DNA from: Burkholderiales bacterium RIFCSPHIGHO2_01_FULL_63_240
GTDB taxonomy: Bacteria > Pseudomonadota > Gammaproteobacteria > Burkholderiales > Burkholderiaceae_C
DNA: 64,000 nt
Assembly (NCBI GenBank): GCA_001770725.1
Contig: MERU01000007.1
Coordinates: 296,924 to 360,923, forward strand
Direction: 5' to 3'
Each line of letters begins with the position of its first letter. Positions within the stretch are counted from its first letter, which is position 1. Below are positions 1 through 64,000 of this stretch, piece by piece. A program made the position numbers and the translations under genes. The notes beneath the pieces are model-generated. The model did not search any database and was not told the origin of the DNA. It saw only the letters and a program-made list of their open reading frames with translations.

Positions 1-678
1 CACGGTCGGCTCGATCTCGCCGACCTGCCCGTCCAGCGGCTTGGGCGGCTGGCCGTCGTTGATCAGGCGCAGGGGGCTTTGGGGGCCCTCCTGGGCCAAG
101 GCGGTGGCAACCAGCGCCTTCTTGTCGTCCACGTACAAGATGCCCTGGCGCCTGAGCTCCTGCCCGATGGCCTGCGTGTGAGCGGGCAGGGTGACCTTGC
201 AGATGTGGGGGTTGATCTCGGTGTCACTCGGCAACTGCAGCCGCTGCACCACCGCCTTGTTGGCCGGCGACCAGGTGTAGAGGTAGGTGTTGCGAGGGTC
301 CGAGGCGTCGGGCTTGGTCGAGGCCCGGCTGAAGTAGGTTTTCTCGTGGCTGCCCTCGGCCACCACGAAGTAATGCTTGCGGGGGTTGGCGCACTTGAGG
401 AAGCCGGCCGCGGTGATGGTGGTCACGCGCTTGGCCTGCAGGTCGATGGTGACGACCTTGGCGTTCCAGTGGTCGTACTTGCCCAGCTCGATGGGGGTGG
501 TGACCAGCAGGGTGGTGTCGTCCACCCACTTGGCCTGGCCCGTCTGCTCCATGATGGGGATGCCCGTCTGGAACCTGTCGAGCTTCATGGTGTCGACCGC
601 GAAGGCAGGGGCGCACGCCAGCACCGAGGCGGCGAAAAGCCACCCCCTGTCGACCATGGACGTGAACGCTGCTTTCAT
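1..678 (-). CDS. Exported protein of unknown function (5' part only, runs off the window)
   Basis: The frame is open from the ATG at 678 down to base 1, giving 226 residues without a stop, so the C-terminus lies outside the window. Residues 1 to about 27 look like a signal peptide: a basic start, a hydrophobic stretch (WLFAASVLACAPAFA) and an Ala-X-Ala type cleavage site before VDTMKLD. The mature part is rich in beta-type segments, such as a run of hydroxy and hydrophobic residues around DDTTLLVTTP and YLYTWSP, and could be a periplasmic beta-propeller-like protein, but this is only an impression. Two cysteines (in LKCANP and HICKV) could form a disulphide. I do not recognise a family. No gene lies directly upstream; about 690 bases without an intact gene follow on that side. 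Confidence 0.75.
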   Translation of the reverse strand, partial: MKAAFTSMVDRGWLFAASVLACAPAFAVDTMKLDRFQTGIPIMEQTGQAKWVDDTTLLVTTPIELGKYDHWNAKVVTIDLQAKRVTTITAAGFLKCANPRKHYFVVAEGSHEKTYFSRASTKPDASDPRNTYLYTWSPANKAVVQRLQLPSDTEINPHICKVTLPAHTQAIGQELRRQGILYVDDKKALVATALAQEGPQSPLRLINDGQPPKPLDGQVGEIEPTV

Positions 679-804
679 GCTGGCCCGCGAGGCACCTGAG
701 TCCGAAAAGACCAAGGTACGGCGAAATGCCGCCGAGCGCGCAACGCCACTGCGGGGTGGCGAGACCTAGTTCATGGATGTGCGGAAAGCGTGGGGCGGGT
801 GTGT

Positions 805-973
805 GCCGAGCTTTGTGTGCGGCGCGTGAACGATGCGGGGTGGTGGGCCGAGCTTTTTGCTCGGCGCGCGCCCCTTTTTGGGGCATGCGTCAGGTGTTGA
901 GCTCGGCTGTTGCTGAAATTTGTAGCAGTGGTGACGTCATTTGATCCACGCGCCGAGTTTGGAGCTCGGTGGG
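805..973. repeat. Three imperfect palindromic 22-base repeats
   Basis: Copies begin at 805, 847 and 952. Copies 1 and 2 agree at 19 of 22 positions and start 42 bases apart; copy 3 agrees with copy 2 at 16 of 22. The core is GCCGAGC, a short T-rich loop and GCTCGGC; copy 2 (847-865) is a perfect 7-base stem with a TTTTT loop, followed at once by a second hairpin (CCCC, TTTTT, GGGG at 871-883). Further GCTCGG half-sites sit at 901 and 999. No protein-coding gene covers this stretch. They may be intergenic hairpin repeats or binding sites; the spacing is too irregular for CRISPR. Confidence 0.6.
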
Positions 974-1175
974 TGGAGCTGTTGGGGGCGTTGGCGGGGC
1001 TCGGAGGGGCGCGTGTCAGTCAATTTGGGCCAGTGGCCGGGGTTTGGGTGCTGATGTCGCGGAACGTGCGACTGCAGTTGCTCAGACTTGTTCACCGCAT
1101 GCGCAAGGTGAGGGGCGAAGGGGGGGCGAGCACTGGCGTCATGGCCCGCGGGAAGCTGCTCATCTGCAGGCCGCA

Positions 1176-1261
1176 GTGCGGCGGGATGCCGAAGGACTGC
1201 TTGAACGAGCGTGTGAATTGGATGGGGAAATGTTGCAGCCTTTGGCTAAAAAGGCCACCGG
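1176..1261 (-). pseudogene. Remnant of an AraC-family regulator (first helix-turn-helix)
   Basis: Read on the minus strand, one frame gives PVAFLAKGCNISP (1261 down to about 1226) and the next frame gives IQFTRSFKQSFGIPPH (down to 1176). Joined, they match the usual AraC-family signature of a helix followed by S-x-x-x-F-x-R-x-F-K-x-x-x-G-x-x-P-H. The break falls in a run of four C residues (1224-1227), and adding one C restores the frame. A TGA lies just upstream of the first part, and the expected second helix-turn-helix is not visible after PPH. It is therefore a decayed fragment, not merely a sequencing slip. The SIR2-domain gene begins its 3' end about 110 bases away at 1370. Confidence 0.65.
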
Positions 1262-1369
1262 TCATTCCTCGTGGGAGGTCGCGTCGAGGGGTGGGCTCAT
1301 GGTGTTTCCAGACGAGCATAAGTTTTGTGGCCGCGGCTTTAGTCACCACTGCGTGAAGGCGCCTTCGAT

Positions 1370-4300
1370 CTAGCTCTGTTCAATAAGATCGATGAGGCGC
1401 AAATAGCGTGAATCCGATGTTAGGTCAGGTCTAACATCAGCGATGAGTGCCAGTACCTCCCTCAATTGATATGAATCACGGGGTACAACAGATGGCGTAA
1501 CTCGGTTAATCAGGTCTAGAGCTGTCTCGGGGTGTTGGGTCGCGAGCGGCGCTTCATCAGAGTACTCCCGAGTGAAGTTGTAGAACGGACCATCGTTTAG
1601 CTCCGTGGGGGTCAAAAATCTCTTCACTGCTTCGTAGACTGCAGGGAAGTATTCGCCGGTGTCATCGAGCATTCCTATCCATGCTCGCGTTGACGCCGAT
1701 GTTCTGTATCTGCGATCTCGTGGCCAGTCTTCGTTGATCAAGGGGATTACATACTGGCTCCAGCCATTTTGGCTTGCTTGTCCAAGCTGGCCTAACGTAA
1801 AAATGAACCGATTGCGTGTTTCGTCAGACATTGAGCGCAAAGCTGAGCGCATTTCGATGCTGGAAAGACCGATCTGCTCATTTGGTTGGAAAACTCGCAT
1901 TGATCCCAGCCATACGGCAGCCACTTCCAAAAGATCATGATCCAAAACGAATTCTTCGATTTTTGGAAATAGATTAACAAGAATGGGTTTGATGATCGCT
2001 GTCAAATCTGGCGAAGGCGCTTGGGTACTGTTGAGAAAACCATTCCATGCTGGTTCTGAAGCTGGGTGGTCTAATGTCAATAATGGTATCAGGAGTTCTT
2101 TAGTCCAGGCGGGGTCGATGAACATGAACCAATTCAGTTGCTGACATGCAATCGACACTGCATGATCCGAGCCCTCGCCTGGGGCAGAAAAGAGACGTTC
2201 GATACGGTGCCTAATGTGTTGTGGAATCAGTGAGCCAGCGCTTCGATTGTCACCGGGCACAGCATGGATGAGTGCATTGACGCACATACCGATCGGTCCG
2301 TTGATAGCGTGATCAAATGTGCGTCGGGACTGTTGAATGATCTCCGCCCCTTGGGAAAATCCTGCGAGGCCGCTCTTCGTGGCATTCGGCTCACTCTTTA
2401 ATAGGCTTTCAGCGATGTGATCGAAGACGAGTAAGCCAAGTTTTTCATCAAAATCAAGGGTCGCTACCAGGTTTTTCTCAATCCATCGACATAGCGTGTG
2501 GTTAAGTTCAGCCACGACCCAGGCGGGAAGTCTCGCAACTCTGCTCAGGAATGCCCGCCGCAATCGCGGTGAAATGTTGTCTGGAAGTGCTGCGATCATG
2601 TCTGACCAGCGCTCTACATCGTGGCGACCCTTTTTTTCGGTAACTGTCAATGCCGCCAGCGCTTTTCTTGGGTTGACTTTCACCAAACCAACAAAAGATC
2701 GTTTCTCCGTAAGGCTACCAAAGCCTCGCCGCAGATCTTCATTCGCTTTTGTAATGATTTCATTTACGGGAAGAGTTAGGAGTTCATCAGGTGTTTCGTC
2801 CGTGCCGACCCATCCGAGATGAGTGCCGTGTTCAACAACGGTAGAGGTCGCCCAGCCGTCATTCCATAACGTAATGCTCATGATCATCGAGGCGAGCCTA
2901 TTGCGCGCATCGTCTGGAAAGTCGCACCCTTGCATTTCGATATAGCGAGCGTATCTGGCTGCTAAATCGTTTCGCCTCATCGGGTAATCTTTGTCAGGAC
3001 ATTGGGGGTGCTGATCTGGTCCTTTCAGAATGCGGTCGATAAGTTGCTCTTGGTTTGCTTTGGGAAAATCTTTCCATCGATCCGTTAACAAAAAGAGAAT
3101 TTCTCTTGTCACGTTGATGTCCCAGAATTCGTCCTGGTTTAGAGACAAGACGGCTTTGGCAACGTCAGCCGCATCAAATACTTCAACTTTGCTGAACGCA
3201 TACAGTTTTAGCTTGCGGAAGTAGAACGGGTCGGTCGTAGGCCATGTCGTTGCATGTGCGTGTGCTAAATCAGGCCATGTGGCAGCCATGCGATCGAACA
3301 GCTGGATAAACCAAGGAACCAGCTTTGCGGCTCCTTGGATGTGAGGCTCCCCGTCGATTTCTCTGCGCGGATAGCATGTAGGTGTTCGAAAGTACATGGT
3401 TTCTATGTCATCCAGCAGCCCTGAGGCGAAAGCCAGCTGATCTTCCAAGATGCTGAACACCTTAGGTAACACACTGTCGGGGATGTCTCTGATTTTGGCT
3501 GGCGGAGCGGTGAACGAAACAGTGCATAGACCTAGATCTCGGAGATGAATCTCCTGCCAGATTGCATTTGGCAGTTTGAACTGGTCTGGGCCGCGCCGGG
3601 GGGTGATTTCCAGTCGCGGTGTTGTAACCCTCCGGAGGTCTCGAAGAATTCTGGCTGTCCAGCCATCCGCCTGCAGTCGGCTCATCAGGTCAAACCAACC
3701 ACTTTCCTGCCAAGGGCCGCTAGAGGATTGCCGCGACTCAAGAATCAGATCCCAGACATGGAGAGCCTGCTTGGGGAGTGCAACTGAGTGCCTAACTTGA
3801 AAGTTGAGTTGTTGCAGCAGCCGCGGATGTAGCCCGTTCTGCCGAATGACCCACCAAGCCACCACCGGACTCTCGATTTGCCTGCTGAGCCAACTGATGA
3901 GGTGATCAAGTCTTCTGGGTGTGGCGCCCACCCCTCCGGGCAGCAGACCGCGCAGTCGATGGATGTCATTTGGGCTGTCATCGTCATTGCGCCAGATGAG
4001 GAGATCCTCGTTACTGATGCCTTGCTGGCGATCAGTCTCCGTGATATCTCTGTGGTCATCATCTAGCCCGTAAGCAACCCTTGGGTCGAAAGACGCTCCA
4101 TCACTGCGTGCGTCGGTGTTGGGTCTGCCGGAGCGAATGCTCGCATCCATCACACATACCCATTCAGGATGTGGTGCTGGTTTTGCCTCAGCAAACGCTC
4201 TAGCACCTTGTACGGTGCGCAGGATATGGGCTACTTGGCCGCGCTCATGAGGGTGCAAGTCTTTTGGATCCTGCTGGCTCATGGCGATGACGGCTGCGCG

Positions 4301-5176
4301 CCACTTGCGCGGATCGTCAGCTCGATCTGCCCATGCCTCTATGCTGCTCCAGAACTTCTCATAGCTGGAAAAAGCTATGGCGGTGACGCCTCGGTCACGC
4401 CATTTGGCTTCGATCTCGTCTGCATTTCCCAGGTCAAACGCATAGAGCCGTGATCGGTCGAACTGTCCATCATGGTTGAGACCTTGTAGAAGGTACTTAA
4501 CGGGAGGATCTTCCGCCTTGTAGCCTACCAAGACGACGGTATACCGATCGAGGAGTTGTCTGATGAAGCTGGTGGCCCAGCCTTCGGAGAGGTAGGCTCG
4601 TCCAAAGTCTGCGCTGCTCAGAATGTACGAGTGACTCTCTGCTTCCACGCCTGCCAATCGACCGTGGAGGTATGTGATCCCTTCAATTTTCGAGTCGAAT
4701 TTCAGGTCTGGGAACTCAGGCGGTTCGTGTAGTTTCAGCGGCATTTCGTCAGCCGTTTCCTCGAACAGCCGATCAAAGTTTGTCGTGACAATCTGCGGTG
4801 CGCCTCTGGAACTGGAAGAGATGCGCTTGAGCAACGCGTGCTCACGTCCAACCGGTTTGCTTGCTGACGCACTTAGTCGTTTCGTGACTAGAGCATTGAC
4901 TTCATCCTTGCCGTACTCAATGTGAAGCAGGTTGAAGATTTGATCGAGTGGGACGTTCGCTGCGGATCGGTTGTTCAACCAAGGTTGAAATGCGACCCTG
5001 ATTTCGGAGTTGGCCGGCGGGGAAAAGAAATCTATTACGTGTTGTGTGAGCTCGACAAAGTCCGGCATGCCAGATGGCATGGAAACGCCAGCCCCGCATA
5101 GAAAAACAACTCGCCCCGCATCGCAGCGGTGCAAGAGGATGTCTGGTATAGATGGGCCGTCAGCATGGAATCTCAT
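1370..5176 (-). CDS. SIR2-domain protein, probable defence-associated sirtuin (DSR1-like)
   Basis: A 1268-residue protein with an N-terminal SIR2-like domain (about residues 10 to 280): GAGVS at 28-32, TTNFD with the presumed catalytic Asn near 133, YLHG with the presumed catalytic His at 171, and VVLVGYKAEDPP around 214-225. Known SIR2 defence proteins of this class hydrolyse NAD+ when a phage is sensed, stopping the infected cell. The remaining 980 or so residues lack motifs I can name; length and layout fit the SIR2 plus DUF4020 type described as DSR1 (from memory, needs a profile search). The ATG at 5176 is chosen because an in-frame TAA lies 12 bases upstream. Composition is unlike the neighbours: 27 G+C in the 60 bases from 2701 against 43 in the 60 from 5701, which suggests transfer. 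It stands alone, beside a decayed regulator. The activity is inferred. Confidence 0.8.
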   Translation of the reverse strand: MRFHADGPSIPDILLHRCDAGRVVFLCGAGVSMPSGMPDFVELTQHVIDFFSPPANSEIRVAFQPWLNNRSAANVPLDQIFNLLHIEYGKDEVNALVTKRLSASASKPVGREHALLKRISSSSRGAPQIVTTNFDRLFEETADEMPLKLHEPPEFPDLKFDSKIEGITYLHGRLAGVEAESHSYILSSADFGRAYLSEGWATSFIRQLLDRYTVVLVGYKAEDPPVKYLLQGLNHDGQFDRSRLYAFDLGNADEIEAKWRDRGVTAIAFSSYEKFWSSIEAWADRADDPRKWRAAVIAMSQQDPKDLHPHERGQVAHILRTVQGARAFAEAKPAPHPEWVCVMDASIRSGRPNTDARSDGASFDPRVAYGLDDDHRDITETDRQQGISNEDLLIWRNDDDSPNDIHRLRGLLPGGVGATPRRLDHLISWLSRQIESPVVAWWVIRQNGLHPRLLQQLNFQVRHSVALPKQALHVWDLILESRQSSSGPWQESGWFDLMSRLQADGWTARILRDLRRVTTPRLEITPRRGPDQFKLPNAIWQEIHLRDLGLCTVSFTAPPAKIRDIPDSVLPKVFSILEDQLAFASGLLDDIETMYFRTPTCYPRREIDGEPHIQGAAKLVPWFIQLFDRMAATWPDLAHAHATTWPTTDPFYFRKLKLYAFSKVEVFDAADVAKAVLSLNQDEFWDINVTREILFLLTDRWKDFPKANQEQLIDRILKGPDQHPQCPDKDYPMRRNDLAARYARYIEMQGCDFPDDARNRLASMIMSITLWNDGWATSTVVEHGTHLGWVGTDETPDELLTLPVNEIITKANEDLRRGFGSLTEKRSFVGLVKVNPRKALAALTVTEKKGRHDVERWSDMIAALPDNISPRLRRAFLSRVARLPAWVVAELNHTLCRWIEKNLVATLDFDEKLGLLVFDHIAESLLKSEPNATKSGLAGFSQGAEIIQQSRRTFDHAINGPIGMCVNALIHAVPGDNRSAGSLIPQHIRHRIERLFSAPGEGSDHAVSIACQQLNWFMFIDPAWTKELLIPLLTLDHPASEPAWNGFLNSTQAPSPDLTAIIKPILVNLFPKIEEFVLDHDLLEVAAVWLGSMRVFQPNEQIGLSSIEMRSALRSMSDETRNRFIFTLGQLGQASQNGWSQYVIPLINEDWPRDRRYRTSASTRAWIGMLDDTGEYFPAVYEAVKRFLTPTELNDGPFYNFTREYSDEAPLATQHPETALDLINRVTPSVVPRDSYQLREVLALIADVRPDLTSDSRYLRLIDLIEQS

Positions 5177-5267
5177 GAGCTCAATTTATCACCCAGATGA
5201 GAGCCATACCGCGCAGAGCAGTTGGGCCTAATGAGCAGCGTTCGGGTTTGACCAAAGAGCGGGATGG

Positions 5268-5293
5268 GTCGGGCGCTATTCGATAGGCCCGAC
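5268..5293. terminator. Strong hairpin between the helicase and SIR2 genes
   Basis: GTCGGGC (5268-5274) pairs with GCCCGAC (5287-5293), and the interior CTAT/ATAG (5276-5279 and 5283-5286) extends the stem with one bulged G and a TCG loop. It lies about 20 bases past the stop of the helicase gene, so it probably ends that minus-strand transcript before the SIR2 gene. The only T-tract (5296-5300) follows it on the plus strand, so classical intrinsic termination of the minus-strand transcript is uncertain. Confidence 0.5.
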
Positions 5294-5312
5294 ACTTTTT
5301 GCTAGCTACCGC

Positions 5313-7616
5313 CTACCCAACCCGCCACCACCCCGGCAACAACCCCCGCACCTCCCCCCGCCCATACCGGTCATCCAGCAGGTGCACCACCCCCTGGTCC
5401 TCGGTCGTCCTGATCACGCGCCCCGCCGCCTGCACCACCTTCTGCAGCCCCGGGTACAGGTAGTGGAAGGCGTAGCCGTCGCCCACGATCTCGTCCAGCC
5501 GCGCCTTGATGTGTTCGTTGACCGGGTTCACCTGCGGCAGGCCCAGCGTGGCAATGAAGGCGCCGATCAGGCGCTGCCCGGGCAGGTCCACCCCTTCTGA
5601 AAACGAGCCGCCCAGCACCGCAAAGCCGATGCCCTGGCTGGTGGGCGTCATGCGGGCCAGGAAGGCGCGCTGCGCTTCTTCGCTCATGCCGCGCTGCTGG
5701 CGCACGACCGGCACGTCGGGGTGCGCGCGCTCGAAGTGATCGGCCACGTCCTGCAGGTAGTCGTGGCTGCTGAAAAACGCCAGGTAGTTGCCAGGCCGCG
5801 CGCGGAACTGCTCGGCCATCAGCGCCACCATCGCCTCGCGTGAGCGGGCCCGGTCGGCAAAGCGCGTCGAGATGTGGCGCGCCACCTTCACCTGCAGTTG
5901 CTCGGCCGAAAACGGCGACGCCACCTCGATGGCCACGCTGCCCTCCGGCGTGCCCAGCAGCGTCTCGAAAAAGTGCGTGGGCTGCAGCGTGGCCGAGAAC
6001 AGCGTCACGCTGTGCGCTTGCTCAAGCCGGCTTTGCAAAAAAGGCGCGGGCAGCACGTTGCGGATGCACAAGGTCGATCGCAGCTTGCGCGTGGACGCCA
6101 GCGAGCCTGCCTCGGGCGCCCAGTCGAACAGCGAGTGGCTGCCGAAGCTGTCGGCCAGCTTGCTCATCTGCAGGCACTCGAAGTAGAAGCTTTGCAGGTC
6201 GGGGTCGACCTCGGTGGGGTGCTCGGCCATGTGGTCGCCAATGGCCGCGCACAGTTGCTGCAAGGCCAGCAGCCAGCCGGCGGGGATGTCGGGCAGCACG
6301 CGGTAGGTGGGCGCGTCGCCCTCTGCGCTGGTCAGTGCCTTGTTGATGCCCAGCCAGGCTCGGTGCAGCTTGTCCAAAGGCTTCTTGAGCGCGGTGGGCC
6401 CGTGGTGGCGCATGCCCTGCAGCGAAGACTGATGCAGCTCGCAGCTGAACATCTTGCGCCCGCGCTCGACCAGGTTGTGCGCCTCGTCCACCAGCACGCC
6501 CGCGCGCCACTGGCTTTGCTGCATCAGGCCGTGCAGCAGCGCGGTCTGGTCGAAGTAGTGGTTGAAGTCACCCACCACCACGTCGGCCCAGCGCACCAGC
6601 TCCTGGCTCAGGTAGTAGGGGCACACCTGGTGGGCCAGCGCGATGGCGCGCACCGCTTCATGCGTCAGGCTGCCTGTGGCGGCGGCCTGTGCGCGGGCGG
6701 CGGGCAGGCGGTCGTAAAAGCCCTGGGCCAGCGGGCACGATTGCCCGTGGCAAGCGCGGTCGGGGTGCTCGCAGGCTTTGTCTTTGGCGCGCAGCTCCAG
6801 CTCGCGCAACCGCAGCGTGGGGTGGTGCGCGCGCAGGGTCGCGATGGCGTGCAGGGCGGCGGCGCGGCCCGAGGTCTTGGCTGTCAGGAAGTAGACCTTG
6901 TCCAGCCCCTGCGTGGGGCAGGCCTTGAGCAGGGGGAACACGGTGCCGATGGTCTTGCCGATGCCCGTGGGCGCCTGGGCCAGCAGGCATCGGCCCGTGG
7001 CGGCGGCCTTGTAGACCGACTCGGCCAACTCGCGCTGGCCCGCGCGGAACTGCGGGTGCACGAAGGTCATCGCTGTGAGGCTGTCGTCGCGCGCGCGGCG
7101 GTGGGCCAGCTCTTGTTCGGCCCAGGCAGCAAAGCGCTCGCACACGTCGGCGAAGTGGGCTTGCAGCTCGGCCGCGCTGTGGCGCTCGCAGAGCACCGTC
7201 TCTTTCTGCGAGCCCACCTCGAAGTACACCAGCGCCACGTCGATGTGTTCGAGCCCGCGCTCGCGGCACAGCAAGGCGCCGTAGACCTTGGCCTGTGCCC
7301 AGTGCAGGTGGCGGTGGTTGTCGGGGATGGCGTCCACCAGGCCTTTGTGGGTCTTGACCTCTTCGACGCGGTTGAGCTGCGGGTGGTAGCCGTCGGCGCG
7401 GCCTTTGACGCTCAGCAGGCCGTGTTGACCGCTGAGCGCGACTTCGCTTTGGTAGCCGGCTGGCCGGCGCGCGGCCACCAGCGCGTGCCCGGCGATGCCT
7501 TCCTGCGCGGTGGGCGTGGGCGTGAAGCGCAGGTCCAGGTCGCCTTGCTTGGCCACGAACTCGCACAGCTCGCGCACGCCGACCTGGTAGCGGGGCGTGT
7601 CACTCGGGGTCGGCAT
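5313..7616 (-). CDS. XPD/DinG-type DNA helicase with N-terminal RecB/Cas4-like nuclease domain
   Basis: A 767-residue protein. Residues 1 to about 175 carry the motif set of RecB/Cas4-type PD-(D/E)XK nucleases: His44, Asp75 (GRADGY), Glu86-x-Lys88 and Gln108-x3-Tyr112. A superfamily 2 helicase of the XPD/DinG group follows: Walker A APTGIGKT (215-222), four cysteines placed like an iron-sulphur ligand set (282, 289, 294, 332), DEAH box at 377-380, and a C-terminal QAAGRVIR motif. The expected activity is ATP-driven 5'-3' unwinding coupled to DNA cleavage. The ATG at 7616 is chosen because the longer frame upstream runs over the preceding gene, whose coding frame is clear; the two then overlap by 17 bases, suggesting translational coupling. 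A LexA box precedes the pair. The role (repair, recombination or defence) is not shown by the sequence. Confidence 0.85.
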   Translation of the reverse strand: MPTPSDTPRYQVGVRELCEFVAKQGDLDLRFTPTPTAQEGIAGHALVAARRPAGYQSEVALSGQHGLLSVKGRADGYHPQLNRVEEVKTHKGLVDAIPDNHRHLHWAQAKVYGALLCRERGLEHIDVALVYFEVGSQKETVLCERHSAAELQAHFADVCERFAAWAEQELAHRRARDDSLTAMTFVHPQFRAGQRELAESVYKAAATGRCLLAQAPTGIGKTIGTVFPLLKACPTQGLDKVYFLTAKTSGRAAALHAIATLRAHHPTLRLRELELRAKDKACEHPDRACHGQSCPLAQGFYDRLPAARAQAAATGSLTHEAVRAIALAHQVCPYYLSQELVRWADVVVGDFNHYFDQTALLHGLMQQSQWRAGVLVDEAHNLVERGRKMFSCELHQSSLQGMRHHGPTALKKPLDKLHRAWLGINKALTSAEGDAPTYRVLPDIPAGWLLALQQLCAAIGDHMAEHPTEVDPDLQSFYFECLQMSKLADSFGSHSLFDWAPEAGSLASTRKLRSTLCIRNVLPAPFLQSRLEQAHSVTLFSATLQPTHFFETLLGTPEGSVAIEVASPFSAEQLQVKVARHISTRFADRARSREAMVALMAEQFRARPGNYLAFFSSHDYLQDVADHFERAHPDVPVVRQQRGMSEEAQRAFLARMTPTSQGIGFAVLGGSFSEGVDLPGQRLIGAFIATLGLPQVNPVNEHIKARLDEIVGDGYAFHYLYPGLQKVVQAAGRVIRTTEDQGVVHLLDDRYGRGEVRGLLPGWWRVG

Positions 7617-8487
7617 GGGGCGCGGGGGGCGCTTGGCCTTCGCGGCCTTCGTTGACTTCGTCGTGGTCCGCGTTGGCCAGCTCGGCCTGGCTGCGCTCAA
7701 GCGGTCGCCTGACGGGCGAGGCCTTGGCCAGCGCCATCCACACGTCAAAGGGCAGGGTGCAGGGCGCGTGGCGGGCGGGGCGCAGCATCTCCAGCCGGCC
7801 GGTTTCGACGTCGCCGTGGATGACCCACACGCCGAGTTCCTCGGGCAGCTCTTGCGGCTCGGCCAGGCCGTGGGGGAAGACGTAGTGGCACTCGCTGGCC
7901 AGCCACTGGTAGGAGCTGCGCTTGGCCTGGTGGCGCAGGTCGGACAGCAGGTCGGCGCGGCTGACCTTGATCTCGTGCACCACGGGGTGCAGGTAGTTGG
8001 GGTTGCTGGTGCGCCGCACCGAGAACAGGTCGGGGCGGGCCAGGCGCCAGCGGTGGGGCTTGCCGCTGGGGTCGGTCGGGTCGCTGGCGTCGCTTGTGTC
8101 GTCGTCCCACAGCGGTGTGGGCTCGCCAGCTTGAACCACCGCGGCGGTGCCGTCATCGGGCGCGCCTGCTTGCTCTGCTTCCACCTTGGCGCGCAGCGAC
8201 AGCTCGTGCCACACCAGCCGCCCGGCATCCATCAGCACCTCCGTCATGCGCAGGGCGAGCTTGTCGTGGTCGCTTTCCGAGCGGCGTTGGGCCTGGCGGC
8301 TTTGCGCCAGCAGCGCGATGCCCGCGTCGGTCAGGCGCAGGCATTCGTTGGCGGGGTGCTCGCCCACCAGGCTCACCCAGCCGGCGGCCAGCAGATCGAT
8401 GTCGATGGGGTCTCGGCTGGGCCAGCCGGCCGATCGCCAGATCTTCATCAGGCGCGACAGGTGCGCCCGCGTGGGCTTGGGGGTCAC
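7600..8487 (-). CDS. PD-(D/E)XK nuclease-like protein with putative winged-helix N-terminus
   Basis: The GTG at 8487 is chosen because AAGGA lies about 9 bases upstream; a longer GTG start at 8517 has no ribosome site. The 295-residue product begins with a region that looks like a winged helix (residues 5 to 65, with LTDAGIALLA near the end), then a low-complexity acidic linker (about 108-145), then a nuclease-like core: Pro152-Asp153, then HEIKVSRADLLSDLR with Glu172-x-Lys174, the PD-(D/E)XK pattern. The EIKVSRxDLxxDLR segment resembles the MmcB family of LexA-regulated putative repair endonucleases (from memory). It is the first gene of a two-gene unit, overlapping the helicase gene by 17 bases. 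A LexA box about 80 bases upstream argues for SOS induction. The nuclease activity is inferred from motifs. Confidence 0.7.
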   Translation of the reverse strand: MTPKPTRAHLSRLMKIWRSAGWPSRDPIDIDLLAAGWVSLVGEHPANECLRLTDAGIALLAQSRQAQRRSESDHDKLALRMTEVLMDAGRLVWHELSLRAKVEAEQAGAPDDGTAAVVQAGEPTPLWDDDTSDASDPTDPSGKPHRWRLARPDLFSVRRTSNPNYLHPVVHEIKVSRADLLSDLRHQAKRSSYQWLASECHYVFPHGLAEPQELPEELGVWVIHGDVETGRLEMLRPARHAPCTLPFDVWMALAKASPVRRPLERSQAELANADHDEVNEGREGQAPPAPHADPE

Positions 8488-8564
8488 GGCGGAGGTCCTT
8501 GAGGGGGCACGCAGCACAGGCCGCAGGTGGGCCTGTTCGGGGCGTCACGACAATGTGCAACAAG

Positions 8565-8584
8565 TGCTGTACAAATATACAGCA
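8565..8584 (-). promoter_or_regulatory. LexA (SOS) box upstream of the nuclease/helicase pair
   Basis: TGCTGTACAAATATACAGCA matches the classic CTGT-N8-ACAG LexA box, with the dyad extended by two bases on each side (16-base core at 8567-8582). It lies between the end of arsA (8619) and the start of the nuclease gene (8487), about 80 bases upstream of that start, the usual place for promoter repression. It should make the nuclease/helicase operon respond to DNA damage. Confidence 0.85.
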
Positions 8585-8618
8585 TCCAGGGGCAGCCCTC
8601 GCCGACGATGGCAGCCGA

Positions 8619-10373
8619 TCAGCCCTGCAGCAGCTGCGCCAGACCGTCCAGCCCGACGGGGGGCTTCGGCGCCCACGGGATCAAAAAGATGCGCTTCGCC
8701 AGCCCCGCCTCGATGCGGGCCAACTGCTGCCGCTCGCCTTGCAGGCGCGCGCGCAGAACCGGGTCTCGCGTGTGCGACGCCAGGATGGACTTGTTGACCA
8801 CCCAGGCATGGGGCTCGATGTGCGCGCGGCGCAGGTCGTCCTGCAGGGCGGCCGCTTGGGACACCGGCGTGGTCTCGGGCAGCGTGACCAGGATGATGCG
8901 GGTGTAGCTGGCGTCTTGCAGCCGCATCAGCGGCGTCACCAGGTGCGCGGCCGACTTGCCCTCGTACTCGCGGGTCATCTGCCGGTGGTAGGCGCCGGTG
9001 GCGTCCATCAGCAGCAGGGAGTGTCCGGTGGGCGCCGTGTCGAGCACCACGAAGGCGCTGCGCGCGGCGGACACCGTGCGCGAGAAGGCGTGGAACACCG
9101 CCACCTCTTCGGTGCAGGGCGATTGCAGGTCTTCGAGCAGCAGTGCTTTTTCCTGCGCATCGAGGCGAGCGCCCCGGGTGGCCATGACCTTGTCGATGTA
9201 GTGCTGGGTCTCGGCCTTCGGGTCGATGCGGCTGACATCCAGGCCGGGCAATTGCCCTTCCAGCGTGGAAGCCAGGTGGGCCGCCGGGTCGGTCGTGCTC
9301 AGGTGCACGGCGTGGCCACGCTGCACCAGCCCGACGGCGAGTGCGGCCGCGACGGTCGTTTTGCCGACGCCACCCTTGCCCATCACCATGATGAGCCCCT
9401 TGCCCGCCACGGCCAGCTCGTCCACCAGCTTGTCGATGCCGTCGGCTTTCGCGGCGTGCGCTGCGTTGTCCGCCTCCGGGGGCATCGTCAGCGCGGCTTG
9501 GTCGTCAAGCAGGGCGCGCAGGGCCGCCAGGCCCACGGTGTCGAAGGTGCGCAAGGGCACGCGGGCCTGGGGCAGCGCCTTCAGTGGCGCTGGCATGGCA
9601 TCGATGGCGTCCTGGTTCAACCGTTCAAGCGCGTCGGCCAGGGCATCGCCCGACACCGAGGCGCGGAACACGCCATTGACGACGAGGTGCTGCCTGCACA
9701 GGCCCAGCTCGCGCAGTTCGCCGCTGGTGCGCGCGGCCTCGTTGAGCGAGCCGGCGTCGGCGCGCGCCACCAACACGACCGTGGTGCGTTGTTCGTCACT
9801 CAAAGCGGCCAGCGCCGCATTGAAACGCGCTTCCTGCATCTTCAAGCCGGAGTGAGGCCCCAGACACGAAGCGCCGCGGTCGTTGTCCTTGAGGAAGCCG
9901 CTCCAGGCCTTGGGCAGGCTGAGCAGGCGCAGCGTGTGGCCCGTGGGCGCGGTGTCGAAGACCACGTGGTCGTAGGCCGAGGCGCCGTCGCTGAGCAGGC
10001 TGGAGAACTCGTCGAAGGACGCGATCTCGGTCGTGCAGGCGCCAGAGAGTTGCTCGCGCACCGTCTCGCGTTCTTGCTCGGTGCTGTGGGCCGCCATCTG
10101 CGACAGCACGCGCTGGCGATAGTCCTCGGCCGCCACGTTGGGGTCGATGTTGAGGACGGACAGGCCAGGGACCCCAGGCACGGGCGTGGCCGCGTTGCTC
10201 AACTGCACGCCCAGCATCTCATCGAGGTTGGATGCCGCATCGGTGCTGACAAGCAGCACGCGCGAACCACCATCGGCCAGCTGGATGGCGGTGGCGGTCG
10301 ACAGGGATGTCTTGCCCACACCGCCCTTGCCGGTGAAGAAGACGTATCGGGTCGGCGATGGCAACAGCTTCAT
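8619..10373 (-). CDS. arsA: ArsA arsenical pump-driving ATPase
   Basis: A 584-residue protein with two homologous ATPase halves. The first Walker A is GKGGVGKT (15-22), and a second GKGGVGKT lies in the C-terminal half; each half has the DTAPTGHT signature. Three cysteines sit where the metalloid site is expected: Cys113 (GACTTE), Cys170 (GASCLGP) and one in SPCTEEVAVF, corresponding to Cys113, Cys172 and Cys422 of the plasmid R773 enzyme. ArsA binds As(III) or Sb(III) and drives export through ArsB. The ATG at 10373 has AGGAG just upstream and is preferred over a start 30 bases earlier. No arsR, arsD, arsB or arsC is adjacent, so the membrane partner must be encoded elsewhere, or the protein serves another cargo. 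Confidence 0.93.
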   Translation of the reverse strand: MKLLPSPTRYVFFTGKGGVGKTSLSTATAIQLADGGSRVLLVSTDAASNLDEMLGVQLSNAATPVPGVPGLSVLNIDPNVAAEDYRQRVLSQMAAHSTEQERETVREQLSGACTTEIASFDEFSSLLSDGASAYDHVVFDTAPTGHTLRLLSLPKAWSGFLKDNDRGASCLGPHSGLKMQEARFNAALAALSDEQRTTVVLVARADAGSLNEAARTSGELRELGLCRQHLVVNGVFRASVSGDALADALERLNQDAIDAMPAPLKALPQARVPLRTFDTVGLAALRALLDDQAALTMPPEADNAAHAAKADGIDKLVDELAVAGKGLIMVMGKGGVGKTTVAAALAVGLVQRGHAVHLSTTDPAAHLASTLEGQLPGLDVSRIDPKAETQHYIDKVMATRGARLDAQEKALLLEDLQSPCTEEVAVFHAFSRTVSAARSAFVVLDTAPTGHSLLLMDATGAYHRQMTREYEGKSAAHLVTPLMRLQDASYTRIILVTLPETTPVSQAAALQDDLRRAHIEPHAWVVNKSILASHTRDPVLRARLQGERQQLARIEAGLAKRIFLIPWAPKPPVGLDGLAQLLQG

Positions 10374-10450
10374 GGAGGCTCCTCTGGTTTGATGTTGCCT
10401 CAACCGGGCAGCTTGTTCCGTGATCCATCACAAGCTGCGATGACCGGGCC

Positions 10451-10578
10451 TCACTCCTTGGCCACCGCCTCCACCTGGATGCGCAGGGTCACGTTCATGT
10501 TGAAGCCCCAGTCCTTGCCCGCGCCGTGGGCGGTGCAGCCAGGGCGAGCCGGGCGGTGGTGAGCAGCAGCCGTTTCAT
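10451..10578 (-). pseudogene. Gutted YceI-like gene: signal-peptide start joined to C-terminal tail
   Basis: An ATG at 10578 with AGGA upstream opens a signal-peptide-like start (MKRLLLTTARLALAA). About 50 bases later the +1 frame reads GKDWGFNMNVTLRIQVEAVAKE and stops at 10451. That tail resembles the last strand of YceI-family lipid-binding periplasmic proteins, which normally have about 190 residues. The two ends appear to be all that remains after an internal deletion that also broke the frame (128 bases, not a multiple of three). Family assignment rests on a short match. Confidence 0.5.
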
Positions 10579-10665
10579 GGTGGGTCCTGGGGGGCACCAT
10601 CTTCGCATGACCAGGGGGCGCCCTGGCATCGAGCAAACTACGGGGAAACACACCAGGGACCCACG

Positions 10666-12090
10666 ATGAACACACCACTCACCCGCCGCCACGTGCTCGT
10701 GCAGGCTTTGGTTGGCGCCGGCCTCGTTGCTGCGCCCGGCTTGCCTCATGTGCTCGCCGCCCCCGACCTGCTGGTGGCCAACGTGACGCGGCTCTACAGC
10801 GTTCGGGTGGCCCGCATCGCCACGCCGCGCTCGGCCGACGATGTGGCCAAGTCCATCGCAGCCTGGCCTGGTCGGGTGGCCGTTGGGGGCGGGCGCTACA
10901 GCATGGGCGGACAGGTGGCCGTTGAAGGTGGCTTGCACCTGGACATGCGCCAGATGAACCAGTTGGTCTGGCTGAACGCAGCTGAGCAGAAGGTGCGCGT
11001 GCAGGCCGGCATGCGCTGGCGCGACCTGCAGTCCCTCATCGACCCGCAAGGCCTGGCCGTCAAGACCATGCAGAGCTACGCCAACTTCACGGTGGGCGGC
11101 GCGGTGTCGGTCAACGCGCACGGGCGTTACGTGGGCAACGGGCCGGTGGGGCATTCGGTGCGCGCGCTGCAGATGGTGCTGGCCGATGGCAAGGTGGTCG
11201 AAGCCAGCCGGAGGCAGAACCCGCAGCTGTTCCAGGCGGCCTTGGGCGGCTATGGCGCGGTCGGCGTCATCACCGAGGTGGAGCTGGACCTGGTGCCCAA
11301 CGAGCGCATGGAGCGCGTCGTTCAGGCCGTGCGGCTGGAGGACTACCCCGCCTTCTTCCGCGCCCGCGTGCAGGCCGATCCGGCCAGCCTGATGCACAAC
11401 GCCGACCTGATGCCGCCGCGCTTTGACGAGCCGGTGTCGGTCACCTGGCGACGCACGGACAAGGCGCTCACCGAGCCCGCGCGCCTGGTGGCCGAAGGCC
11501 AGCGCTACAGCCTGGAGCAGAACATGATCTGGCTGATGACCGAGGTGCCTGGCGCCGAGGGCCTGCGCAAATCGGTGGTGCACCCGCTGCTAAACAAGGC
11601 CCCGGCGGTGGTGTGGCGCAACCACGAAGCCAGCCTCGACGTGGCCGAGCTGGAGCCGCGCACGCGGCGCATGTCCACCTATGTGCTGCAGGAGTACTTC
11701 GTGCCGCCGAGGCACTTCGTGGCCTTTGCGCGGGGCATGGCCCAGGTGCTGCGCGAGCACGACGTGGAGGCGCTGAACGTGTCCATCCGCCACTCACCGG
11801 CTGATGTGGACTCGCTGCTGCCGTGGGCCAAGGAAGAGGTGTTCTCGTTCGTGCTGTATCACAAGCAGCGCACCCACGCGCGGGTGCAAAAGGCCGTGGG
11901 CGTGTGGACGCGCGTGCTGATCGACCTGGTGTTGCGGTGCGAAGGGCGTTACTACTTGCCTTACCAGTTGCACGCCACGCAGCGGCAGTTCGACCAGGCC
12001 TACCCGGAAGCGCGGGCCTTGCGTGAGCTCAAGCAGCGTGTGGACCCGAAGGGGGTGTTTGCAAACGAGTTGTGGGCGAAGCATCTTTGA
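10666..12090 (+). CDS. Tat-exported FAD-binding oxidoreductase (lactone/sugar oxidase family)
   Basis: A 474-residue protein. Residues 1-31 form a likely Tat signal (TRRHVLVQ, hydrophobic stretch, LPHVLA). The FAD-binding PCMH domain follows: GGGRYSMGGQ at about 74-83, then MRWRDLQSLIDPQGLAV and NFTVGGAVSVNAHGR, the pattern of the vanillyl-alcohol oxidase/D-arabinono-lactone oxidase superfamily. The C-terminal half fits the substrate-binding domain of the lactone oxidase group. Many relatives bind FAD covalently through a His in the GGRHS segment; here that position is Tyr78, so this kind of linkage is probably absent. AGGGA precedes the ATG. It has no functional neighbours: the decayed YceI-like gene lies upstream and a convergent GST gene starts 24 bases after its stop. 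The substrate is unknown. Confidence 0.8.
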   Translation: MNTPLTRRHVLVQALVGAGLVAAPGLPHVLAAPDLLVANVTRLYSVRVARIATPRSADDVAKSIAAWPGRVAVGGGRYSMGGQVAVEGGLHLDMRQMNQLVWLNAAEQKVRVQAGMRWRDLQSLIDPQGLAVKTMQSYANFTVGGAVSVNAHGRYVGNGPVGHSVRALQMVLADGKVVEASRRQNPQLFQAALGGYGAVGVITEVELDLVPNERMERVVQAVRLEDYPAFFRARVQADPASLMHNADLMPPRFDEPVSVTWRRTDKALTEPARLVAEGQRYSLEQNMIWLMTEVPGAEGLRKSVVHPLLNKAPAVVWRNHEASLDVAELEPRTRRMSTYVLQEYFVPPRHFVAFARGMAQVLREHDVEALNVSIRHSPADVDSLLPWAKEEVFSFVLYHKQRTHARVQKAVGVWTRVLIDLVLRCEGRYYLPYQLHATQRQFDQAYPEARALRELKQRVDPKGVFANELWAKHL

Positions 12091-12114
12091 TGTGAGCCAG
12101 GGCGCAAGCCTGCC

Positions 12115-12783
12115 TCAGCTTGACATGCGCCCACTCAGGGCCGTCCCCCGAGCCCGCAGGAACCGTCGCAGGGATTCGGCGTAATCCGGCCGCACGGCCT
12201 GCGCCACCGAGGGCCTGCAGGCCAGCGCGCTGCGCCAGGCCTGCAGCTTGGGCAAACCGGTCCACCAGCCGAAATCTGCCACCTCGTCGATGACGTCGAA
12301 GTAGCGCAGGGCGGGGCCGAACACCGCATCCACGATGCTGAAGCTCTCGCCGGCAAAGAAGGGCCCTTCGCCCAGCGCCGCTTCAAGCTGCGCGAAGCGA
12401 GCGCGGATGTCTGCGGCGCGTGCCAGCAAGGCAGGCTCATCTGGCGCGTTGTAGAAGGCCCCGATGAGGTTGAGCAAGGTCGAGCCGAACTCCATCCACG
12501 CGCGGTGCCTGGCCCGCTGCAGTGCGTTGGCGGGGTGAAGCCGAGGCAAGGCGGTGTCCTCCAGGTACTCGCAGATCACCGCGGACTCGAAGATGGCCTC
12601 GCCATCCACCAGCAGCACCGGTGTCTTGCCCAGGGGCGAGACCGCCAAAAACCAGTCCGGCTTGTTGGCCAGGTCGATGTCTCGCCGCTCGAAGGCGATG
12701 CCCTTTTCTGCCAGCACGATGGCGGCACGCTGCACATAGGGGCACAAGGCGTGTGAAATCAGGGTCAGTCGGGGGGTGTTCAT
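12115..12783 (-). CDS. Glutathione S-transferase
   Basis: A 222-residue protein with the GST fold in order: a thioredoxin-like N-terminal domain (LISHALCPYVQRAAIVLAEKG, then LGKTPVLLVDG and the glutathione gamma-glutamyl motif ESAVICEYLED) and an all-helical C-terminal domain containing FAGESFSIVDAVFGP, the usual N-capping region. The CPY motif near residue 14 suggests a Cys-type active site, as in the omega and beta classes. It would conjugate glutathione to an electrophile or reduce a disulphide; the substrate is unknown. It is divergent from the LysR-type gene at 12876 with 92 bases between the starts, so that regulator may control it. Confidence 0.9.
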   Translation of the reverse strand: MNTPRLTLISHALCPYVQRAAIVLAEKGIAFERRDIDLANKPDWFLAVSPLGKTPVLLVDGEAIFESAVICEYLEDTALPRLHPANALQRARHRAWMEFGSTLLNLIGAFYNAPDEPALLARAADIRARFAQLEAALGEGPFFAGESFSIVDAVFGPALRYFDVIDEVADFGWWTGLPKLQAWRSALACRPSVAQAVRPDYAESLRRFLRARGTALSGRMSS

Positions 12784-12875
12784 CTCAAGTCGTCCGCAAA
12801 GGGGTGGTGTGAGGCGAATTTATGATTGCAGGCAGGAAATGAAAACAGGCCATCTGGCAAACAAGGATTGCGAAC

Positions 12876-13748
12876 ATGCAATACAAGCTGACCCCCGCCG
12901 ACCTGGAGGTGGCGCTCGCCCTGAGCCGCTTCGGCACGCTCGCATCGGCGGGTGAGCGGCTGGGCGTGGATGCCTCCACCGTCTTTCGCGCGCTGCAACG
13001 CGTCGAGCGTGGCCTGGGCCAGCGCCTGTTCGAGCGGACCCGCTCGGGCTACGTTGCCAACGAGTTGGGCGTGGACCTGGCCGAGCAGGCCGAGCGCATG
13101 GAGCAGGCCCTGGAAGCGGCGCGCTCTCGTGTGGAGGCGACCCCGGCGCAGCTTTCAGGCACGGTGCGCATCACGACGACGGACACCATCCTCCATGGGC
13201 TGGTGGCGCCCGCGCTGCGCGACCTGGGCCGGCTGCACCCTTTGCTGCACCACGAGCTCCACACGGGCAACGAGCTGGCGAGCCTGACGCGGCGCGATGC
13301 CGACATCGCGGTGAGGGCCACCCGGCGCCCACCACAGCACCTGGTGGGCAAACAGATCGGGCCCATCAAGGTGGCGGTCTACGCCGCCAGGCGAGGGGGC
13401 GCGCGCCTGTTTGCCGACGTGGAGGCAGGTCGGTGCGACTGGATCGCCCCGGACGACGCCTTGCCCGACCACCCGTCCGTCACCTGGCGAAAGCGGCACT
13501 TCCCGAAGGTGCTGCCGCGCTATCGCGTCAACAGCATCCTGTCGGTGCTGGAGCTGGTGGCCCTGGGTTTGGGCGTGGGCATCGTGCCCCTGTTCCTGGT
13601 CGAGGGGCGCAAGGACGTGGTCCGCCTGACCGAACCCTTGGACGAATGCGAGACCGACCTGTGGTTGTTGACGCACCCTGAGTCGCGCCACCTGCGCCGG
13701 GTGGGCGCTGTGTACACGCACCTGGCTCAGGCGTTGAAACTGCCCTGA
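12876..13748 (+). CDS. LysR-family transcriptional regulator
   Basis: A 290-residue protein with an N-terminal winged helix (residues 4 to 62: ALALSRFGTLASAGERLGVDASTVFRALQRVERGLGQRLFERT) and a periplasmic-binding-like effector domain from about residue 90 (GTVRITTTDTILHGLVAPAL). The start ATG has AAGGA about 9 bases upstream. Serine in DASTVFRAL is the usual recognition-helix position. It is divergent from the glutathione S-transferase gene, a common arrangement for a LysR regulator and its target. Length is normal for the family. The effector is unknown. Confidence 0.9.
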   Translation: MQYKLTPADLEVALALSRFGTLASAGERLGVDASTVFRALQRVERGLGQRLFERTRSGYVANELGVDLAEQAERMEQALEAARSRVEATPAQLSGTVRITTTDTILHGLVAPALRDLGRLHPLLHHELHTGNELASLTRRDADIAVRATRRPPQHLVGKQIGPIKVAVYAARRGGARLFADVEAGRCDWIAPDDALPDHPSVTWRKRHFPKVLPRYRVNSILSVLELVALGLGVGIVPLFLVEGRKDVVRLTEPLDECETDLWLLTHPESRHLRRVGAVYTHLAQALKLP

Positions 13749-13770
13749 CCGAAGGTGAGCAGGGCGCGAT

Positions 13771-14964
13771 TCAGAAAAACGCCTGAATCCCCGTCTGCGC
13801 GCGCCCCAGGATCAAGGCATGCACGTCGTGCGTGCCCTCGTAGGTGTTGACCACCTCGAGGTTGACCAGGTGCCGCGCCACGCCGAACTCGTCGCTGATG
13901 CCGTTGCCGCCCATCATGTCGCGCGCCAGCCGGGCGATGTCCAGCGCCTTGCCGCAGTTGTTGCGCTTCATGATGGACGTGATCTCGACCGCGGCCGTGC
14001 CTTCGTCCTTCATGCGGCCCAGGCGCAGGCTGCCTTGCAGGCCCAGGGCGATCTCGGTCTGCATGTCGGCCAGCTTCTTTTGAATCAGCTGGTTGGCGGC
14101 CAGCGGGCGGCCGAACTGCTGGCGGTCGAGCACGTACTGGCGCGCGCGGAACCAGCAGTCTTCGGCCGCGCCCATGGCGCCCCACGAGATGCCGTAGCGC
14201 GCGCTGTTCAGGCAGGTGAAGGGGCCTTTCAAGCCGCGCACCTCGGGGAAGGCGTTTTCTTCGGGCACGAACACGTCGTCCATCACGATCTCGCCGGTGA
14301 TGCTGGCGCGCAGGCCCACCTTGCCGTGGATGGCGGGGGCGCTCAGGCCTTGCCAGCCCTTTTCCAGCACGAAGCCGCGGATCTGGTCTCGGCCGTTTTC
14401 TTCACACTGCGCCCAGACCACGAACACGTCTGCGATCGGCGAGTTGCTGATCCACATCTTGCTGCCGCGCAGCGTGTAGCCGCCGTCCACCTTGGTGGCG
14501 CGCGTGAGCATGCTGGCCGGGTCGGAGCCGTGGTTGGGCTCGGTGAGACCAAAGCAGCCGATGAACTCGCCGGTGGCCAGCTTGGGCAGGTACTTGCGTT
14601 TGGTGGCTTCGTTGCCGAAGGCGTTGATGGGCACCATGACCAGCGACGATTGCACGCTCATCATCGAGCGGTAGCCGGAGTCCACGCGTTCGACCTCGCG
14701 GGCGATCAGGCCGTAGCTCACGTAGTTCAGGCCCGCGCCACCGTACTCGGTCGGGATGGTGGCGCCCAGCAGGCCCAGCTCGCCCATCTCGCGGAAGATG
14801 GCCGGGTCGGACTGCTCGTTGCGAAAGGCCAGGGTCACGCGCGGCAGCAGCTTGCCTTGCGCGTAGTCGCGCGCGGCGTCCTTGATCATGCGTTCTTCCT
14901 GCGTGAGCTGGTCGTCCAGCAGCAGGGGGTCGGCCCAGTTGAAGGTGGCTTTGCTGGTGCTCAT
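13771..14964 (-). CDS. gcdH: Glutaryl-CoA dehydrogenase
   Basis: A 397-residue flavoprotein of the acyl-CoA dehydrogenase family. It shows the GcdH signatures: [20 protein letters not shown] at the N-terminus, [16 protein letters not shown] in the middle, and [24 protein letters not shown] at the end, with the catalytic Glu in YEGTHD. It oxidises and decarboxylates glutaryl-CoA to crotonyl-CoA. The ATG at 14964 is used because it gives the family's usual N-terminus; an extension to 15027 would overlap the preceding gene. It is the last gene of the six-gene catabolic operon, 29 bases after the CoA ligase. This makes sense if the upstream genes shorten odd-chain dicarboxylates to glutaryl-CoA. 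Confidence 0.92.
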
Positions 14965-14993
14965 GTGGGGTCTCGCTTGTGTTCTGTTGGGGT

Positions 14994-16667
14994 TCAACGG
15001 GTTTCGGCCGCCTGCAGGTCGCGCCACAGGATCTTGCCGGTTGCCGACTTGGGCAGGTGCTCGGCAAAGGTGACCATGCGCGGGGCCTTGTAGGCGGCCA
15101 TGTTCGTGTGCGCCCAGTCGACGATGTCGGCTTCGCTGACCTGGCCGCGCGCTTCGGGCTTGAGCACGACGATGGCCTTGACGGTTTCGCCGCGGCGTTC
15201 GTCGCGCGTGCCGATCACACAGGCTTCCTGGATGGCGGGGTGGGCGTAGAGCAGGGCCTCGACCTCGCTGGGCCAGACCTTGAAGCCCGAGGCGTTGATC
15301 ATGCGCTTGAGCCGGTCGACCATGTGGAAGTAGCCGTCTTCGTCGACGCGCGCCAGGTCGCCCGTGCGCAGGAAGCGCTTGCCACCCAGCGTGACGAAGG
15401 CCTCGGCGTTGGCGGCGTCGTTGCGCCAGTAGCCCTGCATCAACTGCGGGCCGTGGATCAGGACCTCGCCGACTTCGCCTGTCGGCATCTCTTCAAACGT
15501 CTCGGGGTTCACCACGCGCGAATCAACGTCGAAGATGGGGATGCCCAGGCACTGCTTCTTCGGGCGCGGCACGGGGTTGATGTGCGTGGCCGCCATCGTT
15601 TCCGACAAGCCGTAGCCTTCGATGTAGTCGAGACCGGTGAGGGCCTTCAGGCGCGCGGCCACGGCTTCGGGCATGGCCGCGCCGCCCCCGCCGATGCTCT
15701 GCAGGCTGCTGAGGTCGGCGGTTTCGATGCCCGGGTGGGCCAGCAGGTCCACCACCATGGTCGAGATCATCTGCGCGGCGGTGATGTGCTGTCGCTGCAG
15801 GCACTCGAGCGCCACGTCGCGGTCCCAGCGGGGCAGGATGACGACGGTGGCGCCCAGGTGCAGCACGCTGTTCAAGCTGCTCTGAAAGCCGGTGACGTGG
15901 AAGTAGGGCAGGGTGGCCAGGATGACAGCGTCAGGTGAGCTGCCCAGCCACACGCTGCGCGCCACGGTGCCGTACATCACGCTGCGGTGGGTGTGCATGC
16001 AGCCCTTGGGGTGGCCGGTGGTGCCCGAGGTGTAGGGCATCACGGCCAGGTCGTCGGGGCCGCCTTGCAGCGGTGCTGGCTCGCGGTGCTGGGCCAAGGC
16101 GTCGGACCAAAGGGCCGCACCTTCTGTGTGGATCTGTCGGCGAGGTGCCGCCACGAAGTCCGGCACGCGCATGGACGTGGGGGCGGTGAGGTGGTCACTG
16201 TAAGCAGCCACCAGCACGTGCTGCAGGCCCTCACCGGTGCGCCTGCCTTCTTCCAGCAAGGGGGCGACCTGATCGAACAGGTCCTGCGCGCAGATCAGCA
16301 CCTTCGCGCCCGCGTCCTGGACCAGGTGCCGGATCTCCTCTGTTCGGTTCATCGGGTTCACCGGCACCAGCACGGCGTCGGCGCGCAACACGCCGTACGC
16401 GCCGATGGCGAACTGCGGGCTGTTCTGCGTGCACAGCAGCACGCGGTCGCCCCGCTGCACGCCGGCCACCTGTTGCAGCCAGCCCGCCAGCCACTCGGTC
16501 TGCTGCCTGAACTGCCCGTGCGTGACGACGCTGTCGTAGAACACGAGGCAGGGCTTGTCAGGGTGGCGTGCGGCCGATGCTGCGACGTTGGCCCAAAGGT
16601 GCGTCTGAGGGAAGTCCAGCGAGCGGGGCACGCCGCTGGGCCAGTGCTGGAGGTGGCGGTCTGACAT
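14994..16667 (-). CDS. Acyl-CoA ligase (AMP-forming), possible dicarboxylate activator
   Basis: A 557-residue adenylate-forming enzyme: P-loop motif [11 protein letters not shown] (about 216-226), the acyl-binding segment [10 protein letters not shown], the [12 protein letters not shown] motif, and the C-terminal [13 protein letters not shown] with the adenylation lysine. It activates a carboxylic acid as acyl-AMP and then the CoA thioester. Sequence alone does not fix the substrate. Its place between two acyl-CoA dehydrogenases of the pimeloyl type and glutaryl-CoA dehydrogenase suggests a medium-chain dicarboxylate, the job of PimA in Rhodopseudomonas (established there, inferred here). It starts 39 bases after the upstream dehydrogenase. 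Confidence 0.88.
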
Positions 16668-16706
16668 GGCGGCGATGTTACGTGGGCTGCGAGCGTTGGA
16701 GAGCGA

Positions 16707-17840
16707 TCAGGCCGCCCGACCCAGCTCGATGAAGCGTGCCAGGTGATGGTCTTCGTCGCCCAGCTGGTGATCGATGAGGATCAGGCGCTTGGCGTGGTGG
16801 GCCAGTGCCAGCTCCCACGTCATGCCGATGCCGCCGTGCAACTGGATGGCCTCTTGCGCCACCAGCGTGCCGATGCGCCCGATGCTGACCTTGGCCGCCG
16901 ACAGGGCGCGCTCGCGAGCGAGGCGTTCACCACCCAGGACGGCCGCCGCGTTGATGACCGCCGAGCGCGCCTGTTCCACCTCCAGCAGCACGTCGGCCAT
17001 GCGGTGTTGCAGGGCCTGGAAGCTGCCGATGGGCACGCCGAACTGCTTGCGCGTTTGCAGGTACTCGATGGTCATGCGTTTGGCGGCCTCCATCGAGCCC
17101 AGGCTTTCGGCGCACAGGGCCAGCACGCCCAGGCCGACGGCGTGTTCCAGCGTGGCGTGACCCTGGCCGGCTTCACCCAGCAGGGCCGAAGCAGGCAGGC
17201 TCACCTGGTCGAGTGTGACGTCGGCCGTGCGGCCCCCATCGTGCGCAGCAAAGCCCCTGAACGTGAGGCCCGCTGTCTTGGCCGGCACGATGAACAGCGC
17301 GATGCCATCGGCGTCAGCCGCATCGCCCGACACACGCGCCGATACCACCAGCCAATCGGCCTGATCGCCCAGCGGCACGGCCGTCTTGCGGCCTTGCAGC
17401 AGCCAGCCGTCGGCGTTGCGCTCGGCCTGCGTGGTCACATGTCGGATGTCATGGAAGGCGCAAGGCTCTTCATGCGCCAGCGTGGCGACCTGGCTGCCAT
17501 CGATCAGGCCACCCAGCATCGCTTTCTGCTCGGCGTTGCCCGCATGGGCCACGGCGCTGCCCGCGAGCAGAACCGGCAGTGCAGGCGTGAGCGCCAGGCC
17601 GTGCCCGATGGCCTCGAACACCACGGCGATGTCGAAACCCTGGCCGCCGTAGCCCCCATCGGCCTCGCTGAACAGCGCGCCTGCAGCGCCCACGTCGCAC
17701 AGCTGTTGCCAGGCTCGGCGATCAAAGCCTTGCGCCTGCTTGACGGTGGCCATGCGGGCCTCGAAGCCCATCTGTTCGCCGATGAAGCGGCCGAGCGTGT
17801 CCGCCAGCATGCGGCGGTCTTCGGTGTGCTGGAAGTTCAT
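16707..17840 (-). CDS. pimD: Acyl-CoA dehydrogenase, small pimeloyl-CoA dehydrogenase-type subunit
   Basis: A 377-residue acyl-CoA dehydrogenase beginning MNFQHTEDRRMLADTLGRFI, the start typical of PimD-like small subunits. The middle FAD-binding beta domain (residues about 120-225) and the C-terminal helical domain (TRKQFGVPIGSFQALQHRMADV, then QLHGGIGMTWELALAHHAKR) are complete. It would work with the product of the next gene to introduce the 2,3 double bond into a dicarboxylyl-CoA. GAGGA lies just upstream of the start, and the gap to the preceding gene is only 10 bases. The symbol is by similarity of type and context; fatty acyl-CoA substrates are possible. Confidence 0.75.
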   Translation of the reverse strand: MNFQHTEDRRMLADTLGRFIGEQMGFEARMATVKQAQGFDRRAWQQLCDVGAAGALFSEADGGYGGQGFDIAVVFEAIGHGLALTPALPVLLAGSAVAHAGNAEQKAMLGGLIDGSQVATLAHEEPCAFHDIRHVTTQAERNADGWLLQGRKTAVPLGDQADWLVVSARVSGDAADADGIALFIVPAKTAGLTFRGFAAHDGGRTADVTLDQVSLPASALLGEAGQGHATLEHAVGLGVLALCAESLGSMEAAKRMTIEYLQTRKQFGVPIGSFQALQHRMADVLLEVEQARSAVINAAAVLGGERLARERALSAAKVSIGRIGTLVAQEAIQLHGGIGMTWELALAHHAKRLILIDHQLGDEDHHLARFIELGRAA

Positions 17841-17850
17841 GGCTTGGTCC

Positions 17851-19041
17851 TCACAGGCCCAGGATCATCTTGGCGATGATGTTCTTCTGGATCTCGTTGG
17901 AGCCGCCGAAGATCGACAGCTTGCGGTTGTTGAAGTACTGGGGCGTGGCGTGCAGCGCCTCGGGTTGCGCACCGGCCGGCCCCGCCTCGTTTTCTTCGAC
18001 AAAGGCCAGCGCGTGCGGGCCCATGGCGCGGCGCATCAGCGCGTTGAGCTCCTGCCGGATCACCGTGCCCTTGATCTTGAGCATCGAGCTTTCCGCGCCC
18101 GGGGCGCCACCGCCAGCCACCGCCGCGATCACGCGCAGGTTGGTCGTCTTCATGTTTTCCAGCTCGATTTCGACGTGCGCCATGCGGGCCGCGAACAGCG
18201 GGTCGTCGGCCAGGGGCTTGCCGTTCTTCTTGACACGCTGAGCGACGGACTTGAGCCGCTCGAGCGCCGCCACCGAGAAGCCCACGCCCGCGATGTTGGT
18301 TCGCTCGTAGGTCAGCAGGTACTTGGCGCAGGTCCAGCCCTTGTTTTCTTCGCCCACCAGGTTGGCCGCGGGCACCTTCACGTCGGTGAAGAAGACCTCG
18401 TTGACCTCGTGCTCGCCATCGAGCGTGATGATGGGGCGCACCTCCACGCCAGGTGTCTTCATGTCGATCAGCAGGAAGCTGATGCACTCTTGCTTCTTGG
18501 CTTCCTTGTTGGTGCGCACCAGGCAGAAGATCATGTTGGCGTGGTGCCCCAGCGTGGTCCAGGTCTTCTGGCCGTTGACCACGTAGAACTCGCCCGACGC
18601 GTCCTTGGTCGCCGTGGTCTGTACGGCAGCCAGGTCCGATCCGGCGCCGGGCTCGGAGTAGCCCTGGCACCACCAGTCGGCGCCACTCAAGATGCGCGGC
18701 AGCCAGTGGCGCTTTTGCGCATCGCTGCCGTACTTGATGAGCACGGGGCCCAGCATGTTCACGCCAAACGGCACGGTGCGAGGGCAGTGCGCCAGCGCGC
18801 ACTCGTTGTCGAAGATGAACTTCTGCACCGCGTCCCAGCCTGTGCCGCCCCATTCGCGCGGCCAGTGGTTGGCCAGCCAGCCTCGGGCGTTGAGGATGGC
18901 GTGCCAGCGCTCGTGATCTGCCTTGCTCAGGTGGCGCCCCTCGCGCACCTTGGCCTTCATTTCGGCGGGCACGTGATCGCGCAGGAAGGTGGCAACCTCT
19001 TCGCGGAAGGCGTGTTCTTCGGGGGTGAAGCTCAGGTCCAT
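17851..19041 (-). CDS. pimC: Acyl-CoA dehydrogenase, large pimeloyl-CoA dehydrogenase-type subunit
   Basis: A 396-residue acyl-CoA dehydrogenase starting MDLSFTPEEHAFREEVATFL, as in PimC-type large subunits. It contains WCQGYSEPGAGSDLA (substrate and FAD contact region), the NGQKTWTTLGHHANMIFCLVRT strand and ends IFGGSNEIQKNIIAKMILGL, with the NEI-type FAD-binding tail. The ATG at 19041 has AGGAGG 8 bases upstream, so the longer frame to 19107 is rejected. It lies 28 bases after the thiolase gene and 10 bases before the small subunit. The two subunits probably form one heteromeric dehydrogenase. Confidence 0.78.
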   Translation of the reverse strand: MDLSFTPEEHAFREEVATFLRDHVPAEMKAKVREGRHLSKADHERWHAILNARGWLANHWPREWGGTGWDAVQKFIFDNECALAHCPRTVPFGVNMLGPVLIKYGSDAQKRHWLPRILSGADWWCQGYSEPGAGSDLAAVQTTATKDASGEFYVVNGQKTWTTLGHHANMIFCLVRTNKEAKKQECISFLLIDMKTPGVEVRPIITLDGEHEVNEVFFTDVKVPAANLVGEENKGWTCAKYLLTYERTNIAGVGFSVAALERLKSVAQRVKKNGKPLADDPLFAARMAHVEIELENMKTTNLRVIAAVAGGGAPGAESSMLKIKGTVIRQELNALMRRAMGPHALAFVEENEAGPAGAQPEALHATPQYFNNRKLSIFGGSNEIQKNIIAKMILGL

Positions 19042-19069
19042 GGCGGGCCTCCTGGTTGAAGGTCTGTTG

Positions 19070-20284
19070 TCAGTAGATTTCGAACAAGCCCGCGGCGCCC
19101 ATGCCACCGGCGATGCACATCGTCACCACGGCCCATTTCACGCTGGGGTCCCTGGCCTTGCGCCGGCGGCCTTCGAGCAGCACCGTGCCCACCAGGCGCG
19201 ACCCCGTCATGCCGAACGGGTGGCCGATGGAGATGGCGCCACCGTTGACGTTCAAGCGTTCATCGGGGATGCCGAGCTTTTGCTGGCAATGGATCGACTG
19301 CGATGCGAAGGCCTCGTTGAGCTCCCACAGGTCGATGTCTTCCACTTTCAGGCCATGCCGAGCCAGCAGCTTGGGCACGGCGAACACCGGACCGATGCCC
19401 ATCTCGTCGGGCTCGCAGCCGGCCACCGCCAGGCCCCGGAAGGCGCCCAGCGCTTGCAGGCCCAGGCGCTCGGCCTCGCGGCGCTCCATCAGCACACAGG
19501 CCGACGCGCCGTCCGACAGCTGCGAGGCGTTGCCCGCGGTGATGAACTGATCGGCCCCGCGCACGGGCTCGAGTTTGGCCAATGCTTCGTAGGTGGTGCC
19601 CGGGCGGTTGCAGGTGTCGTGGTCGATGGTGGCCTGCACGTGCGTCACTTCTTTGGTGGCCTTGTCCTGCACGGCCATGGTGGTCGTGATGGGCACGATC
19701 TCGTCTCGGTAGCGCCCGGCCTGCTGTGCTTCGGCCGTCTTGCGCTGGCTCTCGACCGAGAAGCGGTCCTGCGCCTCGCGCGAGATGCCGTAGCGCTGCG
19801 CCACGATGTCGGCGGTCTCGATCATGGCCATGTACAGCGCGGGCTTGTGTTCAACGATCCAGGGGTCGAGCCCCGAGTTGCCGTCTTCCCGCGTGCGGAT
19901 GCCCGAGATGCTCTCGATGCCCCCGGCGATCATGGCGGTCGCGCCATCGACCACGATGCGCCCGGCGGCCATCGCGATCGCCTGCAGGCCCGAGGCGCAG
20001 AAGCGGTTGACCGTGGTGCCCGCGATGCTCAGCGGCAGCTCGCTGCGCACGATGCTTTGCCGCGCGATGTTGCGGCCCGTCGTGCCTTCCGGGTAGCCGC
20101 AGCCGAGGATGCAGTCCTCGATCAGCCCAGGGTCGATGCCCGCGCGCTCGACCGCGGCCCTGACCGCGAACGAGGCCAGCGTGGGTCCCGGCGTGATGTT
20201 GAGCTCGCCTCGGTGCGACTTGGTCAGCGGCGTGCGTGCGGTCGAGACGATGACCGCTTCGCGGGCGTGTTGAGAAGGGTGCAT
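19070..20284 (-). CDS. Acetyl-CoA acyltransferase (beta-ketothiolase)
   Basis: A 404-residue thiolase with all three active-site elements: the acyl-accepting Cys in [11 protein letters not shown], the His in [13 protein letters not shown], and the C-terminal Cys in [17 protein letters not shown]. It cleaves 3-ketoacyl-CoA with CoA, releasing acetyl-CoA. The start ATG at 20284 follows the 3-hydroxyacyl-CoA dehydrogenase gene by 76 bases, and the acyl-CoA dehydrogenase gene follows by 28 bases, all in one direction. It matches PimB in role, although it could serve ordinary fatty acids. Confidence 0.92.
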
Positions 20285-20360
20285 GGTGGCCTCGCGATCG
20301 AGGTGGTGGGGTGTCGGGGAAGCAGGCGGGGCCTGGTGGCGGTCGATGCCGGCGGGGGGC

Positions 20361-21701
20361 TCAGCTGCCGTTCAGGGAGTCAAAGCCGCGGCCTTGGGCC
20401 ACCAGCTTCTCCAGCAAGGGCGCTGGCTGCCAGAACAGCGCATCGGCCTGCGCGAATTCTCGGACGTCGGCCAGGATGCGCGCCAGCCCCACCTGGTCTG
20501 CGTGCCACATCGGGCCGCCTTTGGAGCGGGGGAAGCCATAACCATGCACCAAGGTGACGTCCACGTCCAGCGGGCGCAAGGCGATGCCCTCGTCAACGGC
20601 CTTGGCACCCTCGTTGACCATGGCCGCAAGGTAGCGGCGCTCCAGCTCTTCGCGCGTGAAGCTGCGGGGCGTCACGCCAGCCTGGCGGCGCGCCTCGTCG
20701 ATGATCGGCGCCACGTCGGGGTTGGGCGTGCCCGTGCGCGATCCGGCTTCGTAGACATACCAGCCGCGCCCCGTCTTCTGCCCGAACCAGCCTCGCTCGC
20801 ACAGCCGGTCGGCGATGTGCACATAACGAGGCGACGGCGCCTTCGGGTCACGCGTGGCAGCGCGTCGCTTGCGCGTGGCCCAGCCGATGTCGCCGCCAGC
20901 CAGGTCGCTCATCTCGTAGGGCCCCATCGGGAAGCCGAAGTCGCGCACCATGGCGTCGATCTCGTAAGGCGAGGCGCCGTCTTCCATCAGGTGGTCGGCC
21001 GCCGTGCGGTAGATGGCCAGGATGCGGTTGCCGATGAAGCCGTCGCACACGCCCGCGCGAACCGGCACCTTCTTCAAACGCTGCGCCAGCGCGAAGCCCG
21101 TGGCCACCACGTCGGCCGACACCTGCGCGGGCACGACGATCTCCAGCAGCTTCATGATGTGGGCCGGCGAGAAGAAGTGCAGGCCGATGACGTCGCCCGG
21201 CCGCGAGGTGCCCCGCGCGATCTCGTCGATGTCCAGGTAGGAGGTGTTGGTGGCCAGCACCGCACCCGGTTTGCAGACGCGCTCGAGTTCGGCGAACACC
21301 GCGTGCTTGACGGCCATGTCCTCGAACACCGCTTCGATGACCAAGTCCACGCCGGCCAGGGCGTCGTAGCGGGTCGCGCCCTGCCAGCGCCCCATCACCT
21401 CGGCCTTGCCCTCGGGCGTCAACCGCGCTTTGGCCACGTGGCCGTCGTAGACCTTCTCGATGCGCGCGCGGCCTTGCGCCAGCGCCGCCTCGTCGCGCTC
21501 GACCATCACCACCGGCAGGCCGGCGCTCAGCAGCGCCACCGCGATGCCCGCCCCCATGGTGCCGCCACCGACCACGCCCACGCTTTGAATCGGACGGGGC
21601 TGCGCCACGCGGGCCTCGGGTGTGTCCAGCACGGCGGCTTCGGCCCGCTGCAGGTGGGCCAGCGCCGCGGCTTGGGCGGGGGAGGGGGTCTCAGCGGGCA
21701 T
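20361..21701 (-). CDS. 3-hydroxyacyl-CoA dehydrogenase lacking the enoyl-CoA hydratase half
   Basis: A 446-residue NAD-dependent 3-hydroxyacyl-CoA dehydrogenase. The Rossmann motif is [17 protein letters not shown] (about 41-57), followed by the signature [16 protein letters not shown] with the catalytic His, and two C-terminal helical domains ([28 protein letters not shown]). In the bifunctional FadB/FadJ/PimF type an enoyl-CoA hydratase domain of about 280 residues precedes. Here only the helical linker ([17 protein letters not shown]) remains before the Rossmann domain, so the hydratase step must come from another protein. It is the first gene of the catabolic operon; its start lies 75 to 110 bases from the divergent LysR gene, with a palindromic control region between. 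Confidence 0.88.
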
Positions 21702-21756
21702 GTCTCGCTCCGGGTTGTTCTGGGTGCGTTGGGCATCCTCCCAGAGCTTGATGCCT

Positions 21757-21805
21757 TTGACAATCCGTTCATGTATTGACAGGCTGTCAAGCCGATTTTG
21801 ACAAT
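21757..21805. promoter_or_regulatory. Divergent control region: palindrome with back-to-back TTGACA boxes
   Basis: TTGACAGGCTGTCAA (21776-21790) is a perfect dyad around a central G and has the T-N11-A form of LysR-type sites. Its left half is a consensus -35 box for the LysR gene (GACAAT at 21800-21805 is 18 bases downstream), and its right half is the same hexamer pointing into the operon. TTGACAAT occurs on each side (21757-21764 and 21798-21805). A repressor or activator bound here could control both transcripts. Confidence 0.6.
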
Positions 21806-21811
21806 CATGCG

Positions 21812-22726
21812 ATGATCACGACCATGGCCGCCCCCATGGACCTCCACGCCCTGACCCTGCTGGTCGACATCCTCGACGCCGGCTCGCTCAGCGAAGCCGC
21901 CCGCCGCCTCAAGACCAGCCGCGCCAACGTCAGCTACCACCTGAGCCAGCTCGAGCGCGGTCTGGGCCAGCAACTCGTGCGCCGCAGCACCCGCCGCATC
22001 GCGCCCACCGAACTGGGCATGCAGTTGTGTGAGCACGGCCGCAAGATCCGCGACGAACTCGCCGCTGCGCGCGACACCGTCTCTGCCCTGGGTCAGACCC
22101 TGCAGGGCCGCGTGCGCCTGAGCGTGCCCAGCGGATACGGCCAGTTGGTGATGTCGCCCTGGCTGATCGACTTCAAGCGCGCCCACCCTGGCATCGTGCT
22201 CGACGTGGTGTTCGAAAACCGCGTGGTCGACCTCATGCGCGACGAGGTGGACGTGGCCGTGCGCGTGCTCTCCGAGCCGCCCGACCAGCTCGTGGCCCGC
22301 GAGATGGGCCCGGTGCGTTACGTGGCCTGTGCTTCCAAAGCCTACGTGGTCGCCCACGGCCTGCCCCGGCAACTCGACGACCTGTGCACCGCGCCGCTCA
22401 TCACCTCGGCCGTGGTGGGCCGTCAACTGCGCCTGGCCGCCTACCTGCACGGCGAGCGCCACGAGGTGCCACTGTCGCCCACGCTCACATCGGAGAACTT
22501 CCACTTCCTGCGCGAGGCCATCCAGGCCGGCCTGGGCGTGGGCCTGGTGCCCGACTACGTGGTCCAGTCCCTGATCGACGTGGGTGAGGTGCAGACCACG
22601 CTCGACGACTGGAAGCTCAGCATCTTCGGCACGCGCATGTTCATGCTCTACATGCCCAACCGCCATCCGACGCGGGCCATGTCCACCTTCATCGATTTCG
22701 TGCTGGCGCGGGTGCGCAGCGCCTGA
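21812..22726 (+). CDS. LysR-family regulator of the dicarboxylate-type operon
   Basis: A 304-residue LysR protein: winged helix (residues about 9-67, LHALTLLVDILDAGSLSEAARRL then SRANVSYHLSQLERGLGQQLVRRSTR) and an effector-binding domain (GRVRLSVPSGYGQLVMSPWL; LREAIQAGLGVGLVPDYVV). In-frame ATGs lie at 21812, 21824 and 21836 and none has a ribosome site. The first is used because it starts about 7 bases after a plausible -10 box, so the message may be leaderless; homologous domains would also fit a start at 21836. It is divergent from the catabolic operon and presumably senses one of its acids or CoA esters. Confidence 0.85.
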   Translation: MITTMAAPMDLHALTLLVDILDAGSLSEAARRLKTSRANVSYHLSQLERGLGQQLVRRSTRRIAPTELGMQLCEHGRKIRDELAAARDTVSALGQTLQGRVRLSVPSGYGQLVMSPWLIDFKRAHPGIVLDVVFENRVVDLMRDEVDVAVRVLSEPPDQLVAREMGPVRYVACASKAYVVAHGLPRQLDDLCTAPLITSAVVGRQLRLAAYLHGERHEVPLSPTLTSENFHFLREAIQAGLGVGLVPDYVVQSLIDVGEVQTTLDDWKLSIFGTRMFMLYMPNRHPTRAMSTFIDFVLARVRSA

Positions 22727-22856
22727 GTTGTTGCAAGCCGTATCGGCGCTGTTGCGTTTGTTGCCATTTTCCCGGGCCTGGGCACCTGATGGGGGGAGGG
22801 GGCGAGCAGGGCGCTGCTCCTAAACTCCCGGCACCAAACAAATCAAATCAGGGACC

Positions 22857-25800
22857 ATGAACTTGCCGAGTCTGTCGGACCTGGCCGGGATGTTGTCTGC
22901 ATGGGCGCAAGACACCCGGCTGCATGCGCTGAAGGCCACCCATGCCGATCAGCCATTGCCTGCCGACCTCATGGTGGAACGCTTCGAGCTGCACGAAGCC
23001 GTCTCCCAGCCCTTCGAGCTCTGCATCCATGTCTTGACGCTGGACGCGCACGTGGCGCTCAAAGACCTTTACGCGCGCCCCGTCACGCTCACCACGCGCC
23101 TGTCCGATGGCAGCGTGGTCTCGCGCACTGGCGTCGTCACCGAGGCCCGCTCGCTGCAATCCGATGGCGGCTTCGCCCGCAAGGCCCTGTTGCTGCAACC
23201 GTGGGTGGCCCTGCTTGACCACGCCCTGTGCAGCCGCATCTGGCAGGACGCATCCGTCATCCAGATCGTCGAAGACGTCTTCGCCGACCACGCACAACTG
23301 GCCGCCTGGCACTGGGACGACGGCGTGGCCGACCACGTGGCGCAAGGCCTGTTCGCCCGCCACGGCGGCCAGCGCTCCTACTGCGTGCAGCACCGCGAAA
23401 GCGACCTCGCGTTCATCCAGCGCCTGTTGGCCGAAGAGGGCATCGCCTGGCGGGTGGAAGAACACGCCGACGCGCCGATGGGGCACCGGATCGTCTTCTT
23501 CGTGCACAGCGCCGAGCAACCCGAAGACCCCACCGCCGTGCACAGCCTGGGTGGCCGGGGCATCCGCTTTCACGGCAACAGCAGCCAGGAAGAGCAGGAC
23601 AGCATCACCGCCCTGGCCGCGCGCCGCGAACTGCGCCCCACCGTCATGGCCCTGCAGGGCTGGGACCACAAGGCCAACCAGGCCATCGTCGCCGAGGTGC
23701 CCACCGCCGCCGACTGGGGTCCCGAAGAGGCCATGTCCCTCAACGACTGGCTGCACAGCTACGACCCGACGGGCGACTTCGTTTTCTCCAACCAGGCCGA
23801 AGCCACCTTCGCGGCCACGCTGCTGCAACAGGCCCACGAGGCGCGCCACAAGACCTGGTTCGGGCGCGGCAGCGTGCGCACCTTGCGCGCGGGCACCTGG
23901 GCTGGCGTCACGCAGTCCACCATGAGCCTGCTGGCGGGTGTGGGCGCAGGTGCCGAGGGCCCGCAGGCGTTCTTCTTCACCCAAGTGCACGCGGTGGGTG
24001 TCAACAACCTGCCCAAGGACGTGCGGGCCTTGTTGCCGCAGCCCGCCTCGCGTCGCGCACGCTGGCCACTGATCGAGTGCCCGGCAGGCTTCGAGCCAGA
24101 AGTCACCGGCGCCATGAACACCGAGCCCCTGCATGACCACGCCGAGCGCACCGGCTTTGCCTGCCAGTTCCAGGCCGTGCGCCGCGACGTGCCCTGGCGC
24201 CCCGTGCTGCTCGATGGCAACGGTCTGCGTCCGCGCCCGCGCGCCACGGCCCTGGGCCCGCAAACCGCCATCGTCGTCGGCCCCGAAGGCAACGAACAGC
24301 CCAGCGGCGCCGACGAGCTGCACACCGACAAGATGGGCCGCGTGAAGGTGCGCTTTCACTGGCAAAGCCTGGACACCCCACAACGCCGCGCCAGCGACCA
24401 CAGCTGCTGGCTGCGCGTGATGCAGCGCCTCTCGGGCCCCGGCATGGGCCACCAGTTCATCCCCCGCATCGGGCAGGAGGTGCTGGTGGCTTTCCTGAAC
24501 AACGACATCGACCGCCCGGTGGTCATCGCCAGCCTCTACAACGGCCAGGGCGAATCGGGCATCGCGCCCACTCCGGGTGGCGAAGCGGCCGAGGCGTCGT
24601 TGGACGCCTTGTCGCAGTCCACCGATCACACGCCTTCGTCCCAAGGCAACCTGGTCGGCTCCGGGGCCGGCGGCCACAGCCCGGCGTGGCACGGCGCGGC
24701 CAGCGCAGCGGCAACGCCTGGCGCGGCAGGGCAGGCCAATGCCGCGGCGCTCAGCGGCGTCAAGAGCAAGGAGTTCGGCGGCAGCGGCCACAACCAGCTG
24801 GTGTGGGACGACACGCCCGAGCAACTGCGCACCCAACTGCACACCACCCAGGCCCAGACCTGGCTGCAGATGGGCCACCTGCTTCACCAGGCCGACAACC
24901 ACCGGGGCAGCTTCCGTGGCCTGGGTTTCGAGCTGCGCTCGGACGCCTGGGGCGGCCTGCGCGCTGCGCGCGGCGTGATGCTCAGCACCTTCAGCTTGCG
25001 CGCAGGCCAGGGCCAAACATCAGAACCCGCAGGCGACAACGCCGCCGGCATCGCCCTGGCCCGCCAGGCCCAGCAACTCGCGGACACCTTCCACCAGGCC
25101 GCCACCACCCACCAGACCGTGGGCTTGGCCACGGCCGCCGGCAGCCGCGCCGCCAAGCAAAGCACGCTCGACGAAGGGCTGGCCCCGGCCGCTGCGCTCA
25201 CCAAGAGCCTGATGGGCACCGTCAGCGCCACCGGCCTGCCCAACGCCCTGGCCGATGCGGCTGACAAGGCCACGGGTGCAGGCGCCGACAAGCTGCCCCA
25301 CATGGCCGACCCCAACATCGCATTGGTGGGCAAGGCCGGCATTGGCCTGACGGCAGGGCAGGACTGGCACCTCAGCAGCCAGGACACCACCCAGATCGCC
25401 AGCGGGCAAGACAGCCACTGGGCCGTGGGTGGTCAGGTGCGTGTGCAAACCGCCCAAGGCATCGGCGTGCTGGCCGGGGCCATCCAGCCGGGCACCGAGG
25501 CAGCGGGTAAAGGCCTGACGGTGATCGCAGCCCAAGGCCCCATCGACCTGCAGGCGCAAGCCGGCCCCGCTCAGGTCGCCGCCAAGCAGACGCTGGAGCT
25601 CAAGACGGCCAGTGGGGTGGTCAACATCGCTGCGGCCAAGAAGGTGGTGCTGTCGGTGAGCGGTGGGGCGAGCATCACCATCGAAGGCGGGCAGTTCACG
25701 GCGCAGTGCCCGGGGAAGATCACGGTGAAGGCGGCGACGAAGTCGATGGTGGGCGGGGCTACGCAGCCGTGGCCCATGCCCAGCATGCCCAAGTCATCCA

Positions 25801-26267
25801 TGCCTGTGCGAGACCTGGATTTCAATTTCATGCTCACGGACGTGCCTGGATCAACAGGGCATCCACTGGCCCATTCGCCATGGAAGCTTGCCCGAAGCCA
25901 TGAGGCCCCTGAGGGCATGGCCTGGATCGAAGGTCGGCAGTTGATCGCTGCGGGCGAGTCGGATCAGACAGGACGGATTCGCCTGGATGCAGCACAAAAG
26001 AAGGCACTGTCAGAGGCCTATTGTCTGCATCCGAACGAAATCTGGCTCGTGTACCCCGGTCATGCCGTCAAGGTGAGCGTCGATCAGGAGCAGGACGACT
26101 GGTCCCCAGACGAGAAGCTAATGCAGGCCATGAGCGCTGCTGATTTCAGCGTGGATGTGCATGCGCATCGCCATCAGGTGGGCTCGCGTGACGAGCTTCA
26201 GTACGCCAGACAGGCCACCCAGACGCAGAGCGATCAAGCACTCACCGGAAAGCTCAAGGGCGCTTGA
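22857..26267 (+). CDS. vgrG: Type VI secretion spike protein VgrG with DUF2345 and C-terminal extension
   Basis: A 1136-residue VgrG. The gp27-like part occupies about residues 20-400 (YCVQHRESDLAFIQRLLAEEGIAWRVEE), the gp5 OB-fold follows (DKMGRVKVRFHWQ; SCWLRVMQ; IPRIGQEVLVAFLNNDIDRPVVIASLYN), then a DUF2345 beta-helix region to about residue 975. The last 160 residues are an extension probably used to hold cargo. It forms the tip of the T6SS puncturing device. AGGGA precedes the ATG, and a GAGCAG/CTGCTC hairpin lies at 22804-22819. The base composition changes near 25750: the 60 bases from 24181 hold 47 G+C, those from 28561 in the next gene 31. The extension goes with the effector genes in composition. 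No other T6SS structural gene is in the window. Confidence 0.95.
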   Translation: MNLPSLSDLAGMLSAWAQDTRLHALKATHADQPLPADLMVERFELHEAVSQPFELCIHVLTLDAHVALKDLYARPVTLTTRLSDGSVVSRTGVVTEARSLQSDGGFARKALLLQPWVALLDHALCSRIWQDASVIQIVEDVFADHAQLAAWHWDDGVADHVAQGLFARHGGQRSYCVQHRESDLAFIQRLLAEEGIAWRVEEHADAPMGHRIVFFVHSAEQPEDPTAVHSLGGRGIRFHGNSSQEEQDSITALAARRELRPTVMALQGWDHKANQAIVAEVPTAADWGPEEAMSLNDWLHSYDPTGDFVFSNQAEATFAATLLQQAHEARHKTWFGRGSVRTLRAGTWAGVTQSTMSLLAGVGAGAEGPQAFFFTQVHAVGVNNLPKDVRALLPQPASRRARWPLIECPAGFEPEVTGAMNTEPLHDHAERTGFACQFQAVRRDVPWRPVLLDGNGLRPRPRATALGPQTAIVVGPEGNEQPSGADELHTDKMGRVKVRFHWQSLDTPQRRASDHSCWLRVMQRLSGPGMGHQFIPRIGQEVLVAFLNNDIDRPVVIASLYNGQGESGIAPTPGGEAAEASLDALSQSTDHTPSSQGNLVGSGAGGHSPAWHGAASAAATPGAAGQANAAALSGVKSKEFGGSGHNQLVWDDTPEQLRTQLHTTQAQTWLQMGHLLHQADNHRGSFRGLGFELRSDAWGGLRAARGVMLSTFSLRAGQGQTSEPAGDNAAGIALARQAQQLADTFHQAATTHQTVGLATAAGSRAAKQSTLDEGLAPAAALTKSLMGTVSATGLPNALADAADKATGAGADKLPHMADPNIALVGKAGIGLTAGQDWHLSSQDTTQIASGQDSHWAVGGQVRVQTAQGIGVLAGAIQPGTEAAGKGLTVIAAQGPIDLQAQAGPAQVAAKQTLELKTASGVVNIAAAKKVVLSVSGGASITIEGGQFTAQCPGKITVKAATKSMVGGATQPWPMPSMPKSSMPVRDLDFNFMLTDVPGSTGHPLAHSPWKLARSHEAPEGMAWIEGRQLIAAGESDQTGRIRLDAAQKKALSEAYCLHPNEIWLVYPGHAVKVSVDQEQDDWSPDEKLMQAMSAADFSVDVHAHRHQVGSRDELQYARQATQTQSDQALTGKLKGA

Positions 26268-26305
26268 TCAATGCTTTGTGGCGAACGAACCACCTGACAC
26301 CAAAC

Positions 26306-29300
26306 ATGGCCACCAAGTCTATTCATCAGTTGCAGGGCAACGCCGGACAATGCACAGGTCCTGCGGTATCGGCCCCAGGCTGCTTCATTCAAAATCACAC
26401 GCAGGTGGAGGTTCATGCCTACCGAGACGTCTTTTCGGGGCCCGATTCCATTCAGTGGGGCGATGTCTTTTCATCGCCGAGAGCAGGCAATGACGTCAAG
26501 TTCTTCTCAACGGGAGAGGCCTACTTCCGAGAGGTGGCTGGCGCCATCGGGGCAGCCAAAAAATCGGTTTTCATCACAGGCTGGCAAGTCAATCACGATG
26601 TGGAGTTGATCCCTGGTTCTGCAGGGCTAGGCAAAACGCTGTTTGAGTGCCTCCTCGATGCGATGAAGAACGGAGCATCGGTCTATGTGATGCCCTGGTT
26701 GGCGCCTCCCGGGCCGATTGACACCGGGCACCTCATGACCCTGCTGGCCATCAACTTGTTGAATGCGGCGCCGGGAGTCAAGGGCAAAGCGCACTGCCTG
26801 ACCGCTCCGACCCAATCTGACCAGGGCACCTTGAGCGTGGTGTTCTCTCACCACCAGAAGCTGGTGGTGATCGACAACGATCGGGCCTTTGTCGGAGGCA
26901 TTGACCTGGCCTATGGGCGCAGGGATGATGGCAAATTCAGCCTGAAGGCCGACGGACGCAAGCTCAATGAGTTCTACAGCCCTTGCATCCCTCCCATTCA
27001 TGACCTGACGAACGCCGACGTGCAGCACACGGTCACGATGGCCGAGTTGTTGGCGGCCACCTTCACCCGTGGTGCCGCCAGAAGCGCCTCGACCTTCCTG
27101 ACATCACCCTCCGAGGGCATCGTGGCGGCAGGCTTGGATGCCCTTGCCAGCATCAAACAAACCGTTGGCGATGCCATAGGCTGGGCCGCAGACGCATGGG
27201 ACAACGTCAGCCTGTGGAGCGATTTCACCGGGGCCGTTCAAGATGCTGCGGTCGATGCTGCGCAGAACGCCAGCCGTTGGGCTTGGGTTCAACTGGATCA
27301 AAGCATCAAGGACAAGCTCAACAAGCTCAAGGAAACGGGCGGGGCCAATGCGGCCAGCGCAGCCTCTGCTGTGGTGGCCTGGTTGAACGGAGCGGATCTG
27401 TCTCGGTTGCCGCCACACCTGGTGGCCGATACATCCAGGCTGATCCATGCGATTGCGCATGGGGTGATGGCGGGCATCCATGCTGGGGGAGCGAACAAGC
27501 CGGAGCACTACCCCAGATTGTTCGAAAAAATCCGATCCATGCCAGCCGGCACACAAGTGCACGATGCGTCCACCCAGCCCCGCATGCCCTGGCAGGACGT
27601 TCATTGCAGCATCAGGGGGCCATCGGTCCATGATTTGAGCTTGAACTTCGTTCGGCGCTGGAACAGTGCTGCTCGCGTTTTCGAGCGTTCGTTTGCGCGT
27701 TTCCGAGACCCCTTGGCCACCTCTTTGCTGCAGTCAGCCGGCCTGACGCTGCCGCCCACACCCAAGGCGCCGCGCATCGCACCCGAACACCAACCCACGG
27801 TGCGTTGTGAGCCTGTTGGCAAGTGCTGGGTTCAAGTGCTGCGCAGCGCCAGCAGGCAGTTGCAGCGGGATGAGGCTGAGGCCATGGGCGGCAAGGAGGC
27901 GGCCAGCCTGCCGCAAAACAACTGCCTCAAGGCGATGCTTCATGTGATCGCAGGCGCTCAGAAATTCCTCTACATCGAGGGACAGTTTTTCCAGACCGCA
28001 CACGGCACCGCCGGGCCAACGAGTGCGGTTCATTCCGGTCCGATGGGTGCCTTGCTCAATCTCAAGCGGTCGCCAGAAACAGCCAAGTTCGAGCAGATGT
28101 TGGGGATCCAGGGTGTCAAGCCCGCGGAGATCCCGAAAAAGCTGCGTTGGGCCAAAATCGATGAGGTGCTCAAAGAGGCAAAAGGCCCGGAGTTCATGCA
28201 AGATCTCCACACCGTGTTGAAGAATGTTGCAACGGTGGAAGTGATGCGCGCCCTGGGCAAGCCGCAGTCTGCGCTGATCAACCCGATGGGCAAGGCCCTG
28301 GTCAATCGCATTGAGCGCGCGATCGACGACGGACTGCCATTTCACGTGTACCTGGTTTTGCCGGTTCACCCGGAGGGCACGCTTGACACGCTCAACATCA
28401 TGAGCCAGGTGCACCTGACCATGCACTCGCTGGTGTTTGGCTCGCACAGCCTGGTCAACGGGGTTCGGCGCGCCATCTTGGTCGACAGGTATCGCCGGGA
28501 GAAGAAGATCAGCAAGCAGGCGGCGAAGGAGATGGTTGCACAGCTTGATGTCGATAAGCTTGAAAAGCAGGCTGGTAGCAGTTGGCAACGTTACCTGACG
28601 CTGTTGAACTTGCGCAACTGGGATGTGCTCGATGGCAAGCCAGTGACCGAGCAGATCTATGTGCACAGCAAGTTGTTGATTGCCGATGACCGGGTGGCTG
28701 TTTTGGGCAGTGCCAACATCAACGACCGGAGTTTGCTTGGCGATCGCGATTCTGAGTTGGCGGTCGTCATCCGTGACGACACCCCCGCGATGGCCAGGTT
28801 GGATGGCAAACGTGAAGAGCAGGTGTCGGCAGTCGTGCATCAGCTGCGCAAGGATTTGTGGAGCAAGCACTTTGGCGGCATGGCGGCCGAGGTGAGGGCG
28901 GGACATCTTTTGTCGCCTGGGGTGTTGAATAGCCCCGCCGCTGAACAAACTTGGACAGCCATTCAGCGGCAATCGCAAGCCAACGCTGACGCCTATGACG
29001 CAGCGTTTTGGTTCTTGCCACGCTCTGGCGCTCGACCTGAGGTTCAAGCCAAGGACCCTCGGGACAAAGAAGAAGGGCCACCGCCTGCCTCCTTGTGGCC
29101 CACTTGGCAATATGCAAGCTACCTGGATCACGCCCAAGGAGGGCGCCTGCTGGCCCGCATGCCATTTGACCCCTTGTTTTGGCGAGCGACCCAACGCGGC
29201 GACGTCGTACACAGTTGGAATGTCAGCAAGGACGCAAAAGATGGGCGTTCGCCGACAAAGCCGCCCAAAGATGTCCTCGGCTTTTTGGTGAGTCTGCCCA

Positions 29301-29446
29301 TCGGATGGACTCGTCGAGAAAACAACTTGTCCATCGCTTCTCACTTGGGGGCCTTGGCCCACAATGATCGCGCAGCACCGACCAATGGCAAACAGGTCGC
29401 CATCAACACTGGCAGCCGGTCCAACAGCGAGGAAATGACGGGATGA
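26306..29446 (+). CDS. tle5: T6SS phospholipase D effector, Tle5 type
   Basis: A 1046-residue phospholipase D with two HxKxxxxD catalytic motifs: His183, Lys185, Asp190 (HHQKLVVID) and His787, Lys789, Asp794 (VHSKLLIAD, followed by LGSANINDRSLLGDRDSE). Tle5 effectors such as PldA of Pseudomonas (about the same length) attack phosphatidylethanolamine in target cells. No signal peptide is seen, as expected for cargo loaded on VgrG. The segment between the motifs contains helical stretches (for example around residues 280-345). The start is uncertain: ATG 26306 is used, 38 bases after vgrG; a TTG at 26264 would overlap the vgrG stop. Base composition is lower in GC than the vgrG body. The immunity gene overlaps its stop by 4 bases. 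Confidence 0.9.
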   Translation: MATKSIHQLQGNAGQCTGPAVSAPGCFIQNHTQVEVHAYRDVFSGPDSIQWGDVFSSPRAGNDVKFFSTGEAYFREVAGAIGAAKKSVFITGWQVNHDVELIPGSAGLGKTLFECLLDAMKNGASVYVMPWLAPPGPIDTGHLMTLLAINLLNAAPGVKGKAHCLTAPTQSDQGTLSVVFSHHQKLVVIDNDRAFVGGIDLAYGRRDDGKFSLKADGRKLNEFYSPCIPPIHDLTNADVQHTVTMAELLAATFTRGAARSASTFLTSPSEGIVAAGLDALASIKQTVGDAIGWAADAWDNVSLWSDFTGAVQDAAVDAAQNASRWAWVQLDQSIKDKLNKLKETGGANAASAASAVVAWLNGADLSRLPPHLVADTSRLIHAIAHGVMAGIHAGGANKPEHYPRLFEKIRSMPAGTQVHDASTQPRMPWQDVHCSIRGPSVHDLSLNFVRRWNSAARVFERSFARFRDPLATSLLQSAGLTLPPTPKAPRIAPEHQPTVRCEPVGKCWVQVLRSASRQLQRDEAEAMGGKEAASLPQNNCLKAMLHVIAGAQKFLYIEGQFFQTAHGTAGPTSAVHSGPMGALLNLKRSPETAKFEQMLGIQGVKPAEIPKKLRWAKIDEVLKEAKGPEFMQDLHTVLKNVATVEVMRALGKPQSALINPMGKALVNRIERAIDDGLPFHVYLVLPVHPEGTLDTLNIMSQVHLTMHSLVFGSHSLVNGVRRAILVDRYRREKKISKQAAKEMVAQLDVDKLEKQAGSSWQRYLTLLNLRNWDVLDGKPVTEQIYVHSKLLIADDRVAVLGSANINDRSLLGDRDSELAVVIRDDTPAMARLDGKREEQVSAVVHQLRKDLWSKHFGGMAAEVRAGHLLSPGVLNSPAAEQTWTAIQRQSQANADAYDAAFWFLPRSGARPEVQAKDPRDKEEGPPPASLWPTWQYASYLDHAQGGRLLARMPFDPLFWRATQRGDVVHSWNVSKDAKDGRSPTKPPKDVLGFLVSLPIGWTRRENNLSIASHLGALAHNDRAAPTNGKQVAINTGSRSNSEEMTG

Positions 29447-30795
29447 GAGCGAAGGAAGTTGACCGCGCCAAGTCATTGTGGCTGCTGGTTTTCTGTGTCG
29501 GATGGCTGTTGTCAGCCTGTCAGCCATCGAGCGCTCAGTTTGATCAGGAAAGTCCGTCTCGCCCCACGCACGAGCAGCTACTCGAAGCTGCTCATCTCGG
29601 CCATCAAACGCCAGCAGGCGTTCGTCAAGAATGCTTGGGACGCCTCGTGTGGGATCTGGGTGATCAGCCCATGGAGTGGGGTGTGATGGCCCCTGGTGCT
29701 TGGAGCGGTGACAAGTTCCGTTTTTCCGAGCATGTGCACGGTGGGCAGGATTATGTTGGAGCAGCCAACATCAGCCTCGTGGTGTCACAGCCTGCCAAGT
29801 GGGAAAACATCGAAAGCATGCAGGAATCGGCCGATGCTAGAAAGGGCATTGGCATCAATACCTATAACGAGCAGATTGAGATCAAAAAGAGACGCGTGGC
29901 CCGGTTCGAGGAGGTCATTGCGGATCCAAGCAAGGCGGCGCCCAGGGACGATGTGAGTGAGTATCCAGCGGCCATTGAAGAGCTCAAGAAGGAGATACGA
30001 GAGGCTGAAGCCAGCATCGCCGGACTCAAGCGAGACTGGCACCCGATCGACCTTGGCTTGCCTCAAAGCCTGGGCTACGCCGCCGGCCCCACGCTTCACG
30101 CCTTCTTGCTTCGCGATGGCCGCGCCTACAACTTCATGAGCGTTGGCGGCGAAGGCGAAGCTCCTTTCGAAGAGCGCAAGAAGGCCTTCCTCGACATGCT
30201 GCAGCGCTTCAAGGTTCGCAATCTCTACGAGATTCCCAAAGAGCGAGGCCTGTGCATCCCCTATGGCTTCATCCCTGACGACGGCACAGGCCATTTCCGC
30301 ATGGAGGTGTCCATGCGCTACAAGGACCGGCCGGGCGTGATCTACACGATTGGCACGGCGGTGGTCGGTGAGCGTGGGATTGAGCAAGGTGAGTCGCCCA
30401 TGCTGCAGGCCACAGCCCGGTCAGCGGCCAGCTTGCTGGCGGGAGGCTTGACCGAGGGTCGAGAGGTCAAGTCGATCGGGCCTCGGCCTGTTCAGATCGG
30501 TGCGCTGCCGGCCTATCAGGGCGGTTTCTCGCTGAACGTGGCCGAGCCAGGGCAGCCGCCGGTCTTCAACTACAGTGTCTACACCGGCTACGCCGGATGG
30601 GACCATTCGCGCGTTCTGCCGGCCATCACTGTGAACCTGCGTAGTTTCACCAAAGAGCAGGATCCATCGATCAAGGAGAATCCGCCGCCGATCGAAGAGA
30701 GCATGCAGCGCCTGGAGGCCTTGCTCAAGGGCATGCGCTTGCGGCCGACCGACAAGCCCATGCCCGAGTTGGTCCCCGCCGCCCCCCTACCCTGA
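29443..30795 (+). CDS. Lipoprotein immunity protein for the Tle5 effector (Tli4-like)
   Basis: A 450-residue lipoprotein: signal peptide with lipobox LLSAC, lipidated Cys at 26. It shares ATGA with the effector gene (start 29443, effector stop 29446), the arrangement of an effector-immunity pair. A coiled-coil-like segment rich in Glu, Lys and Arg spans about residues 143-205 (IEIKKRRVARFEEVI; IEELKKEIREAEAS). Length and export fit the Tli4 family of T6SS immunity lipoproteins (from memory). It would sit in the periplasm and block the phospholipase delivered by sister cells. Base composition matches the effector gene. Function is inferred mainly from position, export and family resemblance. 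Confidence 0.8.
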   Translation: MRAKEVDRAKSLWLLVFCVGWLLSACQPSSAQFDQESPSRPTHEQLLEAAHLGHQTPAGVRQECLGRLVWDLGDQPMEWGVMAPGAWSGDKFRFSEHVHGGQDYVGAANISLVVSQPAKWENIESMQESADARKGIGINTYNEQIEIKKRRVARFEEVIADPSKAAPRDDVSEYPAAIEELKKEIREAEASIAGLKRDWHPIDLGLPQSLGYAAGPTLHAFLLRDGRAYNFMSVGGEGEAPFEERKKAFLDMLQRFKVRNLYEIPKERGLCIPYGFIPDDGTGHFRMEVSMRYKDRPGVIYTIGTAVVGERGIEQGESPMLQATARSAASLLAGGLTEGREVKSIGPRPVQIGALPAYQGGFSLNVAEPGQPPVFNYSVYTGYAGWDHSRVLPAITVNLRSFTKEQDPSIKENPPPIEESMQRLEALLKGMRLRPTDKPMPELVPAAPLP

Positions 30796-30904
30796 CCCCA
30801 CCCCTCCCCCCAAGCTTTGGGAGGCATGTCAAACCCTTGATGACTAGATTGACCTCACCAGGTCGATCTTCTTCGCGTCGACCCCCAACGACAGGAGAGT
30901 CATC

Positions 30905-33241
30905 ATGGCCACCAAAGACAAACTGGACGGCAAGCCCACCGAGCTGAGCATCGCCGTTCAAGCCCGCTTCCAGACCACATCAGGCAACACCCAGAAGGTC
31001 GATGCCCAAGCCTACGTCTTCAGCTCCGAAGCCGTGCCGCTGGGCAGCGCCCCCATCAACGAAAAGGGCGAAGCCCGCTTCAGCATCCAGGCCAACGCAC
31101 CGGCCGACAACCTGCGTGTGCTGGTGGGCCCCAAGCTCGACGACAAGCAACCTGACCTCGACGAGCTCATCCGCCGTGGCGCCATCGAGCAGCACCTGGC
31201 TTATCGCCCGGGTCAGCGCGAGCTGGTGGCCAGCCTCACCATCTTCGAGCCCAACTGGTTGTGCTGGCTGCGCTCGGCCGTGTTCGTGCAGGGCCAGTTG
31301 CTCAAGAAGGTGACCATCGGTGGTCAGCAAGTCGACTTCCCCGTGTGCAACGCCACCGTCGAGGTCTACGAGGTCGATCCGCTCTACATCATCATCCCCA
31401 AGCTGCCGGTGTTGGTGATCGACCGCCTGCGCGACATCATCGCCAACGCGCGCATCCCCACGCCTGTCATCGACGTGCCGGTGCGGGGTGGCCCCGTGCC
31501 CATCCCGCAGCCAGGCCCTGACCCGCTGCCGATCGAAGTCACCGGCGCATCGTTGCGCAAGCTCAACCGAGTGACCACGCTGGCCACGCACAGCCACGCC
31601 TTGACGGCCGACAGTTCTGCCACGCTCACCAAGCTCACCGAGGCCACCGAGCTGCGCTACCTTGCGCAGGCGGGCAGCACCTTGCAGTTCCAGCAGGCGC
31701 TCATCCAGAACGCGGTGTTGATCCGGCCCTTGCTGTGCTGGCTTTACCCGCGCTTCGTGACCATGCAGCGCGTGGGCACGGCCACCACCGACGCCTGCGG
31801 CCACTTCCGCACGCTGTTCTTCCAGGGCTGCCACAACCACGACACGCCCGACCTCTACTTCAAGGCCACGCAGACCATCTTCGGGCCGATCAAGGCCACC
31901 ATCTACGCGCCCACACCCGTGGCCTGCCACATCTGGTGGGACCACGTCTCGGGCACCGAGGTCAAGCTCTACACCTCCAGCCCCTTCGCTCATACCTGCG
32001 CGCCTTGCCCGCCGGTGGTGGGGCCTTCGGGCTCGTCGCGTTGGGTGGCCTTCCTGGCCATCGGTGGCCTGCCGCTCAGCCAGGTCTACGGCGCCAGCAA
32101 GCACCTGCGTGACACGCGCCCCGCGTCAGAAGTGGCGGCTCGCTACGGCCTCACGGCAGACGGTCGGCCCTTCGGCGGGCTGCTCAGGCCGCGGCTGCTG
32201 TTCGCCAACGAGCTCGAATCCCTGGGCGTGCGGCACTACCAGGTCTCGTGGCGGCGCGGTGCCAGCGGCACGTTCCAGCCGCTCAAGGATGGCATCCAGC
32301 ACTACTACCGCCACGATGTGCCCACGCCGACCGGGCCGGTGCCCGCCTGGACGCCCTACACGCTGGGCCCCAAGCCCGTGCCCAAGGGCGACGGCACCTT
32401 CGTGCCCGACCTGACGCAGATCCCCTACCCATCGGTGGCGCCGCAGGGCCTGTGGGACACGCCGCCCAGCGCGGGTGAAATCGTCGAGCACCTCACCAGC
32501 GCCAAGCTGCCCAGTCACCTGTTTGTGCCGGGCTTGCGTTACGACGCGAACGGCGCCATCGTGGCCGGCACCACCGACGAGAGCGGCCGCATCCAGATCA
32601 AGGTGGACTTGTTCGACGCGCAAGGCGCCCCCATCGACATCAACGCGCTGGGCATCAAGTTCGTCGTGCCCGATGTGCCCGACCTCACCGGCACCATCTA
32701 CACGACCGACGCGCAGCCGCTGGGCCTGGTCTCGGGCAACAGCCTCATCGTCACCCTGCACGTGGACAACAACGCCTGCTATGCGCAGTTGCCGGCGCCC
32801 AGCGTGGGCAGCACCTTTGCCGACGAATGCTGCGGTGTGCTGGAGGTGGACGATGGCGACGTGGTGTCGCTGCCCTACCAGGCCTGGCACCCGCACGGTT
32901 TTGCGCGCTACAGCTTCCAGACGGTGCGGGGCACCCGCGCGGTGCTCTCGCGCACGCAGGACCCATCGGACACCAGCCGCGCGCCATCGGTGGACAACCC
33001 TGGCACGCCCCTGGTCAACGAAGACCCCTTTGGCGGCTCCCCCGCGACGATGACGGTGCACGACCTGATGACCACCAACCTGCCTGCGGGTTGCAACCCG
33101 AATGGCTGCGTGGTGGCCGGCTTCAGCGAGACGCTGTACGTCGACTCGAGCGCCACCGATGGCTGGGGCAGTGAGCTGGGTTACGACGCCAGCGCGGTGA
33201 GGGCCTTCGTGCTCTCGAAGGTGGCCCTGCCGACCGAGTGA
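30905..33241 (+). CDS. Large protein of unknown function downstream of the T6SS island
   Basis: A 778-residue protein I cannot assign. There is no signal peptide. The first 90 residues look like a beta-sandwich of the carboxypeptidase-regulatory or Ig type (SSEAVPLGSAPINEKGEARFSI; LRVLVGPKL). A proline-rich linker lies near 195-215 (VRGGPVPIPQPGPDPLPIE), Cys-rich spots occur at about 297-316 and 365-370, and further beta-rich domains follow (DESGRIQIKVDLFDAQGAPIDI; WGSELGYDASAVRAF near the end). AGGAGAG precedes the ATG; 109 bases separate it from the immunity gene, so it may have its own promoter. GC is high, like the core genome. It could be another VgrG-linked protein or a surface/spore-coat-like structural protein; neither is shown. 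Confidence 0.7.
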   Translation: MATKDKLDGKPTELSIAVQARFQTTSGNTQKVDAQAYVFSSEAVPLGSAPINEKGEARFSIQANAPADNLRVLVGPKLDDKQPDLDELIRRGAIEQHLAYRPGQRELVASLTIFEPNWLCWLRSAVFVQGQLLKKVTIGGQQVDFPVCNATVEVYEVDPLYIIIPKLPVLVIDRLRDIIANARIPTPVIDVPVRGGPVPIPQPGPDPLPIEVTGASLRKLNRVTTLATHSHALTADSSATLTKLTEATELRYLAQAGSTLQFQQALIQNAVLIRPLLCWLYPRFVTMQRVGTATTDACGHFRTLFFQGCHNHDTPDLYFKATQTIFGPIKATIYAPTPVACHIWWDHVSGTEVKLYTSSPFAHTCAPCPPVVGPSGSSRWVAFLAIGGLPLSQVYGASKHLRDTRPASEVAARYGLTADGRPFGGLLRPRLLFANELESLGVRHYQVSWRRGASGTFQPLKDGIQHYYRHDVPTPTGPVPAWTPYTLGPKPVPKGDGTFVPDLTQIPYPSVAPQGLWDTPPSAGEIVEHLTSAKLPSHLFVPGLRYDANGAIVAGTTDESGRIQIKVDLFDAQGAPIDINALGIKFVVPDVPDLTGTIYTTDAQPLGLVSGNSLIVTLHVDNNACYAQLPAPSVGSTFADECCGVLEVDDGDVVSLPYQAWHPHGFARYSFQTVRGTRAVLSRTQDPSDTSRAPSVDNPGTPLVNEDPFGGSPATMTVHDLMTTNLPAGCNPNGCVVAGFSETLYVDSSATDGWGSELGYDASAVRAFVLSKVALPTE

Positions 33242-33277
33242 GCAGGGCTTGCCGACTGCCGAGCCAGGGGTGGCGGG

Positions 33278-33943
33278 TCAGGCCAGGCGAAGCCGGTCCG
33301 CCACCCAGCCGTGGATGTCATCCACCTCGGCCATGCACAGCGAGTGTTCCATCGGGTAGCTGTGCCAGCTCACGTCGTGGCCCAGTGTCGTCAACGCGTC
33401 GCGCGCGGCGGCGCCTCGCGTGATGCTCACCACGTCGTCTTCGCTGCCATGGGCCATGAAGATGGGCGTGTGCTGGTTGGCCGGGTGTCGTTCGGCCTCG
33501 GTGGTGCCCGCCAGCGGCAGGTAGCCGGACATGGCCACCAGCCCGGCCAGCTTGTGCGGGCAGCGCAGGCCCGTCATCAGCGTCATGGCGCAGCCTTGCG
33601 AGAAGCCCATCAGCACGATGCGCTCGCTCGGCACACCCCGCTCGATCTCGCGCTCGATCAGCCACATCACCTGCACGTGCGCCTCGCGCAGCGAGGCCTC
33701 GTCTTCGCGCTTGGGGCCGTTCGTGGGCAGGATGTCGTACCAGGCCTGCATCGGGTAGCCGTTGTTCAGGCTCACGCGCCGCACGGGCGCACTCGGCAGC
33801 ACGAAGCGAACCGGCCCGATCTCTTCAAGCGTGAGCTCGCTGCAGAACGGCACGAAGTCGCTGCCGTCGGCGCCCAGGCCGTGCAGGATGATGAGGCTGG
33901 CCGTCGGGTTCGGGCCGGTTTCGATGTCTTGTGTGATCAGCAT
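33278..33943 (-). CDS. Carboxylesterase/phospholipase of the alpha/beta hydrolase fold
   Basis: A 221-residue hydrolase of the phospholipase/carboxylesterase (acyl-protein thioesterase-like) family. The nucleophile elbow is GFSQGCAMT, the acid is in AHGSEDDVVS and the His in YPMEHSLCM; LIILHGLGADGSDF forms the oxyanion region. It hydrolyses short acyl esters; cytoplasmic, since the ATG at 33943 gives no signal peptide. The longer frame to 34042 has no ribosome site and would intrude into the divergent promoter region, so it is not used. It converges with the 778-residue gene (36 bases between stops) and diverges from the dienelactone hydrolase gene. Confidence 0.9.
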   Translation of the reverse strand: MLITQDIETGPNPTASLIILHGLGADGSDFVPFCSELTLEEIGPVRFVLPSAPVRRVSLNNGYPMQAWYDILPTNGPKREDEASLREAHVQVMWLIEREIERGVPSERIVLMGFSQGCAMTLMTGLRCPHKLAGLVAMSGYLPLAGTTEAERHPANQHTPIFMAHGSEDDVVSITRGAAARDALTTLGHDVSWHSYPMEHSLCMAEVDDIHGWVADRLRLA

Positions 33944-34056
33944 GGGCGACAGTGTGCATGTGGGGCAGGGCGAACCCGATGAAGACAACTTTCTGCGCAG
34001 GCTGCACAATCGTCCGACCCCCTTCATTTGTGCAGTTTGCACGGAGTTGCTTTCCC

Positions 34057-34731
34057 ATGGGTCAGATGATCGAGGTCAGCCGCCCCGACGGTGGCAAGAC
34101 GCCCGCCTACCTTGCCAAGGGCCCCCGTCCGGGCGCGCCTGGCATCGTCCTCATCCAGGAGTGGTGGGGTTTGAATGACCACATCCGTGGCGTGGCCGAT
34201 CGCCTGTCTGGAGAGGGTTACACCGTGCTGGCACCGGACCTGTACCGCGGGCGCGGCACCACGAAGGCAGATGAGGCGAATCACCTCATGAACAGCCTGG
34301 ATTTCATCGATGCCACAAGGCAGGACATCGCCGGCTGCGTCATTCACCTGAGCGAGGGCGGTGGCAAGGTCGGGGTCGTCGGATTCTGCATGGGCGGCGC
34401 GCTCACGGTGGCCTCCGCTGTGCACGTGCCCGGCCTGTCGGCCGCCGTCTGTTTCTACGGCGTCCCTCCCAAGCAGGTTGCCGACCCGGCGCTCATCCGC
34501 CTTCCCTTCATGGCGCACTTCGCCACGCTGGACACCTGGTGCACGCCGGCCATCGCCGCTTCGCTGGAGGCCGACATGCGCGCGGCCGGCCAGTTGCCGG
34601 AAATCCACCACTATGTCGCGCAGCACGCGTTCTTCAACGACTCCCGCCGAGCCGAGGTCTACGACGAAGCCTGTGCTTCGCTGGCCTGGGACCGCACCAT
34701 CGCTTTCTTCGCCCGGCACCTGCAGGCCTGA
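34057..34731 (+). CDS. Dienelactone hydrolase family protein
   Basis: A 224-residue alpha/beta hydrolase with the dienelactone hydrolase triad: Cys in VGFCMGGAL, Asp in ATLDTWC and His in VAQHAFFND. The N-terminal segment GIVLIQEWWGLNDHIRGVADRL is the family's usual one, including the Glu that activates the Cys. The classic substrate is 4-carboxymethylenebut-2-en-4-olide in chlorocatechol degradation, but no such genes are near and many homologues act on other substrates. The ATG at 34057 has a poorly spaced GGAG; an ATG at 34066 is an alternative. The DNA alkyltransferase gene follows 61 bases later in the same direction. Confidence 0.88.
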   Translation: MGQMIEVSRPDGGKTPAYLAKGPRPGAPGIVLIQEWWGLNDHIRGVADRLSGEGYTVLAPDLYRGRGTTKADEANHLMNSLDFIDATRQDIAGCVIHLSEGGGKVGVVGFCMGGALTVASAVHVPGLSAAVCFYGVPPKQVADPALIRLPFMAHFATLDTWCTPAIAASLEADMRAAGQLPEIHHYVAQHAFFNDSRRAEVYDEACASLAWDRTIAFFARHLQA

Positions 34732-34792
34732 GCCACCCGGCCGCGGCATGGCAGGCGCCGTTTTGTCTGTTGATCCCTTGCTGGAGGTTGCC

Positions 34793-35317
34793 ATGCGTCC
34801 TTTGTCGTCCGAACTCATCCGTTATGACATCGGTGCCTGCGGTCCGGGCCTGAATGGCCTGGTGCTCGTGGCCGACCGAGGGCGGGGCCTGTGCGCCATC
34901 CTCATGGGCGATGACGAGGATGCGCTGGTCGAAGAATTGACCGAGCGCTTTCCGCGGGCGCAGTTGATGCAGGACGAAGCCGAGCTGTCGGCTGCGCTGG
35001 ATTCGGTGCAGACCATGCTGGCCGACCCGCGCAACGGCCTGGACTGGCCGCTTGACCCCCTGGGCACCGAGTTCCAGCTGCAGGTGTGGGAGGCGCTGCG
35101 CCAGGTCCCGCCTGGCCAGACGGTGAGTTACACCGAGCTGGCCGCCCGCATCGGCAAGCCCGAGGCCGTGCGCGCCGTGGCGTCGGCTTGCGCGGCCAAC
35201 CCGCTGGCGGTGGTGGTGCCGTGCCACCGTGTCATCCGCAGCGATGGCGCCTTGTCAGGTTACCGTTGGGGAACGGAGCGCAAACAGAGCCTGCTGAGCC
35301 GAGAGGGGATGAACTGA
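34793..35317 (+). CDS. ogt: Methylated-DNA--protein-cysteine methyltransferase (Ada C-terminal type)
   Basis: A 174-residue suicide repair protein. The alkyl-accepting Cys144 lies in VVVPCHRVIRS, with the Arg finger region (GKPEAVRAVASACAANP) and the Tyr of VSYTELAARIG before it; SGYRWGTERKQSLL closes the domain. It removes O6-methyl groups from guanine. The N-terminal 85 residues (DIGACGPGLNGLVLVADRGRGLCAILMGDD) resemble the ribonuclease-like part found in Ada rather than in short Ogt proteins, but the Ada regulatory domain is absent. GGAGG stands 5 bases before the ATG. It may be co-transcribed with the dienelactone hydrolase gene. Confidence 0.92.
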   Translation: MRPLSSELIRYDIGACGPGLNGLVLVADRGRGLCAILMGDDEDALVEELTERFPRAQLMQDEAELSAALDSVQTMLADPRNGLDWPLDPLGTEFQLQVWEALRQVPPGQTVSYTELAARIGKPEAVRAVASACAANPLAVVVPCHRVIRSDGALSGYRWGTERKQSLLSREGMN

Positions 35318-35457
35318 GGCGCCCTCTGGCCTGGATCCAGGTGTCGTGAAACATGCCAGTGACCGACTGCACAACCGACGCAAAGCGTTCGGCATGTAAC
35401 ACGAGGTCACTTTTATGAGGCCCCGCATCGAACGCAAGTCGATACAGTCTCAGACCT

Positions 35458-37170
35458 ATGGCAGCCGGGTGGATCTGGCGATCCAGGTTCATGGCGGAGG
35501 CGGGTTTGCAGGCGATCGATGCACAAGATGTGGGGCTGGCCGATGGGGGCTTGAAAGGGGCGTTGGTCATGGGGGCGGTTGCCACCGTGGCCCTGAGCGC
35601 TTGTGGCGCCGGCGCCGCCGGGTTCGAGCAGATGACCAGCGAGCGGGCAGCGCGCCTGCTCAACCAGGGGGGGCTGGGCTCCACGCAAGCCGAGGTCGAT
35701 GCGATCGTGGCGCAGGGCGCCGACGCCTGGTTCGATGCGCAGGTCGCCATGCCACCGGGGGCATCCATCTGGCAATGGGCCATCGACCACGGTTACGCCA
35801 ACCGAGCCTTCGCTCGCAGCGACTATGGCCTGGACCAGGCCATGTGGTGGCGCCTGTGCACCGCCCAGGACGTGCTGCGACAGCGCATGGTGCTGGCGCT
35901 CAGCGAAATTTTCGTGGTTTCGCCGCTGAACATGGTGGCTTACTGGCGCCAGTTCGGCTGCATCGCCTGGTGGGAGCTGCTGGAGCGGCACTGCTTTGGC
36001 AATTTCCGCGACCTGCTCACCCACGTCACGCTGTCGCCCACCATGGGCGTGTACCTGAGCATGCGTGGCAGCGCGGCAGAGACGGCTGCGGGCCGCCGGC
36101 CTGACGAGAACTACGCGCGCGAGTTGCTGCAGCTGTTCACCATCGGGCTGAACAGGTTGAATTTCGATGGCACCCCTGCCGCGCCACTGACCGAGACCTA
36201 TGACGCCGACACCATCACGCAACTGGCGCGGGTCTTCACCGGCTGGGACGTGAATGGCTTCAACCCGTTTGATCCGGAAGGGGCCTTCGATTACTGGCGA
36301 GAGCCGATGACCTTCCATGCAGATCGCCATGCGGTGGGCGAGAAGCGGGTCCTGGGCGTGAGCATCCCCGATGGCACGCCGGGCGACGAAGCCCTGCAAC
36401 GGGCGCTGGACGCGGTGTTTGCACACCCCAACGTCGGGCCCTTCATCGCCAGGCAACTGATCCAGCGGCTGGTGACCAGCAACCCGAGCTCGGGTTACGT
36501 GATCCGGGTGGCCATGACCTTCGAGAACAACGGCGCGACCCCTCCTGTTCGTGGGGACCTGGCTGCCGTGCTGCGCGCCGTGCTGGCCGACCCCGAGGCC
36601 CGCCCTGAAAAGGTCGAACCTGCCGCCGACGCGGTCAATGTCCAGACCGATGGCAAGCTGCGCGAACCGCTGCTGCGCCTGCTGCAGTGGTTGCGCCTGA
36701 CCCGCGCCACGTCCACCGACGGCCAATGGAACGTGCCCGATGTGTCGGGCAGCGAGATGATCGGGCAGGCTGCGTTGCGTGCGCCTTCGGTGTTCAACTT
36801 CTTCCGGCCTGGCTACGTGCCACCGAACACCGAGGTGGCACGGCGTGGCCTGGTGGCCCCGGAGTTCCAGGTCACCAACGAGTCCACGGTGATCGGCTAC
36901 GCCAACTTCCTTCGCACGGTGCTGCCTTTCGGTGGCGGCGGCATCCTGCCGAACTACGAAGACTGGCTGCTGCACGCCGACGACGTGCCCACCCTGGTCG
37001 ACAAGCTCGACCTGCACCTGAGTGGCCGCATGCTCTCGCGCGCCACGCTCGAGACCATCGTGCAGGGCGTGAGCTCGATCACCGGTCAGTCGAGCAACGA
37101 GCGCCGCAACCGCGTGCTGGCCGCCTTCTTCCTGGTCATGACCTGCCCAGAGTACCTGGTGCAGCGCTGA
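35458..37170 (+). CDS. DUF1800 family lipoprotein
   Basis: A 570-residue protein of the DUF1800 family, seen from the segments RAARLLNQGGLG, LRQRMVLALSEIFVVS, HVTLSPTMGVYLSMRGS, RPDENYARELLQLFTIGL, TQLARVFTGWDV and ADPEARP near the middle, and FFRPGYVPPNTE. A lipobox-like LSAC (Cys at about 49 from this start) follows a hydrophobic stretch, so it is probably a lipoprotein; starts at 35491 or 35569 would give shorter leaders. The function of the family is not established. It is paired with the DUF1501 gene 25 bases downstream, a recurring partnership of exported proteins in many bacteria. The 140 bases upstream hold nothing I recognise. Confidence 0.88.
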   Translation: MAAGWIWRSRFMAEAGLQAIDAQDVGLADGGLKGALVMGAVATVALSACGAGAAGFEQMTSERAARLLNQGGLGSTQAEVDAIVAQGADAWFDAQVAMPPGASIWQWAIDHGYANRAFARSDYGLDQAMWWRLCTAQDVLRQRMVLALSEIFVVSPLNMVAYWRQFGCIAWWELLERHCFGNFRDLLTHVTLSPTMGVYLSMRGSAAETAAGRRPDENYARELLQLFTIGLNRLNFDGTPAAPLTETYDADTITQLARVFTGWDVNGFNPFDPEGAFDYWREPMTFHADRHAVGEKRVLGVSIPDGTPGDEALQRALDAVFAHPNVGPFIARQLIQRLVTSNPSSGYVIRVAMTFENNGATPPVRGDLAAVLRAVLADPEARPEKVEPAADAVNVQTDGKLREPLLRLLQWLRLTRATSTDGQWNVPDVSGSEMIGQAALRAPSVFNFFRPGYVPPNTEVARRGLVAPEFQVTNESTVIGYANFLRTVLPFGGGGILPNYEDWLLHADDVPTLVDKLDLHLSGRMLSRATLETIVQGVSSITGQSSNERRNRVLAAFFLVMTCPEYLVQR

Positions 37171-37194
37171 GCTGCCTTTGTCACGCCATCTGCC

Positions 37195-38586
37195 ATGAAC
37201 GATCACTCTCCCAGCCGCCGCGCCTTCCTGCAACGCAGTGCGTGGCTGTCCATCGCTGGCGCCGCCTCTCCCTTCGCCATGAACCTGGCCACGATGGCCG
37301 AGGCCGCCGCGCAGACCTCGGGTGCCGGCGACTACAAGGCGCTGGTGTGCGTCTTCATGCAGGGCGGCAACGACCACGGCAACACCCTGCTGCCGGCCGA
37401 TGCCGCCAGCCATGCGGCCTACGCGAAGGCGCGCGGTGACCTCGCCCTGCCGCTGGCCAGCCTGGCGGGCACCACCTTGTCCACCGATTCGTCCACCAAC
37501 CTGGGTGGCCGCCAGGTGGCCCTGGCGCCAGCGCTGCAGCCGCTCAAGGCGCTGTACGACAGCGGCCGCCTGGCCGGCCTGCTCAACATCGGCACCCTGG
37601 TGGAGCCGACCACGCTGGCGCAGTACCAGGCCCGCTCGGTGCCCCTGCCACCCAAGCTGTTTTCGCACAACGACCAGCAGGCGGTCTGGCAGTCGCACGG
37701 CGCCGAAGGCACGTCGGCAGGCTGGGGTGGGCGCGTGGTCGACGCGGCGCTGTCGAACAACGGCCAGGCCTCGCTGACCTGCATCAACACCTCGGGCAAC
37801 GCCGTGTTCGTCGCGGGCGAGCAGGCCGTGCCCTTCATGGTCAACCCGTCGGGGGTGCCGGCGGTGGCGGCGCTGGGCGGCGGCATGTTCGGCTCTGCCG
37901 CGTGCGAACAGGCCTTCCTCAAGCTGGTGACGCAAACCAGCCAGGCCCATGTGCTCGCCGCCGAACACGCCAAGGTGATGAAGCGGGCCCTGGACGCCAA
38001 CGGTCAGTTGCGATCTGCCCTGTCGGGGGCGCCGACGCTCGCCACGGCCTTCGATGCCGACAGCCTGTCGCGCCAGCTGGCCATGGTCGCCAGGTTGATC
38101 TCCGTGCGCGGCACGCTGGGCATGAAGCGCCAGGTGTTCTTCGTGCAGCTCGGTGGGTTCGACCTGCATGACAACTTCGCTGCGCGCCACCCGGTGCTGC
38201 TGGGGCAGGTGGCGCAGGGCCTGAGCCGATTCCAGCAAGCGCTCGACGAGATGGGCGTGGGCCAGCAGGTCACCACCTTCACCGCCAGCGATTTCGGGCG
38301 CACGCTCAGCAGCAATGGCGATGGCTCCGATCACGGCTGGGGCTCGCATCACTTCGTGATGGGCGGGGCGGTGCAGGGACAGCGCCTGTTCGGGGCCTTG
38401 CCCGATGCGGGCCTGGGTGGCAACCACGATGTGGGGCAGGGCCGCCTGCTGCCCTCGCTGTCGGTGCAGCAACTGTCTGCTGCCCTGGGCCGCTGGATGG
38501 GGGTGAGCGCCTCAGATCTGGGCCTGGTGGCGCCGGGCCACTCTGTCTTCGATGCGACAGTGCTGTCCGGCCTGATGAAGACCTGA
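37195..38586 (+). CDS. DUF1501 family Tat-exported protein
   Basis: A 463-residue protein with a Tat signal (SRRAFLQRSAWLSIAGAAS) and the DUF1501 pattern: ALVCVFMQGGNDHGNTLLP near residue 47, FSHNDQQAVWQS, GWGGRVVD, VQLGGFDLHDNF and TASDFGRTLSSNGDGSDHGWGSHHFVMGGAV. The conserved Asp, His and Asn residues recall the alkaline phosphatase/sulphatase superfamily, to which the family has been related. The role is unknown. It follows the DUF1800 gene by 25 bases and is probably co-expressed and co-exported with its product. Confidence 0.9.
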   Translation: MNDHSPSRRAFLQRSAWLSIAGAASPFAMNLATMAEAAAQTSGAGDYKALVCVFMQGGNDHGNTLLPADAASHAAYAKARGDLALPLASLAGTTLSTDSSTNLGGRQVALAPALQPLKALYDSGRLAGLLNIGTLVEPTTLAQYQARSVPLPPKLFSHNDQQAVWQSHGAEGTSAGWGGRVVDAALSNNGQASLTCINTSGNAVFVAGEQAVPFMVNPSGVPAVAALGGGMFGSAACEQAFLKLVTQTSQAHVLAAEHAKVMKRALDANGQLRSALSGAPTLATAFDADSLSRQLAMVARLISVRGTLGMKRQVFFVQLGGFDLHDNFAARHPVLLGQVAQGLSRFQQALDEMGVGQQVTTFTASDFGRTLSSNGDGSDHGWGSHHFVMGGAVQGQRLFGALPDAGLGGNHDVGQGRLLPSLSVQQLSAALGRWMGVSASDLGLVAPGHSVFDATVLSGLMKT

Positions 38587-38643
38587 TGCCGGCGGCAGGG
38601 CTCTTGCACTAGGATGGCGCCCTGTCTGAACAGGAGCCTTTCG

Positions 38644-39138
38644 ATGTCCGCCCGTCCCAACCAACTCTCGCGCACCGTGGCCAAGCTGCAGGGCCTGCCC
38701 CTGATCGGCCAGTGGGCCACCAGCTTTGCGCTGGGCCGCGTGGTGCCCTTCGTCGGGACCTCGGGCCTGAAGTACGAGGTGATCAGCACCCAGCGCGTGG
38801 TCGTGCGCATCCGCAACCAGCGCAAGGTGCAGAACCACATCAAGGGCGTGCACGCCGCGGCCATGGCCCTGCTGGCCGAAACCGCCACCGGCTTTTGCGT
38901 GGGCATGAACCTGCCCGACGACAAGCTGCCGCTCATCAAGACGATGAAGATCGATTACGTGCGCCGTTCGCAGGGCGACATGGTGGCCGAAGCCAGCCTG
39001 CGCCCCGAGCAGATCCAGCAGATCCTCTCGCAGGACAAGGGCGAGGTGGTGGTGCCTGTCGTCATCAAGGACGAGTCCGGCGAGCAGCCCATCCAGGCCG
39101 AGATGACCTGGGCGTGGGTGCCCAAGAAACGCGCCTGA
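38644..39138 (+). CDS. DUF4442 hotdog-fold protein
   Basis: A 164-residue protein whose layout fits DUF4442, a thioesterase-like hotdog family: an N-terminal helix (FALGRVVPFVGTSG), the strand YEVISTQRVVVRIRNQRKVQNHIKGVHAAAMALLAE with the long central helix, then FCVGMNLPDDKLPLIKTMKIDYVRRSQGD. The equivalent of the active-site position follows HIKGVHAAAM. AGGAG lies 8 bases before the ATG. A CoA thioester substrate is likely but unproven. It lies 57 bases after the DUF1501 gene with no obvious link, and 15 bases before the stop of the convergent PEP-CTERM gene. Confidence 0.8.
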   Translation: MSARPNQLSRTVAKLQGLPLIGQWATSFALGRVVPFVGTSGLKYEVISTQRVVVRIRNQRKVQNHIKGVHAAAMALLAETATGFCVGMNLPDDKLPLIKTMKIDYVRRSQGDMVAEASLRPEQIQQILSQDKGEVVVPVVIKDESGEQPIQAEMTWAWVPKKRA

Positions 39139-39153
39139 GGGCTGTTCGTCGCC

Positions 39154-40185
39154 TCAGCGAGATGCGCGACGCCTGCTCGCGCGCGTGCCACCCACTGCAA
39201 GCAAACCGAGCCCCATCAAAACGAAGGATGTCGGCTCGGGAACGGCACTGAGGTGAACCAGGGCCTTTCTGGCGCTGTCGTATGCCCAGAAATCACTGTG
39301 CAGTCCCGAGAATGCGAACACGCGGAAGTCACCATTGAGTGCGCCCATGAGTTCGCCCGTCTGCGCGTTGTAGTAGTTGCTGGTGCTGAACGCATGCAGC
39401 GAGGTGGCTCCGATGATGTTCTCGGCGAAGATGCGTGTGGCCACCGACAGGTCTTGCGATGCGAACTGCTCGTTCCCGTGGTAGACCATCGCACCATCGG
39501 TTGAGAGCACGAGCGGGCCGCCTCCGATCAAGGCAGTGTTGGAACGCTCTTGCTGAATCAGCTCATTGCCTTGAACCTGGAGGGCGCGCACATCACCCGT
39601 GACGGCACAGCAATCGCCATGCAACAGCCGGTTGTTCATGGCATCGAACTGACTGATGCCGCGGGGCTCGTTGGTTGACAGCTCGGTGCCCAGGGCAATG
39701 ACCTCGTCACCCGGGCCCCACTGGTTGACCGAGAATTTCACATGGTTGCTTCTCGATTGCAGGATGAAGCGCTCGTCATCGATGGCCTCGATCATGCCGC
39801 TCACGCGTTGGCTGCTCTGGGTTGACCACGATCCAGTGACCGTGTCGTAGCGGTACACCGATTGTTGGCCGATGGGCGATCCAGCGTTCTCGCCTCCGGA
39901 ACTCGTTGCGTACAGGTAGCGGCCGCTGGGGCTCAGGTCCATGTCGGTGAACGCGCCAGCGAAGACACGTTGCGACGGTGCTCCGGCTTGATTGAGCTTC
40001 AGAACCGTGATGCTCGTGCCCCCATCTCCAATGAAGAGCGTGTTGCTCAGTCGATCAAAAGCCAGTTGACGGATGCCGCCGCTGTAGCTGAGGGCCTGCA
40101 TTTCAAGCACCTGAGCCCCTGCGGTTTGTACGGGGCCAATGGCGGTCATCGCCAGTGCCAGGAGGGTGTTGCGAATCAAGGTCAT
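39154..40185 (-). CDS. PEP-CTERM sorting-signal protein with beta-propeller-like repeats
   Basis: A 343-residue exported protein. Residues 1-24 are a signal peptide ending TAGA. The C-terminus has the exosortase signal: VPEPTSFVLMGLGLLAV, a transmembrane helix and a basic tail (RASRRRASR). The middle has repeated strands such as IRQLAFDRLSNTLFIGDGG and MDLSPSGRYLYATSSGG, like YVTN-type beta-propellers. Exosortase would process it at the outer face, often with exopolysaccharide. The start is uncertain: ATG 40185 gives a standard signal peptide; ATG 40233 would share ATGA with the stop of the sensor kinase gene but gives a long basic leader. No exosortase gene is in the window. Confidence 0.82.
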   Translation of the reverse strand: MTLIRNTLLALAMTAIGPVQTAGAQVLEMQALSYSGGIRQLAFDRLSNTLFIGDGGTSITVLKLNQAGAPSQRVFAGAFTDMDLSPSGRYLYATSSGGENAGSPIGQQSVYRYDTVTGSWSTQSSQRVSGMIEAIDDERFILQSRSNHVKFSVNQWGPGDEVIALGTELSTNEPRGISQFDAMNNRLLHGDCCAVTGDVRALQVQGNELIQQERSNTALIGGGPLVLSTDGAMVYHGNEQFASQDLSVATRIFAENIIGATSLHAFSTSNYYNAQTGELMGALNGDFRVFAFSGLHSDFWAYDSARKALVHLSAVPEPTSFVLMGLGLLAVGGTRASRRRASR

Positions 40186-40229
40186 GCGGCTGCTTCGGGC
40201 AATGTCGGGAAACGGGCGACGAAGAGCGA

Positions 40230-42893
40230 TCATCCTTGCATGCTTCCCTGACGATTTGTTTGATGGGATGGTACCTGAATGGGGGCGCTCGGGCCCGCGT
40301 GCCGCTTCACCGCCGCCACCAGCGCCTCCAGCTCGATCGGCTTGACCACCAGGTCGACCATGCCGGCGTCGCGGCACTTGTGGTGCTCCTCGGCCATGGC
40401 GTGGGCGGTCTGGCCGATCACGGGCAGGTCGGGCGCGAAGGCGCGGATCTGCCGCGTGGCTTCGTAGCCGTCCATGCCAGGCATCTGGATGTCCATGAGC
40501 ACGACGTCGAAGGCCCCGCGTCCCTGGGTCTGCAGGCGCACCAAAGCGTCGGCGCCGCTGTCGCACATGGCGACCTGTGCCCCCTCGATGGCCAGCAACT
40601 CGGTCAGCACCAACTGGTTGACGGCGTTGTCTTCGGCGGCCAGAACGCGCAGGCCGGACAGGCGCCGGGCGTGGGGCAGTGGAGGGGTGAGCATTTGAGC
40701 AGGCGCGCTGCCAGTTGAAGCCGATGGGAGGTTGACCGTCGCCGCCGTCCGGTTGGAGGCCACGGGCCTTGCCGGCTCGTCATCGGGGGCGTCTTGCACC
40801 GCCATCACCAGCGGCAACCACATCTCGAAGCGGGTGCCCACACCGGGCTCGCTGTGCGTGCGGATGTCCCCGCCCAGCATCTCCACCAGCCGGCGCGAGA
40901 TCGTCAGGCCCAGACCGGTGCCACCGAAGCGGCGCGTGGTCGAGCCGTCGGCCTGCTCGAAAGGGTGGAACAGGCGCTCGACCTGGCTGGCGCTCATGCC
41001 GATGCCCGTGTCGGTGACGGCCAGCATCAGGTGGCCCTCCTGGGCGCAGGCGCTCAGGCAGACCTCGCCCCTGGGCGTGAACTTCACTGCGTTGGACAGC
41101 AGGTTCAGCAGCACCTGCTCCAGCCTCAGGGCGTCGCTGACGCAGGTGGCCGGCAGGCTGGCGTCGAGGTCGATGCGCAGCGCCAGGCCTTTCTCGTCGG
41201 CGCGTTCGCGCACCGTGGCCACCGAGCGTTCAAGCAGGTCCTTCAGGCGCAAGGGCTGCAGCTCGATGCGCAGCTTGCCGGCTTCGATCTTCGAGAAGTC
41301 GAGGATGTCGTTGATGACCCCCAGCAGCAAGCGGCCGGAGGCGTTGATCTGCTCGAAGACCTCGCGGGCATGCCCGTCGTGGTCGCGCGCGCCAATCTGG
41401 GCCAGGCCCAGCACGCCATTGAGCGGCGTGCGGATTTCGTGGCTCATGTTGGCGAGGAACTCGCTCTTGATGCGGCTCAGGCGCTCGGCCTCGTGGCGAG
41501 CGGCTTCGAGCTCGGCCGTGCGTTCGCGCACCATCTGCTCGAGGCGCTCCTGGTGGGCCTGCAGTTCGGCGCGAGCCTGCCTCACCTCGCTGATGTCCTG
41601 GATGGCGCCCTCGATGCGCACCACGCGGCCGTCCTGCCAGATGGGCTCGCCCTGGGTGCGGATCCATTTGGTGTGGCCTTGCGAGCTGGTCAGCTGCAAC
41701 TCCAGCGCATAGGGCTCGCCATGTTCCACGGCGCGCTGCAAGGTCTGCGAGATGCGATCGTGGTGTTCGCCCTGGAAGTACTTCAGACCGTCGCTGAAGG
41801 TCAGCGAATCCGGTTTGGATGGATCCAGGTCGAGGATGCGTGCCGCTCCGTCGGTGCGCGTGCCGACGCCTGTGATGACGTCGATGCTCCAGCCGCCGAC
41901 CTTGGCCAGCGTGCTCATGCGGTCGAGCAGCGCTTGCTTTTCGCGCAGGGTGGTTTCGTTGCGGCGCCGGTCGGTGACATCCAGGGCCAGCCCGATGACG
42001 ACGTTGCCGTTGAGCGTCTGCATGCCGCGACCGTGCACATCGAGCTCGACGGTCGTGCCATCCCGGCGCAGCCCGGTGAAGCCGTAGCTCACCTCCTTGC
42101 CGGGCTGGTCAAGGCGCAACTGAAGCTGCTGCCGCACCTTCTCGCGGTCCGCGGGGGCAACCAGGTCGCTGACCTTCAACTGGCCGATGATCTGCTGAGG
42201 GTGCTCGTAGCCCAGCATCTGCGCGAAGGCCGGGTTCACATAGACGAAGCGGTCGGCCTCGATGATGTAGATGCCCGCCAGCGACTGCTCGACCAGCGCC
42301 TGGAACTTGCTGTTGCCGGAGCGGCGCTCGGCGCGCTGCATCCATTCGATGCTGATGCTCACCAGGATGCCCATGGCGATGAAGATGCCCATGGCGATCA
42401 TGCCGGAGGGCTTTTGCTCGGCCCAGTTGGGGTGGGTGGGGGCGAACACCACCCAGGCCAGCGTGGCCGAGACCCCCGTGGCCGTCAGGCTGGCCACCCA
42501 GCCCCCGAGCCAGGCCGAGGCGAGCACGGCGGGGTAGCCCAGCACCCAGGCGAACGGGCGCAGGTGCTCCCAGTAAGACCATTGCACCATCGCCGCGAGC
42601 GAAGGCACGGTCAGGCCCCAGGCAATGGCCGCCCAGATGTTGTGGCCGTTGGCCCGGTCGCCGAAGCTGACATCGATGTCGGCGTCGGCGGGTGCGTTCA
42701 TCAGGGTGAACCAAAGGATGGCCGCCGTCGCGAGGACGAAAGCCAGGCCCTTGAACATGCCGTAGCGCGCCAGGGTGTGCGGGTCGCTGAACTGCTCGAG
42801 CAGGCTGTCGGAAAAGAAGATCCAGGCGGTGGCGAAAACGAGATAGGCCACCGTGGCCTTCAGGCCGAACAGCTTGCGGCGTGAAACCGGCAT
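40230..42893 (-). CDS. Hybrid sensor histidine kinase with two PAS domains and receiver
   Basis: An 887-residue membrane kinase. The N-terminus has several membrane segments (about residues 12-65 and 90-185); the second block, with YPAVLASAWLGGWVASLTATGVSATLAW, resembles the DUF4118 sensor of KdpD. PAS domains follow at about 195-310 (YVNPAFAQMLGYE) and 325-440, then HisKA with the phosphorylated His in FLANMSHEIRTPLNG (about 480), HATPase (NLLSNAVKFTP; GTGLGLTISRR), and a receiver domain near the end with the acceptor Asp in VLMDIQMPGMDG. No response regulator is adjacent, so the output is unknown. Its stop overlaps an upstream ATG of the PEP-CTERM gene. Confidence 0.92.
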   Translation of the reverse strand: MPVSRRKLFGLKATVAYLVFATAWIFFSDSLLEQFSDPHTLARYGMFKGLAFVLATAAILWFTLMNAPADADIDVSFGDRANGHNIWAAIAWGLTVPSLAAMVQWSYWEHLRPFAWVLGYPAVLASAWLGGWVASLTATGVSATLAWVVFAPTHPNWAEQKPSGMIAMGIFIAMGILVSISIEWMQRAERRSGNSKFQALVEQSLAGIYIIEADRFVYVNPAFAQMLGYEHPQQIIGQLKVSDLVAPADREKVRQQLQLRLDQPGKEVSYGFTGLRRDGTTVELDVHGRGMQTLNGNVVIGLALDVTDRRRNETTLREKQALLDRMSTLAKVGGWSIDVITGVGTRTDGAARILDLDPSKPDSLTFSDGLKYFQGEHHDRISQTLQRAVEHGEPYALELQLTSSQGHTKWIRTQGEPIWQDGRVVRIEGAIQDISEVRQARAELQAHQERLEQMVRERTAELEAARHEAERLSRIKSEFLANMSHEIRTPLNGVLGLAQIGARDHDGHAREVFEQINASGRLLLGVINDILDFSKIEAGKLRIELQPLRLKDLLERSVATVRERADEKGLALRIDLDASLPATCVSDALRLEQVLLNLLSNAVKFTPRGEVCLSACAQEGHLMLAVTDTGIGMSASQVERLFHPFEQADGSTTRRFGGTGLGLTISRRLVEMLGGDIRTHSEPGVGTRFEMWLPLVMAVQDAPDDEPARPVASNRTAATVNLPSASTGSAPAQMLTPPLPHARRLSGLRVLAAEDNAVNQLVLTELLAIEGAQVAMCDSGADALVRLQTQGRGAFDVVLMDIQMPGMDGYEATRQIRAFAPDLPVIGQTAHAMAEEHHKCRDAGMVDLVVKPIELEALVAAVKRHAGPSAPIQVPSHQTNRQGSMQG

Positions 42894-42972
42894 CCGTGCT
42901 CCTTGCCCTTGGGACAGATGGCGCGATTATCCGGTCATGCCAGACAGCGTGACCCCGGGATGAGCCGGGTGT

Positions 42973-44070
42973 TCACCCCGCGTTCGTGCGGACGGTCAGG
43001 GCTTTGCCGCTCCTGAGCCCCAGCTTTTTCATCAGCGCCTGGTCGGCGTCGAACTCGGGGTTGCCCGTGGTCAGCAGCTTGTCGCCGTAGAAGATGGAGT
43101 TGGCGCCGGCAAGGAAGCACATGGCCTGAACGGCCTCGCTCATCTGCTGGCGACCGGCCGACAGGCGCACGCGGGCCGTCGGCATGGTGATGCGGGCCAC
43201 GGCGATGGTGCGCACGAACTCGAGCGGGTCGAGCGGCGGTGTGTCGGCCAGCGGGGTGCCGGGCACGCGCACCAGGTCGTTGATGGGCACGGACTCGGGG
43301 TAGGTGGGCAGGTTGGCGAGCTGGGCAATCAGGCCGGCGCGGCCTTCTCGGGTCTCGCCCATGCCGACGATGCCGCCGCTGCAGACCTTCAAATTGGCCT
43401 TGCGCACGTGTTCGAGCGTGTGCAGGCGGTCTTCCAGGTCGCGCGTGGTGATGATGTCGCCGTACAGCTCGGGCGCGGTGTCGAGGTTGTGGTTGTAGTA
43501 GTCCAGGCCGGCGTCCTTGAGCGACTGCGCCTGGGTGTCGGTCAGCATGCCCAGGGTGCAGCAGGCTTCCAGCCCCTCGTCCTTGATGACGCCGATGAGC
43601 TCGGCCACCTTCTCGATGTCGCGGTCCTTGGGGGCGCGCCAGGCGGCCCCCATGCAGAAGCGGCTGGCGCCGGCGTCGCGCGCGGCGATCACGGCCTCGC
43701 GCACTTCGGCTGGCGACATCAGCTTGCTGGCTTCCACGCCGGTGTCGTAGGACTGTGATTGCGGGCAGTAGCCGCAGTCCTCGGGGCAGCCACCGGTTTT
43801 CACCGACAGCAGCGTGGCGTGCTCGATCTCGTTGGCGTCCCAGTGCTGGCGGTGCACCTGCTGGGCCTGCCAGAGCAGGTCGTTGAAGGGCAGGTTGAAG
43901 AGCTCGAGCACCCTCGAGCGCGGCCAGCGGCCGTTGTCGAAATTCGGGTCGGTGCAGTCGCCGCCGCAGCCGTGGGCATTCAGCACGGGCTTCTTGGGCA
44001 CGAGCTGGATCGGGCGCTCGGCGGTGGCCGGGGCGCTGGACGACGGGGCGGAAGTGGAGCAGGAGGTCAT
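42973..44070 (-). CDS. bioB: Biotin synthase
   Basis: A 365-residue radical SAM enzyme. The [4Fe-4S] ligands are Cys95, Cys99 and Cys102 ([13 protein letters not shown]); the [2Fe-2S] ligands are expected in [17 protein letters not shown] and the Arg in VRLSAGRQ. It inserts sulphur into dethiobiotin. The first 50 residues, with [19 protein letters not shown], extend beyond the E. coli enzyme and are common in Burkholderiales. The ATG at 44070 lacks a good ribosome site; the frame upstream to 44160 has no homology. It is not with other bio genes. The sensor kinase gene follows 79 bases after its stop. Confidence 0.95.
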
Positions 44071-44192
44071 GAAATTCGATGTCACCTGGTGAAAGGCGGC
44101 GGCAGACGTCACGGAGCCCCAGTGTAGTCCGGATGACGTGCGCGTCACTCTCCCGGTCATTCGTGGGGCGTCCTGGCGGTAAGCTTCGGCCC

Positions 44193-44663
44193 ATGCGCTT
44201 CGAACACCTCATCGAGATCAACGCCCCTCAGGTCGGCCTGCCGGTCATGGCGCCCACCTTCACCCGCGAGCAGCTCTGGCGTGGGCTGATGCAGCGTGTG
44301 CAGTCGCCCCAGCGTTTCCCGATGGGGCCCGATCAATGCGAGTGGCAGGAGGCCGAGCCGGGGGTTTTCCGGCGCACCCTGCATTTTGGCGCCCATGTCA
44401 TGCACGACGAGGTGCGCGCCGAAGCCGGTCAGCGCCTGGTCTTCACCCCCGAGGCCCATGGCGACACGGCGCCGATCCGGCTGAGCATCGGCATCGAGGA
44501 GCCGCGCGCCGGTCAGATGGTGCTGCGCTTTGTCTACGAGGCCCTGGCCGAGCAGACGGCAGAAGAGGCTTACTACAACGACTACCGCCACAATGCGTGG
44601 CTGCACAACGACCGCGACATGGTGCGCACCCTGCGCCAGTGGTTGTCCGAAGAAGGGCTGTGA
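44193..44663 (+). CDS. SRPBCC family (AtaL-like) protein
   Basis: A 156-residue protein that fits the SRPBCC/AtaL-like helix-grip fold: [10 protein letters not shown] opens the first strand, [14 protein letters not shown] the first helix, [19 protein letters not shown] and [22 protein letters not shown] the central sheet, and [31 protein letters not shown] the long C-terminal helix. Such proteins bind small hydrophobic ligands; the ligand is unknown. Divergent from bioB with 122 bases between starts, in which I see no clear regulatory site. The cytochrome gene follows 96 bases downstream. Confidence 0.8.
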
Positions 44664-44758
44664 GCCGACCTTGCCTGCCGGCGTGACTCGCGTTCCTTCT
44701 GGCTGGCTCCTTGCTGGCGTGCCGAGGTGGTGCCCCATGGCAGGCCAAGGGAGGGCGC

Positions 44759-45370
44759 ATGGCCGCAAGACATCGGACACCGGAGGCAGGGCAGGACGAC
44801 CCGATTCGCCACCAGCGGCGCCAGGGCCGAGAGAGGCCGGACGCCTTTTCTCGGCTCACGCATGCCTTGCTGGCGACGGCCTTCCTGGGGGCGTGGCTGA
44901 CCGCCGCGCTGGACGGACTGCGGGCTTGGCACATCGCCTGCGGGTACGCCATGGCGGGGGCCTTGCTGTTGCGCGTTGCCTGGTCGCTGGCCTGGCCTCG
45001 GGCCTCGTTGGGACGGTGGTGGCGTGTCCTGGTGGGCGCGTGGCTCCGCTTGCGTCAGGGGCAAGGCAGGCAAGCCGGGCCGTTGCGCCCGCCCACTTGG
45101 TCGATCGCCGGGTTGGCCCTGGTGGCGTGCGTCATCCTGGTGCTGGTGCCCGCCTGTTTCGTCACGGGCTGGTTGCTGGGCAGCCTGGCCGTCGAGCCGG
45201 CCGGGCCCGTGGATCTGCACAGCTGGCTGGGCACGGCCCTCATGGTGGCGGTGGCCACGCACGTGGCGCTCATCGCCGTGCTGGGCGTGCTGCGCGGCCG
45301 CTGCATGGCGTGCGACATGCTGCCGGGCGGGTGGGATCGTCGCGTTGACTCAGGAGAAGGACGAGACTGA
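44759..45370 (+). CDS. Cytochrome b561-type membrane protein
   Basis: A 203-residue membrane protein with four likely helices. Histidines in FSRLTHALLAT, RAWHIACGYAM, VDLHSWLGTAL and ATHVALIAVLG are placed as ligands for two b-type haems, as in di-haem cytochrome b561/NiFe-hydrogenase b subunits. GGGAGGG precedes the ATG at 44759, which is therefore preferred to an ATG at 44711. It would carry electrons within the inner membrane; the usual partner (a small cytochrome c or hydrogenase) is not adjacent. Its end overlaps the convergent sensor kinase gene by 21 bases. Confidence 0.82.
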   Translation: MAARHRTPEAGQDDPIRHQRRQGRERPDAFSRLTHALLATAFLGAWLTAALDGLRAWHIACGYAMAGALLLRVAWSLAWPRASLGRWWRVLVGAWLRLRQGQGRQAGPLRPPTWSIAGLALVACVILVLVPACFVTGWLLGSLAVEPAGPVDLHSWLGTALMVAVATHVALIAVLGVLRGRCMACDMLPGGWDRRVDSGEGRD

Positions 45371-47284
45371 CTCGGGCTCTGCAGCGGCAACGCGGGCGGG
45401 GGCGCCGAAAGCGGGGGTGTCCGTCGGCTGGTCCTGGTGATCCTGGGTGTGCTCGGCCAGGTGATGCGGCGCGTGTCGGCGCAGGCGGATGGTGAAGCAG
45501 GCCCCCACGCCCGGCAGGCCCTGCGCGGTGATGTCGCCCCCCATGCGCGTCATCAGCTGGCGGGCGATGTACAGGCCCAGCCCGCTGCCCTCTACGTCCC
45601 TGGTGTGCCGCCCGATGCGGTGAAAGGGCTGGAAGAGGTGCGGGATGTCCTCGTTGCTCAGGCCGTGGCCGGTGTCGGCCACCTCGATGAACAGGTGATC
45701 CGCGTCTTCGCTGGCGCGGACCTGGATGGTGCCACCCGGCCGGTTGTACTTGCAGGCGTTGCTCAGCAGGTTGATGAAGACCTGCTGAAGCCGCTGGGGG
45801 TCGGCCCAGGCCTGCAGGGCGTGGACGGGGAGCTCGTCGCGCAAGGTGATGTGCTGGCGCTCGCGCATCGATTCGACGATGGGCAGGCAGCCGCGCAGCA
45901 GCGGTGAGACATCGATCTGCTGCGGGTGCAGGGGCACCTGGCCCGATTCGATCTTGCTGAGGTCCAGCACCTCATCGACCAGGCCGAGCAGTTGCTGACC
46001 CGATTGCAGGATCCAGCCGACCTGCTGGTGCTGGGCTGGCGACAGCGGCGGGCCGCCCTGGTCCAGGTCAAGCAATTGGGCGAAGCCGAGGATGGCGTTG
46101 AGCGGGGTGCGCAACTCGTGGCTCAACCTGGACAGGAAGCTGCGCTGGGCGGCCGCGGTGCGTTGGGCCGTGTCGCGCTGGATGGCCATCTGGGCCTGCA
46201 TCTGCTCGACGGTGACGTCGCGCACGATGCCCAGGATGTGGGCGCCCTGGCGTTGGTCGCGGTCCATGCGGCCAGCCACCTCGATGCTGCGCACGTCACC
46301 ATCGGGCGAGGTGACGCGGTAGCGCACGAGGCGAAAGACACCCTGCGCGATGGCCTGGTCCATCTGGGCGCGGGCTTCATCGCGGTCGTCCGGGTGGATG
46401 TGGGTGCGCAACTCCTCGCGGGTGAGGGTGATGGCGTCTTCGCCCCAGCCCAGCAGTTGCGCCGCCCGCGCGTCGAGGTGGTAGCGCAGCGAGCCGATGT
46501 CGAGGTCGAAGCGACCCAGGCCAGCCGATGCGACGGCCATGTCCCAGCGCTGCTGCTCTCGCCGCAGTTGCATGCTCTGGCTGAGCTGGCGGGCGTGCAC
46601 GCGGCGGTAGGAGAGCACGTAGACGATGGAGATCAAGGTCACCGAGGTGAGCACCAGGACGTGCAACAGCCATTCGGTGGCGTGTGCGGCGCGCGTGAGG
46701 TGGGCCAGGAAGACGCGCTCCTCGGCGAGCAACTGGCGGTCCACTTGGGCGATTTCGCGCGACAGGGCCAGACCGGCAGGTCCGTCTCTTTGCTCGGGCG
46801 TCAGGCGCTGGCTGCGTTCGGCGAGCAGGCGCAGCTCGGCGATGAGGTGGTCGCCCTGGATCCAGGCGCGCAGCGAAGGCTGGAACAGCCACGTGTCGCT
46901 GAACAGGTGGTAGAGCACCATCATCGAGGTGATGTCCGCCTCGTCGTTGCCGCCTGCCAGGAAGCCCTGGCGGGCCACATGCCATTGCACGGGGCGCGCT
47001 TCCAGTGCCTCGCGGCCGCGTTGGTCGCCGATCTGGGTGGCCAGGGCCGCTTCAAAGCCCTGCATGTAGGCCGGGTCACCCGTGGCGACGTGGGCCTGCA
47101 GTTGCGCGACGGCGGTCGTGTGGGCCTTCGACCAGAGGCTTTCTCCGCCGACGTAGGCCCGGATGGCGCCTAGCAGGTACATGCTGGAGATGGCCAGCAA
47201 CCCGATCAGCGCGAACGCCCCGACGGGCACGATCTGCCACATCAGGGGTGTCTTCTGGGGTAGGGGGGGCGGGTTCGAGGTCAT
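45350..47284 (-). CDS. Membrane sensor histidine kinase with PAS domain
   Basis: A 644-residue kinase. Two transmembrane segments (about 17-40 and 208-228) flank a mostly helical periplasmic sensor region. A PAS domain (about 240-370; DMAVASAGLGRFDLDI, LRTHIHPDDRDEA, ILGIVRDVT) precedes HisKA with the phosphorylated His in FLSRLSHELRTPLNAILGF, and HATPase (INLLSNACKYNRPGG; DTGHGL; GSGLGLYIARQLM). No receiver domain and no response regulator nearby. Its 3' end overlaps the cytochrome b561 gene by 21 bases, tail to tail. The upstream gap to thiDE is 48 bases, so read-through from the thi operon is possible. Confidence 0.92.
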   Translation of the reverse strand: MTSNPPPLPQKTPLMWQIVPVGAFALIGLLAISSMYLLGAIRAYVGGESLWSKAHTTAVAQLQAHVATGDPAYMQGFEAALATQIGDQRGREALEARPVQWHVARQGFLAGGNDEADITSMMVLYHLFSDTWLFQPSLRAWIQGDHLIAELRLLAERSQRLTPEQRDGPAGLALSREIAQVDRQLLAEERVFLAHLTRAAHATEWLLHVLVLTSVTLISIVYVLSYRRVHARQLSQSMQLRREQQRWDMAVASAGLGRFDLDIGSLRYHLDARAAQLLGWGEDAITLTREELRTHIHPDDRDEARAQMDQAIAQGVFRLVRYRVTSPDGDVRSIEVAGRMDRDQRQGAHILGIVRDVTVEQMQAQMAIQRDTAQRTAAAQRSFLSRLSHELRTPLNAILGFAQLLDLDQGGPPLSPAQHQQVGWILQSGQQLLGLVDEVLDLSKIESGQVPLHPQQIDVSPLLRGCLPIVESMRERQHITLRDELPVHALQAWADPQRLQQVFINLLSNACKYNRPGGTIQVRASEDADHLFIEVADTGHGLSNEDIPHLFQPFHRIGRHTRDVEGSGLGLYIARQLMTRMGGDITAQGLPGVGACFTIRLRRHAPHHLAEHTQDHQDQPTDTPAFGAPARVAAAEPESVSSFS

Positions 47285-47332
47285 CGCGGGGTGGCGTGCA
47301 CCCCGGGAGATTGCGCTTGCCGGACAAACCCG

Positions 47333-49132
47333 TCATCCGGGAAAACCGGATGTCGCGTGATGTTCCACACATCCCCCGACCGGATCATGGGGGGGGAGGC
47401 ACGGGTGGGGCAGCGGCACGGCCGCGCGGATCGGTGCCTGGCGGGCCGCCTGGCGCAGGCTGGCCAGCTTCGCGGGCAGGTCGGCTGGGGCGGTGTGCAA
47501 GGCGCGCACGACGCACAGGGCCGCGGGCCCGCAGGCCGCGAAACGCCGCAGGTCGTCGGCGCTCAGCAGGCCGCCGATCGCCACCACCGGCACATCGGCC
47601 TGGGCCACCCACCAGCGCAGGTTGTCTTCGCCTTGCGGCAGCCAGGGCATGTCCTTGGTGGTCGTGGCCTGCACCGGGCCGCAGGCCACGTAGCTGGGGC
47701 CGCAGCCCAGGGCGCGGGCCAGCTCCCAGGGACAGTGGGCGCTCAGGCCCAGCAAGGTGTCGTGCCTGCGGTGGCGCAGCGTGGCGCGGTCCTCGGCCGA
47801 CAGGGCCAGCAGGTCTTCCTGCCCCAGGTGGATGCCCATCTGGAAGCGAGGGTGGCAGCGAGTTGGGCCGGGAACGGGGTCTTCCTCGCCGGCCTGGTGG
47901 CCCGGGGTGGGTCGGGGCGTGGCGAGCGCCAGGCGCCAGTGATCGTTGACGAAGAGGGTGGCGCCATGGTGGGCGGCGGCCTGCAGGCTGATGGCCAGGG
48001 CGGCGTCCGCGCCCTGCGGCGACTTGTGGCGCAGCTGGACGCAGCGCAGGCCGGCTTCGACCGAGGCCGCGAGCGACGGGCCGTCGGGCAGGATGCCGTA
48101 GAGGCGGTCGGCTGGTGGGTGGAAGGCCTGGAAGCGGGCGTGGCCGCCGTGGGTTGCCGTGGCCGTGCTGGGCGTCAGGCGCCAGGGCAATTCACGCCCC
48201 AGGCCCAGCCAGGGCAAGGGGGCGCCAGCCAGTGCCGAGCCTGACAGCGCCCCCGAAGAGGCGATGACCGGTCCGCGTCCTGCCCCGGCCGTGCGGGCGT
48301 GCATCAGGGCGTGGTGCACGACCATGCGTCCGAGCACGCAGGCATCGGCCGACACGTGCCCGGTGGCCAGGGCGGCGGCGATGGCGCTGGCCAGGGTGCA
48401 GCCGGTGCCGTGGTGGTGCGGGGTGTCCACGCGGGGCGCGCACAACCAGCCTTGGGCCTCGCGGCTTTGCAGCCAGTCGAGGCTGTGGCGGGTTTCGAGG
48501 GCGGTGCCCGTGGCATCACCGCCGGTGACCAGCACGCTGCGCGGCCCGAGCGCCTGCAGGGCTTGGGCGATGTCGGGGACCTGATCGAGCGCCGAGGCGT
48601 CAGGGGGGCTGTGGTCGGTGCTCGGGTTCAGCAGCGCCACGGCCTCCGACCGGTTCGGCGTGATCACCGTGGCCCGCGGCAGCAGCCAGCGGCGGTAAGC
48701 CTGCACGATGGCGTCGTCGGCGAAGGCGGCGCCGCCCGCGCTGGCGCGCAGCACCGGGTCGACCACGAGGGCCAGGTGCTGGTGCGGATCGGTACCCGCG
48801 GGGGCATCGGCGCGCAGGCGGTCGACCCAGCGGGCCACGGTCTCGATGGCGGCCACGCTGCCGAGCAGGCCGGTCTTGATGGCGCGGGGGCGCATGTCCT
48901 GCGCCAGGGCCTGCAGCTGTGCTTCAAGCTGGGTGGCGTCCACCGGGAAGATGGCGTCAACGCCCAGCGAGTGTTGCGCGGTCAGGCAGGCTGCGACGGG
49001 GCACAGGTGCACGCCCAGGGCGTCGGCGGCGCGCTGGTCGGCGCTCAGGCCGGCGCCACCGGCGGTGTCCAGCCCGGCGATGGACCAGGCGATGGCGGGC
49101 GGTTTGGCGAGGGGGCTTCGGGTGGAGCTCAT
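47333..49132 (-). CDS. thiDE: Bifunctional hydroxymethylpyrimidine kinase / thiamin-phosphate synthase
   Basis: A 599-residue fusion. The N-terminal ThiD domain (about 10-275) has SIAGLDTAGGAGLSADQRA, AIKTGLLGS, VVDPVLRAS, ITPNRSEAVALL and the anion hole DTPHHHGTGCTLASAIAAALA. The C-terminal ThiE domain (about 340-575) has VQLRHKS, LFVNDHW, IHLGQEDLLAL, YVACGPVQATTTKDMPW and VVAIGGLLSADDL, with a Pro/Gly-rich insert after LALATPRP. It phosphorylates HMP twice and then joins it to the thiazole phosphate. The start ATG at 49132 overlaps the thiG stop (TGATG), indicating coupling; it is the last gene of the operon. Confidence 0.94.
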   Translation of the reverse strand: MSSTRSPLAKPPAIAWSIAGLDTAGGAGLSADQRAADALGVHLCPVAACLTAQHSLGVDAIFPVDATQLEAQLQALAQDMRPRAIKTGLLGSVAAIETVARWVDRLRADAPAGTDPHQHLALVVDPVLRASAGGAAFADDAIVQAYRRWLLPRATVITPNRSEAVALLNPSTDHSPPDASALDQVPDIAQALQALGPRSVLVTGGDATGTALETRHSLDWLQSREAQGWLCAPRVDTPHHHGTGCTLASAIAAALATGHVSADACVLGRMVVHHALMHARTAGAGRGPVIASSGALSGSALAGAPLPWLGLGRELPWRLTPSTATATHGGHARFQAFHPPADRLYGILPDGPSLAASVEAGLRCVQLRHKSPQGADAALAISLQAAAHHGATLFVNDHWRLALATPRPTPGHQAGEEDPVPGPTRCHPRFQMGIHLGQEDLLALSAEDRATLRHRRHDTLLGLSAHCPWELARALGCGPSYVACGPVQATTTKDMPWLPQGEDNLRWWVAQADVPVVAIGGLLSADDLRRFAACGPAALCVVRALHTAPADLPAKLASLRQAARQAPIRAAVPLPHPCLPPHDPVGGCVEHHATSGFPG

Positions 49133-49962
49133 CACGGCAGCACGAAGGGCTGGCCGCCCACGGGGGTGGTGGCGATGGCGACATCGCTGGTCGGCATCAG
49201 GCCGGCTCGCCAGCCTTGGCGGCCACCCTGCACGGCGTCGCGGAAAGCGCGGGCCATGCCCACCGGGTCGCGCGACTGCGAAACGGCCGAGTTCAGCAGC
49301 ACGGCGTCAAAGCCGAGCTCCATGGCCGCTGCGGCGTGCGAAGGCGCTCCCAGCCCCGCATCGACGACGAGGGTGACGCCAGGCAGGCGGGCGCGCAGGG
49401 TTCGCAGGGCCCATGGGTTGAGCAGGCCCAGCCCCGATCCGATGGGTGCGGCCCAGGGCATGAGGATGCGGCAGCCGGCGTCCACCAGGCGCTGGGCGCT
49501 GACCAGGTCGTCGGTGCAGTAGGGCAGCACCTCGAAGCCGTCCTTCACGAGCTGGCGTGCTGCTTCGAGCAGCTCGAAGGGGTCGGGTTGCAGGGTTTGC
49601 TCATCGCCCACGACCTCGAGCTTGAGCCAGCGCGTGCCCAGCAGCTCGCGCGCCATGTGGGCCAGGGTGATGGCCTCGCGCGCGCTGCGGCAGCCGGCGG
49701 TGTTGGGCAGCAGGTGTGCGCCTTGCACGCGGGCGGTCTCGCGGATGATCTGCACGAAGCCGTTGTCCTGGCCCGTGGTGCCCAGCGTGCGCTTGAGGCC
49801 CAACGTGAGCACCTGGCTGCCCGAGGCTTCGATGGCGGCGCGCAGCACCTCGGGAGACGGGTAGCCGGCGGTGCCCAGCAGGAAGCGGCTGGTGAGTTGG
49901 GTGTCGCCGATGCGCCAGGGGTCGGTGGGCGCGGCGGCCAAGGTCGGGTGAGACGAGGTCAT
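49132..49962 (-). CDS. thiG: Thiazole synthase
   Basis: A 276-residue ThiG: FLLGTAGYPSPEVLRAAIEASG, LLPNTAGCRSAREAITLAHMARELLGTRWLKLEVVGD with the Schiff-base Lys, VLPYCTDDLVSAQRLVDAGC, MPWAAPIGSGLGLLNP and VVDAGLGAPSHAAAAMELGFDAVLLNSAVSQS are all present. It forms the thiazole ring from 1-deoxyxylulose 5-phosphate, dehydroglycine and ThiS thiocarboxylate. GGAGG lies 8 bases before the ATG. It starts 5 bases after the thiS stop and overlaps thiDE by one base. Confidence 0.96.
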   Translation of the reverse strand: MTSSHPTLAAAPTDPWRIGDTQLTSRFLLGTAGYPSPEVLRAAIEASGSQVLTLGLKRTLGTTGQDNGFVQIIRETARVQGAHLLPNTAGCRSAREAITLAHMARELLGTRWLKLEVVGDEQTLQPDPFELLEAARQLVKDGFEVLPYCTDDLVSAQRLVDAGCRILMPWAAPIGSGLGLLNPWALRTLRARLPGVTLVVDAGLGAPSHAAAAMELGFDAVLLNSAVSQSRDPVGMARAFRDAVQGGRQGWRAGLMPTSDVAIATTPVGGQPFVLP

Positions 49963-49966
49963 GGCG

Positions 49967-50191
49967 TCAGCCTCCGGTGATGGGCGAAAAACACAGCACG
50001 GTGTCGCCGTCGTGCAGGGCGTGGTCGGCGCGCGCGGACCGGGCCACGAACTCGCCGTTGACGGCGGTGGCGACGGTGGCGGCATCGGGGGCGGCTTGCA
50101 GCAGCAGCCCCACGGCGTCGGCCAGGGTGCTGCCGACGGGCAGGCGCAGGGGCCCGCGGTCCGTGTGGATGGTGAGGAAGTCGGGGCTCAT
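49967..50191 (-). CDS. thiS: ThiS sulphur carrier protein
   Basis: A 74-residue ubiquitin-like protein ending ITGG; the C-terminal Gly-Gly is adenylated and converted to the thiocarboxylate that gives sulphur to the thiazole. It has the ThiS features: VGSTLADAVGLLL, VATAVNGEFVARS and LHDGDTVLCFSPITGG. The ATG at 50191 is 10 bases after the thiO stop. No thiF is in this operon, so the adenylating enzyme must be elsewhere (MoeB can substitute in some bacteria). Confidence 0.95.
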   Translation of the reverse strand: MSPDFLTIHTDRGPLRLPVGSTLADAVGLLLQAAPDAATVATAVNGEFVARSARADHALHDGDTVLCFSPITGG

Positions 50192-50201
50192 CGGCGTGAG
50201 G

Positions 50202-51365
50202 TCAGGCGACCTGGGTGAGGTCGATGTCCGGCATGGCGCGGGGGATGCTGGTGTGCAGGGCGGCTGCGCCGGGCAGCGCACCCAGGCCCAACGCACGCAG
50301 CGCATCGTCGACCAGCGCGGGCGCCAGCAGCCAGCCGTGTCGGTACAGGCCATTGATGCGCAGCAGGCCTGGCTCGTGGTGCACCTGGGGGCGGTGGTCG
50401 GGCAGGGCGGGGCGCAGGTTGGTGTCGAGCCGCAGGATGCGGGCCTCGGCCAGCGCGGGCAGGATGCTGTGCGCCGCCGCCATCAGCTCGACCGCGCTGC
50501 GCAGCGACATCGGTGAGCGGTCTTCGCTTTCGAGCTCGCTGGCACCCACCAGCACGCGCTCGCCGGGCCTCGGCACGATGTAGACGCGGTGGCGCGGGTG
50601 CAGCAGGCGCACCGGGCGTTGCAGGCGCAAGCCGGGGGCGTGCAGCCACACCACTTCGCCGCGCACGCCGCGCACCGGCACGGCGGGGCGCGCGCCCGTG
50701 CCACGCAGGTCGCAGACGAGGTCGAAGCTCAGGGGCTGGGTCTGGCCCGGGTTGCCCAGCCACAGCTGGCCGGGCGCCACGTCCTGCACGGGCTGGGCCC
50801 AGTGCCAGCGCACGCTGTCGGCGTCGTCGTGCAGGGCCTGCAGGGTGGCCACGGTGTCGATGTGAGCCTCACCCGGCAGCCACCAGGCGTGCAGCGGGCC
50901 GCCGCTGCCGTGCAGGTCGGGCTCGAGTTGCTGCAGGCCTGCTGCCGTCAGGGCCTGCGGCCGGTGCGCCGAGGCGAAGGCCGCATCAACCTGTTCCAGC
51001 CGCTGCAGCACGCGCCGCGCGGCGCCCAGGTCCGGGCCGTGGGCCACCATCAGGCTGCCGCCCTGGGCGAAGTGGGGCGGGCGCGTCAGGCGTGCGCCCA
51101 GTTCGGCCACGATGGCCTGCCAGTGCCCGATGCCCTGCCAGCCTCGGTGCGCGACCTCGGGCTCGGCGGTGTCCAGCTCGGCCAGCGGGCTGAGCATGCC
51201 GGCCGCGGTGAAGCCGGCAGCGCCATGGCCGTCGTGCGCGGGCAGGGCCTGCGGGGCCGGGTCGAAGACGCTGACGTGGTGGCCTTGCCGGGCCAGCGCC
51301 CAGGCCACCAGGCGGCCCAGCAGGCCCGCGCCGGCGATGCCCACTCTCAGGGTTGGCGAGGCCAT
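50202..51365 (-). CDS. thiO: Glycine oxidase ThiO
   Basis: A 387-residue FAD-dependent amine oxidase of the DAO family: VGIAGAGLLGRLVAWALARQGHHVSVFDP is the FAD-binding Rossmann motif, RVYIVPRPGERVLVGASELE and PQVHHEPGLLRINGLYRHGWLLAP the C-terminal substrate and flavin region. It oxidises glycine to the imine used by ThiG, in place of ThiH, so thiazole synthesis is the aerobic type. The gene begins 4 bases after the thiC stop and ends 10 bases before thiS. Confidence 0.92.
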   Translation of the reverse strand: MASPTLRVGIAGAGLLGRLVAWALARQGHHVSVFDPAPQALPAHDGHGAAGFTAAGMLSPLAELDTAEPEVAHRGWQGIGHWQAIVAELGARLTRPPHFAQGGSLMVAHGPDLGAARRVLQRLEQVDAAFASAHRPQALTAAGLQQLEPDLHGSGGPLHAWWLPGEAHIDTVATLQALHDDADSVRWHWAQPVQDVAPGQLWLGNPGQTQPLSFDLVCDLRGTGARPAVPVRGVRGEVVWLHAPGLRLQRPVRLLHPRHRVYIVPRPGERVLVGASELESEDRSPMSLRSAVELMAAAHSILPALAEARILRLDTNLRPALPDHRPQVHHEPGLLRINGLYRHGWLLAPALVDDALRALGLGALPGAAALHTSIPRAMPDIDLTQVA

Positions 51366-51368
51366 GGC

Positions 51369-53599
<2,231 letters not shown>

Positions 53600-53670
53600 G
53601 AGACGGAGTGTAGTCGCAAGAGAGAGGCGTGCGCAAATCGGCGCTGATCTGCCTGAGTCGCGTGGACGGC

Positions 53671-53895
53671 TCAGCGCCGCTGAGGCACATCTGACGTGGC
53701 CTGCAGGAAGCCGCCCTGCTGGATCGATTCCCAGGCCTCGGCGAGTCGCTCGGTGGCGCTCGTGGGCTCGGGTTGCTGCACCGCTGGCGCTCTGCTCAGG
53801 CCGAGCGAGCCTGACGGGGCGGTTTCGCCCGAGGGCGAAGGGCCGAACCAGGCAATCAGCAGGGCGAGCGGGACGATGGCAAGGGTGGGACGCAT
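53671..53895 (-). CDS. Small exported protein of unknown function
   Basis: A 74-residue reading frame starting with a signal-peptide-like segment (MRPTLAIVPLALLIAWFG), then a Pro/Ser/Thr-rich stretch and a short helix (ATERLAEAWESIQQGGFLQA). I do not recognise it. It stands between the thiC riboswitch (transcribed away from it) and the feo operon, on the same strand as both. No ribosome site is obvious. It could be a small periplasmic protein or a chance frame in GC-rich DNA. Confidence 0.4.
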   Translation of the reverse strand: MRPTLAIVPLALLIAWFGPSPSGETAPSGSLGLSRAPAVQQPEPTSATERLAEAWESIQQGGFLQATSDVPQRR

Positions 53896-53957
53896 GGCTG
53901 AGTGAGACGCGCGATAAGGCGTCTTCGGCTCAGTTTAGGCGCGTGCATTCAACTGCT

Positions 53958-53995
53958 CCCCCCTGGCACAAGGGGGGTGGCCCCGCAAGCGCGGG
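53958..53995. terminator. Stacked hairpins after the feo operon
   Basis: CCCCCC (53958-53963) pairs with GGGGGG (53972-53977), and CCCGC (53982-53986) with GCGGG (53991-53995), directly past the stop of the Cys-rich feo gene at 53999. There is no T-tract on either strand, so termination may be weak or Rho-assisted. Confidence 0.45.
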
Positions 53996-53998
53996 TCC

Positions 53999-54274
53999 TC
54001 AAGGCCCTGGGGTTGTCCCGGGGGTGTCGCGCGATGTCCTGCGGTGAACCCTGATCGGCGTCGCGGCAGTGCCGCAAGAGCCGCAGCCTCCGCCCCCGCA
54101 AGCGCCGGGGGCGTCGACGGGGCCGCAGCCCGTCCCGGCGCCATGTGTGGCGGACGAGGCGGTGGTCGGGGCGCGCAAGCGCTTGGGCCACCAGCGCCGG
54201 GTCAGGTGCAGCACGGCCAGCAGGCCCAGGCCGCAAGCCAGCCAGCTTTGCCAGTCGAAGGTGGTGGTGCCCAT
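53999..54274 (-). CDS. FeoB-associated Cys-rich membrane protein
   Basis: A 91-residue protein with one membrane segment (about 7-26: WQSWLACGLGLLAVLHLT), a basic patch (RRWWPKRLR) and a Cys/Gly cluster (ACGGGGCGSCG, about 58-70). This is the layout of the small Cys-rich proteins found next to feoB in many bacteria; they may help FeoB or bind metal. Its start is 5 bases after the feoB stop, so it is the third gene of the operon. The last 20 residues look unstructured. Confidence 0.75.
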   Translation of the reverse strand: MGTTTFDWQSWLACGLGLLAVLHLTRRWWPKRLRAPTTASSATHGAGTGCGPVDAPGACGGGGCGSCGTAATPIRVHRRTSRDTPGTTPGP

Positions 54275-54279
54275 GGTCC

Positions 54280-56172
54280 TCAGCCCGCGAAAGCCATGGC
54301 GACGTGGTAGACCACGAAAGACGCCACATAGGCCAGGGCGAACAGGTAGCCGGCCATGATCAGCGGCCAGCGCCAGCCATTCGTTTCGCGACGCACCACG
54401 AACAGCGTCGACAGGCATTGCGGCGCGAACACGAACCAGGTCATCAGCGACAGCGCCGTCGGCAAGCTCCAGGACTGGGCGATGAGGTGGCCCAAGGCGG
54501 TGTCCAGCGCGTCACCGGTTTCCGACATGGCGTAGACGGTGCCGAGCGCCGCCACGGCCACCTCGCGCGCGGCCATGCCCGGCACCAGCGCGATGCAGAT
54601 CTGCCAGTTGAAGCCGATGGGCGAGAAGACGACCTCCATGGCGCGGCCGATCATGCCGGCGAAGCTGTGTTCGATGGGCGCGCCGGCGGCACCAGGCGGC
54701 GGGGCCGGGAAGTTCGAGAGGAACCACAGCACGATGGTCATCGACAGGATGACCGTGCCCACGCGGACCACGAAGATGCGGCCGCGCTCCCACAGCCCCA
54801 CCAGCAGGTTGCGCAGGTGCGGCAGGTGGTAGTCGGGCAGCTCCATCAGCAGGGTCTGGGCCTGGCCCTGGCGCATCACCACCTTGAGCACCAGCGCCAC
54901 CACCATGGCCGAGAAGATGCCCGCCAGGTACAGCGCGAACAGCACCAGGCCCTGCAGGTTGAACCAGCCCAGCACCTCGCGCTCGGGCACGAAGGCGGAG
55001 ATGAGCAGCGCGTACACCGGCAGGCGGGCCGAGCAGGTCATCAGCGGGGCGATGAGGATGGTGGCCAGGCGGTCGCGCGGGTTGGCGATGGTGCGCGTGG
55101 CCATGATGCCGGGGATGGCGCAGGCAAAGCTCGACAGCAGCGGGATGAAGGCGCGGCCCGACAGGCCCACGCTCGCCATCAGGCGGTCGAGCAGCAGGGC
55201 CGCACGCGGCAGGTAGCCCGAGTCCTCGAGCGCCAGGATGAAGGCGAACAGGATGAGGATCTGCGGCAGGAAGATCAGCACGCCGCCCGCGCCGCCGATC
55301 ACGCCTTCGATCAGCAGGCTGCGCAGCATGCCTTCGGGCATCGCGGTCGACACGGTGTTGCCCAGCCAGCCGACACCGGCGTCGATGGCGTCCATCGGGG
55401 CGGCGGCCCAGCTGAAGACGGCCTGGAACATCAGGAACATGATGCCCGCCAGGATGACCGGGCCGACCACCGGGTGCAGCGCCCAGTGATCGACGAGCGC
55501 AGTCATGCGCGAGCCTTCGTCCGGCATGGACACGCTGCGCGCGAGGATCTCGCCCACCCGCCGGTGGGTGTCTTCCACCGAGGTCTGCTCGATGCGGGCC
55601 AGCGCCTGCTCGCCCCGGGGGCCATGGCCGACCTGCCATTCAACCTGGTCGAGGTGGGCCACCAGCGCGGCCTCGCCACCCGGCTTGACCGCCACCGATT
55701 CCACCACCGGGATGCCCAGTTCCGCCTGCAGCCTGGCCGTGTCGATGACGATGCCGCGCTGACGGGCCTGGTCCATCATGTTGAGCGCCAGCACCATGGG
55801 CAGGCCCAGGGTCTGCATCTCCAGCACCATGCGCAGGTTCAGGCGCAGGTTGGTGGCGTCGACCACGCACACCAGCCCGGCGGGCATGCTCTCGCCGGCG
55901 CGATGACCGGTGATCACGTCGCGGGTGACGGCCTCGTCGGGTGTGGCGGCCAGCAGGCTGTAGGCGCCCGGCAGGTCGAGCACGCGCCACTGGCGCCCGG
56001 CCGGCGAGGTGAACTGGCCCTCCTTGCGCTCGACTGTCACGCCCGCGTAGTTGCCGACCTTCTGGCGCGCACCGGTCAGGCGGTTGAACAGGGCGGTCTT
56101 GCCGCAGTTGGGGTTGCCCACCAGGGCGATGAGCAAGGGGCTGGCCGCGGTGGCGGCCTCGGGCGACTTCAT
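54280..56172 (-). CDS. feoB: Ferrous iron transport protein B
   Basis: A 630-residue membrane GTPase. The N-terminal G domain has GNPNCGKT (G1, about 19-26), VGNYAGVTVERKEG (G2), DLPGAYSL (G3) and NMMD (G4). The membrane part carries the two Gate motifs, with FIPLLSSFACAIPGIMATR and the related VPGMAAREVAVAALGTVY, including the conserved Cys in SFACAIPG. It imports Fe(II) across the inner membrane. At 630 residues it is shorter than the E. coli protein (773), as in many betaproteobacteria. It follows feoA by 56 bases and is probably under Fur control through the box upstream of feoA. Confidence 0.96.
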   Translation of the reverse strand: MKSPEAATAASPLLIALVGNPNCGKTALFNRLTGARQKVGNYAGVTVERKEGQFTSPAGRQWRVLDLPGAYSLLAATPDEAVTRDVITGHRAGESMPAGLVCVVDATNLRLNLRMVLEMQTLGLPMVLALNMMDQARQRGIVIDTARLQAELGIPVVESVAVKPGGEAALVAHLDQVEWQVGHGPRGEQALARIEQTSVEDTHRRVGEILARSVSMPDEGSRMTALVDHWALHPVVGPVILAGIMFLMFQAVFSWAAAPMDAIDAGVGWLGNTVSTAMPEGMLRSLLIEGVIGGAGGVLIFLPQILILFAFILALEDSGYLPRAALLLDRLMASVGLSGRAFIPLLSSFACAIPGIMATRTIANPRDRLATILIAPLMTCSARLPVYALLISAFVPEREVLGWFNLQGLVLFALYLAGIFSAMVVALVLKVVMRQGQAQTLLMELPDYHLPHLRNLLVGLWERGRIFVVRVGTVILSMTIVLWFLSNFPAPPPGAAGAPIEHSFAGMIGRAMEVVFSPIGFNWQICIALVPGMAAREVAVAALGTVYAMSETGDALDTALGHLIAQSWSLPTALSLMTWFVFAPQCLSTLFVVRRETNGWRWPLIMAGYLFALAYVASFVVYHVAMAFAG

Positions 56173-56228
56173 GGGCGACTGCGATTGGGGTGCGTTGGGC
56201 GTGCTGGTGTTCGGTGGGGGCTCGGGGC

Positions 56229-56510
56229 TCAGTGCGCCTCGACTTCGATCAGCGATGACTCCAGCTTGCGCATGGCGAAGGTGCTGGTGCCCACGCGAAC
56301 GGTCAGCGGGCCGCGGCCGAAGAAGACTCGCCGCAGCACCTGCACGCGCTCACCCGGAACGAACCCGAGCTCCAGCAGGCGGCGACGCAGCCGGCCATCG
56401 TCACCCGGCGGCACGTGCACGTGCCGAATGACCGCCATCTGCCTGGGTGGCAGTTGGTCCAGCGTGAGCCGGTTGACACGGATGTTGGGGTGGTGGAGGT
56501 CGACGCGCAT
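56229..56510 (-). CDS. feoA: Ferrous iron transport protein A
   Basis: A 93-residue SH3-like protein: LTLDQLPPRQMAVIRHV, then LRRRLLELGFVPGERVQVLRR and GPLTVRVGTSTFAMRKLESSLIEVE, the FeoA pattern. It supports FeoB function in the cytoplasm. First gene of the feoA-feoB-Cys-rich operon; a Fur box lies 16 to 37 bases before its start. Confidence 0.93.
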   Translation of the reverse strand: MRVDLHHPNIRVNRLTLDQLPPRQMAVIRHVHVPPGDDGRLRRRLLELGFVPGERVQVLRRVFFGRGPLTVRVGTSTFAMRKLESSLIEVEAH

Positions 56511-56525
56511 GGCCCATTGTCCAAC

Positions 56526-56547
56526 AAATGAGAATGAGTCGCAATTT
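56526..56547 (-). promoter_or_regulatory. Fur box upstream of feoA
   Basis: On the minus strand AAATTGCGACTCATTCTCAT resembles the Fur consensus of inverted GATAAT-like units (compare AATGCGAATCATTCTCATT in other betaproteobacteria). It lies just upstream of feoA, where Fe-Fur would repress the uptake operon when iron is plentiful. Confidence 0.7.
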
Positions 56548-56791
56548 GAGGCGCATCAAGGTGAGGGGATGGATCCCTGGGGCCCGGGGCAACCTGGGGT
56601 GATCCCGGGTTGTGTCCGCCTCCCCCTTTTGGGGCGAAATTCCTCATCCCGCACTTGCACACCCTTTTGCAGGTCCTTGATTCATAAGGACTTTTTCTTG
56701 GCATTTTTTGCCCCGATGAGGTTCTAAGTCATTGATTTCATTGAACTTTTTTTTGATTTCGCCTTGTTGCCCTGCGCGCGATCAGGTAAAG
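56548..56791. other. Intergenic stretch between feo and dcw clusters, AT-rich second half
   Basis: No gene is visible. The first half is GC-rich, with a GGGAT/ATCCC hairpin near 56567-56578. The second half (about 56650-56760) contains several T-tracts and is AT-rich against the rest of the window, which suits the promoter of the mraZ operon, though I cannot fix -35 and -10 boxes with confidence. Confidence 0.5.
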
Positions 56792-56826
56792 TGGGATTTA
56801 GTGCAAATTCGTGGGGTTTTGTGTGA
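56792..56826 (+). promoter_or_regulatory. MraZ-binding repeats before mraZ
   Basis: TGGGA (56792), TGCAA (56802), TGGGG (56812) and TGTGA (56822) recur every 10 bases. MraZ is known to bind TGGGN direct repeats with 5-base spacers upstream of its own gene and repress the dcw cluster. Two units match exactly and two are degenerate. The last unit overlaps the GTG start codon at 56823, so MraZ bound here would also cover the initiation region. Confidence 0.75.
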
Positions 56827-57260
56827 GTCTGATCTTTCAGGGTGCATCAGCGCTGTCGCTGGACGCCAAGGGCCGCCTGGCGGTCCCGGTGCGCCATCGT
56901 GACGCGTTGCAGGCGCTTTGTGCCGGTCAGCTCACCCTCACCAAGCACCCCGAGGGCTGCCTGATGGTCTTCCCGCGTCCCGCGTGGGAGACCTTCCGCG
57001 ACAAGGTGGCCGCCTTGCCGATGTCCGCCGCCGGCTGGAAGCGCATCTTCCTGGGCAACGCCATGGACGTGGAGGTCGATTCGGCCGCCCGCGTGCTGGT
57101 CTCGCCCGAGTTGCGCGCCGCAGCCGGCCTGACCAAGGACGTGATGCTGCTCGGCATGGGCAGCCACTTCGAGCTCTGGGACGCCCAGCGCTACGCCGCC
57201 CACGAAGCCGAGGTCATGGCCCAGGCCATGCCCGACGTGCTGCAGGACTTCACCTTCTGA
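56823..57260 (+). CDS. mraZ: Transcriptional regulator MraZ
   Basis: A 145-residue protein of two AbrB-like MraZ repeats: [25 protein letters not shown] and [28 protein letters not shown], each with the D-x-x-x-R motif that contacts DNA. The GTG start gives the family N-terminus (VSLIFQG); an ATG further upstream lies in the repeat region and adds only four residues. It represses the division and cell-wall cluster in other bacteria. First gene of the dcw operon, 3 bases before rsmH. Confidence 0.93.
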
Positions 57261-57263
57261 GTC

Positions 57264-58331
57264 ATGCAGCACCAACCCACACCTTGGCAGCATCGGACTG
57301 TTCTGCTGCACGAGGCGGTCGATGCCTTGTGGGATGAGGCCACCGGCCCCTTGCCGCAAGGTCGCTACGTCGATGCCACCTTCGGCCGCGGCGGCCACTC
57401 GCGCCTGATCCTCTCGAAGCTCGGGCCGGGCGCCGCCTTGCTGGCCATCGACCGCGACCCGGAGGCCGTCGCCCATGCCACCGAAGGCGAGGCCGCGATC
57501 CACGATGCGCGCTTCCAGATCGCCCACGCGCCCTTCTCTCAATGGGCCGAGGCCGCCGAGGCGCGGGGTTGGGAGGCCGTCGACGGCCTGCTGATGGACA
57601 TCGGCGTGTCTTCGCCGCAGATCGACAACCCCGAGCGCGGTTTCAGCTTCCGCTTTGATGCGCCGCTGGACATGCGCATGGACACGACCGCCGGGGAAAG
57701 CGCGGCCGACTTCCTGGCGCGCGCCACGATCGACGAGCTGGCCGACGTCATCCGCACCTATGGCGAAGAGCGCTTCGCCGGCCCGATCGCGCGCGCCCTG
57801 GTGGCCCGCCGCGACGAGGGGCGGCCGATCCGCACCACGGGCGAACTCTCGGCGGTGGTGGCCAGCGCCGTTCGCACCCGCGAGCCCGGCCAGGACCCGG
57901 CCACCCGCACCTTCCAGGCCCTGCGCATTCACGTCAACCGCGAACTCGGTGAGCTGGAAGACGCGCTGGACGCGGCCTTGCGCATGCTGGCGCCCGGCGG
58001 CCGCTTGGCCGTCATCAGCTTCCACTCGCTGGAAGATCGCATCGTCAAGACCTTCATCGCGCGCCACAGCAAAGAAGAGGTGGACCGCCGCGTGCCCTTC
58101 GCGCAACCGCGTCCGCTGCTGCTGACGTCCCTGGGTCGCATCAAGCCGTCAGAGGCCGAGGTGGCGGGCAACCCGCGCTCGCGCTCCGCTGTGCTGCGCG
58201 TGGCCGAACGCACCACGACGCCGTGGTCGCCCGAGCTGGTGGCCGCCGCGTCCCCGAGGCAAGCGGGCAAGGCGCCTCGCAAGGCGGTGGCCCGGCCTGC
58301 GCGCTCTTCAGGCAAGGGGGGGCGCAAATGA
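57264..58331 (+). CDS. rsmH: 16S rRNA m4C1402 methyltransferase RsmH
   Basis: A 355-residue methyltransferase. It has [13 protein letters not shown], the SAM-binding [58 protein letters not shown] and the C-terminal [16 protein letters not shown]. It methylates N4 of C1402 in the ribosomal P site. The C-terminal 35 residues are basic ([21 protein letters not shown]) and extend past the usual end. It overlaps ftsL by 4 bases (ATGA). Confidence 0.96.
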
Positions 58332-58654
58332 TGCTGCGCCTGAACATCCTGCTGGCTGTCGTGCTGCTGGGCAGTTGCGTCTGGCTGATCCGCAGCAGCC
58401 ACGAGTCGCGTCGCCTGGTCTACGAGCTGGAGAAGTCGCAATCGGCTGCGCGCGAGCTGCAGATCGAGTTCGAGCGCCTGGAGCTCGACAAGCGCGCCCA
58501 GGCCACCCCGCTGCGTGTTGAAAAACTGGCGCGCGAGAAGCTGCGCATGTTCGGCAACAACCCCGGTGTGACGCACTACGTGGCGGCATCGGCCGGTGTG
58601 GCGTCGGCGGCTGGCGCGGCATCCGCCGAAGGCGCTTCGGGAGGTCGGCCATGA
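58328..58654 (+). CDS. ftsL: Cell division protein FtsL
   Basis: A 108-residue bitopic protein: one membrane helix (about 6-22, [17 protein letters not shown]), then a periplasmic coiled coil ([33 protein letters not shown]). It recruits FtsB and FtsQ to the septum. The tail (residues 85-108) is Ala/Gly-rich low complexity. Start ATG overlaps rsmH and its stop overlaps ftsI, both by 4 bases. Confidence 0.9.
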
Positions 58655-60588
58655 GCCGCTTCGGTGACCTCTGGCGTCGCCTGCGCGGGCAGCCGCGTCG
58701 GCAGGGCAAGGCCGCGGCCATGCCCACGGTGCGCTATGCCACCAGCCCGCTGCTGGCCTCGCGCACGCCGCCCTGGCGCGTCAAGTTCATGATCGGGGCC
58801 ATCGGCCTGGGCTTTGCCGTGCTCATCGGCCGCGCCGCCTGGATCCAGATCATCCACAACGACTTCTATCAGCAGCAGGGCGCGAGCCGCTACGAGCGCC
58901 GCATCGAGCTGGAGGCCAACCGTGGTCGCATCCTCGATCGCAATGGCGAGCTGCTGGCTTCGAGCGTGCCCGCGCCCTCGCTGTGGGCCATCCCGAAAGA
59001 CCTGAGCGCGTCGCCCGAGCAGCTGCGCCAGCTCGCCAAGCTGCTGGAGATGAAGCCGGCCGAGCTCAAGAAGCGCCTGGGCACCAGCCCGAACTTCGTG
59101 TGGCTGCGCCGCAAGGTGCCCGACGACGTGGCGCAGAAGGTGGCCGAACTCAAGATCAAGGGTGTCTACGAACTGCGCGAATGGCGCCGCCAGTACCCAG
59201 AAGGCGAATCGGCCGCGCACATCGTCGGCTTCACCAACATCGAAGACGAGGGCCAGGAAGGCATCGAGCTGGGTTATCAGAAGCAACTCTCGGGTCACGA
59301 TGGCGCGCGCCACGTCATCAAGGACCGCCTGGGTCGCGTGGTCGAGTCGGTGGGGGACACCATCCCGGCGGTCGATGGTCAATCCATCCGCCTGTCCATC
59401 GACGCGAAGGTTCAGTTCTACGCCTACCAGCGCATCCGCGATGCCGTGATCCAGCACAAGGCCAAGGCCGGAAGTGTGGTGGTGCTCGACGCCGTGACGG
59501 GCGAGGTGCTGGCCCTGGCCAACGTGCCCAGCTACACCCCCGAAGACCGCCGCAACCTGACGGGCGCGCAACTGCGCAACCGCGCGCTCACCGACACCTT
59601 CGAGCCGGGTTCGACGATGAAGCCCATCATCGCCGCGCTGGCCATGGAAACGCGCCGCGTGCGGCCTGACACCGTCATCCCGACGGCGCCGGGCAGGCTC
59701 ACCATCGATGGCTCGACCATCTCCGACTCGCACCCGCATGGCGACCTGACGGTCGCCGAGGTCATTCAGAAGTCGTCCAACGTGGGCACGGCCAAGATGG
59801 CCCTGCAGATGCAGCCGCGCGAGATGTGGGAGATCTACTCGGCGGTGGGCCTGGGTCAGAAGCCGCAGATCGGCTTCCCGGGTGTGGTCACCGGCCGGCT
59901 GCGTCCCTACAAGAGCTGGCGCCGCATCGAGCAGGTCACGATGAGCTATGGCTATGGCCTGTCGGCCAGCCTCTTCCAGCTTGCCCAGGCCTACACCATC
60001 TTCGCCACCGACGGTGAGCTGATCCCGATGTCGCTGCTCAAGCGCGATGGGGGTGTCGAGCCGCGCAGCGGTGTGCCGCGCCCTGACGATGAGCGCCCGG
60101 TGCTGGCCTTCAAGACGGCTTTCCGGCCTGACGGCAACCAGGTTGACAGCCGTCAGTCAGGGCGGGTGGTCAGCGACGAACCGGTGCCCATGCGTGGCAC
60201 CCGCGTGATTTCGCCCGAAACCGCCCGAGAAGTCCGCCACATGTTGATGATGGCGACGCAGCCCGGCGGCACCGCCCTCAAGGCCCAGGCCGTGGGCTAC
60301 AGCGTGGGCGGCAAGACGGGCACCGCGCGCAAGCAGGAAGGTCGGGGTTACGCCGGCAACAAGTACCGCGCCTGGTTCGTTGGCATCGCGCCGATCAGCC
60401 AGCCTCGCATCGTGGTGGCCGTGATGGTCGACGAGCCCGGCACCGGCGTCTACTACGGTGGCGAGGTGGCCGCGCCCGTTTTCAGCCAGGTCGTGCAGCA
60501 GACCCTGCACCGCCTGGGTGTGTTGCCTGACATCGAGGTGCAGTCGCAGATTCAGACCAGCATTCCTTCCGAGGTGGAGAGCTTCTGA
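58651..60588 (+). CDS. ftsI: Septal peptidoglycan transpeptidase FtsI (PBP3)
   Basis: A 645-residue class B penicillin-binding protein. A membrane helix lies at about 47-68; the dimerisation domain has ANRGRILDRNGELLASS. The transpeptidase active site shows STMK (in FEPGSTMKPIIA), SSN (KSSNVGTAKM) and KTG (GGKTGTARK). It cross-links septal peptidoglycan with FtsW. AGGAG-like sequence lies inside the end of ftsL; the gene overlaps ftsL by 4 bases and murE by one. Confidence 0.96.
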   Translation: MSRFGDLWRRLRGQPRRQGKAAAMPTVRYATSPLLASRTPPWRVKFMIGAIGLGFAVLIGRAAWIQIIHNDFYQQQGASRYERRIELEANRGRILDRNGELLASSVPAPSLWAIPKDLSASPEQLRQLAKLLEMKPAELKKRLGTSPNFVWLRRKVPDDVAQKVAELKIKGVYELREWRRQYPEGESAAHIVGFTNIEDEGQEGIELGYQKQLSGHDGARHVIKDRLGRVVESVGDTIPAVDGQSIRLSIDAKVQFYAYQRIRDAVIQHKAKAGSVVVLDAVTGEVLALANVPSYTPEDRRNLTGAQLRNRALTDTFEPGSTMKPIIAALAMETRRVRPDTVIPTAPGRLTIDGSTISDSHPHGDLTVAEVIQKSSNVGTAKMALQMQPREMWEIYSAVGLGQKPQIGFPGVVTGRLRPYKSWRRIEQVTMSYGYGLSASLFQLAQAYTIFATDGELIPMSLLKRDGGVEPRSGVPRPDDERPVLAFKTAFRPDGNQVDSRQSGRVVSDEPVPMRGTRVISPETAREVRHMLMMATQPGGTALKAQAVGYSVGGKTGTARKQEGRGYAGNKYRAWFVGIAPISQPRIVVAVMVDEPGTGVYYGGEVAAPVFSQVVQQTLHRLGVLPDIEVQSQIQTSIPSEVESF

Positions 60589-63500
60589 TGGCCGCGATGC
60601 ACCACCTCCCTGACACCGCTGCCGCGCTGGCATGGCTGCGCACGCAGGGCGTGGCCGACCTGACGGTCGACAGCCGTGCCGTGCCTGCCCTCAAGGACGT
60701 GGCCTTCATTGCCTGGCCGGGTGCCGCACGCGATGGCCGCGCCTTCGTGCAGCAGGCCCTGCAGGCCGGCGCCCGCGCTTGCCTGGTGGAGGCCGATGGC
60801 GCCGAGGCCTTCGCCTTCGATGATGCGCGCATCGCTGCCGTGCCAGGCCTGAAGGCCCGCAGCGCCGAGATCGCGCATGGCTTTTACGGTGAGCCCAGCG
60901 CCGCGCTGCAGGTGGTGGCCGTCACCGGGACCAACGGCAAGACCTCCACTTCCTGGTGGACGGCCCAGGTGCTCGAGGCCATCGGCCTGCCTTGCGGCGT
61001 GGTCGGCACGCTCGGGGTGGGTCGGGTGAGCGATGACGGTGTGGTGCACACCGGCCTGACCACGCCCGACCCCATCACCCTGCACCGCACCTTCCGCGAC
61101 TTCGTGCAGCAGGGCCTCAAAGCCGCGGCCATCGAGGCCTCGTCCATCGGCATCGAAGAGTTGCGCCTGCATGCCACCCACATCGCGGTGGCCCAGTTCA
61201 CCAACTTCACGCAGGATCACCTCGACTACCACGGCGACATGGCGGCCTACTGGCTGGCCAAGCGCCGCCTGTTCGACTGGCCTGGTCTGCGCGCCGCCGT
61301 CATCAACCTCGACGACGACAAGGGGTCGGATCTGCTGCGCCATGCGCAGGCCCGTGGCCTGGACGCCTGGACCTGTCGCGTGGGCGGGGTCGTTGGCTCG
61401 GCCCGGCTGCAGGCGGTGGACGTTCAGCATGCCGCCGGTGGCGTGCGTTTCACCGTGGTCGAGCACAGCGCCCTGGGAACGCAGGAAGTTGGCTGTGTTG
61501 CCGTGCATGCGCCGGTGATCGGCACCTTCAACGTGGCCAACCTGCTGGGTGTCATCGCAGCGGCACGTGCGCTGGGTGGTGAACTCGAGGCCATCGCAAA
61601 AGCCTGTGGTGCCTTGCGCTCCGTGCCTGGGCGCATGCAACTGGTCGAAGTCCCAGCGGGCCTTGCCTCCGAGCTGCCGCTGGCCGTGGTCGACTATGCG
61701 CACACGCCCGATGCCCTGCAAAAGGCCCTGCAGGCCCTGCGCCCGGTGGCCGAGGCCCGGGGCGGCCGGCTGTGGTGCATGTTCGGCTGCGGTGGCGATC
61801 GCGATCCGATCAAGCGCCCGCTCATGGGCGCCACCGCCGACCGCCACGCCGACCGCGTCGTGCTCACCAGCGACAACCCGCGCAGCGAGTCGCCGGCCTT
61901 CATCCTGTCGCAGATCCTGGCGGGCGTGCCTGGCCGTGACGAGGTCGACGTGATCGAAGACCGCCGCGCCGCCATCGCCTATGCGCTGGGCGAAGCCGAT
62001 GCCCGCGACGTCGTGCTGCTGGCTGGCAAGGGCCACGAGGCCACGCAAGAGGTGGCGGGCGTCAAGACCCCCTTTTCTGATGCCGACGAGGCCATGGCCG
62101 CCCTGCAGCGACGCGCGGCTTTGATCGGCGCCGCATCCGCAAGCAAGATGATGATGACCCTGGGCCTGGCCCACACGCTGCTGCCGGGATCGACCCTGCA
62201 TGGCGACCCCGCAACGCCGATCGCGCGCGTGCACACCGACACCCGCAGCCTGCAGGCCGGCGACTGCTTCGTGGCCTTGCGCGGCGAGCGCTTCGACGCG
62301 CACGACTTCCTGCCGCAGGCGTCTGGCTCGGGTGCCGTGGCGGTGATCGCGCAGCGAGGCGTGGCCGAATCCGGCCTGCCAGGCCTGACCGTGAGCGACA
62401 CCCGCGCGGCCCTGAGCATGCTGGCCGCCGGCTGGCGTGCGCGCTTTGGCTTCCCGCTGGTGGGCGTGACGGGCAGCAATGGCAAAACCACGGTCACGCA
62501 GATGGTGGCGTCCATCCTGCGGGCCTGGATGGTGGCCGAGCACGCCGACCATGGCGCAGGCGCCGCCCTGGCCACGCAAGGCAACTTCAACAACGACATC
62601 GGTGTGCCGCTGACGCTGCTGCGCCTGCGCGAAGGCCAGCACCGCTGCGCCGTGGTCGAGCTGGGCATGAACCACCCGGGTGAGATCGCCCAGCTGGCCG
62701 CCATCGCAGCACCCACCGTGGGCCTGGTCAACAACGCCCAGCGCGAGCACCAGGAATTCATGCACACGGTCGAAGCCGTGGCGCGCGAGAACGGCGCGGT
62801 GCTGCAGTCGCTGTCTCGCAATGGCGTGGCCGTCTTCCCGGCCGACGACGAACACACCCCCATCTGGCGCGAGCTGGCCCAGGGTTGCCGCGTCATCGAC
62901 TTCGCCACGCAAGGGGCGGCCGCCGTCACCGGCAGCGCCGACTGGCAGGCCGCACCCACACCGCACTGGCAGGTTCGCCTGGTCACGCCACAAGGCGAGT
63001 CCGATGTGGCGCTGGCCATGGCCGGCCGCCACAACGTGCGCAACGCACTGGCTGCCACGGCAGCCGCGCTGGGCGCAGGCGTGCCCTTGGCCAGCATCGT
63101 CGCCGGTCTGCAGGCCTTCGAGCCCGTCAAAGGGCGCTCGCAGCTCAAGCAGGCCGCCGTGCGTGGCCAGGCTGTCACGCTGGTGGACGATTCCTACAAC
63201 GCCAACCCCGATTCCATGCGCGCGGCCATCGACATGCTGGCCGACCTGCCCGGACCTCACTGGCTGGTGATCGGCGACATGGGCGAGGTGGGCAATCAGG
63301 GGCCGGCCTTCCACGAGGAGGTGGGCGCCTACGCGGCCGAGCGCGGCATCGAACACATCTGGACGGCCGGCAGCCTGTGCGCCCATGCGGCGCGCGCCGT
63401 GCTGGCCAGTCAGGCCACCGCCACGAGCGGTGCGCCCGTCCAGTCCCGTCATTTCGACAGCGCAGCCGACATCGTCTCGGCCCTGTCCCAGCCCGATGCC

Positions 63501-63596
63501 GCGCCCGCCGTGGCGTCCATCCTGGTCAAAGGTTCTCGATTCATGAAGATGGAACAAGTCGTTGCCGCCCTCGCCGGAGGTGCCCATGCTGCTTAG
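60588..63596 (+). CDS. murEF: Fused MurE-MurF peptidoglycan precursor ligase
   Basis: A 1002-residue fusion. MurE occupies about residues 1-510: ATP loop [45 protein letters not shown], and SDNPRSE, the DNPR motif of meso-diaminopimelate-adding enzymes. MurF follows (about 520-1002): [65 protein letters not shown] and VIGDMGEVG. It adds diaminopimelate and then D-Ala-D-Ala to the precursor. The junction includes three ATG codons in a row (62148-62156), so separate synthesis of MurF is conceivable, though no ribosome site is clear. The same fusion is known in Bordetella. It overlaps mraY by 11 bases. Confidence 0.95.
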
Positions 63597-64000
63597 TCTC
63601 GCGCTGTGGCTGCAGGAGCTCCACCCCGACTGGGGTTTCCTGCGCGTCTTCCAGTACCTGACCTTCCGCTCGGTCATGGCGGCCATGACGGCGCTGGTCA
63701 TCGGCCTGCTGCTGGGCCCTTACCTGATCCGCAAGCTCACCGAGCTCAAGATCGGCCAGCCCATCCGCGCGTACGCGATGGACACCCACCTGACCAAGCG
63801 CGGCACGCCCACCATGGGTGGTGCGCTGATCCTGCTGGCCATTGGTCTGTCGACGCTGCTGTGGTTCGACTGGGCCAACCGCTTCGTCTGGATCGTGATG
63901 ATCGTGACCACCGGGTTCGGTCTGATCGGCTGGGTCGATGACTGGCGCAAGGTCGTCAACAAGGACCCGGAGGGCATGCCCTCACGCGAGAAGTACTTCT
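63586..64000 (+). CDS. mraY: Phospho-MurNAc-pentapeptide translocase MraY (5' part)
   Basis: The first 138 residues are in the window and the frame is open to the end. It begins [37 protein letters not shown], with membrane helices, then the signature [23 protein letters not shown] and [10 protein letters not shown] with the conserved Asp pair. It joins the precursor to undecaprenyl phosphate, making lipid I. The ATG lies inside the end of murEF, 11 bases of overlap, so translation is coupled. Confidence 0.95.

Follow-up and report, generated by a model that had tools for sequence, protein, structure and literature searches.

A winged-helix, MmcB-like nuclease gene overlapping EndoDinG in a candidate SOS-controlled operon, at the position held by FAN1 in relatives

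Introduction

FAN1 is a nuclease that matters in human disease, and bacterial relatives of it exist. No working partner of the bacterial proteins was found named in the accessible literature. FAN1 acts in crosslink repair (PMC4103454), and in Arabidopsis it is epistatic with the XPD-family helicase FANCJB for mitomycin C (PMC6550410). In Pseudomonas aeruginosa UV-C and ciprofloxacin induce PA1865, the gene for FAN1, and hydrogen peroxide represses it; PA1865 is listed among genes not known in the LexA regulon, and it and PA1866 are named together as damage-responsive (PMC12796719). A second nuclease, MmcB of Caulobacter, is SOS-regulated and protective against mitomycin C and cisplatin (PMC9578287). 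The fusion of a nuclease to a DinG-like helicase has been set apart in a 2025 review as a DinG-like subgroup, EndoDinG, with the nuclease residue set H, E, D, E, K given in section 3.7; the available passages of the review name no operon partner, and FAN1 has 0 occurrences in it (PMC11981726).

Here we describe a two-gene locus in a 64,000-nucleotide stretch of Burkholderiales DNA (the window) that brings these threads together. A first-pass annotation, made from the letters alone, had offered the pair as an uncharacterised end-resection, repair or defence system. The helicase half of that pair carries the name EndoDinG already (PMC11981726), while the family of its partner was not found in print. 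Nor did we find the FAN1-EndoDinG operon or the exchange of the two nucleases in the literature; most subscription papers lay outside the search, and this is not proof of absence.

Results

The layout first proposed, two minus-strand genes sharing 17 bases, was borne out (Table 1). Gene 1 starts at a GTG preceded by AAGGA, and its orthologues begin at the matching position.

Table 1. Positions in the window of the two genes, their domains and the LexA-like box
Feature	Position	Strand	Remark
Gene 1 (295 aa; winged helix and MmcB-like PD-(D/E)XK)	7600..8487	-	
Helicase gene, EndoDinG-type nuclease-helicase (767 aa)	5313..7616	-	
Overlap of gene 1 and helicase gene, 17 bases	7600..7616	-	start of the helicase gene overlapped in 24 of 27 gene-1 pairs (one genome listed twice)
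MarR-like winged-helix domain of gene 1 (residues 2-72)	8272..8484	-	
MmcB-like PD-(D/E)XK core of gene 1 (residues ~73-258; E95, D153, E172, K174)	7714..8271	-	
N-terminal RecB/Cas4-like nuclease domain of helicase (residues ~11-165; H44, E58, D75, E86, K88)	7122..7586	-	14-row invariance and 9kqh_A alignment; domain end approximate
Iron-sulphur domain cysteines C282, C289, C294, C332 of helicase	6621..6773	-	invariant, 14 rows
XPD/DinG-type helicase region (residues 184-765)	5322..7067	-	PF06733 and PF13307; PADLOC typeIV_DinG over 184-763
LexA-like (SOS) box CTGTATATTTGTACAG	8567..8582	.	end 80 bases before gene 1 GTG; enrichment before orthologous operons

By its sequence the helicase gene has the EndoDinG architecture, from which endonuclease and 5'-3' helicase activity are predicted. 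An N-terminal PD-(D/E)XK domain with H, E, D, E and K precedes an XPD/DinG helicase with a four-cysteine iron-sulphur domain; the protein matches Pfam PF06733 and PF13307 and aligns over its full length to PDB 9kqh chain A (E 8.4e-106), like it in the whole of this architecture, with an alanine in 9kqh opposite D75. Across 14 helicase rows, query included, H44, E58, D75, E86, K88, Q108 and Y112 of the nuclease are invariant, as are K221, the D377-E378-A379-H380 motif and the cysteines C282, C289, C294 and C332. The fusion of a RecB/Cas4-like nuclease to an iron-sulphur XPD/DinG helicase was thus read correctly at the outset, as were all the helicase residues then named (His44, Asp75, Glu86/Lys88, Gln108/Tyr112, Lys221). 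The locus resembles Dna2 in joining a Cas4-like nuclease to a helicase, which in Dna2 belongs to superfamily 1, whereas here it is XPD/DinG-type.

Gene 1 belongs to a family without an entry in Pfam or NCBIfam. Pfam gave no family at E 1 or better, VRR_NUC included, direct searches of NCBIfam and the PDB gave none either, and the gene-1 profile A4 reached the PDB only at E of at least 0.57, always on an unrelated protein. A lone PADLOC match (E 0.016) was weak and judged to be chance. The PD-(D/E)XK pattern and the possible DNA-binding domain of the first-pass annotation both held: D153, E172, K174, D179 and D183 do not vary in any of 53 gene-1 and MmcB-like rows, E95 hardly varies, and residues 2-72 form a MarR-like winged helix.

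The nuclease core is remotely related to MmcB. Comparison with PF06319 by hhalign (95.3%, E 2.1e-8) shows a homologous PD-(D/E)XK core, and the gene-1 profile found a PF06319 protein of genome G138 at 3.3e-4 and, at 1.1e-13, a bridge sequence (L208) that itself matches PF06319 at 4.7e-9. The kinship lies below the PF06319 Pfam model, which none of 24 gene-1 members matches at E 1 or better. Because Pfam found no MmcB in 56 genomes of the same class, MmcB rows were sampled from the phylum, where MmcB is present in 20 of 100 genomes; 15 of these 20 entered alignment A3. Modelled first from 18 close sequences, the structure of gene 1 came out poorly (pLDDT 52.7), and that model was set aside. The better model appears to share the fold of the MmcB member 3dnx (SPO1766), but only through VIA re-alignment, and the model's alignment contained MmcB rows, so that the match is not independent; Foldseek against the PDB returned nothing at E 0.001 or better, with 3dnx absent among the matches listed. 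Gene 1 differs from MmcB in its extra winged helix, its length (about 295 against 160 aa) and its pairing with EndoDinG.

What most strongly orients the interpretation is the gene directly upstream of EndoDinG elsewhere. At the 80 best-scoring loci it is FAN1 in 43, gene 1 in 15 and neither in 22, and never both; nor do the two nucleases occur together anywhere in the 50 genomes examined, which were chosen by class from the 80-locus set, and the whole genome G000 gave no VRR_NUC match. The FAN1 gene overlaps the helicase gene in 41 of 44 pairs. Aquabacterium sp. CECT 9606 and Acidovorax soli are examples of the gene-1 form, Duganella and Collimonas of the FAN1 form. On the best reading of these sequences, the winged-helix MmcB-like nuclease took FAN1's place beside EndoDinG. 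The two are alike in their site upstream of EndoDinG, in the gene overlap, in the LexA-like box and in coupling an HTH part to a nuclease of the PD-(D/E)XK superfamily. They are unlike in that FAN1 (FAN1_HTH, SAP, VRR_NUC) is twice as long and gene 1, without a VRR_NUC match, has a nuclease of another family. Neither nuclease was found, at the thresholds used, anywhere in the genome for 11 of the 22 loci without an adjacent partner, and EndoDinG can therefore work alone.

The same two operon types are strongly enriched in LexA-like boxes. Exact boxes precede 13 of 33 gene-1 genes (near-exact before 10 more) and 28 of 44 FAN1 genes (near-exact before 3 more), whereas among 787 other genes 25 have an exact and 5 a near-exact box; before EndoDinG without an adjacent partner they are rare, 1 exact and 2 near of 26. 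Only this comparison across orthologues counts, because neither the window nor the genome, taken by itself, makes the box significant: 0.82 exact boxes are expected by chance in the 64 kb, and the 4.12-Mb genome has 19 exact sites against 24 for the reversed control pattern. Boxes also stand before lexA and at a UmuD-like/SRAP gene pair of the same genome. We infer that LexA binds here and that the gene 1-EndoDinG operon is probably SOS-controlled; the exact box upstream of gene 1 predicts control of the MmcB type.

A survey of 61 relatives gave a divided answer to the conserved pairing implied by the first-pass annotation. Gene 1 is present in 19 and a strong helicase match likewise in 19; 13 have both (12 adjacent, one, G036, on separate contigs), which is more than chance (Fisher p 5e-5 over the 61 relatives, relatedness ignored). 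The genes stand apart in 12: in six relatives gene 1 is present but no intact helicase gene (G002, G008, G010, G018, G026, G027), and in six the helicase but not gene 1 (G006, G012, G014, G022, G024, G043), among them G014, a 53% complete genome with its helicase gene at the end of a contig. With 12 apart against 13 together, neither gene requires the other. In three relatives SRAP is the gene before gene 1, and the two overlap by 4 bases.

Discussion

We favour a model, which we consider probable though by no means secure, in which the two genes form a module, inducible by the SOS response, for processing DNA interstrand crosslinks or similar lesions that block replication, the MmcB-like nuclease replacing FAN1 beside EndoDinG. 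Cleavage of LexA after damage would turn the operon on, and the overlap of the genes would let EndoDinG be produced in step with gene 1. The winged helix of gene 1 may grip duplex or junction DNA while its MmcB-like PD-(D/E)XK centre cuts beside the lesion, the job that FAN1 would do where relatives share this operon plan. EndoDinG, possibly in contact with gene 1, would then load on the exposed strand and unwind it 5' to 3', and its nuclease could trim or cut the displaced strand; the resulting gap would be left to translesion synthesis or recombination. Crosslinked DNA is indicated as the target because relatives have the crosslink nuclease FAN1 at the same position. Among the roles first offered, repair is favoured by the FAN1 exchange, the LexA-like box, the MmcB kinship and the three operons with SRAP; defence has little behind it, and end resection specifically is possible, singled out by no evidence.

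In a broader context, it is tempting to speculate that crosslink unhooking in Proteobacteria has a module of its own under LexA control, a structure-specific nuclease with an XPD-type helicase carrying a second nuclease, as a counterpart of the FAN1-FANCJ branch. FAN1 would have been displaced by the new winged-helix MmcB-type family in Comamonadaceae, Sphaerotilaceae and near kin, such that two unrelated nucleases serve one helicase; we regard this wider picture as evenly balanced between right and wrong. In the plant branch, too, FAN1 shares a mitomycin pathway with an XPD-family iron-sulphur helicase (PMC6550410), yet that branch is eukaryotic and has no operon. The exchange of FAN1 and gene 1 in an overlapping, probably SOS-controlled operon offers a small genetic system for helicase-nuclease cooperation at crosslinks, and the crosslink reading would provide EndoDinG, and a gene-1 family that Pfam and NCBIfam lack, with a role open to test. 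FANCJ is not known to carry a Cas4-like nuclease.

The most serious competitor, which we think rather unlikely, is the processing of ends or forks in general, in the manner of Dna2/AddAB: damage would induce the pair, but its main targets would be breaks and stalled forks instead of crosslinks, and gene 1 would trim branched ends. The FAN1 exchange and the MmcB kinship indicate crosslinks instead.

Anti-phage or anti-plasmid defence is improbable, whether the genes act as a nuclease-helicase pair in their own right or are left over from a type IV CRISPR helper. A gap of 136 bases separates the pair from a Dsr1-like SIR2 gene downstream, but in G016, G033 and G028, the three closest relatives, such a gene does not stand next to the pair. 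The helicase part matches the PADLOC typeIV_DinG model PDLC01439 (2.2e-113, residues 184-763), as a type IV DinG would, but that model covers no nuclease domain, the remaining typeIV_DinG models match weakly, and closely spaced direct repeats were not found in window positions 1-20000. PADLOC cas models matched none of the six neighbouring genes, which gave weak ATPase matches only, nor the other neighbour of the pair at 1370-5176. Nuclease-helicase pairs are known in defence, Hachiman being one, but no phage match was found for gene 1, and the form with FAN1 and the LexA-like box suit defence poorly.

It is very improbable that gene 1 is mainly a DNA-binding loader or repressor whose own nuclease centre is minor, leaving EndoDinG to cut. 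Such a role would fit the MarR-like winged helix and the nuclease already present in EndoDinG, but D153, E172 and K174 are kept in every one of the 53 rows, distant relatives included. Equally hard to credit are two unrelated damage-response genes sharing one operon with no joint work, since although either gene can be found alone (6 of the 61 relatives in each case), most pairs overlap and another nuclease replaces gene 1 at exactly the same place.

Results

The 17-base overlap of gene 1 with the helicase gene, claimed in the first-pass annotation, is borne out by the coordinates (Table). A Pfam scan placed Helicase_C_2 and DEAD_2 domains in the helicase protein, and PDB chain 9kqh_A aligned to residues 11-765 (E 8.4e-106). 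Opposite Asp75, 9kqh has an alanine. The nuclease and iron-sulphur helicase predicted earlier both hold up in an alignment of 14 rows, where His44, Glu58, Asp75, Glu86 and Lys88 are invariant, as are Walker lysine Lys221, the DEAH box and four cysteines. EndoDinG, as a section of a 2025 review describes it, has the same architecture, and endonuclease activity of a Bdellovibrio member is cited there as unpublished data (PMC11981726).

Table. Features of the locus in window coordinates
Feature	Position	Strand	Remarks
LexA-like box	8567-8582		exact CTGT-N8-ACAG palindrome
Gene 1	8487-7600	minus	GTG start, 295 aa
Helicase gene	7616-5313	minus	767 aa
Dsr1-related SIR2-domain protein	1370-5176	minus	1268 aa; 136 bases downstream of helicase gene

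A neighbourhood survey upheld the proposed pairing in part. Among 61 relatives, gene 1 adjoins the helicase gene in 12 of the 13 with both, but each gene (for the helicase, a strong match) occurs in 19. In G008, G010 and G026, an SRAP gene precedes gene 1 with a 4-base overlap; from these counts and cases, the two genes are often together yet not bound to each other. The G026 helicase reading frame (L070:8418-9602; 394 aa, without a Pfam match) leaves the family after ~70 codons and continues as unrelated sequence, and SRAP and gene 1 stand intact in front. Two of the 61 have a VRR_NUC match: in G043 it belongs to a FAN1 gene that overlaps the helicase gene, and in G010 it is partial (54 positions). 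Gene-1-like proteins occur in 7 of 300 sampled genomes of the order.

None of the surveyed EndoDinG loci has FAN1 and gene 1 side by side. In the best 80 of 594 confirmed loci, the gene directly upstream is FAN1 in 43, gene 1 in 15 and neither in 22, with no case of both. Relatives included, 41/44 FAN1 and 24/27 gene-1 pairs overlap the helicase start, most commonly by 4 bases. We searched 50 of the best-80 genomes in full, picked by class and non-independent where species are related, and found VRR_NUC in 13/13 FAN1-type, 0/15 gene-1-type and 2/22 'neither' genomes; gene-1-like proteins were present in 0/13, 15/15 and 9/22, respectively, and no genome of the 50 had both. One of the two VRR_NUC-bearing 'neither' genomes (L121/G775) has both genes at contig ends, so its FAN1-helicase pair may be split between contigs. 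The nine gene-1-like matches in 'neither' genomes are partial, scoring like a second, diverged group. Cupriavidus and Nitrosospira (L143, L149, L152, L176, L182) carry EndoDinG, and neither FAN1 nor a gene-1-like protein was found genome-wide.

A quick tree of 99 helicase rows showed the three states more clustered than in shuffles. One group with support 98, made up of Comamonadaceae, Sphaerotilaceae and close relatives, holds 24 of 27 gene-1 rows, together with 8 'neither' rows; the remaining 3 gene-1 rows fall in another group. FAN1, with 44 rows, spreads over Pseudomonadaceae, Halomonadaceae, Alcanivoracaceae, Oxalobacteraceae and further families. Explaining the gene-1 label on this tree takes 6 changes, of which starred branches force at least 4. 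Because the root is arbitrary, we infer the direction, gene 1 taking FAN1's place, from FAN1's wider spread.

Taken alone, the box before gene 1 means little, since 0.82 exact palindromes are expected by chance in the window and the genome holds 19 versus 24 for a reversed control pattern. Nine further exact sites of this genome were inspected: one lies before lexA, one before a SulA-domain gene (ImuA-like by our reading), one before a radical-SAM gene and one where a UmuD-like S24 peptidase gene and an SRAP gene begin back to back over the box (L192:1047-2175). At the other five, no repair gene was recognised by inspection. Across loci, exact boxes precede 13/33 gene-1 genes (near-exact, 10 more), 28/44 FAN1 genes (3 more), 2/3 SRAP genes (1 more) and 25/787 other genes (5 more), the last including divergent neighbours sharing a site. 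Helicase genes counted as partnerless have 1/26 (2 more), a set that includes L199, where gene calling overlooked the partner, and L074, where gene 1 lies elsewhere in the genome, on a different contig. For 3 of 10 box-less gene-1 genes, the preceding SRAP gene has a box. When only exact boxes had been counted earlier over those best 80 loci, in a wider stretch before each gene, the result was gene-1 3/13, FAN1 26/43, neither 2/20 and random stretches 85/4000.

Discussion

The fusion helicase is already known, and named; for its gene-1 partner family, the operon plan shared with FAN1 and the FAN1/gene-1 exchange, we found no precedent in the literature searched.

The best reading is an SOS-induced module that would incise and unwind crosslinks, with gene 1 standing in for FAN1. 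It draws on published observations taken together. Caulobacter MmcB is an SOS-regulated PD-(D/E)XK endonuclease protecting against mitomycin C and cisplatin (PMC9578287). FAN1 is a structure-selective nuclease of crosslink repair (PMC4103454, in whose text a search met no helicase, operon or neighbour terms). In P. aeruginosa, UV-C and ciprofloxacin induce the FAN1 gene PA1865 and hydrogen peroxide represses it; the authors count neither PA1865 nor PA1866 among the known members of the LexA, Prt and Alp regulons (PMC12796719). In Arabidopsis, FAN1 and the XPD-family helicase FANCJB are epistatic for mitomycin C (PMC6550410), and gene neighbourhood links SRAP to SOS operons (PMC3765255). Within the proposed crosslink module, we infer the contact between gene 1 and EndoDinG proteins, the substrate, the polarity and the cut order.

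Of the roles first suggested, repair is favoured; a broader role in end or fork processing is possible but less likely. Defence is unlikely: helicase residues 184-763 strongly match the PADLOC model typeIV_DinG (2.2e-113), but six neighbouring genes gave only weak ATPase matches, no closely spaced direct repeats were found in window 1-20000, gene 1 has no phage match, and the downstream Dsr1-like gene is not next to the pair in G016, G033 and G028. That SIR2 gene (NCBIfam NF041818, 343 bits against a cut-off of 1400; PADLOC Dsr1, 2.7e-89), without a cluster mate in compared regions of 25 relatives, is probably a separate insertion.

Seventeen plasmid records carry diverged gene-1 relatives (<60% identity; 28.5-30.5% for the 15 listed). 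Two of these, annotated as hypothetical, come from Polaromonas and Burkholderia conjugative plasmids (L222:5959-6744, L223:5995-6660). Within 6 kb, these two neighbourhoods have no annotated DinG/XPD-type helicase, though a superfamily I helicase-like gene occurs in one. The second gene-1-like group, in same-family genomes (L196:3115-3960, L198:4642-5574, L207:1498-2232), has no adjoining EndoDinG gene in the stretches opened. A 160-aa MmcB-like protein is found in a conjugation-like setting, flanked by a DUF4400 gene and a TraG/TraD-type gene (L210:587-3161).
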